Source: Trametes villosa
Taxonomy: Eukaryota > Basidiomycota > Agaricomycetes > Polyporales > Polyporaceae
Assembly: GCA_002964805.2 (NCBI GenBank)
Contig: PUDQ02000143.1
Coordinates: 716,246-780,245, forward strand
DNA length: 64,000 nt
Direction of reading: 5' to 3'
Shown here: positions 1 through 64,000 of the stretch, one piece after another
How positions within the stretch are numbered: position 1 is the first letter of the stretch
How the letters are laid out: every line of letters begins with the position of its first letter
Notes under the pieces: model-generated
What the model saw: only the letters and a program-made list of their open reading frames with translations
What the model was told of the DNA's origin: nothing
Databases searched by the model: none
Position numbers and translations under genes: made by a program

Positions 1-242
1 GCAAATTCCGAACTTAGTCGCCGCAAACGACTAGGATATCTTAGCTCCGAGTCTATCGCACACCCTAAAGACAGGAGACCGTTGAGTAGTTGTGGGCGTC
101 GCAGGTGAGGCACCTACGGGCCCAACGTATCGGACGCAGCCGTCGCTTTAGGAAGGATGCCATGGTGCTGTCTCCTCCGCGGTGTACTCGCGGTCCAGCT
201 GCAGGATCTCCTGAGAGGTACCAATACGACGATGTCAGGATC
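1..242. other. 3' flank of F-box-like gene 1
   Basis: No gene is seen. The stretch from about 153 to 242 closely resembles 2684-2768, which lies downstream of the paralogous gene. The tandem duplication therefore extends past the stop codons, probably through the 3' untranslated region. Confidence 0.5.
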
Positions 243-1880
243 TCAAAGCGTCTCGAGGTAGGTCAGGTTGAACCAGCTTACCCGGTCATACTCAGACAGG
301 AGCAGGTCTTCCGTTGATATCATCCGCTCCATAACGGCGTCTTCGAGTTGCTCGAGGCGGCGCCGTGATGCGTCATCTTCGTCTGTCGTCCATGCCGAGG
401 TCGAGTGCCAGCGACCTCGCGTCACCAAGTGATCCCGGTGCTGTGCGTGCCAGAACCGGTACTCGCCTCCTGCGGTCAAGATGGCGTTCTGCAAAGACGG
501 CATAGTTTCTGCGATTTCCGCTACGGTTGCGCGGTGATCGAGCTCAATAAGGCCCTGGACGAGTTCCTTGGAGTAGAAGTGGGGACCACCATCGAGATTC
601 GGGACTATTGTATATTTGATAAATAGGCGGAGGTGAGTGAGCTGAAGCCCTCGGAAGGAGAACTTGATCTGAGCCTACACGAAGTCCAAGTCAACAGTGT
701 ATCGCGGGTGAGACAAAGGCAGGGAGCATACGAGAAGGTCTTCCCAGCGAAAGTGGTGCGCGAAGTCGCTGGGCACCGTCGGCGGATTTTCTGTGTGCTG
801 CCCGTCGAAATGGCCATATTCGAGGATAAGTGCCAGGTGCGTGAGTCTTGCGACCCGCTCTTCAGGGAAAAAGCCCTCCATCGTCCAGTGGTGATTGCCG
901 AGGAGGATAGAGAGTTTGAGATGGGTCGGAGGATTGTCGCGCAAGATCTGCGCTGTTGTAATCTTCGTATCCGCTTCGCATCGCTCGTCCAGCATGATGT
1001 GGCGGACGGGACACGTCAGGCGCAGTGCGAACACGTCGTTTGCATCACCGACGACCCGGTCCAGCTCAGCCCACGATCCTCCCAGTCTTTGCGCCCGCTG
1101 GTTCGAGTCTCGGAGTTGCTGGAGTTGGGGCAAGCCGCCTGGCGCTGAGACTGAGAGAGCGAGACAGAGCACCTTCAAGGCCGGGAATTTATGCACAAGA
1201 TGACTGGTGTGCAGAAACTCTGGGTTGATCACAATGTCGAGATAGTGAATGGCTGGATACTGGATTCCCCCACTGTTGAATGTAAGCGCGGCGTACGTGA
1301 TCTCTAGATGTCGTACTTTTGGTGCGAGGTGCCCTAGGAATTCGTCAAAGTCGAGCGCACGAAGAACCCAGCTGAGACGAGAAAGAGTGACGCGGAGCGT
1401 CGTAAGAGTGGAGGCCGAGCGTGTGGCTTGGACAATTGTTTCCTGCGCTTCAGAGGGGTTTAGCAGCGAGAGTTCCCGCAGAGTAGATAGTTGCGCGACT
1501 GCTTCCAGTATTCTCCGATCCATCGGATGCTCAGGCGTGGAGCTAGAATGCGACATAGTCAGCAACTCTATAGAGGTAGAGCGCTGCAGGATGTCTAGTA
1601 CACTCTGTACGACTGCTTCGTGGTCATGATCTGCAACCGGGGGGTAATCGAGGTTCAACGCGCGGAGAAAAGGGAGGCGATGCCCTGGGTCGACAAAGAG
1701 GAATTGGTGGAAGGCGCGTATGGAGCGTGCGTCTTTCAGAGAGGCGGGCTGCACGCAGAGTAATCGCCTCACAGCCATGGCACGAAGAGGGCGGGAGACG
1801 AGGGAGAAGGCAAGGACCGTCGGGACATGGTCGATGGAGTCGCAGATAGCCTCGAGAACATCGTAGAAAAGCTCGTGCAT
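243..1880 (-). CDS. F-box-like/leucine-rich protein, copy 1 (2 exons)
   Basis: Two exons (1880-732 and 674-243) joined across a 57-bp intron (GTATGC donor, TGTAG acceptor, phase 0) give about 526 aa. The N-terminus (MHELFYDVLEAICDSIDHVP, then LAFSLVSR) has the pattern of the divergent F-box-like domain common in polypore proteins. The rest is a Leu-rich series of strand-helix units resembling irregular LRRs. F-box proteins normally recruit substrates to SCF ubiquitin ligases; that role is inferred from the family. The start is set by the first Met and by alignment with the downstream paralogue. The paralogue at 2769-4415 has the same exon structure, and the two C-terminal exons are strongly alike, sharing ILTAGGEYRFWHA-like and ATRGRWHSTSAW-like blocks. 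Confidence 0.75.
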
Positions 1881-2768
1881 GATAGAATCTGTGTACGGCT
1901 TTCAGTACATCATTTTGTACGCGTAAAACCTGACGAAAGTATTCACGTTGCTGATACAAGATGAATGGCTTGACTTTAAGACTGAGCTCCTTGCGGTCAA
2001 TGGTGATGGTCCGAGTGTAAGCGGTGGCGGGCGCTAGAATCTCGTTAGAATCGCATTACACTAGGAAGTCTAACAGCGAAACGTCAGCGGCATTCTAACA
2101 TCAATACGAAGGATAAGAATCTGGGCTTATGGGACTTGAATGGGGGTACACCGGAGCCAACCAACTCAGTCGCCCACATCCTGCACTCATCAGACCAGCC
2201 CGACCCAGAGCCCGACGAAAAGCCACAGCCCGTGATATTTGATCAGGCAAGGATACCACTAGGATACCATATGATTCCACCCAACGAGATGTAGGAGGCA
2301 CAACGTGCACTCCGAGTCACTACAAGTGCGTGTGGTATGAAGCCATACTGATTGTGTCGTACGAGATAGTTTAGGCAGATGGTGCCGAGAGCTGCCACCT
2401 TCATTGCGGGTCAAGATGGACGTTCAAATAGTCGGACATCAGAGACGCGTACGACCTGCTATTTCGTGTGTAAAGCTTCAAACATACTGCGACGAAGCGT
2501 CGATTATCAGCCTTACGGCGGATACCAGCTTTGGGACTCGTCATCCTGACTCGAACCATAGCATCATCCCCGGAAGACGGTACAGCAGCTTCGCCGCACG
2601 CCCTTAAAGCAGGAAATCGTGGATTAGCTGTGGAGGCGCAGCGGATGAGGTATCCACATAACTGAGGTATCGGACGTGTCTCTAAGAAGGATGCCATGGG
2701 GCGGTCTCCTCCGCCGTATATTGGCGGTCCAGCTGGAGGATATCCTGGAAGGTGCCAACACTACAAGG
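1881..2768. other. Intergenic region between F-box-like paralogues
   Basis: Holds the upstream region of copy 1 and the 3' flank of copy 2. The last roughly 85 bases match the 3' flank of copy 1. No ORF here has recognisable features. Confidence 0.5.
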
Positions 2769-4415
2769 TCAGAATTTCAGAGCGGTTAGGTGACCGAGTC
2801 GGCTTACGCGGTCCTTCTCAGACAGGAACAGGTCTTCCTCTACTATCATCCGCTCCATCGCGCCGTCCTCGAGTCTTTCAAGGCGGCGTGGCGATGCTTC
2901 ACCCGAATCTTCATGTATCGCCCAGGCGGAGGTAGAGTGCCAACGACCTCGCGTTGCCATGCGTTCCCCGCCCGACGCATGCCAGAACCGGTACTCGCCG
3001 CCTGCGGTCAAGAAGATGTTTTTCAGAGAGGGCATGATCGTGGCCAGTTCCGCTGCGGTTGAGAGGTGGTCGAGGTCGATAAGGTCTTGAACAAAGTCTT
3101 TGGAGTAGAAGTGGGAGCCGCCGTGTAGGGTCGGAACGATCGAGTATTGGACGAATAGACGGAGGTGCGTGAGTTGAAGCCCTCGGAAGGAGGACTTGAT
3201 CTGTGCCTATACGTATTTCATGTTAACAAAGGAGCGCAGGGACAATAGAGATCAGGAGCGTACCAGTAGGTCCCCCCAGCAAAAGTCGTGCACAAAGTCA
3301 CCATCAGGGCCAGCCGGCGGATTGTCAGTGTGCTCCCCATCGAAGTGGTTGTACAGGAGGATCAGTACTAGGTGCGTGAGCCTCGGGACCGGCCCTTCTG
3401 GAAAGAAGCCTTCCATCGACCAGTCGTTATGGCCGAGGGGGATGAAGAGCTTGAGGCGGCTTGGCGGGTTGTCGCGCAAGATCCCCGCTGTTGTGACATC
3501 CGTATCCACCTCGCCGCGCTCCTCGAGCATGAGGTGGCGCACGGGACACGTCAGCCCCAGCGCAAAAACGACGGTGGGCTCGCCGAAGACTCGATCCAAT
3601 TCGCTCCAAGATCCTTCCTGGCTTTGGGTTTTCTGGTTAGAGGCTCGGATTTGGCGTAGTCCCGACAAGCCGTCTCGTGGCGGGAATGGGAGGTCAATAT
3701 GGAGCGTCTTCAAGGCTGGAAATTTGTGCACCAGAGGACCGGTGTGCAGGAACTCTGGGTTTATGGTGATGCGGAGAGTGTGTATCGCTGGGTATTGGAG
3801 TCCCCCGCTGCTGAGTGAGATGACCGGGTACGTAGCCTCTAGATGTTGTAGCTTGGGTGCGAGATGACCTAGGAATGCGTCAAAGCCAAGTACATGAACA
3901 TCCCAGCCGAGGAAGGCAAGAGTGAGGCGAAGGAACGTAAGGGTGGATACCGAGCGCGTGGATTTCACAATCATTTCTTCCCCTTCAAGGACGTTCAGCA
4001 GCCAGAGTTTTCGCAGGGTAGATAGATGCGCGACCGCCTCAAGCACCCTCGGATCTATCGGATGCTCTGACGGGGGGCCGGGGCGCGAGATGGTCAACAG
4101 CTGTATGGAAGTAGAGCGCTGCAATATGTCCAGTATTTTCTCTGTGGCTGCTTCGTGATTAGGCTCGGAGACCGGGGGGAAACCGAGGTCCAACGCGCGG
4201 AAAAAAGGGAGGCGATGCCCTGGGTCGGCGAAGAGGAATTGGTGGAAAGCCTTTGTGGTGCGTGAATCGTTGAGAGAGACGGTGCCCATCCGAAGTAGCC
4301 GCTTCACGGCCACGACGCGCAGAGCGCGGGAGACGAGGGAGAGGGCGAGGATAGTCGGGACATGGTCGACGGAGTCACAGATGGCCTCGATAACGTCGTA
4401 AAGCAGTTCGTGCAT
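2769..4415 (-). CDS. F-box-like/leucine-rich protein, copy 2 (2 exons)
   Basis: Exons 4415-3264 and 3206-2769 flank a 57-bp intron (GTACGC donor, TATAG acceptor, phase 0), giving about 529 aa. It starts MHELLYDVIEAICDSVDHVP, almost identical to copy 1. An in-frame Met at 4460 would add 15 residues, but homology favours 4415. The body is Leu-rich with LRR-like spacing. Conservation with copy 1 runs the whole length, including the intron position, so this is a tandem gene duplication. Substrates are unknown. Both copies look intact. Confidence 0.75.
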
Positions 4416-4727
4416 GGTGGGATCCGGACCTTCATAAGAAGCTTCAGTATACCGGTTCATACGCGCGAAACCTGATGAAGGAGGCTCGAGTACGGCTTAC
4501 GATGATGGTGGTCTGAGTGCACGCGTGTGAACCGTGCGCGGGCGCTACGACCAGGACGTGAACTCATAGTACAAGGTACCCATGGTCTGTACGTCCGTAC
4601 GCAAATCTCCTCGGTACACAAACCTCCTCGACCTTGATCAGCGACCGCAGATCAGTCTCAATTTTCCACGATATCTCAACAAAAGTGATATTCGAACAAG
4701 CAAGTATACGATCTTATGTGCAAGACT
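4416..4727. other. Intergenic, no feature recognised
   Basis: Contains the upstream region of F-box copy 2 and the 3' flank of the helicase gene. Nothing else is recognised. Confidence 0.4.
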
Positions 4728-7458
4728 TCACTCGCCACCTATCCCGCCCCACTCCTCTTCCTCCTCCTTCGCACTAACCCTCGCCGAGGCCTTCGCCATC
4801 GCCTTCTGCTTCCGCACCCGCGCGGGGACAAGATCCGTACCCGCCTCTACCTTTCTGAGCCCGACCATGTTCTCGTGGTCTGCCGGGGCGTATTCGTCAG
4901 CGACGGCTCGCACCAAATAGACAGAGGAACGGCACTCACATTCGCCCGTGAGCAAGTCGTCCGCGATCGAGTGCACGCCAGAGGTTATATACCGCGTCGA
5001 CACGCCGCGCGCGACGAGCGGCTGCGCGAGCATCGCCTTCAGCTCCGCCTTCATCGCGGCCGTCTTCGCAGCGCGCGCCTTGCGCTTCTGCTTCGACGGC
5101 GCCGCCTCGGCGCCCCCGTCGTCGCTGCACACACCACGTCAGTAGCGCTCCCGGTGATGCTGGGAAGGTTGACGCGCATACCTGGCGAGGTCGGAGTCGA
5201 GCTCGATCTCCATCGCCTCCGCGGCCTCCTTCAGCCAGTTGCGCTCGTGGTTCTCCTTCTTGATCTTGTGCTGCGCGTTCTCGATCTGACGCGCGAGCTG
5301 GATTCGGGCTTTGAGCTTGTCCAGCATGTGCAGCTCCACCGGCATCTCCGCGACCTCTTCTTCCTCTGCCCGTCGTGTACATGTCAGTCCAGTACGAGGT
5401 CGCTAATGGAGGGGGGGACTCACGTCTGTTGAGATTGTGCATGAGCGCACGAACAAGCTTCCGCTCGTCCGGCGCACACATAAGCAAGCTGAAGCCGCGA
5501 CGCATCGCACGCGCCGTCCGACCGTTACGATGCACATACGCGTCCGCGGTGCGCGGCACCTGGTAGTGCACGACGTGGTCGACAGCGGGGACGTCGAGTC
5601 CACGCGCCGCAATGTCCGTCGCGAGGAGCACCGCGCCCTTCGTGGACTTGAAGCGGTCGAGATTCTTCAGGCGCTGGCGCTGCTCGAGCTGCGAGTGCAG
5701 TGGGAACGCATGCACGCCGAGCAGCTCGAGGAGCGGCAGCAGGCGCCGGATACCGTCGATCGCGGAGAGGAACACGAGCGTGCGGCCGGGGTAGCGCAGG
5801 AGGAAGTAGTAGAGGTACGCGTCCTTGTCCGTGACGAGGCACTCGATCTTGCTCTCCGTGAGCGTCGCGACGACGCTGCCGACGGGGCTGATGTCGACGA
5901 CGACCGGCTCGGTGTCGCGGAAGTCGAGCCGGAGGAGGAGGTCGTCGAGTGTCGATGCGGGCTTGTCGTTCTTGCGCCGCCGGCCGTGCGACCGCTTTTT
6001 GAGGTTCTTCTGCAGGTCTTTGCTGAGCGTGGCGGAGAACACGAACGTCTGCAGCTCGCCGGCGCGGACGCCTTCTTTAGTATCCTCCGGCTCGCTTTCC
6101 TCGTTCTCAGGTTCAATGGCCTCGTCACTGTATGCGGTGAATAAAGGTAGGAGGATACAGGTGATTCAACTCACTCTTGTTTACGCAGCGTGAGACGCAG
6201 AATGTTGTCTAGCTCTGCGAAGTGACCAGTTTCAATCATCCTGTCCGCTTCATCGAGCACAAGGAACCGCAAGTTTTCGATTTGCGTGGCCAACTCATCG
6301 TCCTAGAGGCAAAGCCTTTGAGTTGAGCAAGGCTTCATAAGCGCAAGCTAATCCAGGGGGCGTACCTCCTGGATGATATCCCAAAGTCGACCAGGTGTCG
6401 CAACCAATACGTCTACGCCGCGAGAGAGGATGCGTCGCTGCTTCTGCGCAGACATGCCACCAACGATCGCTGCCACACTGACCAAGGGCGGGTGTTTGGG
6501 CTTGCCATCCTCTGCCTCGGCAGGCTGAGCCTTAGCCTTGCCCTTCCCCTTGCCTTGCGGCTTCGCTTTGCCTTCAGCGGTGTCCACATCCTCGGTCTCG
6601 ACCTCCGCGTGTGTAAGACAGGCATTGAGATGCGAGGACACTTGCAGAGCAAGCTCACGTGTGGGTGTTACGATGAGCGCACGAACCGGACGGCGGGTTT
6701 TTGAGTTGGGAATCGGACGCGAGTACGCTTCCGTTAGGAGATGGTGGAGGATGGGTAGCCCGTATGCCAGTGTTTTACCGGAACCCTGGTGGCCGTTTAG
6801 AGCGTATCGCTGTGCACTATACAGGATTGAACACATACCGTCTCGGCGACACCCACAACATCCCTGTTGCTCAGTGCCAAGGGCAGACTTTGCGCCTGGA
6901 TGGGCGTAGGTTCGGTGAACTTCCTGGCATACAGCGAACGCCCGAGTTGTGGGTGGAGATGGAAGGTGTCCCATGCAGGAAGGAGGGTTTTCGCTACGAC
7001 GAGTCAGCGTATGCGTCCAAATGCTGAGCTGAGAGGGAAACATACAGTCGAAGGTGATGGGTTCTGGGAGTGTATCAACATCCAGTTTCTCCACGGATGC
7101 CCCAGAGGGTTCTCCAACTTTGTCTTCCTCGTCTGGAATATCATCCTGGTCTCCTCCAGACCCTCTCACCTACGGCACAATTGTTAACATTGCGTCTGCG
7201 GGCTTGATGTCTAACACATACCTTGAAGCGAGCGACCTTTCCTCCCTCTGTCTCTTCGTAGACAACCTCGACATCGTCAACTTCTTCCAAGTCCAAGAAG
7301 CCGTCCAGTCCGGTCCCCATGTCCGCCTCGCGCGGTTTCTGGGTCTGCTTCCACTGCAGGTCGTCCGCGGTAACATGTTTCGTTTTGGCGCGTTTCGCGA
7401 TGGAGGAAGAAGATGGCTTCGTCTTCCTTTTAACTCCTGTGTTGTTTGTCGAGGTCAT
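4728..7458 (-). CDS. mak5: DEAD-box ATP-dependent RNA helicase, MAK5/DDX24 type
   Basis: Multi-exon gene read from ATG 7458 to TGA 4730-4728. Exon 1 encodes a basic N-terminus ([14 protein letters not shown]). Later exons carry the Q motif ([10 protein letters not shown]), motif I (AETGSGKT, split by a 50-60 bp intron), Ia (PTRELALQ), a GG motif, Ib (TPGR), motif II (VLDEADRM), motif III (FSATL), then IV, V ([10 protein letters not shown]) and VI (HRNGRTARA). A charged Lys/Ala-rich insert between Ia and GG and a basic C-terminal tail ending in acidic residues (EEEEEWGG) fit MAK5, which acts in 60S ribosomal subunit biogenesis in the nucleolus (family knowledge). The last intron (GTGAGT to GGCAG near 4879-4938) restores the tail with [14 protein letters not shown]. 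Function is secure from the motifs; assignment to MAK5 rather than another DEAD-box family rests on the inserts and tail. Confidence 0.85.
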
Positions 7459-7743
7459 ATTCGCGCAACTGGAGCTGGAGAGTGCTGCGAGGCGCAGGAA
7501 TGGTCGTCGGTGCGAGCCAAGAGACAATTTCTCGCAAGCGCCCAGCGATCGAGTACTCCCGGCCTCGGCGGGCCGTAGCGGCCGTGTACGACGTCAATGG
7601 GCGTCAAGCGCGACCGCGACCGCCGCCAGCTCTTGCTTGCCTCCGCCACCACTGGACGCGTTAGTGCTGTTGTGTACTCTCCTGAGGCTATCGAGACGTC
7701 AGAAAACGGTAGTAAAAGCAGCAAAATACTTTAACTTACAGCA
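7459..7743. promoter_or_regulatory. Shared divergent promoter (mak5 / rmd1)
   Basis: The only 285 bases between two divergent start codons must hold the 5' leaders and promoters of both genes. No clear TATA box is visible, which fits housekeeping genes. Confidence 0.5.
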
Positions 7744-9736
7744 ATGTCAAATCCACCGCAACAAACCCCGCGTCCTCCGGCCGTGACTTCACCAACTTTC
7801 CGTGCTCGACCAACGCGGACTGTGTCTACTGGTGCTCGTCCTCTAACTCGCCGTCCATCTGTGTCTGGAGTGGGCCTCACGAACCCCGTGGCTGGAGGAG
7901 CGAAGGCCCAGCGAACATCCAAGACTACCCAGAAACTCGTCGTACTTCCTTCAGCCCCGCAAACGAAACCCATCCCACTGGAGGCCGATGAAGATGCGGA
8001 GCAGCTCCTTGGGTACGAGACGGACCAGGGCGTGCGAGAACACAAGAGCGCAGGAGAGCGGATGAGCAAGGCAGAGAGGGAGAAGGCGGGGTTTAGGCGG
8101 ATAACGGCGTACTGCATCGCGGAAGGCTTCAAGATGAAGCTCCTCGCCAGCTTCCTGAAGCGCGAACACAACGTGAAGCCTCGTGTCTATGACGAGGCTA
8201 TGTATGTGGTAAGTAGACCTGCGCTCGCCCGTATGAATGAACACTATTGACGCGCCCGAGCAGATGTACCATCTCCCTCTACTGCCTGGCTATGGACCAG
8301 GCTCCAACATCCGGTCCTCCGCGCCCGCAGTCACTCCCGGAAACGAAGACCCCAGCTCGGGTCTTTCTGAAGCTGAAGAGGACGGATACCAAGGGACGTA
8401 CTTCAGCTCCGCGGAACCTCAGGAATCCAGTGCCCAGATGGAGGGTTACATGCCCTCCGCGTCCCCCGTGATGGCGACACACGGTATGCACGTTGGGAGC
8501 CCGGAGCAGGTCCAAAGCGCCGCGCTGGAACAGGCTCGTGCATCTGATCAGCAGCCTGTGATCGTCACTGCTGAAGAACGCGAGCGCGATACCCCGAAGA
8601 GCGAGAACCTAAGGCCGAAGAGGATCAGCAAGCGGAAGATGAAGTCCGAGGAGGAGAATTTCGCCGAGGCCATTTTCTTCGACTACGGCGTGGTCGTCTT
8701 CTATGGCTTCCGAGAAGACCAGGAGTTGGGCATCCTCGAGGACGTAGAGGAGGCTGGAGTGCTGCTCAGGAAGATCCCACATGACGACTGGGAGGTCGAG
8801 GCCTGCCATTACGCGGTAAGTTACAACAACTGCTGCTCCCCGGTGCGATTGTATGCTCACTATGTCACGATAGCACGACCCACACATCGCGTTCCCTCGC
8901 ATATTCAACGACTTCTTCAGTACGCGCACCGGCTACACGTCAGATGTCCGCATACTAACCCTGTACCACAGCGTTCAAGACCCACTCCCACCTCCTCCAG
9001 CTGTCCGTCGCGCACGCCCTCGCGCAATCGACACTCCTCGCGCACTACGAGACGCTCGCGCACCGCATCCTCTCATCCCCGACCACGCGCTCGATCCCCC
9101 AGCAGCTCGCACTCACGGGCGTGCTCGCGCTCCCGCGCAAAGACGCGCTGAAGCTGACGGGGCGGCTGTTCACGCTGCGGCGGGACGTGAACCTCGTGAG
9201 CAACGTGCTGGACGTGCCGGAGCTGTTCTGGGACGAGGCGAGCCTGAAGGCGCTGTACGACGCCGTGCGCGAGTATATGGAGATCGGGCCGCGCGTGCAG
9301 GTCATGAACGAGAAGATCGCCGTCGCGGAGGACTTGGTGCGTGTCTGGAGTTGTGAGGGGAACGTTGGAGTATGGCTTACGCTGTAAAACGGATAGTTGA
9401 GCGCGATACACGACCACCTCAACACGAACGCGATGGACCGTATCACATGGATCATCATCTGGTTCGTACGCGTTCTATCCGCCTCATAGTATCACGCTGT
9501 GCTTACTGTACCGCACAGGCTCATTGTCGTCGCATGTCTGGTCGAACTCGTACGCCCCTCCCTCCCGCTCCCTCGCTTGCTTATACTGACGAGTCTCTTA
9601 GGGCGAGGTCATCGCGCGTCTGGTCGTACATGCGACGATGAGCACCGGTTCCTCGCCATCTCCCGAGCAGATACTGGCCACTATGTCGCGCGATGAGGCC
9701 CTGGCTGCCCTAGACCGTATCGCACGTGGCATCTGA
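7744..9736 (+). CDS. RMD1/RMND1 family (DUF155) protein
   Basis: Starts MSNPPQQTPRPPAV. Exon 1 is 7744-8208 and exon 2 is 8264-8815; four or more short exons follow, ending at TGA 9734-9736. Spliced segments give the DUF155 core: RRITAYCIAEGFKMKLLASF in exon 1, FAEAIFFDYGVVVFYGF in exon 2, then PHIAFPRIFNDFF and SVAHALAQSTLLAHYE. A helical stretch follows (RDVNLVSNVLDVPELFWDE), then a C-terminal hydrophobic segment (RITWIIIWLIVVACLVELGE) that looks like a membrane anchor. Family members are mitochondrial or endomembrane proteins: yeast Rmd1 is needed for meiotic division, human RMND1 for mitochondrial translation. The disordered Ser/Pro/Arg-rich N-terminus and low-complexity insert in exon 2 are typical of fungal members. 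Confidence 0.85.
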
Positions 9737-10522
9737 GCGGCGACCCCTTCCCTCGTACGCTGATCGCTGACTACTCCCGACGTGTGCGAGGAGGTGTCGC
9801 ACCCCGTGAGATTGAGGCAGGGCGCTGCTCTCTGGACACAGGTGTATATTACTCGAGATCACAGATTATTTCTTACAGCGTCTGCGTATGGTGTGCACCC
9901 CGACGCGTCGTAGCCGTAAGTGACCGTCGACTACCTGCTGACCTCGGGCTACAGATGCCGGCACGCGCCTTGAGGTAGTGAAAACATGATTCTAGCACAG
10001 CGGAGCCTCCGCCCGCTCGGATCTGCTTTCTGGGTGCCCGGTGTTAATGCGAGCACCGGCGCTTCCGTTCAACACCCCGATAGCAGTGCCCTCAACACTC
10101 CGCAATTCGGATCCCCGGAACAACAAAATGATCTTCAAGTTGCGCCTTCTCGGGCTTCTCGAACGAGTACGTCACCCCCGCGGATCTCAAGCCGCTTCTC
10201 TTGGCAAGCGGGCTCGGAATGCTGAATGGACGAAGACGGGCATACAGCGCGCCCCGAGCTCGCGTAGTGTTATGGCCGGCGTCCCACGCGGGCTGGCGGT
10301 GCGATTTCGCCTTAGTGCGTCCGATAGAACACGGAAGTTGGGTGCAAGTTCAGCGCTCAACTGGGATTCGGGCTCGGAGGTGCGCCTTCTCTGAGTCAGC
10401 AGAGGATGTTCACCTGAGTGCGGTGGGCTTTACGGTCCAGGCAGCGCAGTTCGCACTGCAGCTAGGACGGGTGCGGCGAAGTACGACCTTCGTTGCTGTG
10501 AGGAAGGGGCGCTGGGCGAGCG
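9737..10522. other. Intergenic, no gene recognised
   Basis: No conserved ORF. The region merges into the promoter of the small protein gene at 10761. Confidence 0.4.
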
Positions 10523-10529
10523 TATAAAA
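10523..10529 (+). promoter_or_regulatory. TATA box of small-protein gene 1
   Basis: TATAAAA lies about 240 bp upstream of the ATG at 10761. The distance is taken up by a leader with an intron. Confidence 0.55.
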
Positions 10530-10691
10530 CCTCTCCAGGCATTGCGATTTCCTCAGACTCAGCATCGACACAACAGGTGCGCATCCAGCATTCCTTGCTA
10601 TCGAATACTGCTCATTCTCCATACAGTAGCAGCAGCCGCGCAATAACCCGACCCCCTCGTAAACCCAACCCCCACAAGTTCCTAACCAGCC

Positions 10692-10760
10692 GTACGTCTC
10701 TCACCGGGCGCGTTCACGTCCCCCGGGCCATCGCTCACCTCGTGCGTCTCCCCCACACAG
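10692..10760 (+). other. 5' UTR intron abutting the ATG
   Basis: GTACGT donor and CACACAG acceptor; the acceptor AG is directly followed by ATG. The paralogue at 33403 has an intron in the same place, which supports this one. Confidence 0.6.
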
Positions 10761-11033
10761 ATGGGCGTCGGCAGCATCGTCATCAACAACATCTCGGACC
10801 AGCCGTGCCACGTCTTCGTGTCCAAGTACTCGCGCTCGTCCGCGAGCGACGCCTGGTTCACGGTCCCCGCGCACACGCGCCAGTCGTGGGAGCGCGCCGG
10901 CTGGGAGCTCGTCGCGTTCAAGAACGACAACGACACGGACCGCTCGGGCCTGTACGTGCCCGTGAACTCGACCGTGTCGTACGGCGCGCTCCACAACATC
11001 GCCGCGGACACCCTCCCCCCGCCCGACTTCTAG
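10761..11033 (+). CDS. Conserved small protein, copy 1 (90 aa)
   Basis: Single-exon ORF MGVGSIVINNISDQ...PPPDF. It has no signal peptide or membrane segment and is rich in beta-type residues (VFVSKYSRSS, GWELVAFKNDND, GLYVPVNSTVSY). It aligns end to end with the 84-aa protein at 33403-33657. The blocks VFVSKYSRSS, W followed by GWE, VAFKNDNDxDR and YVPVNSTVxY are kept almost exactly, which shows that both are real proteins under constraint. The composition suggests a compact beta-sandwich cytosolic protein (inference). I do not recognise the family by name. Confidence 0.75.
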   Translation: MGVGSIVINNISDQPCHVFVSKYSRSSASDAWFTVPAHTRQSWERAGWELVAFKNDNDTDRSGLYVPVNSTVSYGALHNIAADTLPPPDF

Positions 11034-12033
11034 GGGAGTTGCAGGGAAGTGAGGTGTACTGGAAGTGGTAGCGGTGTATCGATCTGGGCGTTGTATGGGC
11101 TGTGTTGTTTGTGATCCGGAGCGGTCGAGCGGTCGAGTTTGTGCGCAATATATGAGTGGTCTGGGATATTGAAGTCGGTGGCACCGTGACATCCTCGCCG
11201 AGCAGCCCACTGTTGCAGCTGTGGTAAACGACAGCGCGGTATATCCGTGGCCTGAAACTAGTGAACGGTCTCAGAGTTTTCACGTCTCGATGTTAACATG
11301 TTTCGTCCGAGACTCTAGAGGACCTGGCATGAGGTTTAGGTGGGTTTTGAGGTTGAGGGCGATGTAGCGGTCGAACGTGGCCCGAATCGTCTCCAGACAG
11401 TGGAAGAGGAAGAACACATCAGTTGTGCTCAGCGAGGAAGCGTTCCTCCCACCACAAATGTCAGGCATGGAACTGTGTACACCTGTAGAAAGATGATTGG
11501 ATATCTGAATGCCACGAGGACTAGGATAAACGTACGCGTTCACAAGTGCTGCTATTCTGGCTGTCAGCATGAGAGGCTATGAAGTCGGCTTCAGTACGTC
11601 TTTCACTCGGTCCTGACAGCGTTCGATACCTACAAGGATCAATGAGTCGAATGATCAGAATAGTAGTAGCGCGACTGCCCCGTCTCGCATCTTCGCGTTC
11701 TTGTTACCGCTGGGGTCGTCTTGGCGCATATTCGCTGTCAATGTTGATAAATACCAGTATATCCAGGATTGCTCAAGCACTCGGCCGTCGTGCCGAATGA
11801 ACCAAAAAGAGCCGTGTGGGAGGTATGGAGGGAAGAGCTGCGAACTTCGGCGCGATGTGAGAACTTAGCAATGAGGCCAGACATTTCCTTATATAGGAGG
11901 AGCCGCGAACATGAGTCGGCCGCGCCCCCGCCGTCCGCCCCGCACCATCTCTCTCCTCAACGTCCATTATCTCTTCCCAACGCCCATTATCTTCCTCTCG
12001 AACCTCGTTTACAACTCTCTGACGCCGCCCAAC
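11034..12033. other. Intergenic region with a weak minus-strand ORF and a TATA box
   Basis: A 96-aa minus-strand ORF (11280-11570) has no recognisable family and no paralogue here, so it is not called as a gene. A TATATA-type box at 11889-11895 lies about 140 bp upstream of the ATG at 12034. Confidence 0.4.
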
Positions 12034-12680
12034 ATGACTACGCTCTCTCCCCCGCCCTCACCGCTGCTCGCGCGCTCCTCCTCCGAGTCTTCTTCGAGCC
12101 GCCACCACATGCCGCTCAGCGTCTCGAACGTCGCGAACCTCTTCGTGCGCATGCGCCGGCAGCGCTCGAAGGCGAAGGCGCACCACATCGAATCAGCCTC
12201 GGGCGACGCGCCGCAGACGCACCCCGCGCTCCAGGGCGCGCTCGCCCCCGGCGCGGAGACGATCCACCTCGAGCAGGACGAGACGTTCATCTGCCGCGAC
12301 GGCGTGGACGCGACGAAGCTACTGCGCGCGGTGCGTGGTGCGCTGTACCAGAAGGCGCAGACGTACGGTGCGAATGTCTTGGTGGACGAGCAGTACGTCC
12401 CTCTTTGTTCCGGCGAGCGTGTCTCGAGTACTGATGCGAGCGGACGCAGGTGGAAGTGCACAATCTGCGGGCCTAGACATCGGTCTGACGGGTCTTTCAA
12501 AGTCTACGTGCGTACTCTTCCGCCGGGGGGACTTCACGGTGATGCTCACATTCCATACTACAGATCCACTACTCCGCCTCCGCAGCACGCTCGGACAAGC
12601 GAGACCCACAGCGGCCAGTCGCGCTCGACAAAGTCCGCAGCGTACCCGGGCTCATGACGATCAAGAGCAGGCTCGAGTGA
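12034..12680 (+). CDS. Conserved-looking unknown protein (177 aa, 3 exons)
   Basis: Exons 12034-12392, 12450-12507 and 12564-12680 are joined by 57- and 56-bp introns (GTACGT...GCAG; GTGCGT...ACAG) in consistent phases. The protein starts MTTLSPPPSPLLARSSSESS. It has a Ser/Pro-rich N-terminus, a basic stretch (VRMRRQRSKAKAHH), then an ordered part: ETIHLEQDETFICRDGVD, LLRAVRGALYQKAQTYGANV, and WKCTICGPRHRSDGSFKVYI with one CxxC pair. It ends in VPGLMTIKSRLE. I do not recognise a named domain. The clean splicing and contrast between disordered and ordered parts support a real gene. Confidence 0.65.
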
Positions 12681-14151
12681 TTCTCCATCCCTCCAAGCCC
12701 CCCGTCCATCCCTCTCTCACTTTCGCCTTCCCTCCTCCACCCCTCCTTCACCACTTAACCCACATCATGCCCCTTAACGGACCTCACGGACGTGTACTCG
12801 TACGAATAGATATCGTATTCCCTCCCCCTCAGCCTAATCCCCCTCTCACTGTACTACCATCCCTCCCATGACCGAGCGTACGCCTACGATATCGTTGTAC
12901 ATGTACACCACACTCTTGCCTAGTCCTGCCTGCCTCCGAGTACCAGCTCGTCTCGCTCGTTCCGGACACGTTGTACGATGTACTTGTGATAGAAGCGCTA
13001 ACCGCTTTTCCAATTCCGTCAGCCCGACATTCGCCGTGACGGCAGCGAGGAACTCCGTATCATCTCCGGCACAGCGCCTCAATGCTACCTACCCGGCCAC
13101 ACTTGTGGACAAGCTTCACATCCCAGGGAGGGTGCTTGCGAACGATCTATGCCGCTTTCAAGCCGCCGCCTTCGCGTACGTGTATGCAAACATATTCTGT
13201 GATGCTCACGGGGTCACTCTGCGAAACCTCTACGCTTCGCTGCGCCTCCGTCTTCACTGACCCGCACAATCGTGTCCTGGCGTTATTAGTTCACAAGGCC
13301 ACTACCGGCCGGGACTTGGTAGGCATTGTACTCGCAGGGCGCTCATCGGGCCTATCCTTCCAATTGCAATACACGAGAACAAAGAGAGTGCTCGACTAAT
13401 GCAGCACTCACTCGCGCAGCTGGCCATGGGGACAACAGACGCACGCTGGCGATTAAGAGCTGCACAGCAGATCGTATACATAACATAATCCGAGTCCAAG
13501 CGATACACGAGCTGGAAACACAACATAACGAGGGGGGACACCGATAACAGCGACGCGCAGAGGGGGGCACGGAAGGGGGAGGCGCAAGATGCGCTATTGT
13601 ACACGAGAGCGCGGGGGAAGAGCGAGAAATGGAGACAGGGGGATAACGGGACGAGGGGGAAAACACGGAGGGGGGATGCGCGAGAGGCGCTATTGTACAC
13701 GAGAGCGAGGAAGAGGAGAGCGGGGGTGCATGGGGGTGCGGAGAACACAACATAACGGGGCACAGACGAGTCCACCATATCCGGGGAGCCAAAACAGAAA
13801 CCGGGACCGAAACCGAGTCCGAACCTTCCAACCCAACCAGAGCGCATGCGTCCCCGTGGGGGCACTTCCCCGGGCCCTCGCAAGGACCCGGAGACCCATC
13901 CCCCGCCGACGACGCACGCGCGCCCTTCTCCCGTCCATCAGCTGCATAGTGTCCTTCTCAGAAGGTCGCACGCCAAGATGCGCGTCCAGTGTCGAAGACT
14001 GGAGGCGCGAGGCGGGCGCGCGACCTGAAAGCCGCTATGAAGCTCATCGGCGCGATGCCTTGGGTGCCTGTGAAACGGGTCAGCGTCATATCACAAGGCA
14101 CGAGAGCAGACATATAACGTGAGGATGAGGCACGTACCGATAACCCGTGGT
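12681..14151. other. Gene-poor stretch with purine-rich repeats
   Basis: No supported gene. The + strand is strongly purine-rich from about 13540 to 13770. Overlapping ORFs in this stretch have repetitive, unnatural composition. Confidence 0.45.
13591..13707. repeat. Imperfect tandem repeat, about 96-bp period
   Basis: The 21-base word starting GCGCTATTGTACACGAGAGC occurs at 13591-13611 and again at 13687-13707. Related G/A-rich sequence lies between and around them, so this is about two degenerate copies of a 96-bp unit. Confidence 0.65.
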
Positions 14152-15248
14152 TCAAGCTTTGGGTACCTTGCGACGCGGGGAGCCCGCGTCAGTGTGTTCC
14201 GACTGAAAGTGGCGCTGCATATCGTGTTTGCGGCTGAATGCCCTGCCGCAGTCGGTCGCAGCACAGGCGAAGAGTCGCTCTCCCTTGTGGACGGATAGGA
14301 TATGTGTCTTGAGGTTGTTCGGCCTCGCCCACACTACAGATACGAGATCGGTCAACGAGTACAAGGCATCAAACGATGGGAGGACGAACTACTGCCACAC
14401 TCCGGGCACTGATGCGTCTTCTCGGTGCTCTGCTTGCGTCGCTTCGGGGCCTTCTCGCCTTGAACTCCAGTATCACGCGCCCGCTTGCGGGAGCTAGTGC
14501 CCACGGTCGGGACAGCGTCCGCGGCGACGACCTGGGTGGGCGTCTCCGGGACGCCGACCGTAGGCTGGGGAGTGAGTTGGGCAACCCCGTTGCTCGCTGG
14601 CATGCTCAGTCCCGTCGGGACAAATGGAGCAACAGCGCCCCACGGGCGGTGCTGTTGTTCCGGCTGTCCATGGTTACCAAACTCGAACCGGAGAGGGAAA
14701 GCCAGCGAGTTGTCGTTGTTCTCGATTTGGGGAGGGTAGTACATTACCGGTGGAGGAGGCGCCCGCTCGAAGGCGCCAAAGTAGTACTGGCCATAAGCCA
14801 CGGGTGGGTTGAAGCGAGGCGGGACCTGCTGTCCACCCTCAAAAGTGTTGAGGGCGAAGTCGCCTTTGATGGGACCTGTCAGCAAGGTGTCGACGGCGGT
14901 GACATCGGACACCATGGATGCAGCGGGAGACGCGGGAATGGCCGTGGTCGCTGTGTGGTCCGAGTAGACGCTGGACGGCGCCCCGGGGACAGATTGCGGT
15001 ATGTTGAAGAAGGATGCCCAATCCAAGTCGGTCGCATTCATGTTGAGCATCGCGCTGGTGTCGAGCTGGCCAGGTATGCTGCCCAAGCCTGCCTGGTCGA
15101 TGAAGTTGTTGAAGTCGTCGAAGCCGGCGGAGGGAATGGGCGCGTCTCGGGCGAGTCGCGTAACCTGCGTGCGGTCGATGCCCGCAAACTCGCTGTACCA
15201 GCGATCGATGTCGCTGTCGAGGTATTGGGCGGAGTTGTTGTTGTTCAT
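14152..15248 (-). CDS. C2H2 zinc-finger transcription factor (2 exons)
   Basis: ATG at 15248-15246 opens MNNNNSAQYLDSDIDRWYSE. About 290 residues of low-complexity, Pro/Ala/Asn-rich sequence follow, then a basic patch (RKRARDTG, PKRRKQS). Two C2H2 fingers close the protein: CPEC ... RPNNLKTHILSVH, and CAATDC ... FSRKHDMQRHFQSEH. A roughly 60-bp intron near 14323-14384 splits the first finger; placing the donor at GTTCGT gives the standard C-X2-C-X12-H-X4-H spacing. The end is SPRRKVPKA. The acidic, disordered N-terminus with C-terminal fingers suggests a DNA-binding activator; its targets are unknown. Confidence 0.8.
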
Positions 15249-16082
15249 GGCTGGTGACGTTGGTCGCGGGTGGGTGGGGGGAGATGATGGGGGGAGATGA
15301 TGGGGGGAAGAGAGATAAGTGGGGGGAGGGGGAATCCGTGGGTATATATATGACATGCTGTGATAGTCTGGACTTCTATTGCTACGGCTTCTGCCGTACA
15401 CGTGTCGGTTCTTCACTCAGTACAACGCGAGCGGAGTTGACTGGCATAACATACGTAGGGCCTGCAAATCCCTGTTGAAGCATTCGTTAGATACCGTTCA
15501 GCTGCTGAATACGCTTACCAGTTAGAAAGTGAGTGTACGATACAAGAGCGTACTTAAGTCGAAGGACATCAACGTTGCCGGTCCTTGAGCATGGTTGGGG
15601 TGTGACCGTGTAACGGTGTAAGTACCAAATGGAGTGCGGGGTTCGAACTTCGTGGCTGTTTGAGCGGACTGTCGATCGGCGATCACTGCAATATTGACAT
15701 CACAAGTACGTTCGTATAGAGAGCGTCTAAGTGCACCCCCTCTTGCTAAACGTTGCTCACTTGCTCATGAGGGTAACTGCAGATTGTACCTGGCTTCTCG
15801 AGGAGCTCTCCCTGCGCGAATGAATGCGAAGGGTCTAAAATCTACCGAGCATATTGACGGCGCCCATGGCAGCTACCAAGTTATCCCGCCAACCGACTCT
15901 GGCACGAGTCATCACCCACAGAGCGGCCATGGACGTCGTAAGTAGCAGCGCACCAGCATTCTAGACTAGCTTGGACCTGTACTGTCGGCTCGACCACTCT
16001 GGCGGATGTTCTACTCTCAGGTACAGATACCTCGGTCGTTCCCACACGTCCACGGTCAACTGACTGCCTCGCGTAGCCCTTA
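15249..16082. other. Promoter region of the zinc-finger gene and intergenic sequence
   Basis: A tandem GGGGGGAGATGAT motif at about 15276-15310 reads as a pyrimidine-rich leader on the gene's strand, typical of fungal core promoters. A TATATATA box lies at 15343-15350, about 100 bp upstream of the ATG. No gene is seen in the remainder. Confidence 0.5.
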
Positions 16083-16099
16083 CGGACAGCGGGCGCCCG
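16083..16099. promoter_or_regulatory. CGG-N11-CCG palindrome upstream of MFS gene 1
   Basis: CGGACAGCGGGCGCCCG, 136 bp upstream of the ATG. The spacing is that of a Gal4-type Zn2Cys6 dimer site. The same element recurs at 18736 in an otherwise diverged promoter. Confidence 0.5.
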
Positions 16100-16137
16100 G
16101 CCAGCTGACCCGAGTCATTGCACCCATGGAGCACAAT

Positions 16138-16145
16138 TATTTATA
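16138..16145 (+). promoter_or_regulatory. TATA box of MFS gene 1
   Basis: TATTTATA, 81 bp upstream of the ATG. The identical octamer occurs upstream of MFS gene 2. Confidence 0.6.
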
Positions 16146-16218
16146 GCTTGCGATGACCATCCTCCCCGACGCGAGACGCGTCTACTGACTCTCCTCTCGC
16201 CTACGACGTCGAGCCAGC

Positions 16219-18435
16219 ATGTCCACCGAAAAGCACGCGTCGTCTTTCGACGAGAAGGCGCCAAATGTCGACGCGGCCACTGTCGAGCCCGAGTCGGCCT
16301 CGCTCGCGGTGGAGGAGCGGAGGCTGGTGAGGAAGATCGACTGTCGTATCATGCCCATTGCATGCATCATGTATCTATTTGCTTGTGAGTGCTGCCTGTC
16401 CTCTGTCTTCTGTGAGAGGTGCGACAAGCGCTGACTCTTATGCGGGCCAGATCTGGACAGGTCAAACCTGGGGAACGCGCGATTGCAAGGCCTCCCGCAG
16501 GATACCCTGCACGGTGACCCAACCGGCGTACAATTCGACTGGGTGAACTCGGTGTTCTTCTTCTCATACGTGAGTAACAGGCCCCCTCGACTCGCGTGAT
16601 CTGAGCTTGAAGAAAGGACGCAGATCATATGTCAAGTACCGGCAACGCTCCTTTCGAAGCTATGCCCGCCTCGCCTCTGGCTGGGATGCGCGACCGTGGG
16701 GTGGGGACTGTGCTCGGTGCTCATGGTGCGCGCGCCAGTATCCGCAGCAATGAGCACATCGCTGACAGCAGTGACTGAACCAACGCCCATAATCAGTCCA
16801 CAGCGTTTAATTTCCCCGGCCTGCTCGTCGCCCGCCTCGCGCTGGGCGTCTTCGAGGCCGGCTTCGGGCCTGGCATTCCCCTCTACATGTGTGCGTATCG
16901 CAGTCGCGGTCTCACCGCGGCCCCATCTCTGTCGCAGCACGAATCTAATATCCCTCGTTCTGGTAGCGTTCTACTATACGAAGGAGGAGCTCGGCATGCG
17001 CATGGCGTACTGGTTCGGCTTCGCTGCGGTAGCCGGCGCGTTTGGCGGGCTTATCGCGTTCGGCGTGCAGAACGTGCACTCGACGATCGCGAATTGGAAG
17101 CTGCTCTTCCTCATCGAAGGTCTTCCGACGGTGCTCCTTGGTTTCTTGGCCATGGCGATCCTCCCGAATAGGCCAGAGGAGACGACCATGTTCAATGAGA
17201 AGGAACGGGAGCTTGCCCTCGAGCGCATGAACCGCGGGCTTAAAGCGGACGTCGGCAGGACAGTCAACAAATGTGAGTGGGTGCGTGGCATAGACGGTTA
17301 GATACGTACTGAAGAATCCGCGCAGCTCACATCTACGCGGCGTTCAAGGACTGGCGGGTGCGTCATGCGAACCGTGAAGCGCTGGAACTGGCATGACTGA
17401 TGCGTATGTCAGATCTACGCCGCGGGTGTCCTATACTTCGGGGCGAACTGCGCACTGGCCTCGATATCGGCGTTCTTGCCCACCATCATCACCACATTTG
17501 GTTTCAGTGCGCATATATCCAGCTCCTTTCCCAGTGCTTTGCTAACGCGAGTACCTTGGCAGCGAACGCGCGCGCTCAACTGCTCACGGTTCCCCCATAC
17601 GCGGTCTCTGCAGTATATCTGTGTTTGAACTCCTATGCGTCCGACCGGCTGCAGAGTCGCGGAATCTTCGTCGCCGCGGCCAGCGCGGTAGCTGGCATAG
17701 GCTACGTGTGAGCGTCCCCACCCTCCCCGCAACCCGCATTCAGCTCCCAATGCTCACCGCCAACTTGAGCGCAGCCTGCTCCTGACGGTCACCTCGAACA
17801 ACCACGTCCGCTACTTCGCAACCTTCTGCATCACGAGCGGGACGTACACGACGATCGGCGTGATCATTGCCTGGTGTACGCATGTTCCCGCCCCTATTTA
17901 ACTCCATCTCAGGGGAACCCGCGATCTGATCTCCCGGCCCCACAGTCGCCCACAACCTCGGCTCCGAAACGAAGCGGGCGACGGGCATCCCGATGTACAT
18001 GGCGATCGGCCAGTGCGGGAGCGTGCTCGGGTCGCACCTCTACCCGAAGACGGACGGCCCGCGGTATATGTGAGTTGGGATTCCCCGTTCGCGCGCATAT
18101 ACCCAGAGGATGCATGCTAATTGATGGGTCCGGTCCTACAGTAAAGGTTTTGCTGTCACTTGCGCGTTGCAATTTGTCGCCGCACTCGCTGCAGTCGTCC
18201 TGACAGTGAGTCCCTTCGCGCATACATACGGGGGACGTAGTGTTCACTAGAGGCGCGCGATAGATATCGTATCGGGTCGAGAACAAGCGGAGAGACAGGA
18301 AGTACGGGAAACCGGTGCCCGATGCGACCGTCGACACTTTGGAGTTGGCGGACAAGGTGCGTCATCTCAACTCCCAAATTTGCGCGCGGGAGGTTCACGG
18401 GAAGACAGGCACCGATGTTCCGTTACGTCCCTTGA
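16219..18435 (+). CDS. MFS transporter, ACS (Dal5/Tna1-like) family, copy 1
   Basis: Multi-exon gene from MSTEKHASSFDEKAP to a terminal APMFRYVP stop at 18433-18435, roughly 490 aa after splicing. Recognisable in order: an acidic cytosolic N-terminus; EERRLVRKIDCRIMPIACIM starting TM1; YLDRSNLGNARLQGL (the conserved LDR.NLGNAR motif); SKLCPPRLWLG; GWGLCSVLM; FEAGFGPGIPLY; YTKEELGMRMAYWFG; NWKLLFLIEGLP; LPNRPEET; a central cytosolic loop; DRLQSRGIF; and HNLGSETKRATGIPM. These are hallmarks of anion:cation symporters of the allantoate/nicotinate permease type. The substrate cannot be told. No frameshift was seen, and introns are short throughout. It is tandem with a close paralogue. Confidence 0.85.
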
Positions 18436-18735
18436 TGATCTTGCTACGAGAGCTAGAAGAAGCCTACGAATAGCGACTTATATTTTCTTGTGAACGAACG
18501 CGACTGCCGGCAGAGCTCACAACCCGCGGCCTTTAGAATTCAACGTTTCGCGTCTCAGTCCTCCAGTGAGGGCCCTGGTCAACCGCTTCGCAGGCCATGC
18601 AATCAGCGAGTGAGAACTAGCTTCAAGAACTATATACTCTCAGGAACACCGCTCAAAGTCAATCCCGCAAGCTCAAAGCCATTCGAACAACATCATACAC
18701 GACCCCGGTCAACTGACTGCCCCGCGAAGCACGTA
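18436..18735. other. Intergenic between MFS paralogues
   Basis: Holds the 3' flank of MFS gene 1 and the start of the MFS gene 2 promoter. No gene. Confidence 0.4.
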
Positions 18736-18752
18736 CGGACAGCGGGCGTCCG
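18736..18752. promoter_or_regulatory. CGG-N11-CCG palindrome upstream of MFS gene 2
   Basis: CGGACAGCGGGCGTCCG, 166 bp upstream of the ATG. It lies within an approximately 50-bp block shared with the copy 1 promoter (about 16046-16108 and 18707-18761). Confidence 0.5.
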
Positions 18753-18798
18753 ACCAGCTGACTTGAGCTACTGCGACACTCAGGCTCATGGAGTGCCA

Positions 18799-18806
18799 TA
18801 TTTATA
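18799..18806 (+). promoter_or_regulatory. TATA box of MFS gene 2
   Basis: TATTTATA, 103 bp upstream of the ATG and identical to the octamer of MFS gene 1. Confidence 0.6.
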
Positions 18807-18901
18807 GCGGGGAACGACTATCCCCTGCGGGGCGAGAGGCACTCCGCTGACTTCTGAGTTCTCCGAATCGCTTTCCTCCTGCCCACGACGTCGGTCGCAC
18901 C

Positions 18902-21128
18902 ATGTCCGAGTCTATCGAGAAACCCACCTCGTCCTTCGAGGAGAAGGTGCCCAGCGTCGATGTCGACGTCCAGCCGGTGCCGGGGGTGTCGCCCGCGGTG
19001 GAGGAGCGGAGGCTGGTGAGGAAGATCGACTGGCGCATCATGCCGATTGCGTGCATCATGTACCTGTTTGCTTGTAAGTGCTTCGTTGTCTCCGCAAGGC
19101 GGGGTATTCGCTGATGCGACCGTGCGGTAGACTTGGACAGGACGAACCTAGGCAACGCGCGTTTGCAGGGCCTCCCGCAGGACACCCTGCACGGCGACCC
19201 GACCGGGGTGCTGTTCGACTGGGTGAACTCGGGCTTCTTCTTCGCATACGTGAGTCCATTCGTTCCCGACCGCCGCGTTCGATCCCTAACGAAGACTTGC
19301 ACAGATCGTATTCCAGATACCCGCGACCATCCTCTCGAAGCTCTGCCCGCCGCGGATATGGTTGGGATGCGTTACCGTGGGGTGGGGACTGTGCTCCGTG
19401 TTGATGGTACGCGTCTCTTCTGGTAGTAGTTGAAACTAAGCTTCCTGCTGACCGGGCTTGTACACGCATACAGTCTTCAGCGTTCAACTTCCCCGGCCTG
19501 CTCCTCGCGCGCATCGGCCTGGGGTTCTTCGAGGCCGGCTTCGGGCCCGGGATCCCCCTCTACTTCTGTACGTTCCCCTCACGCCGCCACCGCGGTCTCA
19601 CGCGGCCCCCCTCCGGGCCATAGTTCCAAGCTGACATCAGTCCCGTCTCCGCCTCACAGCGTACTTCTACACCAAAGAAGAGCTGGGCACGCGCATGGCG
19701 ATCTGGTTCGGGTTCGCGTCCGTCGCGGGCGCGTTCGGCGGCCTCATCGCGTTCGGGATCCAGAACGTGCACGCGGCCATCGCGAACTGGAAGCTCCTGT
19801 TCCTCATCGAGGGCCTGCCGACGATGCTGGTGGGGTTCCTGGCGATGGTCGTGCTGCCGAACCGCCCGGAGGAGACGGCGGTGTTCAATGAGCGGGAGCG
19901 GGAGATCGCGCTGGAGCGGAAGAATCGGGGGTTGAGGGCGGACGTTGGGAGGACGTTGACGAAGTGTGAGTGAATGAGCTTCTTGCGTGCGGCAGCCAAG
20001 GTATACTAATATTGAGGCACCTGTGCAGCGCATATCTACGCCGCATTCAAGGATTGGCGGGTGCGTTTCTTACTGCTCACAGAAACGTAACCTAGAGTTG
20101 CTGATGCGCCCAACAGGTGTACGTCGCTGGTAGTTTGTACTTCGGAGTGAATTGCTCCGCTGCGTCAATCTCTGCCTTCCTGCCCACCATCATCACTACC
20201 TTCGGATATAGTAAGCTGACTTCCGGTACTTCACGTACCTCTGCTAATATACATCTCCAGCGAACGCACGCGCCCAACTGTTCACCGTGCCGCCGTACGC
20301 CGTCGCAGTGGTGTACCTATGCCTGAACTCCTATACCTCGGACCGCCTGCAAAGCCGCGGGATCTTCATCGCGGTAGCCAGCACGGTCTCCGCGATAGGT
20401 TACATGTCCGTATCCTTTCTTGACGTCGCTTTCTGGAAATATGCTGACCGGCTCGTGCGCTCACGCAGGTTGCTGCTCGCGGTCGAATCGAATATCCACG
20501 TCCGTTATTTCGCGACATTCTGCATCACCAGCGGGACGTATACTACCATCGGAGTCACTATCGCATGGTGTACGCATTCAATATGGATTTTCTCTCGAGA
20601 CGCTATACCTGACTTTTGGGCCTGTCTGCCACCCGATGCCACAGTCGCCCACAATCTTGGATCTGAGACGAAGCAGGCGACGGGCACGCCGATATACCAG
20701 GCTATTGGTCAGTGCGGCAGCGTACTGGGGTCGCATATATTCCTCCAGACGGACGGACCGCGATACATGTAAGTCGCGTCAATATGGTTTTCGCGAAGCG
20801 TGTGCGCTAACCATGGTGTATGGGGCGCGCAGCAAAGGATTCGCCGTGACCTGCGCGATGCAGCTGGTCGCTGCCCTTGCAGCAGTCATCCTCACGGTAA
20901 GATCTTTCATGATCGCGTGTAGCGAACGGTTGACCGAAAGAGTGTACACGATAGATATCCTACCGCGCCGATAATAAGCGGAGAGATGCGAAGTACGGGA
21001 AGCCCGTACCAGACGCGCCCGTAGACACGTCGGTGTTGGCAGACAAGGTGCGTAGCATTCGCCGCTGTGTTGCACGTTGAAGGTTTACGCCTATACACAG
21101 GCGCCGCTCTTCCGTTACGTCCCTTGAC
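18902..21128 (+). CDS. MFS transporter, ACS (Dal5/Tna1-like) family, copy 2
   Basis: Same architecture and exon order as copy 1. It opens MSESIEKPTSSFEEKVP, then shows EERRLVRKIDWRIMPIACIM, YLDRTNLGNARLQGL, SKLCPPRIWLG, GWGLCSVLM, FEAGFGPGIPLYF, YTKEELGTRMAIWFG, NWKLLFLIEGLP, LPNRPEET, SISAFLPTIITTFG, DRLQSRGIF, HNLGSETKQATGTP and a C-terminal APLFRYVP stop at 21126-21128. It is a twelve-TM plasma-membrane symporter by family. The very high similarity between copies, including intron positions and the promoter block, indicates a recent tandem duplication. No break was found. Confidence 0.85.
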
Positions 21129-21673
21129 GATGTCGTTGTCGTGAACACTGGGACTTCTGAGACTTGCTTGTTGTCTGCATAAGCCTACGAGCTATACACA
21201 ACAGATGTCAGACCTGTACAGTATTCCTGAAGCGATATGGAAGTAGCTCTGACCTAAATGGTGCCGACGACACCCACGGTGTCTCTAGCGAGAGCTTTCT
21301 GAGAACCGTGACGTCTTCACTTCGCTAAACAATAGAGACTACATGCGGTTGTCGCATGCCCAAGAGTAGGTCTTCTCACGTCGCTGTGGACGAGCCGTTC
21401 CATTGTGCAAGAACAACGGAGTCGGCGAAGTTGTCGGCCATGGTGGTCGCTTGCAACGGGAAGCCGCGCAATTTCCCACCAGTTAATTGAGCGGTCGGTT
21501 ACATAAGCAAATATACCTTGATCACTTTTTCTCCTGCCTTGTCCATCTCGTCCGACGACGTCCATCTCAGCTTCCGCGTTGTGCACGGCAGCGACGGCCA
21601 TCTCGAGGCGTATACCATCGTCGGCCCCCGCGAGGACTTGCACTGGAACTCTCTGCCTGCTCGACTCCCCATC
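21129..21673. other. Intergenic, no gene recognised
   Basis: Spacer between MFS gene 2 and the RNA-binding protein gene. An in-frame upstream Met at 21518 could extend the next protein, but the extension has no recognisable features. Confidence 0.4.
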
Positions 21674-24600
21674 ATGTCGTCTGAATACAACACCCCGCCC
21701 CCAGAAGGGCGCCCGCAGCCGCACCCGTACCTGCACGAGCCCCTGCTGTACATCTCGGGACTGCCGCCGTATGTAAGAGACGAAGACCTCGCGGTCGCGT
21801 TCCAGACCTGCGCACCGTTCCGACCCAACATCCTGCGCGACGGCTCGAACAAGCCTCTGTCTGGGACGATCGAGTTCAAGTACCTCGAGAAAGGTGAGTC
21901 TACATTCCCCTTGCCCTCGCGGTTTCGGTAGTCAGAGGGACGGATTGGACGCGTTGCTACCGTGGAATTATGGTGGGGCGGTCGCAGAGACGGAGTCCGC
22001 GGCATGGGAGCGTACCCTGTTCTGGTCGGCTGCATGCACGGAGAACGCATGGCTGGGGCGTGCCATCGAACTGCATCCGCCAGATCGATGCCGCAATACG
22101 CAATGATTTTCTGAGGGATATCACGTCTCCGTGCTGTACACGTTACGCCTGACTGCTGTCGAAGATAGCGGTCGCGTCGGCAGGACATAACGCGTTGCCG
22201 CGGTAGCTTTAGTGCCCCCTTGAACCATTGACCGCGACGGTGAACCTGAAGTCCGCCCGGTTTGCATTTGCAACGCGTGCCATACGTGTAATAGTTCCTG
22301 TCCCTCCGGGTCAGAATGACAGGACTCGCGTGCGCCACAGTACTTGCGTGCTGCCACACTGCCGGCGTCTATGTGCTCAGTTTCCTTCAATGTCCTATGA
22401 ATGTGTTCTTCTGCACCCTTCGCACCGAAGCAACGGACAAGGCTGACATACCATTGCAGCGGAGAAGGCTCTTGCGACGCTCCAAGGACGACCTATTCCT
22501 GGTCTACTGCAGCCTGCTCTGCTTACGTTGTCGCCATACCCTTCCACGACACCTCCAACGCCGCTGCCGCCTCCGTCTGCGTCTCCTCGTCTGGTGAAGC
22601 AGCTTCCCCCTGGGTACACAGACTCGCAGCTCTACGACCTCTTCCGTCCGTTCGGCGCTCTCGCGTCTGTGCGCACCCAAGCGCCTTTCGGCAAGGACAC
22701 TGGCGTGATCGAATTCTGGAGAGAAGATGACGCGCGCGAAGCGGAGGAGGCGATGCACTGCGCGGACGTCGAGGGCCAGAACATCGTCGTGCAGATATAC
22801 CAGCCGCGCCGCGCGGGGCCCGCGATCACCAGCGAATTCAGCCCGAATGCGCCCTCGTTCGTTCCCTCTGGCTCGGTATTCCCGTACCCTGCCCAGGTGC
22901 GTTCACCCAAGCTCGTGCGTGCGGTTAGTTCTGGAATATCATCCTCGCAGTACTCACCTCCGCGGCAATCGCCGTATCCTTCGCGCCCGTTGTTTGTGCA
23001 TGGCCCTGGACAACAGGTTCAGCTGGCGCCCTTGTCGGGTCCTGGATCGACGAGCCATAGTGGGCTCATTGACCCCTGCAACCTCTTCATCAAAGTGAGT
23101 ATCAAAAGCCATTCGTCATTGACTGTGTCTGATATTCATTGGGCCGCAGAATCTGGACACGTCAATCGACTCGAACGGCCTGTTCTCTCACTTCCGCCAG
23201 GTGAGTGCCGCCTGTAAGCTTCTTCGGCGCGTTAAGTGCTGAATGTACCTGTCAATAGTTCGGTCAAATCGTCAGGTAAGGCGAAAGGCGACGTCCACAG
23301 TGTTCCAAGCCGAGGTACTAATCTCCCACAGCGCCCGCGTCATGCGGAACGAAGGGGGCGAAAGCCGCGGCTTCGGCTTCGTCTCGTACCAAACGCCCGA
23401 CCAAGGTATTCGAGCGGAACCCCGTGTGATTCCGTATGGGTTGCTGACCAGCGCTTGAAGCGGCCGCGGCTCTGAACGCGATGAACGGCGTCGTGATCGG
23501 GACGAAGTCGCTCGTGGTGCGCCTGCACGAGCCCAAGCAGCTCCGTCAAGAAAAGCTTGCCCAGCGCTTCGGCGGACACAATGGCCACCCTCGCAGCAGC
23601 AGCGGTGCGACCAGCCCCACTGCCAGTGAGGCGGGCGAGAGCTACGCTGGGTGGCCCAGCCCGAGCAGCCATCCGGCTGTTTTGGGATCCCCTACGATGG
23701 GTCACCACGAACGGCCTGACCGTGCACGGCGCAGCTCTGGCAGCTTCTTCCACGTATGTTTGCGCTGTCAAACTCAGAATACCTGTGCTGACCTGGTGTG
23801 TTCAGGCTGCTCTCGCAGGCACGCTCAACTTGCCTATGCGTTACGACGACCTCTCTGCACTCTCCCCCGTTGTTCGTAAGGAGGTCCTTACGGGCGAGCT
23901 GAGCAGACGGATCAAGAGCTTGGACGTCGTCCCCTCCGATGAGCTCGACTCTGTTGTACAGTCAATCGTCGCGCTCTCACTGAGCGAGGTCGTGCAAGGC
24001 ATTCAGGACCCCGGAAAGCTCTCCGAGCAAATCCAGGCTGCGAAGAAGTCTCTGAACCCCGCGAAGGCTTCTAAGTCGCCTTCGCCCTCGCCCGCAGCCT
24101 CGCAAGACTCCCGACTCCTCGATGCACCCAATGCGACCGCATCTGCGCCAGATCACCCCTCGACACCGCTTTCCATGCCCGCTACCCTGTCCACCCCGCC
24201 GCGGACGGAGTCGCCATCCGGCTCCCTCGCGCCCCAGTCCGAGAAGGACCGGATGTTCGCCGCGGTCAGCAAGCTCGAGTCGGCACAGATCGCCGAGCTC
24301 ACGGACCTGCTGATGTCGCTGCCGAAGCGCGAGCGCGCGATGTGCCTGTTCAACGTCGAGGTGCTCCGCGCGAAGATTGCGGACGCGAAGCTCGTGCTCG
24401 AGGTCGACGAGGACGACGTCGAGCAGACGCCCGCGATCTCCACCGTGCCCGTGCCGCAGACGCCGCAGGCGCGCAAGGTGTCCGCGGCCTCGTTCGACTC
24501 GCCGCAGACGCCAGACCTGTCGTCGCGCGGCCCGAGCGTCGCCGCGAGCCCGACGCCCGCGACGCCCAGCGCGCCGTCGTCGGGCGCTGCGGGCGCGCAG

Positions 24601-25063
24601 GTGCACACTATCGCGTCGCTTGCGCGTCTGCCTGCGTCGGAGATCATCCGGCTCGTCAACTCGTCGTCGGTCACCGGGCTGCCGCTGCCCAAGGCGGACC
24701 CTATGGTCGTGAAGGCGACGGACGAGTTCATCGACGGCCTCCTCGACAAGCCGGTCAACCAGCAGAAGCAGCAGCTGGGTGACAAGCTGTGCGTACTGTC
24801 TTTGAGGTCGTGTCGTTCGTTCACAATGCTGACTTCTGGATGTAGTTGGCGTGTCGTGAAGGCGTTCGGTATCAAGGGAGCAGTGAGTATTTTGGCACGC
24901 AGTTCATGTTGTTAGGGACATTGCTGACATCCCCTCGCAGCCCAAGATCACCATCGCGCTCCTCGACCAGGACGATCTTCGTCCCCTCGCCCACTTGATG
25001 AACAGCTACCCATCCGTCCTCAAGGAGAAGGCCCTCCTTGTGCAAGCCGCCCAATCCAAGTAA
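21674..25063 (+). CDS. Three-RRM RNA-binding protein with MLLE-like C-terminus (Rrm4-like)
   Basis: Starts MSSEYNTPPPEGRPQ at 21674 and ends at TAA 25061-25063. RRM1 carries LLYISGLPP; its exon ends at 21893 and resumes at 22460 (LEK|AEKALATLQG). RRM2 follows a Pro-rich linker (KQLPPGYTDSQLYDLFRPFG, TGVIEFW). RRM3 has textbook RNP motifs (NLFIKNLD, RGFGFVSY), assembled from three small exons. A Ser/Gly linker leads to an MLLE-like helical region (LSPVVRKEVLTGELSRRIKS), a long disordered Pro/Ser/Ala section, and two helical repeats ending LVQAAQSK. This order (three RRMs, then MLLE-type domains) matches Ustilago Rrm4, which carries mRNA on moving endosomes. A cytoplasmic mRNA-transport or poly(A)-associated role is inferred. 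Confidence 0.75.
21894..22459 (+). other. 566-bp intron in the RRM gene
   Basis: GTGAGT donor and ATTGCAG acceptor; splicing joins LEK to AEKALATL in frame. All other introns here are about 50-75 bp, so this one is about ten times longer. No ORF inside resembles a known protein. Confidence 0.6.
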
Positions 25064-27431
25064 GGGCCTAATACCTCGAAATACCGGCTCGGTCGTCTCC
25101 TCTCGCACGTTTCCTCCATCTCCACCGTAATGCCACTACCCCTCGTTGCTCTTTCTTGCTTCCCCATCCCCCGGCTTCAGGAACACATACCTCACAAAGG
25201 AGGACCCCGATGACTCCCCGTCCCAATTCCCCCGCCCGTCGTCCTCGCAGACGACGCGCCCGCCGTCTATACCGCCCCATAGTTACTCCCTCCCGCGGAA
25301 GGTCGCCCTGGTACTATACCACGCCTCGCTCCGATCTACATCGTTTGCTCTTGCTGTCCACGCGCCCGCCCGTCGTCGTCGAGCCCCACATTTACCATCA
25401 TTGCCCGTGCTCGGTTTCCACACTCTTCCTATACACATCGCGACGTCTACATCTTGTTACGACCTTTACGACCGCCCCGGTTCACTGTCTTGTTCTACCC
25501 CCGTACTTACTGCCGCACTAACGGTGCCAGCGACGCTGAATGACCAATCGTCGTTGAGACATTGCGCCGCGCCCTGCTATAAATGACCTCTCCGTATCGC
25601 ACAGTACTTCCGCCGGTCGGTAAGCGTCTTCTGCGAACCAGAGGGCGCCTCGCCACTCAAACTGTCCTTGACTCTCGTCGGGTGAACTGACAGCTACAGG
25701 CGACGTGTTCTGTGCCTAGGGGTGCGCATCGCGCCGGCGCATCATCCTTGGAACGGTGAGTCGTCCCGAAGGCATTCACGGGGCAGTTTACAACTTTGCA
25801 TAGTAGGGGAAGTGCCATGTCTGGCCGGCGCGCAACGCCACCCCTGTTTGCGACGTCCAACAGCGTTGAGTTCAGTAGAATGTAGGCTCGGTGTGGCGCC
25901 GAGGTAGTCGCTGGCGGTATCCACTCGCCATGCTTCGCCGTGCTTCGCGGGCCCATGCGCGCGGATCCGGCCGAGGTAGTCTGGCAGTTGTGGTCAGGAT
26001 TGACGCGTTGGCATTGTCCCATATACCTCTGCGTGAGGGAGAGAAGCCCTTTGTTTGCGGTCCGCCAACGTCATGGACATCTGAGGTATGTGGCAACATT
26101 CAAACCTCGTGGTGTGGTTTACATCTCCCATAACCATCCTTCTACGAGAGCGCAACACCCAAACCAATTTGGTATGTCCCTTTACAACTCGCATGGACTG
26201 CACATTGAACAACGACGCAGATTTCGCTGGATCAGCCGTGAACGTGAAGCCGGGTTCGAACCAAGCTCCACGTTCAAGTGCAGCCGTCTCACGTTCGAAA
26301 GCTGATTGTCCCCCACCTTAATGCCCAATTCTCCCCAACACTGAATGTTTCTGGCCGGCTCTAAATCATGCAGGCGTTTGCCAGTACAAGATGGATCTCA
26401 TCTAAGCCCTTTCCATGAGCGCGCTACGCCCCCACCTGTTTGTTCCCGAACCCTCAGTATGTGGCGTCCGTCTTACCAAAATCGCTGTACCGTTCTCTCA
26501 TCGGACCTCACCGGACAGGGTTTGCAGCCTTGGATGACACGTTCCATGTGTCCGAGCTGTCACTACGAACGGCTCCCTCACCAGATCCACACGGTCAGAG
26601 GTGATAAAAATCAATACTGGTGCGTTAACTCAATACTGAGACCGACATCTCCCGGGGTGTGGGCTCGTCAGGGAAGTACCTTGGTACTTTCCTCCGGCTA
26701 CAATGGGGAATCACGCCCTGCCTTAGCACGCGGCCTCACCAAATTTTCCTTAGGCCTCCTGGACGGTGCTTGGCGGGGCGTCGAACGGTGCTACGAGGCT
26801 CCCGCCCTCGTTGGAACCGTGGAACCAATGCGTAGGTTATGTCTCGCACAATATGCCTTACCTGTGCTCCACCGGTCATGCACGGGACTACTTTGTAGTC
26901 GCTGGGACCTCTCACTGGGCATAGCACTAGAACGACACTCGAACGCCCTCAATTGTTCGCTGCGCGCATCCGTCAACAGTCGTCCGCGCCACGGTTCTCC
27001 TACATCGTTCACGCAGACTCCCGTCTCGCTAGCGGCTCTTCTGGCTCGTGACGTTTTGCGGGTGGCTAGAGTTCCAGGGAAACGAAGAGCCATGGAAGAC
27101 CACTGTCAGTGGCACGAACAATACTGGCCCGAATTGAAACTACCTCCCGCTTGCGACGGTTCTTCTACCGAGCTCGTCTCAATTTTTAGCGCACGGAGGA
27201 GCAGTCTGTCGATTTCAACGTAAGTCACCCCCTTCGGTCAGCGTCAGCTAGATTGACACTCAGTGCAATGCCGGGACTCGCGCGCCCGTAGGCGTGGCTC
27301 CTGGCTCTCAACGATGTCAGACGACGCAATGGATGTCTCCCGCGTAACGCCATCGGACCTCATGACAGCGACGCATACAGCGATTGTCGATTGGCCGTGG
27401 CAGCAGGGCGCTCGACCCACCAGATGCGAGG
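25064..27431. other. Large intergenic region, no gene supported
   Basis: The longest open frame (26345-27223, + strand, 292 codons) has no recognisable motif, an odd composition rich in Arg, Ser and Cys, and no paralogue here, so it is not called. Nothing else is recognised. Confidence 0.45.
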
Positions 27432-27438
27432 TATAAGA
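27432..27438 (+). promoter_or_regulatory. TATA box of PSD-like gene 1
   Basis: TATAAGA, about 235 bp upstream of the ATG; the leader contains an intron. Confidence 0.5.
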
Positions 27439-27601
27439 GACCGCCACCTGAGCACTACCAGTCCCCAGCATCGCACCGCAGCCTCTCAGGTACACTTCAT
27501 CCGCCCTCCCCTTCGTCTACCTGCTCACATCCTTCAGCAAGCAGCATAGCGCAGTTTACACCACTTCCGTCACTTTCTTCTCTTGAGCCGATAATTCCTA
27601 G

Positions 27602-27661
27602 GTAAGGAATTGCCCTCTATGCGCGGCGGCAACATCTGACTAGTAGGCTGTCTCTCCTCAG
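27602..27661 (+). other. 5' UTR intron of PSD-like gene 1
   Basis: GTAAGG donor, CTGAC branch-like motif, CTCAG acceptor just before the ATG at 27667 (an alternative AG is at 27664). Introns in the same place precede both paralogues. Confidence 0.6.
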
Positions 27662-27666
27662 CAGCC

Positions 27667-29001
27667 ATGTCTTCCAACATCGTGCAGAAACTTCGCGACT
27701 ACCTCGACTCCAAGGAAAATGCGGCGTTCAAGCGCAGTTTCGAGGCGGCTTTCAACACGGTCAAGAGATACAACCTCGCCGTGTTCGCGGCCGAGAAGAT
27801 CCATACCGTCGCCGAATACCTCAACTTCTACGAGAAGCTCCTCAAGTGGGTCCCGGAGGAGAACAAAGACGGTACCTACGTCATCAACAACATCTGCATC
27901 TTCTACCTCGTCCTCGATACGGACCCTCTCCGCTGGTACCAGAACCCGATTGATCCCTCCACCCGCCCTAAGTACTTCTTCCTTACCCAGTGGATCATCG
28001 AGTACGCCCAGGAGATAGGACACTGGATGGACCTGCCCGAGTCTATCAGTGAGAAAACACTCGCCACCTTCTATGAGGCGCCGAACTACCACATGCAGGA
28101 CTACGACCGTCCCCGCGATGGATGGAAGAGTTTCAACGAGTTCTTCGCGCGCAAGATCAAACCCGAAGTCCGGAAGATCGACGCGCCCAACGACGACCAT
28201 GTGATCGTCAGCCCTGCGGATGCGACCTTCGACGGCTCATGGCCTATCAGCACCACGGAGGACGTGGAGTTTCAGGTGAAGGGCGTGACGTGGAGCATTC
28301 GCCAGCTACTCGACGACCATAGCGGGAGCGTCAAGCCGGACTCGGATGCGTCGTTCGCTGGCGGAAGGTTCTGTCACTCCTTCCTCGGCCCCAACGACTA
28401 CCACCGCCTGCACGCGCCGGTGTCGGGCAAGGTCGTCGAGGCGCGGGCACCGATCCCGGGTCTCTGCTACCTCGAGGTCGCAGTCGTCGACGACAACCAC
28501 AAGGTCGTGGTCCTCTCGGGCGAACACCCGGACCCGAAGACGGTTGGTGCCTCGCACCTCGCTATACGCCGCTCGATGGCTCCGATGACCCCGGTCGTTG
28601 CGGACAACGTGGAGCTCAGCGAGCTAGGCAAGCGGCCGGATGTACCGAACACCCCAGGCTACCAGTTCATCCAGGCGCGCGGCCTCGTGGTCATCGACAA
28701 TCCTGTCCTCGGGCGCGTCGCCGTCCTTCCGATTGGCATGGCGCAGGTGTCGTCGGTCAAGCTGAGTGTGGAGAAGGATCAATACGTGAAGAAGGGCGAC
28801 GAGATCGGCTACTTCCAGTTCGGCGGCTCGGACATCGTCATGGTGTTCCAGGCTAAGGCGAACGTCACCTTCACCGCGAAGCCGACCAACCATGAGTACG
28901 AGGAGGTGGACACCGACCTGAGTTCCGCCAAGTGGCCCCCGCCTGGCTGGCTCGCGTTCGGTCAGAAGATTGCGCAGGCCTCTCCGCGCAAGCCCGAGTG
29001 A
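27667..29001 (+). CDS. PSD-like (PsiD-like) pyruvoyl decarboxylase, copy 1
   Basis: Uninterrupted 444-aa ORF. The N-terminal half (YLDSKENAAFKRSF, LKWVPEENKDGTYV, FNEFFARKIKPEVR) matches the domain that accompanies fungal PSD-like enzymes. The C-terminal half is the decarboxylase: CHSFLGPNDYHRLHAPVSG with His246 and His249, then FGGSDIVMVFQ with Ser388 in the GGS self-cleavage motif that would create the pyruvoyl cofactor. There is no transmembrane segment or mitochondrial presequence, unlike true phosphatidylserine decarboxylases. In length and layout it resembles PsiD, the soluble L-tryptophan decarboxylase of psilocybin producers. The substrate is therefore more likely a free amino acid than a phospholipid (inference). 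It is one of three paralogues. Confidence 0.8.
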   Translation: MSSNIVQKLRDYLDSKENAAFKRSFEAAFNTVKRYNLAVFAAEKIHTVAEYLNFYEKLLKWVPEENKDGTYVINNICIFYLVLDTDPLRWYQNPIDPSTRPKYFFLTQWIIEYAQEIGHWMDLPESISEKTLATFYEAPNYHMQDYDRPRDGWKSFNEFFARKIKPEVRKIDAPNDDHVIVSPADATFDGSWPISTTEDVEFQVKGVTWSIRQLLDDHSGSVKPDSDASFAGGRFCHSFLGPNDYHRLHAPVSGKVVEARAPIPGLCYLEVAVVDDNHKVVVLSGEHPDPKTVGASHLAIRRSMAPMTPVVADNVELSELGKRPDVPNTPGYQFIQARGLVVIDNPVLGRVAVLPIGMAQVSSVKLSVEKDQYVKKGDEIGYFQFGGSDIVMVFQAKANVTFTAKPTNHEYEEVDTDLSSAKWPPPGWLAFGQKIAQASPRKPE

Positions 29002-29015
29002 TTCATGAGGTCACT

Positions 29016-29080
29016 GTACGTGTCCTGGCTCAGTCTATCGTTTGAACGAGTCGTCTGCTAACACTTGCGCCCCTCTACAG
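29016..29080 (+). other. 3' UTR intron of PSD-like gene 1
   Basis: GTACGT donor 15 bases after the stop, CTAAC branch motif, CTACAG acceptor. PSD-like gene 2 has a matching intron. Confidence 0.5.
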
Positions 29081-30693
29081 CAGCAACACCGACCTCAGTC
29101 GCTCAGAAGGTCACACTGTGGACCACGTAAGTTCTTGGAATGCGATTTACGGCTTCTACTCCTGCTCGAGATACGACTGTACTGCCCCTCTTGACAGCTC
29201 TTGTACGATAGAAAGGTGTTGTGTGTTGTGTATGTCTATGCAATGATGGGTTCAACCCCCGAGCTTCGTCGGTGGCCTGACCAGATGTTGCCGGTGGCCG
29301 CGTCACTGGCATCGTATTTAGTCGCGCTTTGCGGCACGGGTGGTTGTATTTGTTAGGGAAGGCGGGGTAAAGCATAAATCAAAGTCAGCTCACCACTTAT
29401 CTGAGACAAGCGGGCCTATGTAGCGGACTCACTTACCCTCAAACGTTCTTCAAATCTGCTGACCGAACTTGAGCTGGTCACACGGGGGTCGCATGCAGGC
29501 GAAACTCGTCCGCGTCAACTTCCCACTGGCAGCTCCTCGCCCGACGTGCCACGATCTACACGCGACTATTTAGGGCAGACACCGAGCACCGCCACACAGT
29601 ACTGATTTGCCTGGAACCCCGAGCGGGTTCTCCGACGCACACAGCTTCACCCTACTACTCACCCGCGAAACTTGAGACTCGAGACGAACTACGCGATCAT
29701 GTCTCTGTATTTCAGAGCAGGACATGGGCTCGGCACATCCCGGCGTCGCGGCCTGGGGGTTCGCGTTGTCGGACAAGTTCGCCCACGGAACAAAATCCAG
29801 ATGATAGAAACCCGGTCAACTTCACGTATGCTGCAGACCTCGCACCAGAACATACCAGAGCTCCCCTCCTTCGCCGCCGGTGTGCCATCATGCTGTGTAA
29901 GCTGTGGAGCGTGTTCCTCTTCCTACGTACTAGTAACACCGCAATATGGTCCCCCATGTACGTCACACTCGAGGGTCAGGCGGGGAGAATATCGCTCTAG
30001 CTCGGACCTCTCGCAATCGCAAGCACCGAGGGTAATGTTGATTCACTTTTCTGATTCAGTACTCTTCATAACCTGAAATGCGAAATGCTCTCTTCATTTA
30101 CAGATGACAATTCCTTTTCCCCGGGTCTCGTGGACACGCATTCTGACGCTCAAGCAGTCGCGAACATGTCGTCCGGTGTGCAAGACATGGAAGCGTGCCC
30201 TTGTGCTCCTCGACAATGACGTGAAAGCTCTACGTTGCGCTTGCTCGTATCACTCGTACTGCTAGATCCATCCTGCTCTCCTTCGGGAGTGGCGTCGGGA
30301 CAACTCGTTGCGTAAGTCTTTCTCTTCGTGGGGCGTGTTCTCCGTCTTTCGAAGGCGTAGTAACAGAATTGGGGCGTCTGACCGGTTGCTTCCTAGCGCT
30401 TGACTATCTCAACAGTAGAAGATAGCAGTAGGATGCGCAAATATGTACCACGGATGACCTACACGCCAGGCTCCGCAGTGCCCGCAAAAGGTCTGTGAGC
30501 GGTTACCGTGAGGGCCTACCAAGGTATAAAAACCCGCCAACCGCAGTACGACCTGACCCCAGCGCGGCCGCGGGATCTCCTGAGGTCGGCATTGTTTCCC
30601 TCTCTCCTGTCCACGCACTCATACCCGCTCATTTATAGTCCTCAGCATACCACCACACATACACAACCTCTGTTACGATCATCGAAAGCGAAG
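29081..30693. other. Intergenic, with TATA box of PSD-like gene 2
   Basis: No gene is supported. TATAAAAA at 30525-30532 lies about 230 bp upstream of the ATG at 30754. Confidence 0.45.
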
Positions 30694-30748
30694 GTGCGCA
30701 GTGGGCCCTTGTCCCCCGAAGGAGGCTGATATGACTGCTCCTCTGCAG
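30694..30748 (+). other. 5' UTR intron of PSD-like gene 2
   Basis: GTGCGC donor, CTGAT branch-like motif, CTGCAG acceptor, five bases before the ATG. Confidence 0.55.
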
Positions 30749-30753
30749 TTACC

Positions 30754-32046
30754 ATGTCCGAGTCTTGCGGCGTCATGCAGCAGCTCCGTTGCTACCTCGA
30801 CTGCAACCCCGAGTTCAAGAAGGAGTTCGAGGAGTCCCTCGCAAACGCCATAGCCACCGGCGTCCCCCAGTTCGGAGAGTGGGGCATCAAGAACCTCACC
30901 GACTACCTCGACTACTGCGAGTCGTTCCTCAAGTGGGTGCCGACCGAGAACAAGGACGGCTCTTCCGTCTACAACCACATTTGCGTGTTCTACCTCGTCC
31001 TCGACAAGCCGCCTATCTCCTGTCGCCAGAGCCCGATAGATCCCTCTACTCACTGCCCCTACACCTTTCTCTCGCAGTGGATCATCGACTACGCAAAGGA
31101 GATGGGCAAGTTCATGGATTCGCCCGAGTCGATCAGCGAGGAGGCCATCGACACCTTCTACCAGGCCCCGAGCTACCACATGCAGGACTACGACCGCGTC
31201 CCGTGGAAGACCTTCAACGAGTTCTTTGCGCGCAAGATCAAGCCCGAGGTCCGCCCGATCGACGCGCCCGGCGACGACACCGTGATCGTGAGCCCCGCGG
31301 ACGCGAAGTTTGATGGCTGGTGGCCCGTCGATGACTCCGCAAACTGCCATTTCGACAACGGTGGCGTGTTCAACGTGAAAGGCGTCCCGTGGAGCATCAG
31401 CCAGCTGCTCAGCGACGAGTGCAACAACGTCATAGACGAGTACTGGCCGCGATTCGCAGGCGGCAAGTTCTGCCACTCCTTCCTCGGTCCGAACGACTAC
31501 CATCGCCAGCACGCGCCCGTGTCTGGCAAGGTTCTCGAGGCACGCGTTATCTCAGGCCTCTGCTACCTCGAGGTCACCGTCGTCGACGAACCTGAGGACG
31601 GGAAGCGTGGCACGCCACGCCCGCGCCTCGTCATGCGCCGCAAGCTGGACCCCGTCGTTGCCGAGCCTACCAAGGGCGATCCCGGGGCCGACGCTCCGAA
31701 CACCGCTGGGTACCAGTTCATCCAGGCGCGCGCGCTCGTGCTCATTGACAACCCCACCCTTGGACTCGTCGCTGTCCTCCCGATCGGCATGGCGCAGGTG
31801 TCGTCGGTCGTGCTGAGCGTGAAGGAGGGCGACTACGTGGAGAAGGGCCAGGAGATCTCGTACTTCCAGCTCGGCGGCTCGGACATCGTCATGGTGTTCC
31901 AGCCCCAGGCGAACGTGGAGTTCACCGTGGAGAAGTACGACCGCGAGTACGAGCCGGTGGACGCCGGGCGAGGCTCCGCGGAGAAGCCCGAGCCTGGCTG
32001 GCTCAGGTTTGGCCAGCAGATTGCGAAGGCCTCCCCGCTCCAGTGA
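30754..32046 (+). CDS. PSD-like (PsiD-like) pyruvoyl decarboxylase, copy 2
   Basis: Uninterrupted 430-aa ORF MSESCGVMQQLRCYLDCNPE. It shares with copy 1 the blocks LKWVPTENKDG, FNEFFARKIKPEVRPIDAPG, CHSFLGPNDYHRQHAPVSG and LGGSDIVMVFQ, in which Ser376 is the predicted pyruvoyl precursor. In the catalytic loop the sequence is HRQH where copies 1 and 3 have HRLH. It has no signal peptide or TM segment, so it is a probable soluble amino-acid decarboxylase. Both untranslated regions hold introns in the positions used by copy 1. All expected catalytic residues are present. Confidence 0.8.
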   Translation: MSESCGVMQQLRCYLDCNPEFKKEFEESLANAIATGVPQFGEWGIKNLTDYLDYCESFLKWVPTENKDGSSVYNHICVFYLVLDKPPISCRQSPIDPSTHCPYTFLSQWIIDYAKEMGKFMDSPESISEEAIDTFYQAPSYHMQDYDRVPWKTFNEFFARKIKPEVRPIDAPGDDTVIVSPADAKFDGWWPVDDSANCHFDNGGVFNVKGVPWSISQLLSDECNNVIDEYWPRFAGGKFCHSFLGPNDYHRQHAPVSGKVLEARVISGLCYLEVTVVDEPEDGKRGTPRPRLVMRRKLDPVVAEPTKGDPGADAPNTAGYQFIQARALVLIDNPTLGLVAVLPIGMAQVSSVVLSVKEGDYVEKGQEISYFQLGGSDIVMVFQPQANVEFTVEKYDREYEPVDAGRGSAEKPEPGWLRFGQQIAKASPLQ

Positions 32047-32056
32047 TGAGGTCGCG

Positions 32057-32123
32057 GTAAGTGGTAACCTCGTTCTATCAGCGGAACGAGCGGTATGCTG
32101 ATGCTTATGGTCGGTTCTTGCAG
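32057..32123 (+). other. 3' UTR intron of PSD-like gene 2
   Basis: GTAAGT donor 10 bases after the stop, TTGCAG acceptor. Confidence 0.5.
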
Positions 32124-33341
32124 CAACGACGCCTTCCCCTGCGGGGAATCACCTAAGTTCTTGGAAAGCAATTCTCAGCCTCTCCGTCGAGTCCCGCCCA
32201 AGATACGCCAGTGACTGTGCCGCCTGTGTCCTTCTGAAACCGTTGCATGTGTAGTGTACGATGGAGACGTGCCAGTGGTACGTCTGCCAGACCGCAATGT
32301 CATAAGCTGATCTTCCAACTTCGAATTCAACTTTGCGAGCTCGGCGCGGCGTTCCTGAGGGTCGACATGCTCCTCTCAACGATGAGGGTTGCCAGCTAAT
32401 GTGGTTGAACTTCTACCTTAGCTCGTAGTGGTTGAGAGCGTTTACGCACGCAGGGCGACCTCGAGCAAAACGGTGAGTATCGCTTCCCACCGCACGTGCT
32501 TGCCGGGCTAAATCTCGCCTTCGCAGACTCGTGGGCTTTCTCCTTCCCGTCAGCGCCGAACTAGCGCCGGAGAATGTTCAGGCGACGAGGCGGAGCATGC
32601 AAGTTGCGAGACAAATGCATCCCGGTGCCGCGTCGGACGGTTCGTTCCCTGCGGCATCCTCTCCGTACTGCATCAGCCGTTAAGCCGCGTGTTGCGCGGC
32701 GGCGATCCCAATCGGCGTGTAAGCGCCTTCGTCCGGTGCGAGCGGGTCTTCTGGCGTCTAGCTGCAAAGACCGAACGAAGGTGAGCACGTACCCGCGCCG
32801 CTAGTTTCAGCCGTATGCGGAATGGCTCGCTGACTCGGATCTTCTTCAGGATTCGCGGGATGTGAACAGCCCTAGTCCTGCGAGCGAACACGCGAAGGTG
32901 CACCGGGCACGGCATCATTCAGCTCGCGTATTGTTATGACCGGCGGAGCCAGCTCACGAATGAATTCTGGTGGGTCCGGTAGAGTTCGGACATCTTGCAC
33001 ATGTCGATGATGCTCCTCCCTCGCTCGGAGGCGTTGTCCTGAGTCAGGAGACGGGGTCCTGAGAGCGCCGTGGGTTGCGCTACTCAACGCATTGTCCGGT
33101 CTTGGCCGGCTACGGTGACGGATGGCCTCTCCTCTGGAGGACGGAACGCCCGTAGAGGGTATTTAATACGCTGAGATCATCGCAGTAGTATCCCCAGGCC
33201 TCAGCATCTGCATACGCAGTACGTGCTCCCTACCGCATCTTGTCCTTAAGCCTGATTTCACCGATCATCCTCACTCACATAGTCGCATCCAACGTCTTCA
33301 CGCACCATCCCTATCACCCCTTCACTAGAACTCGACCAACA
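32124..33341. other. Intergenic, with promoter of small-protein gene 2
   Basis: No gene is supported. A TATTTAA box at 33160-33166 lies about 240 bp upstream of the ATG at 33403, the same spacing as in copy 1. Confidence 0.45.
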
Positions 33342-33402
33342 GTATGTTGAACGGTCACTTCTCTATGGCACTGTATCGCTCACGTAGTGTGTTCCTGCCT
33401 AG
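33342..33402 (+). other. 5' UTR intron of small-protein gene 2
   Basis: GTATGT donor; the CCTAG acceptor is directly followed by the ATG, as in small-protein gene 1. Confidence 0.6.
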
Positions 33403-33657
33403 ATGACTGGCACCGGCAGCATCATCGTCTCCAACGCCTCCTCCGAGCCGATTCACGTCTTCGTCTCCAAATACTCGCGCTCGTCCGCCCACGACGACTG
33501 GTACGTCGTCCCCGCCGGCGAGCGCCAGTCGTGGTCGCGCGACGGCTGGGAGGTCGTCGCGTTCAAGAACGACAACGACAGCGACCGCGGCGGGATATAC
33601 GTCCCGGTGAACTCCACCGTCACCTACCACGACCTCCACAACATCGTCCGCACCTAG
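33403..33657 (+). CDS. Conserved small protein, copy 2 (84 aa)
   Basis: ORF MTGTGSIIVSNASSEP...HNIVRT. It is the paralogue of the 90-aa protein at 10761. Invariant blocks are IHVFVSKYSRSS, a GERQSW-type turn, GWEVVAFKNDND and YVPVNSTVTYHDLHNI. It has no signal peptide, TM segment or cysteine. TATA box, leader length and the ATG-abutting intron are also shared with copy 1, 22.6 kb away, so the whole transcription unit was duplicated. Family and function are unknown to me. Confidence 0.75.
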   Translation: MTGTGSIIVSNASSEPIHVFVSKYSRSSAHDDWYVVPAGERQSWSRDGWEVVAFKNDNDSDRGGIYVPVNSTVTYHDLHNIVRT

Positions 33658-34425
33658 GAGATCGGCGCCAAGGAGATGTAGTACCGCGTAACGAGCGTGC
33701 TTCCGAAAGCGGGTGGAGATGTGTATAGTGTAGCATTGTTGACGTTGATATAACCGCGCGTTTTCAGTCGAGCAGTGTGTGTGTGCTTGTGTGAGTGGTT
33801 CGTCAACGGCACTCACTGACTGACGCTGTGTTAGTAAGGGCCGAAAGCACTGCGCGGCGGCGGTTCGCAGGGGTAGCATTGAGACACTGATGTCTCGGAG
33901 GAAGTCGCTCGCCCAACTCAACCCTAACATCCACACTTGCGAGATGTCAGGATGCCAGAGCTGTGGTCGTCCTCCTTCACATGAATACATAGTACACAGA
34001 GCTCACTCGGCCGCGTCACTCGCGGGCCGACACTTCCACTCCTTGATTAGCAGGTGCAACCATGGAGGTGACATGGCCGCAGCGGACCATGTTGATCGAC
34101 TCCCGGACCGGGCAGGGTGTATTTTGCAAAGCCGGCGTGCGTTGACGCTGAATGGAGCCTTCGCAACAAACCATGATGTTCCGCATGCACATCCCTCGAG
34201 CTCGGAGCACGGCCTCGGAGGCATCGGCATAGGAACACTCACCTTTCTTCCACTCCTCGCTCGCAGAGAGCTGCGCTCAGGCTGCTCATCGGAGTTCATA
34301 GCCCTCATGATCCTCGTATAGTGTACAACATAGGGATCGAAGCCTCTAGTACTGGTTCCTTGGATGAGCGAATATCGGACAGCGTGCTCAACAACGCTCC
34401 TGAGAACGTACCTTCTGACATCCAC
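33658..34425. other. Intergenic; right part is the 3' flank of DUF6533 gene A
   Basis: The last roughly 80 bases match the 3' flank of gene B (about 37255-37326), so the segmental duplication begins about here. No gene is supported. Confidence 0.5.
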
Positions 34426-36159
34426 TCAAACAGGAACGCTCACATCACCCCGACGAATCGCCGACTGTAGATCTTCCTTCCTCGCACACGCAGCGCTGCC
34501 TTCGTCTGCTGGATTCCTCGCGCCCCACTCGCCGTTACTCTCGCTCGCGGTCAACACGGTCGCACCGTCCGTCCCGTACGAGCGCGACGCCGACACCGAC
34601 ACCGACTGGCGCTGAGAGGCCGCGCGGAATACGACTCGCGAGGGGAGGGTGCCCAGCTCCGAGAGCTCCGAGTCGCCGAGCGCGTCGGCCGCTTGGAGGA
34701 GGTTGAGGATGAAGCGCCAGGTGAAGATCGCCGTGACACTGAGGGAACGCGGCGTCGGCCGGTGAGCATAAGAGCGAGTGGGAAGAGCGGGGTGCTTACG
34801 TCGCAATCCAGGTGGATACGGGCTGGATAACCTGAGTGGGGCGACGTCAGCGAGACGGCGTAGCAGCGACTACAGCGAGGATGCTTACATTGAGATTCCT
34901 GCTGAGCCCCAGGCCGATGACGTTCGCAAGGAGAAGAGCGCTGTATATCATCACAGCAATCAGCGATGCCCCCGTCAGATTCGGCCCCCGCAGACGGGTC
35001 TCCACGCACATGAAGTACAGAGTGCCGTCCCTCAGCAGAATCGCCGCCAACGTCACCTTGAAGTTGATCCGTGCGGCCTCGGCACGCGTACGCCACGTCC
35101 GCATGTACGTCGCGAGGAGGACGAGGACATCAGAGACGACGGACGACATGCGAGCGCCGATGATCCCTTCATATAGTGTGAATCTGGTGAGATAACACCA
35201 AGATAGATTTTGCGCATATACGCACAGCTGTTGAAGAGAAAGCGCGTGAGTTGAACGCGGACGGAAGAACGAACGGAACAGTCGCTCACTTCTCGTAGGT
35301 AACCAGGGGCAGGGAGGACAAGTACCCGCAGTACGGGGGCGAGGAGTTCTGGACGGCACCCATGCGTACAAAAGTATACTACAGGGTTCAGTCAGCGGCC
35401 AGCTAGGGTCTTCGGGCACTCCACGCAATACTACGTGAGCTAGGACGCACAATGATAATAGCGGGATTCGCCATGTTGAGGAGAAGGGCGGCTGCGAGGA
35501 CCCAGCGGCTCCGACCCCATAGTGCGTACACACGCAGGCTTGAGAACGCTGTCAAACGTGTCTCAACAATTTTTTTCGCTTGTACATCGGGCACGCATGT
35601 GGCAGTACTCACCGGCCGCCGCGATAAGTAGAATCACATCGAGGGCCGACTCACTGTGTATGATGATACCGCAGCTGCGCGAAGGAGTCAGCATCGCGCG
35701 CTTGGGTCCGCCGAACAGCCGCACCTCTGGAACAGATGGCTTCAGTGTGCTTCAACCGGCAATAAGTGGACAGAACGTACCCAAAGGGATATTCCTTTGA
35801 ACGGAGTGCTGTCTAGGACAACAAAGATCGTGCCGAAGAGGGCCGAGTACCGGACGGCATAGAAGAGGATGGTTGACGTAGAAAACCCGCGCCTCCACAC
35901 AAGGTCCACTTCGCGTCCGAACGTCAAGCAGTAGTCGAAGCACATTAATGCTAGAGGACGGGGAGGGGCGTCATAGATGGTAAGCACGTCGTCCGGGGTA
36001 TGCCTTGCAGACCTTTGGACTCACTGGCGGCGGCGATGTAGCTGGCTTCCTGATTCCAACTATTGTTGTTGCATTAGCGTGTTTGCGGCCAACTACGTTG
36101 CCCAGCGAAACGCACATTTGTTGAGCAATATCGGCTGCAGATAGGTTGGCGCCCGCCAT
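34426..36159 (-). CDS. DUF6533-type polytopic membrane protein A
   Basis: Read from ATG 36159 (MAGANLSAADIAQQ) to a stop at 34426. The first splice sites are clear: exon 36159-36116, intron 36115-36060, exon 36059-36025, intron 36024-35951. They yield EASYIAAATLMCFDYCLTFG, followed by REVDLVW, which is the DUF6533 signature (aromatic-Asp-Tyr, then Leu-Thr-Phe, then REV and W). Next come ILFYAVRYSALFGTIFVVL, LRVYALWGRSRWVLAAALLL, ANPAIIIV, SLIAVMIYSALLLANVIGLG and MSSVVSDVLVLLATYMRTWR. A cytosolic tail with ELGTLPSRVVFR ends the protein. About seven TM helices are expected. Middle exon limits are uncertain and a micro-exon is possible near 35740. The family is basidiomycete-rich and of unknown function, with a receptor-like topology. 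Confidence 0.75.
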
Positions 36160-37326
36160 CGTGGCCTTGGCTGAGGCTGGTGTCACGCCGGATCGTAGCG
36201 TAAGGTGGAGAATCTAAGGCGTAAGCCCAACTGTGGTGCACCACAGCTGTGGTTGTGTCGCGGCGCGTGCAGAGGGCGGGGCCCTGGGATGGTATGGGAT
36301 TGAGCGCAGGGGATGTACTTGAGCGTCGCGTGCACCGGCGTCAAGTGAATGCACAGATCACACCGGGATGTACTTTCAGAGCCGGCGTATGGTGCCGTGT
36401 CATACAGAGGCTCATCTCCGTGATGGACCGGTACACTGCTTTGACCGTGGCCGGTGGTTCTGTCAACTACTCTTCCGACCTATGCGGAGCATTGAGTACT
36501 CACAGGGAATTCCGATGGACATTGTGCGCAGTCCGTGAGAGCGAAGCTGTGGAGCAAACAGATTCAAGAGCCTGCGAACCTTGCGATCTGCCAAGAATGA
36601 GCACAGAACGAGTGCCCGGTGGCTGAGCCTGAGATGGGTCAACATCGCACCTGACGTGGAGAAGCGGGGACGGCCCATAACCGCCGAATCTGACTCATGA
36701 ACAGTCCGGAGGCTCCGAGGTCCGAGGTCCGTAAGTATGGCGACCTCGCACTGCTAGCATACAGCATATCATTGATTGAGATGTCATTAGTATCATGGCG
36801 GTTCGGGGAGAAGGTACAAAAGCGCCAGACGGGGCGTCCACACGCGACGTGATCGCGCTCAACGCGTTTACTGGGCGCTCCCTTGTCTATCTTGATCTAC
36901 GGCACCGGCTCCGGTCGGCTGGGGCTCTCTCTGGTCTTGCAAGTGGTATGCGCTCATGACTACCTCGGCGAAGCTAGACCAGAAGCTTAGCCCAGAGTGC
37001 AACTTTCCAGTAGTGGCCTAGGGGTGAGCGTCCGTCACTTACACATGAACGTTCTGTATACTAGCTATTTGCGCAATTACTTGCGGGGGATGTTACAGTG
37101 CATCTGCTATAAGATGCCGGGTAAGTGGCCCCCGAAGGCATCGAAATTGGGAAACTCGCCTTTCGTCTACTACTTGCTAGCAGGGTGCTCAGTACTTTCA
37201 ACGATGTTCTTATCCCGTATTATCGTCAGACCTGGTACAACATAGTAATCGTGGCCTCTACTGCACGAGCGAGTATCAGACAGGGTGTTCAACAGCACTG
37301 CTTGGAGCGTACCTTCTGACATCCAC
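36160..37326. other. Upstream region of gene A and 3' flank of gene B
   Basis: No separate gene. About 36400-36900 is similar to 39300-40060, the region upstream of gene B. Confidence 0.5.
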
Positions 37327-39089
37327 TCAAGCTGCAGCGCCCACATCACCCCGACGAATCAGCTCTGGACCATCGTTCCTCGCACCCGCAGCCCCGCCTT
37401 CGTCCGGCGGGCACCACGCGCCCCACTCGCAGTCGTTTCCGATCGCGGCCGACACAGTCGCCATGGCATGCGCACCGTCCGTCCCATACGAGCGCGAGGC
37501 CGACGCCGACGCGGACCGGCGCTGATAGGTCGCGCGGAACGCGAGCGAAGGCAGGGTGCCCAGCTCCGAGAACTGCGATTCGCCGCCAGCCCCCAACACG
37601 TCCGCCGCTTGGTAGAGGTCAAGTATGAAGCGCGAAGTGAAGATCGCCGTGAAGCTGCGGGTGCGGCGGGAGTCGAGGCGCAACGTCTGCTGGTCAGCAT
37701 AAGAGCAAGCAGAAGGAGAGGGTGCGTACACCGCAATCCAGGTGGACATAGGCTCGATGACCTAGGTGGGGCGACGTCAGCGAGACCGAGTAGCAGCGAC
37801 TGCGACGAAGGATGCTTGCATTGAAATCCCTGCTGAGCCCCAGGCCGATGACGTTCGCAAGGAGGAGAACGCTGTGTGTCACCCCAGCAGTCAGCAATGC
37901 CAGCCATCGGATTCGGCCGAGGACGAGTCTCCACGCACACGAAGTACAGAGTGCCGTCCCTCAGCAGAATAGCTGCAAACGTCACCCTTAAGTTGACCCG
38001 TGCAGCCTCGGCGCGCATAGGCCACGTCCGCGTGCACGTCGCGAGGAGGACGAGGACGTCGGAGACGACGGACGACATGCGCGCGCCGGTCATCCCTGCA
38101 CAGTCGGCATTCAGTGAGCAAACACCGGGAGGAATTCTACTCATACGCACAGCTGTTAAAGGGAAAGTGCATGAGAGCGCGGACGGAGACACGAACGAAA
38201 TAGCCGCTTACTTCTCGTAGGTAGCCACGGGAATGGAGGAAAAGAACCCGCAGTACGGGGGCAAGGAATTCTCGATGGTGTCCATCAGTACAAAAGTATA
38301 CTACAGGGGTAGTCAGCGGGCAACTGGGGTTGTCGAGCACTGCCCGCTATCATACGTGAGCTGCGACGCACAATGGTGATAGCGGGATTCGCCATCCCAA
38401 GGAGCAGGGCGGCTGCGAGGACCCAGCGACTCCGGTCCCATAGTGCGTACACGCGCAGGCTTGAGAACACTGTCAAACAAGTCTCAATGATTTTTTGTCC
38501 GTCGGGTGTGTATGCAGTACAGTACTCACCGGCGGCCGCGGTAAGCAGAATGATATTGAGGGCCATACTAATGTGTATGACGATACCGCAGCTGCACAAA
38601 GGGGTTAGCATGGGGCACTCGGGTCCACCGGACAGCCACACCTCTGTAGTAACGGATAGCTTCAGCGTGCTTCAACGGGCAGGAAGTGGAAAGAACAAAC
38701 CCAAACAGGCATTCCCTTGAACGGAGATATCTCCAGGATAACGAAAATGGTGTTGAAGAGGGCCGAGTACCGCACCGCATAGAAGAGAATGGTCGACGTA
38801 GAGAACCCGCGCCTCCACACAAGGCCCACTTCGCGTCCGAACGTCAAGCAGTAGTCAAAGCAGACTAATGCTAGAGGGCGGAGGGGGCCGTCGTAAATAG
38901 TGAGCACGTCGTACATTATATGCCTTGTGAAGCCCTTGGACTTACTGGTGGCGGCAATATAGTTAGCTTCCGCGATCCGACTGTCGCTGTGGCATTAGCG
39001 CGATGGAACTCGGGCACGATATCCAGCGAAACGCACATTCGTTGGTAGGTCGAGATGATTATCGCAGCGGTAGCGTTGGCGTCCGCCAT
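37327..39089 (-). CDS. DUF6533-type polytopic membrane protein B
   Basis: Paralogue of gene A. ATG is at 39089 (MADANATAAIIISTYQR) and the stop at 37327. The second exon reads through RIAEANYIAAT and splices to LVCFDYCLTFGREVGLVW, the family signature. Shared later segments are ILFYAVRYSALFNTIFVIL, ALNIILLTAAA, LRVYALWDRSRWVLAAALLL, MANPAITIV, MSSVVSDVLVLLATCTRTWP and FRATYQRRSASASASRSYG. Several hydrophobic helices and a Ser-rich cytosolic tail are predicted. No disabling change was found in the parts I could splice. The role is unknown; a membrane sensor or receptor is a guess from topology. Confidence 0.75.
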
Positions 39090-41219
39090 TGCAGCCTTCA
39101 AGCTCAGTGATAGGTGACCTAAGGTCGAAGTCAAACTGCGGTGCGCCGCAATCGTGGTATCGTAGCGTACGCAGCGGGAAGGGAACTGGCATCCAACGAG
39201 GCGGAGGGCAGGGGATGTACTTGAGCACGCTCGCACTCGCGCCATGTGAATGCAATGACCAGACTGGGGTATGCTTCGGGAGCTCCTCATGATGTCGTAT
39301 CATGGAGGTACCTCTAGCTGTGATGAGGATACGTGCTTCTGTGGCCTTGGTCAATGATTCTGTCAACTCTCCTTCCCCATGCTGAACATCGAGTACAAGG
39401 GAGGCCGATAGAGATTGCAGGGACCGTGAGTGCAGAGCTGTGAGCCGAACAGATGCAAAAGACGGCGAACTTTGCAATCTGCCTGCCATCGGCGAGGAAG
39501 AGCACAAAACGGGTGCCTGAGATAGGTCAACATTGTACCTGAGGTGGGGACCGCTCAGTATCCGCCGAATTTGACTGATGAAGAGACCGAACGCACCGCG
39601 GTCCTGGATCCCGATGGGTAAGTACCCACCGGCAGAATCTGAATGACAGCCGGTGCTATAAGTAGGGCTGGGTGGATGAGCCCTCCTGAGCAGCGAGAAT
39701 AGTACTTCCGTGGCAATGCATTAAGTGTGGTGCTGCCGTGGCTGGATCGGCTAGCATGGTGTCGTCGAGACTCGAATCACTACCAGAGGGTGATTCTTCG
39801 GATTCAGAGCCCTGAAGTCGGCGATTTCAGAGTATGTCATCTTATTTTACACCTGTAGTAGGTATAATAAGCCCTCTCTACCACATCAGAGTCATGAGCA
39901 TCGTAAGAAGAGTACCAGCGACTCGCGGGGGGGAGGGGGGCGACGTACTAAGTCCAAGCACCGTGGTGGCGGTCGGAGGGAGAAGGAACTTCAACAAGCG
40001 CCAGAACGGGACCGACGCGATCGCGCTCAACGCGTGTTTTGGGCGCTTCCGTGCCTACCAAACGGCTGCCTTGAACCACGTCTCCGACTCTTGACTGGCT
40101 CTCCCCCGTCTTGACTGCATGCGCTGATGAGTACTGCCGGTTCCTGAGCACGAGTCTAATCGACATTTTCATGTTGTCTCGTCCTCCCATGGCCCTTTCC
40201 AGCCAACCGTTCAACGTCTCTTCTCATGGTTCAGTGCCTTTCGTGCGCATATTGTGCAAGAAGAAAGCGGTGGAGTCCGTCTCGGGGTTGGGACTGTGAG
40301 GGAATTTGCAGTTTTTTCGACCGCTTGAGCGACGAACGACGGTGCTCGGGCGGGAGCAGGACTACAGCGCTCGCTTCAGTCCCGCCTCCGCGGCCTCAAG
40401 CTCAACTGCACTACATACGATGCAAAAAGGTATATTGCCTTGCCTCCGACAGGATCTCGCTCACCGAACTACGCTGTCAGTACTTACTAGTGCTGGTCAG
40501 TTTGAAGTAGCTTCCATAGATGACGCAGTGTACATCAGTCCGGTGCAAAGAACCCGCGGCACCTATGCCGCCTCTCAGTTACGTCTATCCACCTTGTTGA
40601 CAACTTGAATATAGTGTCTAACTCATACAGAGGTCAATTTTCCCAGCTCGTTCCTGCCTGCGAACAGCCCATCCGGCGAAAGAGTAGTTGCGAACATTTT
40701 GTTATCCTGTACAGAAGCACGGAAGCTGACCCCCGCACCCCAGGAATGACATGTTGACATAACCCAGATGCATACGCTGTCTGCGCCTTGTTCTCTGATG
40801 CAACTCGCCCCGCAGGAGTTTATCGTACATGACGTTCTACGGGGAGCCTTCCCGATTTGTCGCAGGAATGAGCCCTCGTGCTCGACGGTTTGCTCAACAG
40901 GAGGGACACATTACCCGAACAGCGGTGCCATGCCGGTATATTCATCACTCCGCACTTTTTGCGCGGTGGGAGCGCGGTATGGGACATTGACGTTGACGAC
41001 TACAGATGCTGGCCGAACCGGGACGGTCAATCAGTGGGGAAATCGTATATAAACCTACGGTCTTGCGGACTACCTCACAACAGCACCGAGCCATCCCCCC
41101 CGGTAGGCGTCGATACCACTTCTCACTCACTCATGTACTCAATTTCTTCCACCCGCCCAGGTTTGGCATATTGCCGTATATACTTCCCCGCTACCTCGTC
41201 GCCGTTGCCACATCCTGAG
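39090..41219. other. Upstream region of gene B and intergenic sequence
   Basis: The left part belongs to the segmental duplication. No gene is supported in the right part. TATATAAA at 41046-41053 is a good TATA box for PSD-like gene 3. Confidence 0.5.
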
Positions 41220-41280
41220 GTACGCAAATAGATACCCTTCACCACGGGTTTACTCTGACCGAGCCGCTACTCTCCACTAG
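41220..41280 (+). other. 5' UTR intron of PSD-like gene 3
   Basis: GTACGC donor, CTGAC branch-like motif, CACTAG acceptor two bases before the ATG. The same arrangement is seen in the other two copies. Confidence 0.6.
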
Positions 41281-41282
41281 TC

Positions 41283-42452
41283 ATGTCCGAAATCGTGAGG
41301 AGACTCCGCGACTATCTCCATCAGCACCCCTCGTTCAAGGAGGAGTTCGCGAAAGCCTTCGAGAAAGCCAAGGCGACCGGCATCCCACAGTTCGAGGAGC
41401 TGAACATCAGCACCCTCGCCGACTACCTCGACTACTACGAGTCCCTCCTCACGTGGGTGCCCTCCGAGAACAAGGATGGGACCGCGGTCTTCAACCACCT
41501 CTGCCTGTTCTACCTCGTGCTCGACATGCTCCCGCTCTCCGAGTACCAGAGCCGCATCCACCCGAGCACCCAGGCGCCCTTCACCTGGCTCTCCGCATGG
41601 ATCATCGACTACGCGCAGGAGATCGGCGCGTGGATGAACACGCCCGAGTCGATCAGCGACAAGTCGCTCAGCACGTTCTACGCGGCGCCCAGCTACCACA
41701 TGCAGGACTACGACCGCGTCCCGTGGAAGACGTTCAACGAGTTCTTCGCGCGCCACATCCCGCGCCCGATCGACGACGTCGTCGTGATCGTCAGCCCCGC
41801 GGACGCGACGTTCGACGGCTGGTGGCCCGTCGACAGCAACGCGAGCTGCACCTTCAAGGGCATCCCTTGTGGCATCCGCCAGCTGCTCGACGACAGCGAG
41901 GGAAACCTCGCGCCCACCTTCGCGGGCGGCAGGTTCTGCCACTCCTTCCTCGGCCCGAACGACTACCACCGCCTGCACGCGCCCGTGTCCGGGCGCGTCG
42001 TCGAGGCGCGCGTCATCCCGGGCCTCTGCTACCTCGAGGTCGCCGTTGTCCCGGACAAGGACAAGGACGCGGCGGACGGCGGCGCGCCACGCCTCACAAT
42101 GCTCCGCAAGCTAGAGCCCGTCACGGCTGGCGTCGAGCTCACGGACCGCCTTGCCGCGCCGAACAGCGCGGGGTACCAGTTCCTCCAGGCGCGCGGGCTC
42201 GTGCTCATCGACAGCCCCGACCTCGGGCTCGTCGCGGTGCTCCCGATCGGCATGGCGCAGGTGTCGTCCGTCGTGCTGACCGTGCAGGCGGGCCAGGTCC
42301 TCGCGAAGGGCGACGAGCTTGGGTTCTTCCAGTTTGGCGGCTCGGACATCGTGATGGTGTTCCAGGCCGGCGCGGACGTCCAGTTCACCGCGGAGCAAGA
42401 CATCCACTACCCGTACGGGAAGCAGGTCGCGCTGGCCCATTTGTCCAAGTGA
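41283..42452 (+). CDS. PSD-like (PsiD-like) pyruvoyl decarboxylase, copy 3 (short form)
   Basis: Uninterrupted 389-aa ORF MSEIVRRLRDYLHQHPSF. It keeps LTWVPSENKDGTAVFNH, MQDYDRVPWKTFNEFFAR, CHSFLGPNDYHRLHAPVSG and FGGSDIVMVFQ (Ser354, the predicted cleavage serine). Compared with copies 1 and 2 it lacks about 15 residues after FFAR, where the others read KIKPEVR then IDAP. It also has shorter loops around its central region and a C-terminus cut about 20 residues earlier, ending ALAHLSK. Catalytic residues are intact, so an active, diverged enzyme is likely. A possible 3' UTR intron donor (GTGCGT) is at 42463. It is probably soluble, with a substrate as uncertain as for the other copies. Confidence 0.78.
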   Translation: MSEIVRRLRDYLHQHPSFKEEFAKAFEKAKATGIPQFEELNISTLADYLDYYESLLTWVPSENKDGTAVFNHLCLFYLVLDMLPLSEYQSRIHPSTQAPFTWLSAWIIDYAQEIGAWMNTPESISDKSLSTFYAAPSYHMQDYDRVPWKTFNEFFARHIPRPIDDVVVIVSPADATFDGWWPVDSNASCTFKGIPCGIRQLLDDSEGNLAPTFAGGRFCHSFLGPNDYHRLHAPVSGRVVEARVIPGLCYLEVAVVPDKDKDAADGGAPRLTMLRKLEPVTAGVELTDRLAAPNSAGYQFLQARGLVLIDSPDLGLVAVLPIGMAQVSSVVLTVQAGQVLAKGDELGFFQFGGSDIVMVFQAGADVQFTAEQDIHYPYGKQVALAHLSK

Positions 42453-43667
42453 CGAGACCGCGGTGCGTGATTGGTGGGTTCTACGCGCTCGACGGACTTC
42501 TTGCTCATGCGCGTCGGCGTCTTCAGTCTGCTCAGCTGCGCGCGGGCTGCATGGGTTATGAGCCGCTCCGGGGTTTTCTAGACTGCGAATCTTGAAGTTT
42601 TGTTATCACTCTTCGCCCAAATGCGAAAATGCGCTTAGTTATCATTAGTCGACGAGGTTGCTGGTACCCTGTTATTGCTCCGTATTCCTGACGCTTTGGC
42701 TGTGTAAGATAGAGAAGTGTTCGCAATGTGATGGCACCACTGTCGAGCTTGTGCTAATATAATTTGCTAACGTCAAGCGTCGGACATGCCCTTGCTTCGC
42801 GCGTGAGTGGTAGACGCATACCACTACTTTTACAGCCATGGTTCGTAGCAAACATCCACCGACACCCGTAGCAAGCCGTAGCGTTATCCGATACCGGTAC
42901 AGTTCCCCCAAAGCCGTCTATGATATCTCAATGCTTGACGAACATGGCTGCACATCGGCCCGTAGCGTGCCATCCACGCTCGCCGCCGGATGATCGTGAG
43001 CTCCTCACGCTGCCTGCCCGAAGGGTTCACGACGCCGTGCCTGAGAGGCTCGGAGACACTCGCGCGTGTACAACTCGTCTCAGATATTCAACGGGTTCTA
43101 TTTATACATAAGCGGACAAAGGAACCTGCGGAAGTTTGTTAATACCAGGCTACTGTACAGCTTCGTGAAGCGCGAGAGCGAACGAGGAGAAAGGAGGTGG
43201 GCATGGAGCGCGCGTTGTTGAAACATGCGGGTAGGACAAGGGAGCAGCGGCCTCGTTGAGGGCCAGAAGAAATGTGACACGGGATGCGAGATGCGGGAAG
43301 CGGGATGTGCGCGCGCGGCGTCGTGGAGAACGCGTAGAGGGGGCGATCAGGACCTGTATGAGAGTTTGAGCATCGCGCAAGCAGACATGGGAGGAGGCAA
43401 TCACGCACGCATCGTCAAGGTTGCAATGGCTCGTTGTGGCGCCGAGAAGCGAGGCAGAGAGGTAGCGGAGGCGACCAAGGCAGGGGCGACAATTGGCAGA
43501 ATATCCGGCTCGGGGTGCGAGTTTGCAGGGCGGTCGTCGTGTTTGCAGAGCGGGGGCGAGAGAGGGAGACACATCGAGAAGGCGAAATCGAGTCGAGTCG
43601 AGTACAGTAGAGCAGGGTTGAGGATGAGAGGGAAGGCAGGTGCGTAGCGTTCACGTTCCGATCTGAC
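42453..43667. other. Intergenic, no gene supported
   Basis: A TATTTATA-like box occurs near 43099. A 140-codon + strand ORF (43225-43647) has low-complexity Arg/Gly/Glu-rich composition and no recognisable domain, so I do not call it. Confidence 0.4.
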
Positions 43668-43857
43668 GCAGCGGCGGCGCCGGCGAGGCGCGGCGCGGGC
43701 TCGCGCCCGCCGTCGACCTCCGTCCCCTCGAGCGCGCCGGCTCGGGGACACGGGTTGGGTCGTGGCGGGGTCCGGGTCTTCGGGGCGGCGCACTTGAGGG
43801 GACGGAGGTCGGCGGCGGGCGCGAGCCCGCGCCGCGCCTCGCCGGCGCCGCCGCTGC
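43668..43857. repeat. Large GC-rich inverted repeat (62-bp arms)
   Basis: The left arm 43668-43729 and right arm 43796-43857 are reverse complements with a single mismatch. A weaker continuation runs into the 66-base loop. There is no target duplication at the ends. The hairpin would be very stable. Confidence 0.85.
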
Positions 43858-43887
43858 AAACTGCTCCGCCGTCGGCCGTTGAGGCCA

Positions 43888-43953
43888 GAAACATACGGAA
43901 GAAAACACACGGGTCAACCGGCGGGTTGAGCGGTGTGTTTTCTTGTATGTTTC
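43888..43953. repeat. Second inverted repeat (21-23-bp arms)
   Basis: The arm at 43888-43910 pairs with 43933-43953 apart from a two-base bulge. The loop is itself partly palindromic (GGTCAACCGG/CGGGTTGAGC). Confidence 0.8.
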
Positions 43954-43982
43954 GGGCGTTCAATGGATTCTAGCAGAGAGGT

Positions 43983-44358
43983 TCACTGTCCGCGGGCAGG
44001 GTGGTTAGCATATGCGGGCAGCGGGGCAGTGGGGACGCAAAAGCGAGGGCGGGGGCGGAAGGGTGGTGGTGGTGGTGGTGGTCCGGGGAACCGAGAGGGA
44101 GACGTACCGGTGTGGTGCTGTGCATGTGCCTTCAGTGGGGGTGGTGGACCTTCTGGGTGGTCGTCCCTCTTGTGTGCTGTGAGGTCGCGAAAGCGGCTGT
44201 ACGAGCGCGGGCACTGGTCGCACTGTTGCGAGCCTGCGACGTTTGGATTATGGCGGCGGCTCTCGCGCTGGTGGGCGATGAGGTTCGTGTAGCGCTGAAA
44301 GCCTGTTGGAGCGCAACCATGAGCGTCATGAGGTGTATGAGCGGACCGGGTAGGGAAC
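43983..44358 (-). pseudogene. C2H2 zinc-finger gene remnant cut by LTR element
   Basis: The minus strand encodes FQRYTNLIAHQRESRRH (the second half of a C2H2 finger, after a plausible CAACAG acceptor). A complete finger follows (CDQC ... FRDLTAHKRDDH), then a Pro-rich tail ending at 43983. The exon with the first finger's two Cys and the N-terminus should lie at positions above 44358, but the outer LTR element starts there. The gene is therefore truncated at its 5' end. Confidence 0.55.
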
Positions 44359-45684
44359 TGTAACGACCCTCCGCGGTCGTTACGGGTTATTGCAGGACAT
44401 AGCGCTAGTTGCGCTATGTCGCGAACGGTACCTAGCGCTAGTTGCGCTAGGATAAGATACCGCGTAGATATCATGTAATACATCAGGAAAAAGCGATTTC
44501 TCTGTAACTCAGTGGGCGGCTATGTAGCGCCTGTAGCTCCATAGCGCCTGTAGTGCACGTAAATATCTCATACCACAAGAAAGTGTCCCCAAAGCTGCAC
44601 CATACCATACCGAACCCCGACGACTCGTTCCGAACGTCTGTGCTTGGTAGTAGAGGCTCAGTTGTCTCGGATTTTGACGAGTGAACGGAGCATCCAACGG
44701 GCGCCTGCTACTCGGAGACAGCCGTCTGTATAGGCGCTCACAAAAATTGCCACGTCGCGCGTCGTCTCTCTCCTCCCTTCGCTCCTTCCCATATCCCTTC
44801 TGCTTCTCTCGAGTCTCCTTCATTGCTCTTCTCGCCGTCTCTGGCTGCATATACCCTCACGCAATCACTGCTTGGGTCTCTCTTTGGTGTGCTCGGGCCA
44901 ATGCTCTCGACCTCCTGGTTCTCAGTGCTCTTCAGTCCCTGCTCTCGACGTCCTCGGGCGACCGTCCCTCGCTGGCTCAGTGTCCAGACAAGGTGCATAG
45001 ATCTCTCGGGCCGTGCTCTATAAGTCTATCCTGGGCTGGCTCGACTCGTACTCGTGGCCTTGTACTGGCCTGTACATATCTGGTTTGTCCTTGTTGCACA
45101 CTGAGGCTGGGATGCTTGGACCCGGACTTTCTCGGTGGCATCTCGTCTGTGAAGAGGTGTGTCTAGACTGTATATCCGCCTACGCCCGAGTCTGTAACCG
45201 TCTATACTCGCCCACCCTTACTGCTTGCTCGCCCCACCTGCGCTGGCCCCTCTACTTTGCTGTCTACCTCTATGCTCTCGGCTCTCTCGTCGGTGTTCGC
45301 CTACATTTACCTCGCCTGCCTGGGCCTGTCTTCGTCTATGCCCCGATTTGTCTATGCCCCCGTCTAGCCCTCGCTCGTCTGCGCCTGTGCTGTTGTCTGA
45401 CCACACCTACAACGGCTCTATGCTTGTCTGCGCCCACCGCCGGTGCCACCCCCGGTTTGAGCTGCACCTTTCAGTTATCCCTCATGTAGTACGACCGCTG
45501 TGTAGTCCGTTAGCAAATATATTTGTCTACCTCGTCACTGCGGTGTGCTGCGATGCATGCGAGCCCAGGAAACAATATCCATAGCTGTATTACAGCTGCT
45601 ACGGCATGTTACATGGTGCTACATAGGACCGCGGGTTCGCATGTAAGTGGGGGATTGTCTACGAACCTACACTGTCTACTTAGC
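44359..45684 (+). repeat. Outer element 5' LTR/leader, left part
   Basis: Probable LTR start TGTAACGACCC. Hairpins lie at 44360-44383 (9-bp arms), 44396-44420 (10-bp arms) and 44431-44451 (8-bp arms). A CT-rich stretch at about 44755-45450 may be a promoter. It resumes after the inner element at 55900. If everything between belongs to the LTR, its length is about 1.5 kb, which is long; part may be another sequence. Confidence 0.45.
45680..45684. repeat. Target-site duplication, left copy
   Basis: TTAGC immediately before the inner 5' LTR; repeated at 55895-55899. Confidence 0.85.
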
Positions 45685-45886
45685 TGTAACGCGGGGACAT
45701 GTGACCACGTGCGTTACTCCATAGACGCCCGCGCGCGTGCGCGGTGGCTGGTACTGTACAGTAGCACCGCTGACTGCGCGCCTGGAGACCTGATGTACTT
45801 ATCGCTTTACTACACACTGGACTAGAATCTACTGCTTGACACAGCTCTATTCTGGTGTGCTCAAGGCGACAACCGTCACTGTTACA
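45685..45886 (+). repeat. Inner element 5' LTR (202 bp)
   Basis: TGTAACGCGG ... CACTGTTACA. Same length and sequence as 55693-55894. Terminal TGTAAC/GTTACA are inverted. Confidence 0.92.
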
Positions 45887-45948
45887 TTTTTTTGAGCTCT
45901 CTGAGGGTACTAGTCCAGACCAACAGGGCGAAGACTTGCACCATCAAA

Positions 45949-48900
45949 ATGGAAGGCGGATTACGTCAAGGTGAGACATCCTCATCAAGACCTCGAGGCT
46001 ACGCGGGAGAAGCAGGCTCGACCGGGAGATCGCGAAGTGGGATCTCCGCGCGAGCCGCTTCCAAACAGTCCGCGCGTCCTCAAGATCCGCCCACCTCATG
46101 GCACGACGCTCCGGCATCAGGCCGATCGCGACATGCCCAACCCGACGCGCCAAGTTTTCAGACCGCGCCGTCATCCACCCACGAACAGAGTACCGGACAG
46201 CCGGCTACGAGTGGGCCCCAGACTTCGGGAGACCAGGGCAACACCCCGAGTCGCCCCGAAGTCGAAGATCGAACGTCTCGTTACTCACAGGAAGCCGCCC
46301 CGAGATCTACCTCTAACCGAGGGTTCGGAGGGTCGAGAGCGAGCTCAAGGACGAGCTCGTTAACCACGGGTAGCGATCCACTACCATTCCAACAAGGCTA
46401 TTCCCCAGCGACAGGGCGCGGTAGGGGCAATACCTCTCCGCTACCCGCACCGAGGCCGAGACACGCGAATGCGTTTGAATTCTTCGAATCAGGACTGCCG
46501 ACGTCCACGCCCACAGGCCAGGGATCCTCGTCACGGCGGGAATCCAGCCGGGCAGATACTGCGTCCGCGATTCGGGAAGCGCGTGCGTTACTCGAGCACC
46601 AACAGGCCCTGCAATACCAGGCCGACGAGCGGCAGAGACAACTCGCCGAAAATGCGAAAGAACTCAATGCGCTCGCACAACGAGGACAGAACTTCGTACG
46701 CGAATACATGAATGACGTCCAAGCCATGCAATCGCGACTAGACCGGGTTCTAGAAGAGAACGCACGAACAGTGGATGAAATTCATCAAGAAATGAACTCC
46801 ACTAAGATGAGAATCGAAGTCCCGGAGACTAGTCGCGCGCCGTCGGCCACGACCGACCACAACGGGCGCAGTCAGGCGGATATCACCGTTAACGACGGTA
46901 GGACCGCGACTCGAACACCCCGCATGTCTCGCAACGACCGTCCTCACCCGCAACGCGACGAGCCCCCTCAGCGTGGCGATCGTCGCCGGACGCAGCGCGA
47001 GGAGCCTCCGCACCTAGCCCAGTCACAAAACGGTGGCCCGTATGGGGAACGGGTCATATCACCTAGGTACGAGGATGAAGACCTCGATACATACAACGAG
47101 CGGGTGAGGATGGGGCTGGACCGGCACTCAAGGGTGCGGTCCGCCATGAAACCTCACCCGGAGGAACGTGTTCGATTCGAAGATCCCGACTCGGAGTTAC
47201 AGGGCACTACGGAGCCGCGGAGTGTCGACGGGTACATCCCCGCACATTTCGCTGTACCCGGGGGTAACACCGCAGCATATAGTAATTCGGGAGTCGGAAA
47301 GTCAATATCGACCGCGTTCCGACGGACACCTGGTATCGACCCTCGTCGTCCTCTTCCCGCGTCAACCTATGGACTATCTGGAGCCATGGACGACCCCGCG
47401 GGGATACCTTCTGCGGTGACTAGCGTTGCGGTAGGTACGCTGAGATACCACGACGCGATGCTAGTACAGCTATGCGACAACATTCGCCACAAAGTTGGAA
47501 CCCTCCGGCCTAAACTGCCGGATGGGGTGAAGCAACCGAAGGTCGAAAACGCTAGCAAATACAGTGGAGAAAACGATCATAAGGTGTTCTACGCGTGGCT
47601 TGACAGCTACCTGAGCTGGCTCCGAGCATACAACATATGCGGATCGGAAACGGACGAAGAACGGGTCCGCCTCCTTCGAACAGTAATCACGGGAGCTGCG
47701 GAAGACTGGTTTAGTCAGGAAGTGGATCACCCGTCTAATTCCTATCGACCTACGTTCGAGCAAGCCATTTGCGCCCTCCATCGCAGGTTCGTCCACGCGA
47801 CGTCGGCCGCAAAAGCCACGCAAGACTACGAGAATGTACGATATCACGCATCGGAAGGAGTCGACGGCTTTGCCGCCAACCTCAAGCAAGCGGCTCAACT
47901 TATGGTGGTTCCGCCGAATCGATACGAAATGGCTCGGCGGTTCCTTGACGGCTTGCCCACGGATATCTACAATATCGTGGTCGTTCATCGCAGCGTTCGA
48001 CCCGAATTTTGTACGATGCAGGAGATACTGGAACACGCGCGTCAGGCTGAGGAAGCCAGGCGGATGGTTCGGACGCGTGAGCGTGTCGACCCCAAGCCAG
48101 CGGTGGCCGCGGTGCCGAAGAAGGACGATCGCACCCGGTCGGGCAGTCGAAAGGACGGCAACCATCGACGCGACGAACCTCGGATGGCAGTAAAGCCTGC
48201 ACCGAAGGACGATCGCCCGGCAACGACGGCACTAGACTCAGCTGATCGACCGCGCGCGCCTGCTAACGGCGGGACGTGCTATACTTGCGGTAAACCGGGC
48301 CACTTTGCAAACGACCCGGCATGCCCTGAGTATCACAAACGCGAGCAACGCCCCCCCCGTCCTCGGGCACGACTTCATGCACAGCGAGTCGAGCTTGATG
48401 GCGACGAGGCGGATGTATCGGACTCCAACGACGACGACGACGCGCCACCGGACAACTGGGGCGGGTCTCAGTACGATACACCGTCGGACGAGGATGAATC
48501 GGAAGTGGAGCGAGCTCACGCTATGCGGATGATTGATCAAGACGATGCGGTGGAACGAGTGCATGCCATGAGGGAAGAGTCTGACCGCGAGGAGCCAAAC
48601 CGGTTCAACGCGAGTCGTGCGGTGCCACTGGCACCCCGAGTGGTTCATTCCGCCAATGTAAGGAGGAAAGACGGCTCGGACCAACCAATACGGAACCGTA
48701 TGGCAACGTCTACCATGACGGCGCTCGTGAATATCAATGGAACACAGGCTTATACCCTGTTTGACACGGGCAGCACCACTGACTCGCTGTCCCCGGAATT
48801 CGCGTTCGTGACGAAAGCCAAGCGCATTCCGCTCGAGCGGCAGATCGTCCTGCAACTCGGGTGCTCTGGAAGCCGATCGAAGATCAACTATGGGACACGC

Positions 48901-49143
48901 GTCCCGATTGACGTATGTGGCATCCGCGGCACTCACTACTTCGACATCGTCAATCTCGACCGATACGACTGCATAGTGGGAACCCCGTTCCTCAATGCCC
49001 ATGGCGTCGTATTGGACTTCAATACTCGAACGATACGAGTGGGCGAGAACTCGTTCCAGCCGTTTTCGTACGAAGAAGACTGCGATTATCGGTCGCGCAA
49101 GACAGACGCACGCGAACCGATGGCCGCGGCGGACAACAGCTGA
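45949..49143 (+). CDS. gag: Inner element Gag-protease
   Basis: Starts at ATG 45949 (MEGGLRQGETSSSRP), giving 1064 aa. A Ser/Pro/Thr-rich N-terminus is followed by a coiled coil (ALLEHQQALQYQADERQRQL). The capsid region has the retrotransposon-gag pattern (YSGENDHKVFYAWLDSYLSW, GAAEDWFSQEV). A CCHC zinc knuckle CYTCGKPGHFANDPAC starts at 48277. An acidic linker leads to a retropepsin with FDTGSTTDS (catalytic Asp codon 48763-48765) and the downstream flap/Ile-Val-Gly-Thr-Pro block. The frame ends at TGA 49141-49143; pol follows in the same frame. Confidence 0.9.
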   Translation: MEGGLRQGETSSSRPRGYAGEAGSTGRSRSGISARAASKQSARPQDPPTSWHDAPASGRSRHAQPDAPSFQTAPSSTHEQSTGQPATSGPQTSGDQGNTPSRPEVEDRTSRYSQEAAPRSTSNRGFGGSRASSRTSSLTTGSDPLPFQQGYSPATGRGRGNTSPLPAPRPRHANAFEFFESGLPTSTPTGQGSSSRRESSRADTASAIREARALLEHQQALQYQADERQRQLAENAKELNALAQRGQNFVREYMNDVQAMQSRLDRVLEENARTVDEIHQEMNSTKMRIEVPETSRAPSATTDHNGRSQADITVNDGRTATRTPRMSRNDRPHPQRDEPPQRGDRRRTQREEPPHLAQSQNGGPYGERVISPRYEDEDLDTYNERVRMGLDRHSRVRSAMKPHPEERVRFEDPDSELQGTTEPRSVDGYIPAHFAVPGGNTAAYSNSGVGKSISTAFRRTPGIDPRRPLPASTYGLSGAMDDPAGIPSAVTSVAVGTLRYHDAMLVQLCDNIRHKVGTLRPKLPDGVKQPKVENASKYSGENDHKVFYAWLDSYLSWLRAYNICGSETDEERVRLLRTVITGAAEDWFSQEVDHPSNSYRPTFEQAICALHRRFVHATSAAKATQDYENVRYHASEGVDGFAANLKQAAQLMVVPPNRYEMARRFLDGLPTDIYNIVVVHRSVRPEFCTMQEILEHARQAEEARRMVRTRERVDPKPAVAAVPKKDDRTRSGSRKDGNHRRDEPRMAVKPAPKDDRPATTALDSADRPRAPANGGTCYTCGKPGHFANDPACPEYHKREQRPPRPRARLHAQRVELDGDEADVSDSNDDDDAPPDNWGGSQYDTPSDEDESEVERAHAMRMIDQDDAVERVHAMREESDREEPNRFNASRAVPLAPRVVHSANVRRKDGSDQPIRNRMATSTMTALVNINGTQAYTLFDTGSTTDSLSPEFAFVTKAKRIPLERQIVLQLGCSGSRSKINYGTRVPIDVCGIRGTHYFDIVNLDRYDCIVGTPFLNAHGVVLDFNTRTIRVGENSFQPFSYEEDCDYRSRKTDAREPMAAADNS

Positions 49144-49192
49144 CGGCGGGACGTCCACTCGTCAAGTGCACCCCCACGACCGCGGGTGGACG
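49141..49192 (+). promoter_or_regulatory. Candidate stop-codon readthrough signal between gag-pr and pol
   Basis: TGA is followed directly by CGG. A 7-bp stem (CGTCCAC 49152-49158 / GTGGACG 49186-49192) begins 8 nt downstream of the stop. The pol frame is open from 49144 onward with no ATG near its start. UGA-CGG with a 3' stem is the type II readthrough context known from plant viruses. Confidence 0.6.
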
Positions 49193-52100
49193 CCGAGGGG
49201 GAGGAGGATGACGATGAGAAGGTCGTTGCCGGGACTCATCCTGACAGGAGACTCCCGGGACACCTACCTTACATAGTGGAAGAGATAATTAGTGAAAAAA
49301 AGGCGAGAGAAGAGAAGGCTGAGACGACGTGGAGCAACACTCCGCAGAAGGCTGATAGTCATACGGGTAAAGCCCCGACCGGGACGGCACTACCGACCGG
49401 CATGAGTCCGCAGACGCAGATGGAGCCCGAACCTGAGAAGGCACCGAGGACCGTCGAATTCGTGTTCCCCGCGGACCCAGAAGCTCCGCGGCGATACAAG
49501 CACAAATTCCGGCCTGATCCTCGTAATCCGAGTGATATGCCCGAAATCGCGGATCGCGAGCGGGTAAGCATCCATTCGTCTAGAGGCGTGAAGCGCGACA
49601 AGTATGGACATGTCGATCGTTACGGGATGAATGAGGTGCTTCAAACCGAAGCATTGGCCTATCTACGCGAACTACCTGAACGGGAACCACTGGCTCCGCC
49701 GCGATCGGACCGCATCCCCGCGCTGAGAGAGAAGTGGTTCAGGCAGTGTGAGGATTTACTCGGTCCCATTCCGCTCGAACTACCTCCGATGCGCGAAATC
49801 AATCACAAGATACCCCTCATCGACGAAGGGAAGCGCTACAACTATCACCATCCGCGATGCCCCGACGCGGTTCGTGATGAATTGCGCGAGAAAATGGGTC
49901 GTTATCTCAAGGCGGGATGGTGGGAGATGAAGCCGGCCAACCAGGCCGCGCCACTGCTCTGCATCCTCAAGAAGAACGGCAAACTACGTACGGTGGTTGA
50001 TGCCAGGCAACGAAACGAGAACACGCACAAGGACGTGACGCCGTTTCCTGACCAGGATAACATCCGGCAGGACGTGGCTCGCGCTAAGTATCGCTCAAAG
50101 ATCGATATGTCGGACGCATACGAACAAATACGGATCGAAGTCGAAGACGTTTGGAAAACCGCCTTCTCCACGATATTTGGCACCGCGGTCTCCCGAGTCA
50201 TGCAGCAGGGAGACTGCAACGCGCCCAGCACGTTCCAACGCTTGATGACATGGATATTCCGTGACTTCATTGGCGTGTTCGTGCACGTATATCTCGACGA
50301 CATTTTCGTATTCTCGCGGTCAATCGAAGAGCATGAAGAACACCTCAAGCTCGTCTTTGATCGCCTCCGGGAACAGCGCCTTTACCTCAGTCGCGCCAAA
50401 CTCGATCTCTACTCCGAGCGCATGGATTGTTTGGGGCACATGATTGACGATCATGGGCTTCACGCCGACTCGGACAAGATGGCGGTCATCAGGGATTGGC
50501 GGACGCCGAGATCCCAGCTGGAAGTACAACGATTCCTCGGACTAGTGCAATACCTCGCGCACTTCCTACCCGATGTATCAGCGTACACATCTCCGCTGGA
50601 GACGATCTGTCGCAACGGGGCCGCGTTCCATTGGAGACCCATACATCAAGCCTGCCTCGATCACATCAAAGCGTTGGCTTGCAAGGCTCCGGTACTCAAA
50701 CCTATCGACCCCAAATCTGCCGACCCAGTATGGGTGATCACCGATGGATCGATGGTAGGCGTTGGAGCAGTCTACGGTCAAGGCCCAGACTGGCGCAGCT
50801 GTCGACCGGCCGGATTCATGTCGAAGAAATTCACCGCCGCGCAACGGTCGTACCCGACCTATGAGCAGGAAGCTCTAGGCATTCTCGAAGCACTTATGAA
50901 GTGGGAGGATCGGCTCATGGGCCGGCCCATCCGCATCGCTACCGACCACAAGTCTCTCACCACCTGGAAGACGGTCATGCGGGACACGCGTACCAATCGC
51001 CTCATACGATGGGACGATTACATGTCCCGCTTCGACTACGACATTGAACATGTCGAGGGTGCCGAGAATAAAGTGGCCGACTGCCTATCACGATACTACG
51101 AGAATGATCGGCCGGATGAACTCCAACCATCGCACGTTTACGTGAACGCCGACGTGCGGCTGAATCCAGAAATGGACGAGCTCACGAAAACCAGGCGTGA
51201 AGAACTAGAGGAGGAATTATCACTGCATGCTCTTCGTGAGGTTACCGAGGAACGCGCCCGTGAGGCCGAAGCGTTACGACACACGACGGAGACGAACGAC
51301 GAACGTCCCAATGGCGACGTTCAATCGGTCACATTGAAGGACGCACTCCAGGATGGAGAACCGCTAGATGGAATACTGGGAGATCTGGCTGGTTACTGGG
51401 AGATGGTCAAATCGGCCTATCCCAATGACCCTACGTTCGGCAAGGTAGTGGCCAACGTGAAAGCGTACCCTACTTTCTCAATGCGAGACGGTCTTCTCAC
51501 CGTGCACACGCGGTTAGGATTCGACTGCGTGTGCATTCCTAACGGGAAGCTCGGCGCGAGGACACTCGTAGAACTCGCCATTGATCACGCGCACAAAACA
51601 CTGGGGCACTTAGGGGTCCAAAAGACCTCGGAGTACTTACGGCGCTGGTTCTGGTGGCCCCGATTCCACAAGGACGTAGAACGTTTTTGTGCGTCGTGCG
51701 GCGTATGCCAGACGACCAAATCAAGTAACGCGCCACCGGTGGGACTGCTGCACACCATGCCCATCCCGCTGTTTCCGTGGCAATCAATGGGTATGGACTA
51801 CGTTGGTCCGTTCCCGGAGTCGGGAGGGTTCAATTATTTGCTGGTCGTCATTTGTCGATTGACGAGCATGGTGCATCTGATACCTTGCCGGGTAACGGAT
51901 ACCGCCGCCGTAATCGCGTCGTACTACGTGCGAGATGTAGTGAGGTTGCATGGACTACCGGAGTCAATTGTCTCGGACCGTGACTCCAAGTTCACGTCCG
52001 TGTTCTGGCGCGAAGTACACCGCATACTTGGCACCAAGCTACTCATGTCTACGGCCTTCCATCCTCAAACGGACGGGGCATCGGAACGTGCAATTCGCAA

Positions 52101-52899
52101 CGTGGCCCAAATTCTTCGCGCAGTAGTGGCTGCCGATCAAACCGATTGGGTAGACCGCGTGCCAATGGTGGAATTTGCGCTCAACTCGAGTACCAGTTCC
52201 ACAACGGGATTTGCGCCCTTCGAACTGAATTATGGACACATGCCGCGCATGGCTCGGTTCGAGGCCACTCCATCTCCCTACCCTGGGGTGCTCGCATTCG
52301 CGGATCGCGCTCGAATCAACCTGGAACACGCACACGACGCCATACTTCAATCTCGCATTCGGCAGACGCACCATGCTAACCAACGTCGTTCGGATGAAAC
52401 CACTCCGTACGAGGTTGGGGATATGGTGTATCTGTCCACGAAAAACTTGCAACTTCCGAAGAACCGTGCGCGCAAACTGGCGCCCAAGTTTATAGGGCCA
52501 TACCGTATAGTGCGCGCGAATGCGGCTACGTCGAATTTCACACTCGAACTGCCGGATGAGCTGGTGAAGCGGAAGATATTCCCGACATTTCACAGCTCAC
52601 TCTTGCGGCCCCACGAGCCGAACGATGATTTGGCATTCCCGGGGCGGGAAGCCAATAAGTTCTACGATTTTGGGGCACCAGACGAGCAAGAATGGATGGT
52701 AGACGAAATTTCCGGGCATCGATGGACTGGCAAGAAGATCGAATTCTTGGTCCATTGGACATTAGGTGATCACACTTGGGAGCCCCTGGCTAACTGCGAT
52801 GAGCTTCAGGCACTGGATGACTATTTAACCCTCATGGGGGTGCGGTCATGGCAGAGCCTGCCGCGCAAGGAGCGGCGGAGCCGCACGCGCAACGCTTAA
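49144..52899 (+). CDS. pol: Inner element Pol (RT-RNase H-integrase-chromodomain)
   Basis: Open in the gag frame from the codon after the TGA; about 1251 codons. RT: PLLCILKKNGKLRTVVDAR, FPDQDNIR, DMSDAYEQI, and the YLDD box at about 50290. RNase H: VITDGSMVGVG, YEQEALGILEA, ATDHKSL. Integrase: the H2C2 zinc domain (HAHKTLGHLG ... CASCGVC), then the catalytic core MGMDYVGPF, VSDRDSKFTS and HPQTDGASERAIR (D, D, E). After a basic linker a C-terminal chromodomain (WMVDEISGHRWTGKKIEFLV, HWTLGDHTWEP) should guide insertion into heterochromatin. No internal stop. The ORF overlaps the third ORF by 52 nt. Confidence 0.9.
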   Translation, partial: RRDVHSSSAPPRPRVDAEGEEDDDEKVVAGTHPDRRLPGHLPYIVEEIISEKKAREEKAETTWSNTPQKADSHTGKAPTGTALPTGMSPQTQMEPEPEKAPRTVEFVFPADPEAPRRYKHKFRPDPRNPSDMPEIADRERVSIHSSRGVKRDKYGHVDRYGMNEVLQTEALAYLRELPEREPLAPPRSDRIPALREKWFRQCEDLLGPIPLELPPMREINHKIPLIDEGKRYNYHHPRCPDAVRDELREKMGRYLKAGWWEMKPANQAAPLLCILKKNGKLRTVVDARQRNENTHKDVTPFPDQDNIRQDVARAKYRSKIDMSDAYEQIRIEVEDVWKTAFSTIFGTAVSRVMQQGDCNAPSTFQRLMTWIFRDFIGVFVHVYLDDIFVFSRSIEEHEEHLKLVFDRLREQRLYLSRAKLDLYSERMDCLGHMIDDHGLHADSDKMAVIRDWRTPRSQLEVQRFLGLVQYLAHFLPDVSAYTSPLETICRNGAAFHWRPIHQACLDHIKALACKAPVLKPIDPKSADPVWVITDGSMVGVGAVYGQGPDWRSCRPAGFMSKKFTAAQRSYPTYEQEALGILEALMKWEDRLMGRPIRIATDHKSLTTWKTVMRDTRTNRLIRWDDYMSRFDYDIEHVEGAENKVADCLSRYYENDRPDELQPSHVYVNADVRLNPEMDELTKTRREELEEELSLHALREVTEERAREAEALRHTTETNDERPNGDVQSVTLKDALQDGEPLDGILGDLAGYWEMVKSAYPNDPTFGKVVANVKAYPTFSMRDGLLTVHTRLGFDCVCIPNGKLGARTLVELAIDHAHKTLGHLGVQKTSEYLRRWFWWPRFHKDVERFCASCGVCQTTKSSNAPPVGLLHTMPIPLFPWQSMGMDYVGPFPESGGFNYLLVVICRLTSMVHLIPCRVTDTAAVIASYYVRDVVRLHGLPESIVSDRDSKFTSVFWREVHRILGTKLLMSTAFHPQTDGASERAIRNVAQILRAVVAADQTDWVDRVPMVEFALNSSTSSTTGFAPFELNYGHMPRMARFEATPSPYPGVLAFADRARINLEHAHDAILQSRIRQTHHANQRRSDETTPYEVGDMVYLSTKNLQLPKNRARKLAPKFIGPYRIVRANAATSNFTLELPDELVKRKIFPTFHSSLLRPHEPNDDLAFPGREANKFYDFGAPDEQEWMVDEISGHRWTGKKIEFLVHWTLGDHTWEPLANCDELQALDDYLTLMGVRSWQSLPRKERRSRTRNA

Positions 52900-55664
52900 C
52901 ACGTTGCGCCCCCACGCCCACGATCACGGGATCGTGTAGGCGCTTAGGGTGGCTGAACTGTACAGTTCGCCCGTCGGAGTTTGAACCTAAGCGCTCATCC
53001 GTGCTATGCCGTCCGCATACTCGGAGCCGACTCCCCTTCCTTATCATCGCGTGCGAACACCCGCTCAAGATGGACCGCCGATCTTCGAACAACGCGCCCC
53101 CTGACCGCGGCTACGCCTCCCCGGACCGGCGCAGCGATGGATGGCAGTCGCCCCCGACCGCGCGGCAACACCGCTCGGAAGGGAACGCGTATGACGCGTC
53201 CAGAGGGGGAGGGTACATGGGACCGGCGTCTAGTATGGGCAACACCCAGTACTACTCGTCGGCCCCGATGGGACCGTTCAACGGCCCGGGACCTGTATAC
53301 CCAGGCCCGGGTTCGGCGGGACCCTACCAGCAATACAACGACTACGAGGCGCCGCCGCCTCCACCACGAGACGACACCATCACCGCCATTGTCCGATTAT
53401 CGTCGGAAAATGGTGCGCTGAGTCAACGTCTCTCGGACTGCCGACTCGAACTCGCGAACGGCCAGCACGCCCAGCAGCAGCTAAAGCGTGATCTCGCGGA
53501 CGCGCGCAGCCATAATGCGAGGCTGCAGGAGGAAAACCGCGCGCTCAAGGCCGAGGTTGATCGACTCAAGCGGGAACTGGCGCAGGACGAGGCAGCGCGC
53601 CCCCACAAGCGGCGGGACGATCGAGACGACCGCCCCCCGTCCCCATCTCGTAGCGACCGAGGACGCCGAGAGGAGCGGTTCGACCGACGCGACTATGGAC
53701 GAGGAGGATCGCACTACTCCCCGCGCACGCGCGAGCGATCTCCTCCACCCCGCAACCGGTCACCACCACCACGGCATGGACATGCGCGGAGCGGAGCACC
53801 ACCCAGACCGCCGCTACAGGAGCGGATCCGGGAGCCCTCTCCGGCCCCACCCTCACTCCAGGAGAGGATCCAAAAGATCCCTCCTCGACCTCTTAAGGAC
53901 CGCATCGAGGCGCATGCAACCCCGTCCACGCCCGTGACTACGACCGCGGTGGGAGATAGCCGCACCGCAACGGACGTGCGCTCCACACCGGACAAGCGGG
54001 CGACCAAGAAGCCCGTAGTCGAGGACGTCGTGATGACGGAAGCCACGGCCGCGGCGCCCGCAACTCAACCAACGGCCCCGACACGATCGGACTTCGTCCT
54101 TCCCGTTACCCGCGGGATGTCGAGCGAGGAGATCGAGGCGGCAGCCAACCAGCCAGACGAGCAGTTGGAAGCGTCGGGGCAGCCCCAGTCCCCCTGGTAC
54201 CTACGGTGGAAGAGTCGGCTGTCTACGGCGGAAGAGTACGCGGACATCGACATGGACGCACAGTCGGACAGCGACGAGGACGAGGAGGGCGATAACATTC
54301 CGAACGAGCCACACTCGCCGTTCCCCGACCCCCTCGCACTCCGCATCAAGGACCTCCTACCCGAAGGCGAAGCCAATGAGGTCTACCGGCTGTCCAAGGT
54401 GCAAGGGAAGACCTCGTCGTCGGCGAAGGCTGGGGCTCCCGGGGCCGTCGAGGAGTTCAGGAAGACGACCTCCACCCTCGGCAAATGGGCCCAGACCACG
54501 ATCGCCAGCGTTGTCCAGGCGCATAACCTGCGCTGGATGGCGGTAGTGGAATTCGACGCGCGAGCAATCGCATTCTACAAGGCGGTCATCCGGCTGTACA
54601 ACCACCCCACCATCCGACGTTCCGCGGGCGCTCGCTACCTCCTCCACGTCTACCCCAAGGACGTAGCGGAGATGAACCGCGGGTTCCGCCTCGACATGCC
54701 CACCGCGCGTCCCCGACTAGCGACCGGGGCATTCCCACCGCCACATGCGGGGGTAAAGGAGGTCGTCGCCTACTACCGGAACGTGCCCACGTCTCACTGG
54801 GGCATGGGCATGCGCAAGGCCGACGGCACCCTTCCCGAGGTCAACGGGACTACGTTTGGGGTACCGCATCAAAAGGACGCGTTCGCGGCGTTCATCCTCA
54901 AACACGTGGTCACGGTTCCTCATGGTGTGCGGCGCCCCGACCTCAAGCCTCACCCCGCGCAGACAAAAGCCGGGCTGGTCACCCTCTTCTCTGTGAAGGG
55001 GATGTACGAGGCCATCGTCGAGAAGGGCGGGTACAAGGCGGTGAAGCCCGCTTGGCCCGCCCCCTACTTCTTCTCTGTGTCCCCGCCCAACCTCGCTTGT
55101 ATGGCCGCGTGGATGTGTACGCACGGCGTCGGCACGAAGACGGAACTAATCGCGTACCTCCGGCGCTGGGCTCGAGTCGCCCGCAACCGTGGCTTACACC
55201 GCGTCGACAACGATGCGACGGATTGGCCGGACTTCCCGCGCACGACCGCGGAGTTCATGGACTCACCCGCAGCCGCCGACGTAGTCGAGTATCGCGCGCT
55301 GCCGTGGGGGCCGCCGGCGTTTGCGAGCGAGGACTTCGCGATTCCCCCGAAGCCCTCACGCCAGACGACGAGCGTCGTCACACAGCCCACGGCCCCGACT
55401 GCCACACAATCCGTCACGGCGACCGCATCCGCGTCGATTGGCTTGCCCGACCGCAGGCGTACTCATTCGCCTCCTCGAGGCTCCGCCATAGCCCGACCAG
55501 CGACATCGTCGCCCCGCATCACCAGGCAGGCCGAGGTCGCCCCGCTGGACTACGGACGCGCGAGTGACGACGAGCTCGTCGACTACGACGACGAATTCGG
55601 CTCATGCCTGCCCAACGGCGACCAGCCCATATTCGGTGACGAGGACGAGCCTCCATCTGCGTAG
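52848..55664 (+). CDS. Inner element third ORF, function unknown
   Basis: ORF of 938 aa from the ATG overlapping the pol end. An alternative ATG at 53070 (MDRRSSNNAPPDRGY) gives 864 aa and may be the real start, because the first 74 codons lie over hairpin-rich, UTR-like DNA. Order: Gly/Pro/Tyr-rich segment; coiled coil (LQEENRALKAEVDRLKRELA); Arg/Asp/Ser-rich stretch (RRDDRDDRPPSPSRSDRGR); disordered Pro/Thr part; an acidic patch (SDSDEDEEGD); and an ordered domain of about 250 residues (WYLRWKSRLSTAEEYADIDM, LGKWAQTTIASVVQAHNLRW). It has no signal peptide, TM segment or enzyme motif, so it does not look like an Env. The outer element has an ORF of similar layout in the same place. Confidence 0.75.
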   Translation: MAEPAAQGAAEPHAQRLTRCAPTPTITGSCRRLGWLNCTVRPSEFEPKRSSVLCRPHTRSRLPFLIIACEHPLKMDRRSSNNAPPDRGYASPDRRSDGWQSPPTARQHRSEGNAYDASRGGGYMGPASSMGNTQYYSSAPMGPFNGPGPVYPGPGSAGPYQQYNDYEAPPPPPRDDTITAIVRLSSENGALSQRLSDCRLELANGQHAQQQLKRDLADARSHNARLQEENRALKAEVDRLKRELAQDEAARPHKRRDDRDDRPPSPSRSDRGRREERFDRRDYGRGGSHYSPRTRERSPPPRNRSPPPRHGHARSGAPPRPPLQERIREPSPAPPSLQERIQKIPPRPLKDRIEAHATPSTPVTTTAVGDSRTATDVRSTPDKRATKKPVVEDVVMTEATAAAPATQPTAPTRSDFVLPVTRGMSSEEIEAAANQPDEQLEASGQPQSPWYLRWKSRLSTAEEYADIDMDAQSDSDEDEEGDNIPNEPHSPFPDPLALRIKDLLPEGEANEVYRLSKVQGKTSSSAKAGAPGAVEEFRKTTSTLGKWAQTTIASVVQAHNLRWMAVVEFDARAIAFYKAVIRLYNHPTIRRSAGARYLLHVYPKDVAEMNRGFRLDMPTARPRLATGAFPPPHAGVKEVVAYYRNVPTSHWGMGMRKADGTLPEVNGTTFGVPHQKDAFAAFILKHVVTVPHGVRRPDLKPHPAQTKAGLVTLFSVKGMYEAIVEKGGYKAVKPAWPAPYFFSVSPPNLACMAAWMCTHGVGTKTELIAYLRRWARVARNRGLHRVDNDATDWPDFPRTTAEFMDSPAAADVVEYRALPWGPPAFASEDFAIPPKPSRQTTSVVTQPTAPTATQSVTATASASIGLPDRRRTHSPPRGSAIARPATSSPRITRQAEVAPLDYGRASDDELVDYDDEFGSCLPNGDQPIFGDEDEPPSA
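52887..52994 (+). other. Structured pol-ORF3 junction in inner element
   Basis: In succession: 8-bp-arm hairpin 52887-52909 with the pol TAA in its loop; 7-bp-arm hairpin 52919-52936; the 14-bp palindrome GAACTGTACAGTTC 52955-52968, enclosed by 9-bp arms GCGCTTAGG 52940-52948 and CCTAAGCGC 52986-52994. Confidence 0.7.
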
Positions 55665-55692
55665 ACCGTGGACCCGGTCTAGAGGGGGAGGG

Positions 55693-55894
55693 TGTAACGC
55701 GGGGACATGTGACCACGTGCGTTACTCCATAGACGCCCGCGCGCGTGCGCGGTGGCTGGTACTGTACAGTAGCACCGCTGACTGCGCGCCTGGAGACCTG
55801 ATGTACTTATCGCTTTACTACACACTGGACTAGAATCTACTGCTTGACACAGCTCTATTCTGGTGTGCTCAAGGCGACAACCGTCACTGTTACA
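55693..55894 (+). repeat. Inner element 3' LTR (202 bp)
   Basis: Identical to 45685-45886; preceded by the polypurine tract and followed by TTAGC. Confidence 0.92.
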
Positions 55895-55899
55895 TTAGC
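55895..55899. repeat. Target-site duplication, right copy
   Basis: TTAGC, matching 45680-45684. Confidence 0.85.
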
Positions 55900-56209
55900 C
55901 TACGTAGCCCTACATAGGCATCTGGTTTTTTCCTGATGTAGATAGACGCGTACGACGCGCGGGTATTCGGAGCCCGCGCGTCTGGTGAGGGCAGCCTTCT
56001 ACTACTGCCCCACCATCTCCCGAGTACGCCGAGCCCTAATAGAGCCCGGACCAGAGTACTAGGAGACTGCGGGCATCAGAAGTGCCCGACACCCGTGAGT
56101 TTAACACTTTTTTACTCTTACCGTGTTAGAATCGCCCGATTTGGGGCTCGACGTGCAACCACGTCATCGAACTCTAATCCCCTAGCAACCCCATCCGCAT
56201 CCAGCAAGA
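55900..56209 (+). repeat. Outer element 5' LTR/leader, right part
   Basis: Continues the sequence cut at 45684. A likely LTR end is TTTAACA at about 56106, followed by a T-rich run (CTTTTTTACTC) like that after the inner LTR. It contains hairpins such as GCGCGGG/CCCGCGC near 55957-55979. Confidence 0.45.
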
Positions 56210-57364
56210 ATGAGCCACCACAGCTCAAACAACCCCACGGACCCGCGAACTCCGCGGGCCTCGACTTCTACCTCGAACCAACCCCCCCGCGCTGAATTCG
56301 GCGCGGGTCAACCCGCCACGTCACTCCCTCGGTCTACAGAGGGCGAGGGTGGACTCTCGATACCACAATCAGTGGTATCCGGCGGCTTAGACGACACCAC
56401 GAACCCTACTAGGGGTCGTGCGACTGCCAGCGTGCATGCTGGACGACCGGCTTTAGAACAAGCAGGCCCGTCACGACGATCGGGCTCCGCTGCGAGCTCG
56501 CTTAACAGTCGGAGTCTTGCCAACATTGGGCAAGACTGGCAGGATCTGCGTGAAGGACGCTCGCAGCAGTTGGCTGCGAGCTCGTCAGTGCCGGCGGCAC
56601 CGGCACTGAACCTTGCGCCGTTGCGCATGGTAGTTCGGGAATCGAAGAAACGATTCCGTCTGCTGCAGAAGCAGATACTCGAGGCAGAGAACGAGACGAA
56701 TCTCGCTCTGCAGTCCGCATTAGCGGAATTAGGCCTAGGTGACCTAATGGACGAAGAAGACGAGGAGGACCTTACCGCTCGCGTTATAGCGGTAAGTGAG
56801 GATGCCGATGCAGGGCACCACACTCATCAGCCTATCGTGGCTGGTGAGGATGAAAGCGACGAGTTGCCTATGACAAGGGCAACCATAGACACACATATCA
56901 GCTCAGCTGCTGATCCGCAAATGGAGAACTTCGCGGATGATCGCGAAGTAGAGGATGCACTATTGGATCCTCGCCAGCGTATCGTCGCTGGCCGGATTGA
57001 ACGACTGAGTCGTGCGGGGCTATATGATCCACCGCACACGACGGCGCAACTGCCGCCGTCCTCATCAACCCGTCGAACTGGCGATGTACAGAATGCCGTT
57101 CCTACTCGGAACGTGGCATTCGATCATCCGCAAGGCTCGACTAGGGCTGCGCACGTCGCGCAGCCAATTCCATCCTCGCCCAGCGATTATCCCGCTGAGC
57201 CTATGTCTGCGTCCCAAGGACCCGCGTACCGTCAAGAACGGCCGCCTGGAATATGGGACTGGAAACACCTCGACGTTCAATGGGAGCGTCTGCATATTAC
57301 GGAGGATTACCTCCTATGCAGCCAGCGGAAACTACGGAACCGCTGGCATACACGGGGCCTGTAG
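56210..57364 (+). CDS. gag: Outer element Gag N-terminal part
   Basis: 384-codon ORF from MSHHSSNNPTDPRTPRAS. A Ser/Pro/Thr-rich start is followed by a helical coiled-coil region (RFRLLQKQILEAENETNLAL) and an acidic stretch. It corresponds to the N-terminal part of the inner element's Gag. It ends at TAG 57362-57364, about 110 bp into the next ORF, which lies in the -1 frame (open from 57199). The join falls near 57250, after PPGIWD, where the downstream frame takes over with GLETPRRSMGASAYYGG, a counterpart of inner Gag DPRRPLPASTYGL. I saw no canonical slippery heptamer; a mutation or an intron is possible. Confidence 0.7.
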   Translation: MSHHSSNNPTDPRTPRASTSTSNQPPRAEFGAGQPATSLPRSTEGEGGLSIPQSVVSGGLDDTTNPTRGRATASVHAGRPALEQAGPSRRSGSAASSLNSRSLANIGQDWQDLREGRSQQLAASSSVPAAPALNLAPLRMVVRESKKRFRLLQKQILEAENETNLALQSALAELGLGDLMDEEDEEDLTARVIAVSEDADAGHHTHQPIVAGEDESDELPMTRATIDTHISSAADPQMENFADDREVEDALLDPRQRIVAGRIERLSRAGLYDPPHTTAQLPPSSSTRRTGDVQNAVPTRNVAFDHPQGSTRAAHVAQPIPSSPSDYPAEPMSASQGPAYRQERPPGIWDWKHLDVQWERLHITEDYLLCSQRKLRNRWHTRGL

Positions 57365-59238
57365 TAGGGCCTCGTGATGGTGTAACGATCAGCCGTCTCG
57401 TACGAATGATAGATGAGATGGTCGGATCACCTCCAGAGGGTGATCCCCCTGCGTACTTGAAGGTGGCGAAACTTGCGCCACCCAAGACGTACAAAGGGAA
57501 AGACGATCTCGATGCACTCGAGGTATGGCTGCGAGGCCTCCTCGAGTACTTCAACACGTTGAGGATCACGGGTCCTAGGATGGACCGTGACCGTGTCCGA
57601 ATATTGGGCACTGCACTTAGCGGTGATGCCGCTACGTGGTTCTACAACACTATACAGTCTCCGTCGCGCGATAAGCGTGACTGGATATTCGAGGAGACTG
57701 TAATAGCCCTCTATCGCAGGTTCATCCATAAGGATTTGAACCTACTTGCGGAGCAACAGTATGCTTCGCTAATTTACCGCTCCAGTGACGGAGGGGTCGC
57801 AGCTCTATATGAGAAGCTGCTGTACATATCCGAACGGATGTGGGAAAAGCCTACGCCCTTCCAATTGCGTAGGAAGTTCATTGAGGCGTTACCCGAAGAT
57901 ATCGAGTACCTACTTACCGTTGTGAACGGTATGTCACCTCAAGAACACGACTTGGCACAATTGTACCAAGTGGCTCAAGATATTGAGCAGAAGTCGCGCG
58001 CTATGCGGCTTCGGAAGTTAGCTCGCGAACCTTCACGAGCACATACTATACCGAACACCGGTGCTAAGCCGACGGTAGAGGCACACCCGCAACGAGGAGT
58101 GCGTAATGTAATTAGGAAGCCAACGGCTTCGGCTTCCCGTAATATTACCAGTACTACACATAAAGCTACTATTGGCTTTAAACGCCCTTCGACAGATGTG
58201 CGAGGTGGTTCGGTACCGCGTCAGTCTGGCGTGGTGCAGCAATCCGCGTCAACTGCGCGGATTGATAAGACTCAGAAAGCACCTCTTAAGTGCTATTCCT
58301 GTGGTCAAATAGGCCACTTCGCGAGCGACGCGAAATGTCCCAACTATGGGAAGAAATCCGCTACAGTACAGCGGATGTTCGCTCAGCGTGTCATCGACGA
58401 CACATCGGACGACGGCAACGAGCCGTCTGCACAACAAGACGTTGCCGACGACAATGTGGCAACTCATCTCGAGGATCAAGAGCCTGAACCCGAGGCTCTT
58501 GCGGATAGCCCAGACGATAACGGAGAATATCCGTTGTCAGACTATGGTCTGGAAGGATCTCAGTATGATCCTGACGAGGATCATTACGCATCTCCTGGAG
58601 AGGGAGATGCAGATGAATACTTCATCGCAATGCGTATTGCACCGCTAGAAGAGGCCGAAGCTGAGCCTCTTCGGTTACACACCATGGCGGTTGCACCCAC
58701 GCGAGGGTACAAGCAGGCCTGGTTATACGACAACAAGATACGTTGTATAGACGATCCCGCGACGCAACCTGTGCGCACGCTCCAGGCCCAGCGCACACTA
58801 TGCGCTGAGATTACAATCAATAAGGTCACAGCTCTGGCCTTATTCGACTCGGGCTGCACGACCGATTCGATTACGCCAGAGTTGGCGTATCTGAGTCGCG
58901 CAGATCGTATCGATCTGGCGCAGCCTGTAGGGCTGCAATTGGGAACCAAGGGCAGCAAGACGCGCATCAATTATGGTGCGCAAGCAGAGCTCAAGGTGGG
59001 CTCTGTGAATACTACGCAATATTTTGACGTAGTAGACATCGATAAGTACGATGTCGTGTTGGGAACTACCTTCTGCAGGAAGCATGGAGTAATCCTAGAC
59101 TTCCGTGCAGGTACGGTAGTAATCAACGGCAAAAGTTTGCTGTTGTTCGATCCTGAGGTTTCGACGACTGCGAAACCCGAACCCAAGAAATGGGTTCCTC
59201 AATTCCAATTCGAAGGTACTGCTAAACCTAAGCAGTAG
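57253..59238 (+). CDS. gag: Outer element Gag capsid, zinc knuckle and protease
   Basis: 661 codons. Capsid: YKGKDDLDALEVWLRGLLEY, SGDAATWFYN, ALYRRFIHKD. Zinc knuckle CYSCGQIGHFASDAKC begins at 58291 (residue 347). Protease has FDSGCTTDS with Asp532 (58846-58848): DSG rather than the inner element's DTG, both accepted in retropepsins. The ORF ends at TAG 59236-59238, and pol continues in the same frame. Coding DNA is full of perfect hairpins, for example 58240-58264 and 58648-58672. Confidence 0.85.
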   Translation: MGLETPRRSMGASAYYGGLPPMQPAETTEPLAYTGPVVGPRDGVTISRLVRMIDEMVGSPPEGDPPAYLKVAKLAPPKTYKGKDDLDALEVWLRGLLEYFNTLRITGPRMDRDRVRILGTALSGDAATWFYNTIQSPSRDKRDWIFEETVIALYRRFIHKDLNLLAEQQYASLIYRSSDGGVAALYEKLLYISERMWEKPTPFQLRRKFIEALPEDIEYLLTVVNGMSPQEHDLAQLYQVAQDIEQKSRAMRLRKLAREPSRAHTIPNTGAKPTVEAHPQRGVRNVIRKPTASASRNITSTTHKATIGFKRPSTDVRGGSVPRQSGVVQQSASTARIDKTQKAPLKCYSCGQIGHFASDAKCPNYGKKSATVQRMFAQRVIDDTSDDGNEPSAQQDVADDNVATHLEDQEPEPEALADSPDDNGEYPLSDYGLEGSQYDPDEDHYASPGEGDADEYFIAMRIAPLEEAEAEPLRLHTMAVAPTRGYKQAWLYDNKIRCIDDPATQPVRTLQAQRTLCAEITINKVTALALFDSGCTTDSITPELAYLSRADRIDLAQPVGLQLGTKGSKTRINYGAQAELKVGSVNTTQYFDVVDIDKYDVVLGTTFCRKHGVILDFRAGTVVINGKSLLLFDPEVSTTAKPEPKKWVPQFQFEGTAKPKQ

Positions 59239-59268
59239 GACAACGTAGCGAGTTCCACAAGAGTGGAA
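59236..59268 (+). promoter_or_regulatory. In-frame stop and hairpin between gag-pr and pol (outer)
   Basis: TAG GAC, then a 7-bp stem-loop GTTCCAC/GTGGAAC at 59252-59269. The downstream frame is open with no early ATG, parallel to the inner element. Confidence 0.5.
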
Positions 59269-62200
59269 CCTCCCCACTCTCGTTACGACAAGTCCGGAGG
59301 GTCGTCAGGAGGGGGAGGGAACGGTGTAGAAACCGTTAGAATTCCTGAACGACACCAAGGGCGAGCCAAAGATAGCTCGCCGCCAAACATTGGCGAGAAA
59401 TTTATTCCGACGATGCATTCATCGCGAGGTCCTAGAAGGGACAAGTATGGGTACGAGGACCCATACGGCATCAATGAGCTCTTGGACAAGATAGCCAAGG
59501 AGCAGTGGGAAGACGAACAGATCCGACGAACCCACGCTGGGTTCGTCATAGACGAGGAAGAGGAGGAGCTGAAAGCTCTTCGTGACCGCTGGTATGCGGC
59601 CACCGAGGACATTATGCGTCCTGCGCCGGAGCATCTCCCGCCGTTCCGGGAGATCAATCACCATATCCCGCTCATCGATGAAGCGAAGAAATATCGCTAT
59701 CATCTCCCACGTTGCGCGGACGTGGTGAAACCAGAACTCATAGCGAAAATCAATCGCTATGTGAAGGCAGGCTGGTGGCGACCGGTAACGGTCACGCAAG
59801 CAGCGCCTCTGCTATGCGTTGCCAAGAAGAATGGCAAGCTGCGCACCGTACTCGATGCGCGACAACGAAACCAGAACACGGTGCACAATTTGACACCGTT
59901 TCCGGATCAAGACCAGATCCGGATGGACGTTGCTCGAGCGAAGTATCGCTCGAAGATTGATCTGTCCGACGCCTACGAACAGATTCGCATAGTTGCGGAG
60001 GACGTGTGGAAGACCGCGTTCGCGACGCCTTACGGGACGTTCGTGAGCGAGGTCATGCAACAGGGCGACACCAATGCCCCGTCCACGTTCCAACGTCTCA
60101 TGACAGCCATATTTCGTGACTGTATCGGAAGGTTCGTCCATGTGTATTTGGACGACATTTTCGTATTTTCGGACTCCAAGGAGGAGCACGAAGAACACTT
60201 AAGGATAGTGTTCGAAAAGCTTCGAGAGGCGAAGCTTTTCCTAAGCCGCAGCAAGTGCGACTTATACTCCAAAGACTTGGATTGCCTCGGTCACCGAATA
60301 GATGACAAGGGACTACACGCTGATACGGACAAGATGAGCCGTATCCGGAACTGGCGGACACCTCGCTCGTATAACGAGGTGCAGCGGTTCCTCGGACTAG
60401 TGAACTATCTGGCACACTTTATGCCAGATGTAACGGCGTACACATCGCCGTTATCGGACATGGTCCATAACGACCGTCCGTTCGTATGGCGCGCACTGCA
60501 CGACAAGTGCTTTGAGTCTATCAAAGCACTCGCGTGTAAGGTGCCCATACTGAAGCCGATAGATCCGGCTTCCACAGATCCCATTTGGTTGATCTGTGAT
60601 GCGTCCGTGTATGGACTCGGAGCGTTATACGGGCAAGGACCCGACTGGCAAACTTGCAGGCCAGCCGGGTTCCTGTCGAAGAAATTTACGTCCGCACAAC
60701 GGGCGTATCGCACCTATGAGCAAGAAGCCCTCGCCATCATGGAAGGCTTGTTCAAGTGGGAGGACAAGCTCATAGGACGAAAGCTCAATATAGTCACCGA
60801 CCATAGAGCTCTCGAGTTCCTTGAGGGACTCAAGCGTCCTAACCACCGTCAGATACGGTGGTACGAATTCTTGTCGAGGTTCGACAAGACGATTACCTAT
60901 ATTCCAGGTAAACTGAACAAAGTAGCGGACTGTTTGTCCCGCTACTTCGAACACGACGACATAGAGGAACTAGCCGAAGATTTCGACTATGTTAATGCCG
61001 ACTTGCGGCTAGATCCTGAAGGGGATGATCTCCCCTTCTCCCGTCTCATCGAGCTACGCGCAGCTCGAGTGTTGCGTCGATCTGCGCGGAAACTCGCGCA
61101 GCTAGAAACAGAAAACGCGCACGCTACACGCGTGCAGGAACCAACAGAGGAACGAGTCGTAGAATCGGCTCGTTACGCTGCACACGCACCTATCTTGGTG
61201 ACTGCAGCAACCACGGACAGCGACAATGTGACGCTGTCGGACTCGCTATCTGCGGGTCCCTCGTTGCGTGTCTGGGTAGAAGGAGACGACGGCTTTCTGA
61301 AAGCCGTCAAGTCAGGTTATGTTAATGACCCGACGTTCCAGAAAATACTGGAACGGCCTACTCAGCATCGCGCATTCGTAATGCGCGAGGGTGTGATATA
61401 CACCAAGAACCGTGAAGGCGACGAGGTACTATGCATACCGCGTGGTCTGTATCGAAAACGTGCTCTACAAGAGCTCGTGTTAGACCAAGCGCATAACGCG
61501 CTTGGACACCTTGGACCTCAGCGCACGTCAGAGTACGTGCGCAAGTGGTTTTGGTGGCCCGCGTTACGCAAGGATGTAGACAAGTTCTGCATTTCGTGCG
61601 GCGTGTGCCACACCACGAAAATAAGTACACAGCCCCCTATAGGGCTGTTACACTCGCTACCGATACCTACGGTGCCATGGACGTCTATGTCCATGGATTT
61701 CTTCGGTCCGTTTCCGCCCTCGCACGGATACGACTACATATGGATTGTAGTCTGTCGGTTGACCTCGATGGTACACCTCATACCCATCAAGACAACCGAC
61801 ACAGCGTCAGAACTGGCGCTGGTCTACTTCAGGGAAGTAGTCCGTCTACACGGGCTACCGTACTCCATAGTCTCTGATAGAGACTCGAAGTTCACCTCCA
61901 AATTCTGGAAGGAACTGCATCGCCTTATGGGGGCGAAGCTGCTTATGTCCACGTCATTCCATCCACAGACGGATGGATTATCTGAGCGTAGTATACGCTC
62001 AGTGTCGCAGATACTTCGTGCACTGGTAGCCCCTGACCAGTTGGACTGGTATGAGAAGCTACCGATAGCGGAATTCGCTATCAACTCTGCGGTAAGTTCT
62101 ACCATAGGGTTCGCTCCGTTCGAGTTGAACTACGGGTATCTCCCGCATTCTATGAACGGAATCGGAACGGACACTCCGTTTCGAGGAGTGCGAGAGTTCG

Positions 62201-62784
62201 CACTCAGAGCCAAGGCGAACCTGGAGATGGCGCATGATGCCATCATCGAGGCGCGAGTGCGCCAGACACACTATGCGAATAAGCATAGGCAAGCCGAACC
62301 CGACTTTGAGGTCGGGGACAAGGTATACCTATCGACAAAGAATTTGTCGATACCTAAGGGCCGAGCACGAAAGCTCGTGCCTAAATACATCGGACCGTAT
62401 GCTATAATTGAAAGCATACCCAGTACGTCAAACTACGTACTGGAGCTACCAGAAGAACTCCGGAACCGAAGGATACACCCTCGGTTCCACGTGTCGCTAT
62501 TACGACGCTATGAGCCAAACGACGATGCGGTATTCCCGCATCGTGAAGCGAAGTCGTATTACGACTTCGGCAATGAAGACTCCACCGAATGGTTGGTGGA
62601 AGAGATTATCGGCCACGAATGGAATGGCAACAAGTGCCAGTTCCACGTGCGGTGGACGATGGGGGACCACACCTGGGAACCTTACGAGCACTGCAAGGAG
62701 CTCGTAGCATTAGACGAATATTGTCGTCTAATGGGCGTATCCTCTTGGCGCGCGTTGCCCAAGAAAACATCCGCCAAGACCTAG
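59239..62784 (+). CDS. pol: Outer element Pol (RT-RNase H-integrase-chromodomain)
   Basis: Open in the gag-pr frame after the TAG; about 1181 codons. RT: PLLCVAKKNGKLRTVLDAR, FPDQDQIR, DLSDAYEQI, YLDD near 60147. RNase H: LICDASVYGLG, YEQEALAIMEG, VTDHRAL. Integrase: HNALGHLG ... CISCGVC, MSMDFFGPF, VSDRDSKFTS, HPQTDGLSERSIR. Chromodomain: WLVEEIIGHEWNGNKCQF, RWTMGDHTWEP. All catalytic Asp/Glu and zinc-binding residues are present, so the enzyme looks functional. It is clearly homologous to the inner Pol along its length but diverged. Its nucleotide sequence is dominated by perfect short inverted repeats that the inner pol lacks. Confidence 0.88.
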   Translation, partial: DNVASSTRVEPPHSRYDKSGGSSGGGGNGVETVRIPERHQGRAKDSSPPNIGEKFIPTMHSSRGPRRDKYGYEDPYGINELLDKIAKEQWEDEQIRRTHAGFVIDEEEEELKALRDRWYAATEDIMRPAPEHLPPFREINHHIPLIDEAKKYRYHLPRCADVVKPELIAKINRYVKAGWWRPVTVTQAAPLLCVAKKNGKLRTVLDARQRNQNTVHNLTPFPDQDQIRMDVARAKYRSKIDLSDAYEQIRIVAEDVWKTAFATPYGTFVSEVMQQGDTNAPSTFQRLMTAIFRDCIGRFVHVYLDDIFVFSDSKEEHEEHLRIVFEKLREAKLFLSRSKCDLYSKDLDCLGHRIDDKGLHADTDKMSRIRNWRTPRSYNEVQRFLGLVNYLAHFMPDVTAYTSPLSDMVHNDRPFVWRALHDKCFESIKALACKVPILKPIDPASTDPIWLICDASVYGLGALYGQGPDWQTCRPAGFLSKKFTSAQRAYRTYEQEALAIMEGLFKWEDKLIGRKLNIVTDHRALEFLEGLKRPNHRQIRWYEFLSRFDKTITYIPGKLNKVADCLSRYFEHDDIEELAEDFDYVNADLRLDPEGDDLPFSRLIELRAARVLRRSARKLAQLETENAHATRVQEPTEERVVESARYAAHAPILVTAATTDSDNVTLSDSLSAGPSLRVWVEGDDGFLKAVKSGYVNDPTFQKILERPTQHRAFVMREGVIYTKNREGDEVLCIPRGLYRKRALQELVLDQAHNALGHLGPQRTSEYVRKWFWWPALRKDVDKFCISCGVCHTTKISTQPPIGLLHSLPIPTVPWTSMSMDFFGPFPPSHGYDYIWIVVCRLTSMVHLIPIKTTDTASELALVYFREVVRLHGLPYSIVSDRDSKFTSKFWKELHRLMGAKLLMSTSFHPQTDGLSERSIRSVSQILRALVAPDQLDWYEKLPIAEFAINSAVSSTIGFAPFELNYGYLPHSMNGIGTDTPFRGVREFALRAKANLEMAHDAIIEARVRQTHYANKHRQAEPDFEVGDKVYLSTKNLSIPKGRARKLVPKYIGPYAIIESIPSTSNYVLELPEELRNRRIHPRFHVSLLRRYEPNDDAVFPHREAKSYYDFGNEDSTEWLVEEIIGHEWNGNKCQFHVRWTMGDHTWEPYEHCKELVALDEYCRLMGVSSWRALPKKTSAKT

Positions 62785-62875
62785 CGGATGTACGAAGCGC
62801 AACATGCGCTTCGTGGTCAAGACTACCCGAGTGAGTAGTCGTGGTGAAGGACAGAGCACGCGCAGAGAGCGCGTG
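62299..62875. repeat. Example block of tandemly arranged perfect hairpins
   Basis: Fourteen inverted repeats in 577 bp: 62299-62316, 62330-62352, 62365-62380, 62397-62419, 62420-62443, 62462-62488, 62522-62544, 62549-62569, 62581-62600, 62708-62733, 62767-62791, 62792-62814, 62821-62840 and 62857-62875. Arms are 6-10 bp and loops 3-11 nt. They cover the pol C-terminus, its stop codon and the spacer after it. Confidence 0.9.
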
Positions 62876-63031
62876 ACCGTGAAGTAGTACGTCACGTGCA
62901 GGCTCGCGTGCGCGAGGCAGCCACCGACGCGTTCGGACTCCGCCGGCGCTTTAAGACGGCGACCTCGCGAATGCAGGGTCATAACCGACCTCTGCCACCT
63001 CACCACCACCACCAACAACAACGCCTGCGCC

Positions 63032-64000
63032 ATGAACGACGCCCCCCAAGACAACGCACAAGCCAGCGGCTCCGGGCAGCAAGCCTCGGAGCAACAGGGG
63101 TCGCAACCAGCGGCCCCTCAACAACAAAACATCCCCTTCCCCCAACCCTCGCAGTTTCTGCTGCCGCAACAAGCGGCAGCTCCCGCGTTCTCGTCCATGC
63201 CGGGGGTAACCCACCCCCAGCAGTTCCCGCATGCCTTCTCGCAGGGCATGCCCGCCTACGGATTTCCGTATGGTGGCGGCTTCCAGTTCCCGCATCAAGC
63301 GGGTCCTGCATTCCAGAGCGCGCCCAGTTCGAGCGCGCCGATGCCACAGACTGGTGGCATCCCCCTCATGCCCTTCTCGAGCATGACCTGGGCGCCCGTA
63401 GCGGGCCAACATTTGTTGGTCGCGCACAGCGACAACTGCGCTGTGTGCGCGGACTTTGTCCGCCACTACAACTCGGCGGCGTCAGACTCGACGTTCCGGG
63501 ACGCGCAGACGCGCGTCCAGTCAGAACTGCAGCAGCGGTTCTGGCGGCACTTCGAGGAGCACCAGAGGGTGGAGGAGGGGAGGAGCCGCGATCGGATCGC
63601 GGAGCTCGAGGCGAAGCTCCAGAAGATGAAGGAGCTCGTCGACGAGACGAAGTCGATCCGGGACAGGTACCGGAGCGAGCGCGAGGCCGCTCGCCAGGAG
63701 CGCGACGAGTACGAGCGCGAGCGCGATGAAGTGCGCTCGCAGTTGGAGGCTGAGCTCAGTCGGGCTCGGCACAGGAGAGCGTCGCCTCCGCGCGACGAAC
63801 GACGACGCGACCCGAGGGAACTCAGCCCTCGGAGGAGGGATACTGCGAACGATAGGTCGTTCGCGTCGACATCAAGGAGTTCAGCGCTGTCCGCTGGGCC
63901 CAGCTTGATGCCGATCGTGTTGCTGCCCAGCGGGGCAGGACCATCGAGGACTGGAGCGTCGCAGATGACGACGCCAAATGTGGCAGGACCGTCGAACTCG
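63032..64000 (+). CDS. Outer element third ORF, partial at window end
   Basis: Opens MNDAPQDNAQASGSGQQ 248 bp after the pol stop and stays open to the window end (323 codons seen). Layout: Gln/Pro/Phe/Gly-rich low-complexity segment; a short HSDNCAVCADFVRHY stretch with a CxxC pair; a long charged coiled coil (IAELEAKLQKMKELVDETKS, REAARQERDEYERERDEVRS); then an Arg/Asp/Ser-rich part (DERRRDPRELSPRRRD). This parallels the inner third ORF up to the acidic region. No enzyme motif or TM segment is seen. Function is unknown; an RNA-binding or assembly cofactor is a guess from the coiled coil plus Arg-rich pattern. Confidence 0.75.
   Translation, partial: MNDAPQDNAQASGSGQQASEQQGSQPAAPQQQNIPFPQPSQFLLPQQAAAPAFSSMPGVTHPQQFPHAFSQGMPAYGFPYGGGFQFPHQAGPAFQSAPSSSAPMPQTGGIPLMPFSSMTWAPVAGQHLLVAHSDNCAVCADFVRHYNSAASDSTFRDAQTRVQSELQQRFWRHFEEHQRVEEGRSRDRIAELEAKLQKMKELVDETKSIRDRYRSEREAARQERDEYERERDEVRSQLEAELSRARHRRASPPRDERRRDPRELSPRRRDTANDRSFASTSRSSALSAGPSLMPIVLLPSGAGPSRTGASQMTTPNVAGPSNS

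Follow-up and report, generated by a model that had tools for sequence, protein, structure and literature searches.

Short local hairpins saturate a Ty3/gypsy retrotransposon of Trametes villosa and are kept mainly during its replication

A Ty3/gypsy LTR retrotransposon in the genome of Trametes villosa is packed along its length with short perfect hairpins, and the constraint that keeps them paired acts mainly during replication of the element. The explanation that we consider probable is purifying selection on the genomic (plus-strand) RNA of this family, named family A, and less strongly on that of a second family, B, for local folding over nearly the full length of the molecule. The family A RNA would fold into consecutive local hairpins, mostly of 20-26 nt, built within coding sequence by synonymous codon choice, and mutations that unpair them would be lost from the lineages that transposed. 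Selection would act on the RNA rather than on the cDNA, and the gain may be a compact RNA that resists hybridisation, whether because silencing, antisense pairing and nucleases would be kept off it or because it would fit the particle; it would not come from sequence-specific recognition of the hairpins.

The window, by which we mean the whole stretch of 64,000 bp that was analysed (C140:716246-780245 of a 46.7 Mb genome), ends where its contig ends, and the outer element, family A, starts with its own LTR and runs beyond the contig end at 64000. A first-pass annotation had set its start at 56110; the real start is the LTR, which begins at 44359-44483 and resumes at 55938-56106. The features of the element are as follows.

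44359..44483, plus strand: first part of the family A 5' LTR, split from the remainder by a nested insertion; three hairpins with arms of at least 8
55938..56106, plus strand: remainder of the family A 5' LTR, including the hairpin at 55954-55982 (arm 10)
56210..57364, plus strand: N-terminal gag reading frame (gag1), an ORF; the gag frame is split in the window copy
57253..59238, plus strand: gag2, with a zinc knuckle and an aspartyl-protease-like region; zf-CCHC lies above its Pfam cut-off, the protease models below theirs
57717..57744, plus strand: hairpin in which subfamilies differ by two compensatory pair changes, from the comparison of copies
59263..62784, plus strand: pol, with reverse transcriptase (RT), RNase H, integrase zinc-binding domain and Tf2-type SH3 by Pfam; the rve core lies below cut-off
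59901..59923, plus strand: hairpin over the FPDQDQIR motif, intact in all seven other copies examined
60214..60240, plus strand: longest named hairpin (arm 11), intact in all seven other copies examined
62299..62875, plus strand: densest named stretch by hairpin count, with eight hairpins with arms of at least 8
63032..64000, plus strand: 5' portion of the third ORF; window and contig stop inside it

The interrupted 5' LTR is the sole family A LTR inside the window. Its first part is 99.2% and 94.4% identical to the two LTRs of another copy, on C3, and its remainder matches the 3' LTR of that copy at 100% across 168 bp; the LTR pair itself is seen in the C3 copy, whose ends match each other at 96.9% over 288 bp, so that the LTR measures no less than 288 bp. 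After gag and protease follow RVT_1, RT_RNaseH, Integrase_H2C2 and SH3_Tf2-1, all above cut-off, and this domain order together with the two LTRs identifies family A as a Ty3/gypsy LTR retrotransposon. It is not classed as a chromovirus, its pol having no Chromo match at E <= 0.001; the inner element of the window has a Chromo match below cut-off. The third ORF starts at the ATG at 63032 and not with the GTG frame at 62896, and in the C3 copy, where it encodes 849 aa, it has no Pfam match at E <= 0.05.

Within this one genome, from which the whole sample of copies comes, a 1 kb pol query returned 41 matches of all lengths, of which 24 are near full length at 97-100% identity and lie on many contigs, the window copy included. 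The same query found family B at seven places (74-75% identity; the two families are 72% identical) and further relatives at 65-71%, the inner element among them. The named pol relatives that come nearest among those listed belong to Trametes pubescens and T. sanguinea (76%); one further listed relative reaches 86%. One scan of viral contigs gave no relatives.

Hairpins were counted as arms of at least 6 with loops of 3-12, with a stricter class of arms of at least 8. By these definitions the density is 13-24 per kb in 56001-64000 against 0-10 per kb in 1-56000, and 3-9 against 0-3 per kb for the stricter class; over the 8,063 bases of family A there is one hairpin with arms of at least 6 per 52 bases, and stems make up 26.7% of the bases. 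The saturation described in the first-pass annotation thus stands, its rate of one hairpin every 35-45 bases being a little high. All 13 hairpins that it named are present letter for letter, and each is intact or one pair short in the other copies of the family (7-16 covering copies per hairpin); within the 577 bp at 62299-62875 the count of hairpins with arms of at least 8 is exactly eight, as had been claimed. Its chance expectation for a hairpin with 8-bp arms, once per 7-8 kb, comes close to our computed rate of about once per 4-7 kb.

That synonymous choices create the hairpins, as had been proposed, is borne out by 200 synonymous shuffles each of gag1, gag2/protease and pol: gag1 holds 20 hairpins against 3.2 in the shuffles (maximum 9), gag2/protease 36 against 5.4 (maximum 12) and pol 68 against 8.7 (maximum 17), a 6-8 fold excess across gag and pol that in pol rises to about 35 fold for arms of at least 8 (29 against 0.82). 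In the third ORF, with 300 shuffles, the excess is 4.7 fold in the window part (21 against 4.5) and 3.4 fold in the whole frame of the C3 copy (42 against 12.5). The LTR piece at 44359-44483 has 3 hairpins against 0.4 in its shuffles, all 3 with arms of at least 8 (0.03 expected), and four noncoding pieces are likewise enriched, the longest (L038, which contains about 170 bases outside the LTR) with 13 against 1.6, the three short ones with counts that merely equal the maximum of their own shuffles. The excess in family A thus covers LTR, gag, pol and third ORF. In pol only hairpins with loops of about 3-12 nt are in excess; pairs set wider apart number 10 against about 13 expected, so that long-range pairs (loops of at least 13) are at chance. 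Spans of 21 and 23 nt are the most frequent.

Controls from the same window behave otherwise: family A lies above its synonymous shuffles, and both the inner element and host DNA lie at chance. Gag, pol and third ORF of the inner element have 6, 9 and 9 hairpins against 8.5, 8.7 and 10.4 in shuffles, and host DNA at 1-44000 has 114 against 106.8 in 40 dinucleotide shuffles. The motif FPDQDQIR (from 59899) forms a hairpin, whereas at its inner-element counterpart FPDQDNIR arms do not exceed 4, so that the hairpin is missing there, as had been noted. Six pieces from two copies of family B show a 2.4-4.3 fold enrichment; three of them, gag1 of L013 and both pol pieces of L016, do not rise above their shuffle maximum for arms of at least 6.

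The folding-energy excess, or MFED, was calculated on 350-nt fragments with dinucleotide shuffles of our own program, which is not the NDR program used in viral work. On this scale family A averages 31.6% (45 fragments, from 9.9 to 57.4), with 19.9% for its 3' piece, taken from the C3 copy, and family B averages 26.3%. The relatives L020 and L021, whose stretches may hold sequence beyond the elements, have 11.9% and 7.3%, and host DNA at 1-12000 has -0.5%. For the inner element the value is 7.0%, a mild folding excess that qualifies the earlier description of it as free of hairpins, a description that holds for perfect hairpins.

Changes between copies carry an internal control for the timing of the constraint, private mutations being mostly chromosomal and shared ones having been passed on through transposition. 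In sets of eight sequences per region (the window and seven others; 7,963 sites, stems being arms of at least 7 in any copy), private changes fall on 36 of 1648 stem, 14 of 662 loop and 122 of 5653 other sites, and changes present in at least two copies fall on 8, 22 and 118 of these sites, respectively; the copies are related, and sites are not independent. Over all 8,063 sites, shared changes drop from 4.28% to 0.81% as the predicted plus-strand local pairing probability rises, while private changes drop only from 3.97% to 3.11% over the same gradient. Perfect hairpins are not needed for this contrast, since outside them shared changes affect 39 of 2405 paired and 88 of 1861 unpaired sites (p=5e-9). 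It is strong at third codon positions, with shared changes at 21 of 1341 predicted paired against 88 of 745 unpaired sites and private changes, somewhat rarer when paired, at 56 and 55 of the same sites; it holds there at G/C sites (shared 11/936 paired vs 34/312 unpaired, private 42 vs 21) and at A/T sites (shared 10/405 vs 54/433, private 14 vs 34), and it is weak for shared changes at first and second codon positions. Because shared changes are depleted at paired sites and private changes, mostly made after insertion, much less so, pairing is kept mainly in the retro-cycle. Maintenance in the chromosome is unsupported, private changes in the eight-sequence set not being depleted in stems. 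Loops show at least as much change as other sites.

Further comparisons vary in strength. In 19 gag-region sequences, with stems and loops taken from perfect hairpins only, changes with at least three minor copies affect 7 of 476 stem, 9 of 213 loop and 60 of 2174 other sites; the stem depletion is not significant against other sites (p=0.14), and singletons behave similarly. Between family A and a relic, A' (82-84% identity), with stems taken from A, differences that are neither at CpG nor of the deamination type affect 5 of 248 stem, 30 of 151 loop and 68 of 770 other sites, and CpG decay is equal in the three classes; when stems of both sequences are used and every non-CpG change is counted, the contrast is weaker (13/171 stem vs 100/908 other), and between A and copy L055, with stems likewise from either, it is absent (8/341 vs 43/1813). 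Each of the four comparisons within family B shows proportionally fewer non-CpG differences in stems than at other sites (6/361 vs 197/3524 for L013-L016), and shared changes in this family are few (5/578 stem vs 93/5592 other). The hairpin sites of A are not those of B: stems were kept in 5 of 45 cases in pol and 2 of 22 in gag2, and the frequency of unchanged pairs between the families roughly equals the product of site identities. Hairpin positions have turned over between A and B, and density stayed high.

How the hairpins arise is a question on which the two arms bear directly. Correction of quasi-palindromes by template switching would yield local, perfect and strand-symmetric hairpins, and one alternative to selection on the RNA, which we regard as unlikely, is that the RT of this clade does just that, nascent cDNA folding back so that one arm is copied from the other, with protein selection filtering the outcome. 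The hairpins are indeed strictly local, with Watson-Crick pairing free of wobble bias and near-symmetry of the two strands, and they are maintained mainly in the retro-cycle. One hairpin of one lineage (57717-57744) even shows two matched pair changes, four third-codon-position changes in all, by which copies L043, L055 and L056 differ from most others, the window and L057 holding an intermediate C.A at the outer pair. Such matched doubles are few, however: predicted pairs with shared variation in A have two Watson-Crick states in only 1 of 36 cases, and family B has none in four comparisons, whereas under neutral correction about half of the correctable mutations should become doubles. Changes in both arms that keep pairing do occur in family A, numbering 7 between A and A' (about 2.8 expected; five at CpG), 1 between A and L055 (0.2 expected) and 1 between A and L061 (0.35 expected). 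Predicted pairs outside perfect hairpins, moreover, are conserved too.

A block template switch further predicts that one arm is ancestral and the other rewritten as its complement in a single event, and a search for such one-arm overwriting found none. Arms diverge from B no more than other sites at any codon position, and the difference between left and right arms has no excess over random pieces in A vs B (a weak test, third positions being near saturation). Where relatives differ by at least two changes in a hairpin, the changes lie on one side in 7 of 21 rows, compared with 28% in controls, some rows being the same hairpin seen from both sides and one row counting a gap. The block-copy form of the template switching that the first-pass annotation had offered, perfecting near-palindromes, is therefore unsupported, and point substitutions sorted by selection suffice to explain the origin of the hairpins. 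A related conjecture, which we would hold somewhat less plausible still, is that the RT of the A/B clade proofreads its hairpins, arm templating arm, so that the sequence would be driven to local palindromes and held there, and repair would guard the retro-genome against its own copying errors. The peak of hairpin spans at 21 and 23 nt fits such proofreading, as do the lack of wobble bias, the near-symmetry of the strands and the restriction to the retro-cycle, and the rarity of matched doubles speaks against it.

Selection might instead act on hairpins of the single-stranded cDNA or on DNA cruciforms, for example in strand transfer, protection or integration, and we give this about the same low probability as correction by the RT. 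Its attraction is that pairing is Watson-Crick only with little strand asymmetry, and that DNA energies fit the data as well as RNA energies do. A preference for G.U over A.C mismatches, as proof of selection at the RNA level, fails for want of a consistent bias: the two number 5 and 5 among fixed mismatches, 8 and 13 among shared ones in family A (4 and 1 in family B), and at predicted pairs 17 and 14 (shared) and 45 and 46 (private). Conservation is not seen for pairing that exists on just one of the strands (12/251 for plus-only, 16/357 for minus-only), the difference in AUC between plus and minus has a bootstrap interval spanning zero (-0.014 to 0.082), and the energy test fails in family B (AUC 0.52). 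Against the DNA level, folding of the plus strand is favoured in the joint regression, where plus and minus energies in competition give z of 3.5 vs 0.6 (2.8 vs 0.2 with covariates), in the MFED of family B (29.1 vs 23.8, p=0.002) and in that of the inner element (6.0 vs 3.3, p=0.04); in family A the difference is not significant (35.8 vs 32.3, p=0.1), and likewise in L020 and L021. Hairpins, moreover, occur throughout the element and not chiefly at its ends, where one would look for a DNA signal, and selection on chromosomal cruciforms is contradicted by the undepleted private changes. There is thus moderate support for RNA as the selected molecule, and among the causes first offered the best supported is selection that keeps the genomic RNA folded, with RNA and DNA told apart only moderately.

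That each hairpin is a Gag-binding site, the element carrying dispersed packaging signals of the kind proposed for RNA viruses, seems to us quite improbable. The size and number of the hairpins fit, as do the spans peaking at 21 and 23 nt; there is, however, no convincing loop motif, the loops being A-rich except at third codon positions in pol, and loops are free to change, at a rate equal to or above that of other sites, whereas known signals have a recognition motif in common (PMC6281560). An origin by chance, from base composition or as an assembly artefact can be dismissed, given the synonymous and dinucleotide shuffles, the chance level of host DNA and inner element and the two dozen near-full pol matches at 97-100% on many contigs, window copy included, with no result in its favour beyond the short noncoding pieces that only reach their shuffle maximum.

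Selection for local folding of the genomic RNA brings family A close to a known phenomenon that the first-pass annotation had not named: the nearest known counterpart is the genome-scale ordered RNA structure (GORS) of positive-strand RNA viruses. GORS consists of sequential, largely unbranched stem-loops whose pairings are mostly non-homologous between related viruses and whose paired sites are less diverse, with MFED of about 15% in SARS-CoV-2, 7.5-10.7% in HCV and 12.5% in HPgV, and 23.4% as the highest value then recorded for a vertebrate RNA virus (PMC7642675). Family A resembles it in high MFED along the whole element, in sequential stem-loops within coding sequence that are not conserved between relatives and in lower diversity at paired sites. 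It differs in its mean MFED of 31.6%, above the viral 23.4% (with our own shuffles), and in hairpins that are shorter and strictly local; and GORS is a property of viral genomes, whereas family A is a fungal retrotransposon that encodes RT and integrase and is no positive-strand RNA virus genome. Family A would thus appear to work like GORS without being a member of the viral class.

Other systems are more distant. The genomic RNAs of Ty1 and Ty3 of yeast are, like that of family A, LTR-retrotransposon RNAs with structured regions, the RT region included; in the available portion of that report the RNAs of Ty1, Ty3 and HIV-1 are described as mosaics, those of Ty1 and Ty3 being A-rich with stable structured regions up to 30%, and hairpin saturation is not among the features given (PMC11381356). 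Multiple dispersed packaging signals likewise place many small stem-loops across a genome; they share a coat-protein recognition motif, whereas the loops of family A are free and have no standout motif (PMC6281560). Quasi-palindrome template switching differs in the one-arm overwriting to be expected of it. Our searches of the open-access literature, with most subscription papers outside their scope, found no hairpin-saturated LTR element, in agreement with the earlier statement that none had been described.

The link of GORS to innate sensing derives from vertebrate cells (PMC3950689). The present results suggest that GORS-type folding of a whole genome, as in viruses, can evolve in a fungal LTR retrotransposon, and above the viral values found, in a host that lacks the interferon system with which it has been connected. 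Explanations of genome-wide RNA folding could then be separated from vertebrate immunity, and they would become testable in a culturable host.

Three levels of nesting can be distinguished at 44359-56106, the ends of the nested inserts having been placed by eye:

44359-44483 and 55938-56106, the two parts of the 5' LTR of the outer element, the hairpin-saturated Ty3/gypsy retrotransposon of family A
44484-55937, an insert that interrupts this LTR at a TA and is bounded by short terminal inverted repeats, CATCAGGAAAAA / TTTTTTCCTGATG
about 45685-55896, an inner gypsy element that in turn interrupts the insert, with TTAGC as its target duplication

The insertion of the inner element would be a recent one, given that its LTR pair is 100% identical over the 204 bp compared. 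Its pol gives a sub-cut-off match to a chromodomain, and its third ORF gives weak matches of coiled-coil type, to DivIC and ATG16, both likewise below the cut-off. A little to the left of the outer LTR, at 43668-43957, lie two long near-palindromes of 190 and 74-76 bases with a self-complementarity of 84%, which are unrelated to the hairpins of the outer element.

The region encoding gag in the window copy of family A (56210-59238) is divided between two overlapping frames; the matching region in L013, a copy of the second hairpin-rich family (B), comprises two frames with one stop between them. The third ORF of family A (63032-64000 in the window; 849 aa in the C3 copy) returned no match in a Pfam search; the longer frame listed there, with GTG at 62896, is not the same frame.

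A family A relic, L058 (C128), aligns to window positions 55939-57410 with 82-84% identity. Most of its decay consists of C>T and G>A changes at CpG, spread equally across stems, loops and other sites; this pattern suggests that CpG methylation and deamination acted on the copy following its insertion.

Among family A hairpins with arms of at least 8, the span peaks at 21 and 23 nt, and a loop of 3 is found with no arm of 8, seven arms of 9 and four arms of 10. The folding-energy excess over shuffled sequence is mild both in the more distant relatives L020 (11.9%) and L021 (7.3%) and in the inner element (7.0%), and weak genome-wide folding may therefore be common in this group, reaching its extreme in families A and B.
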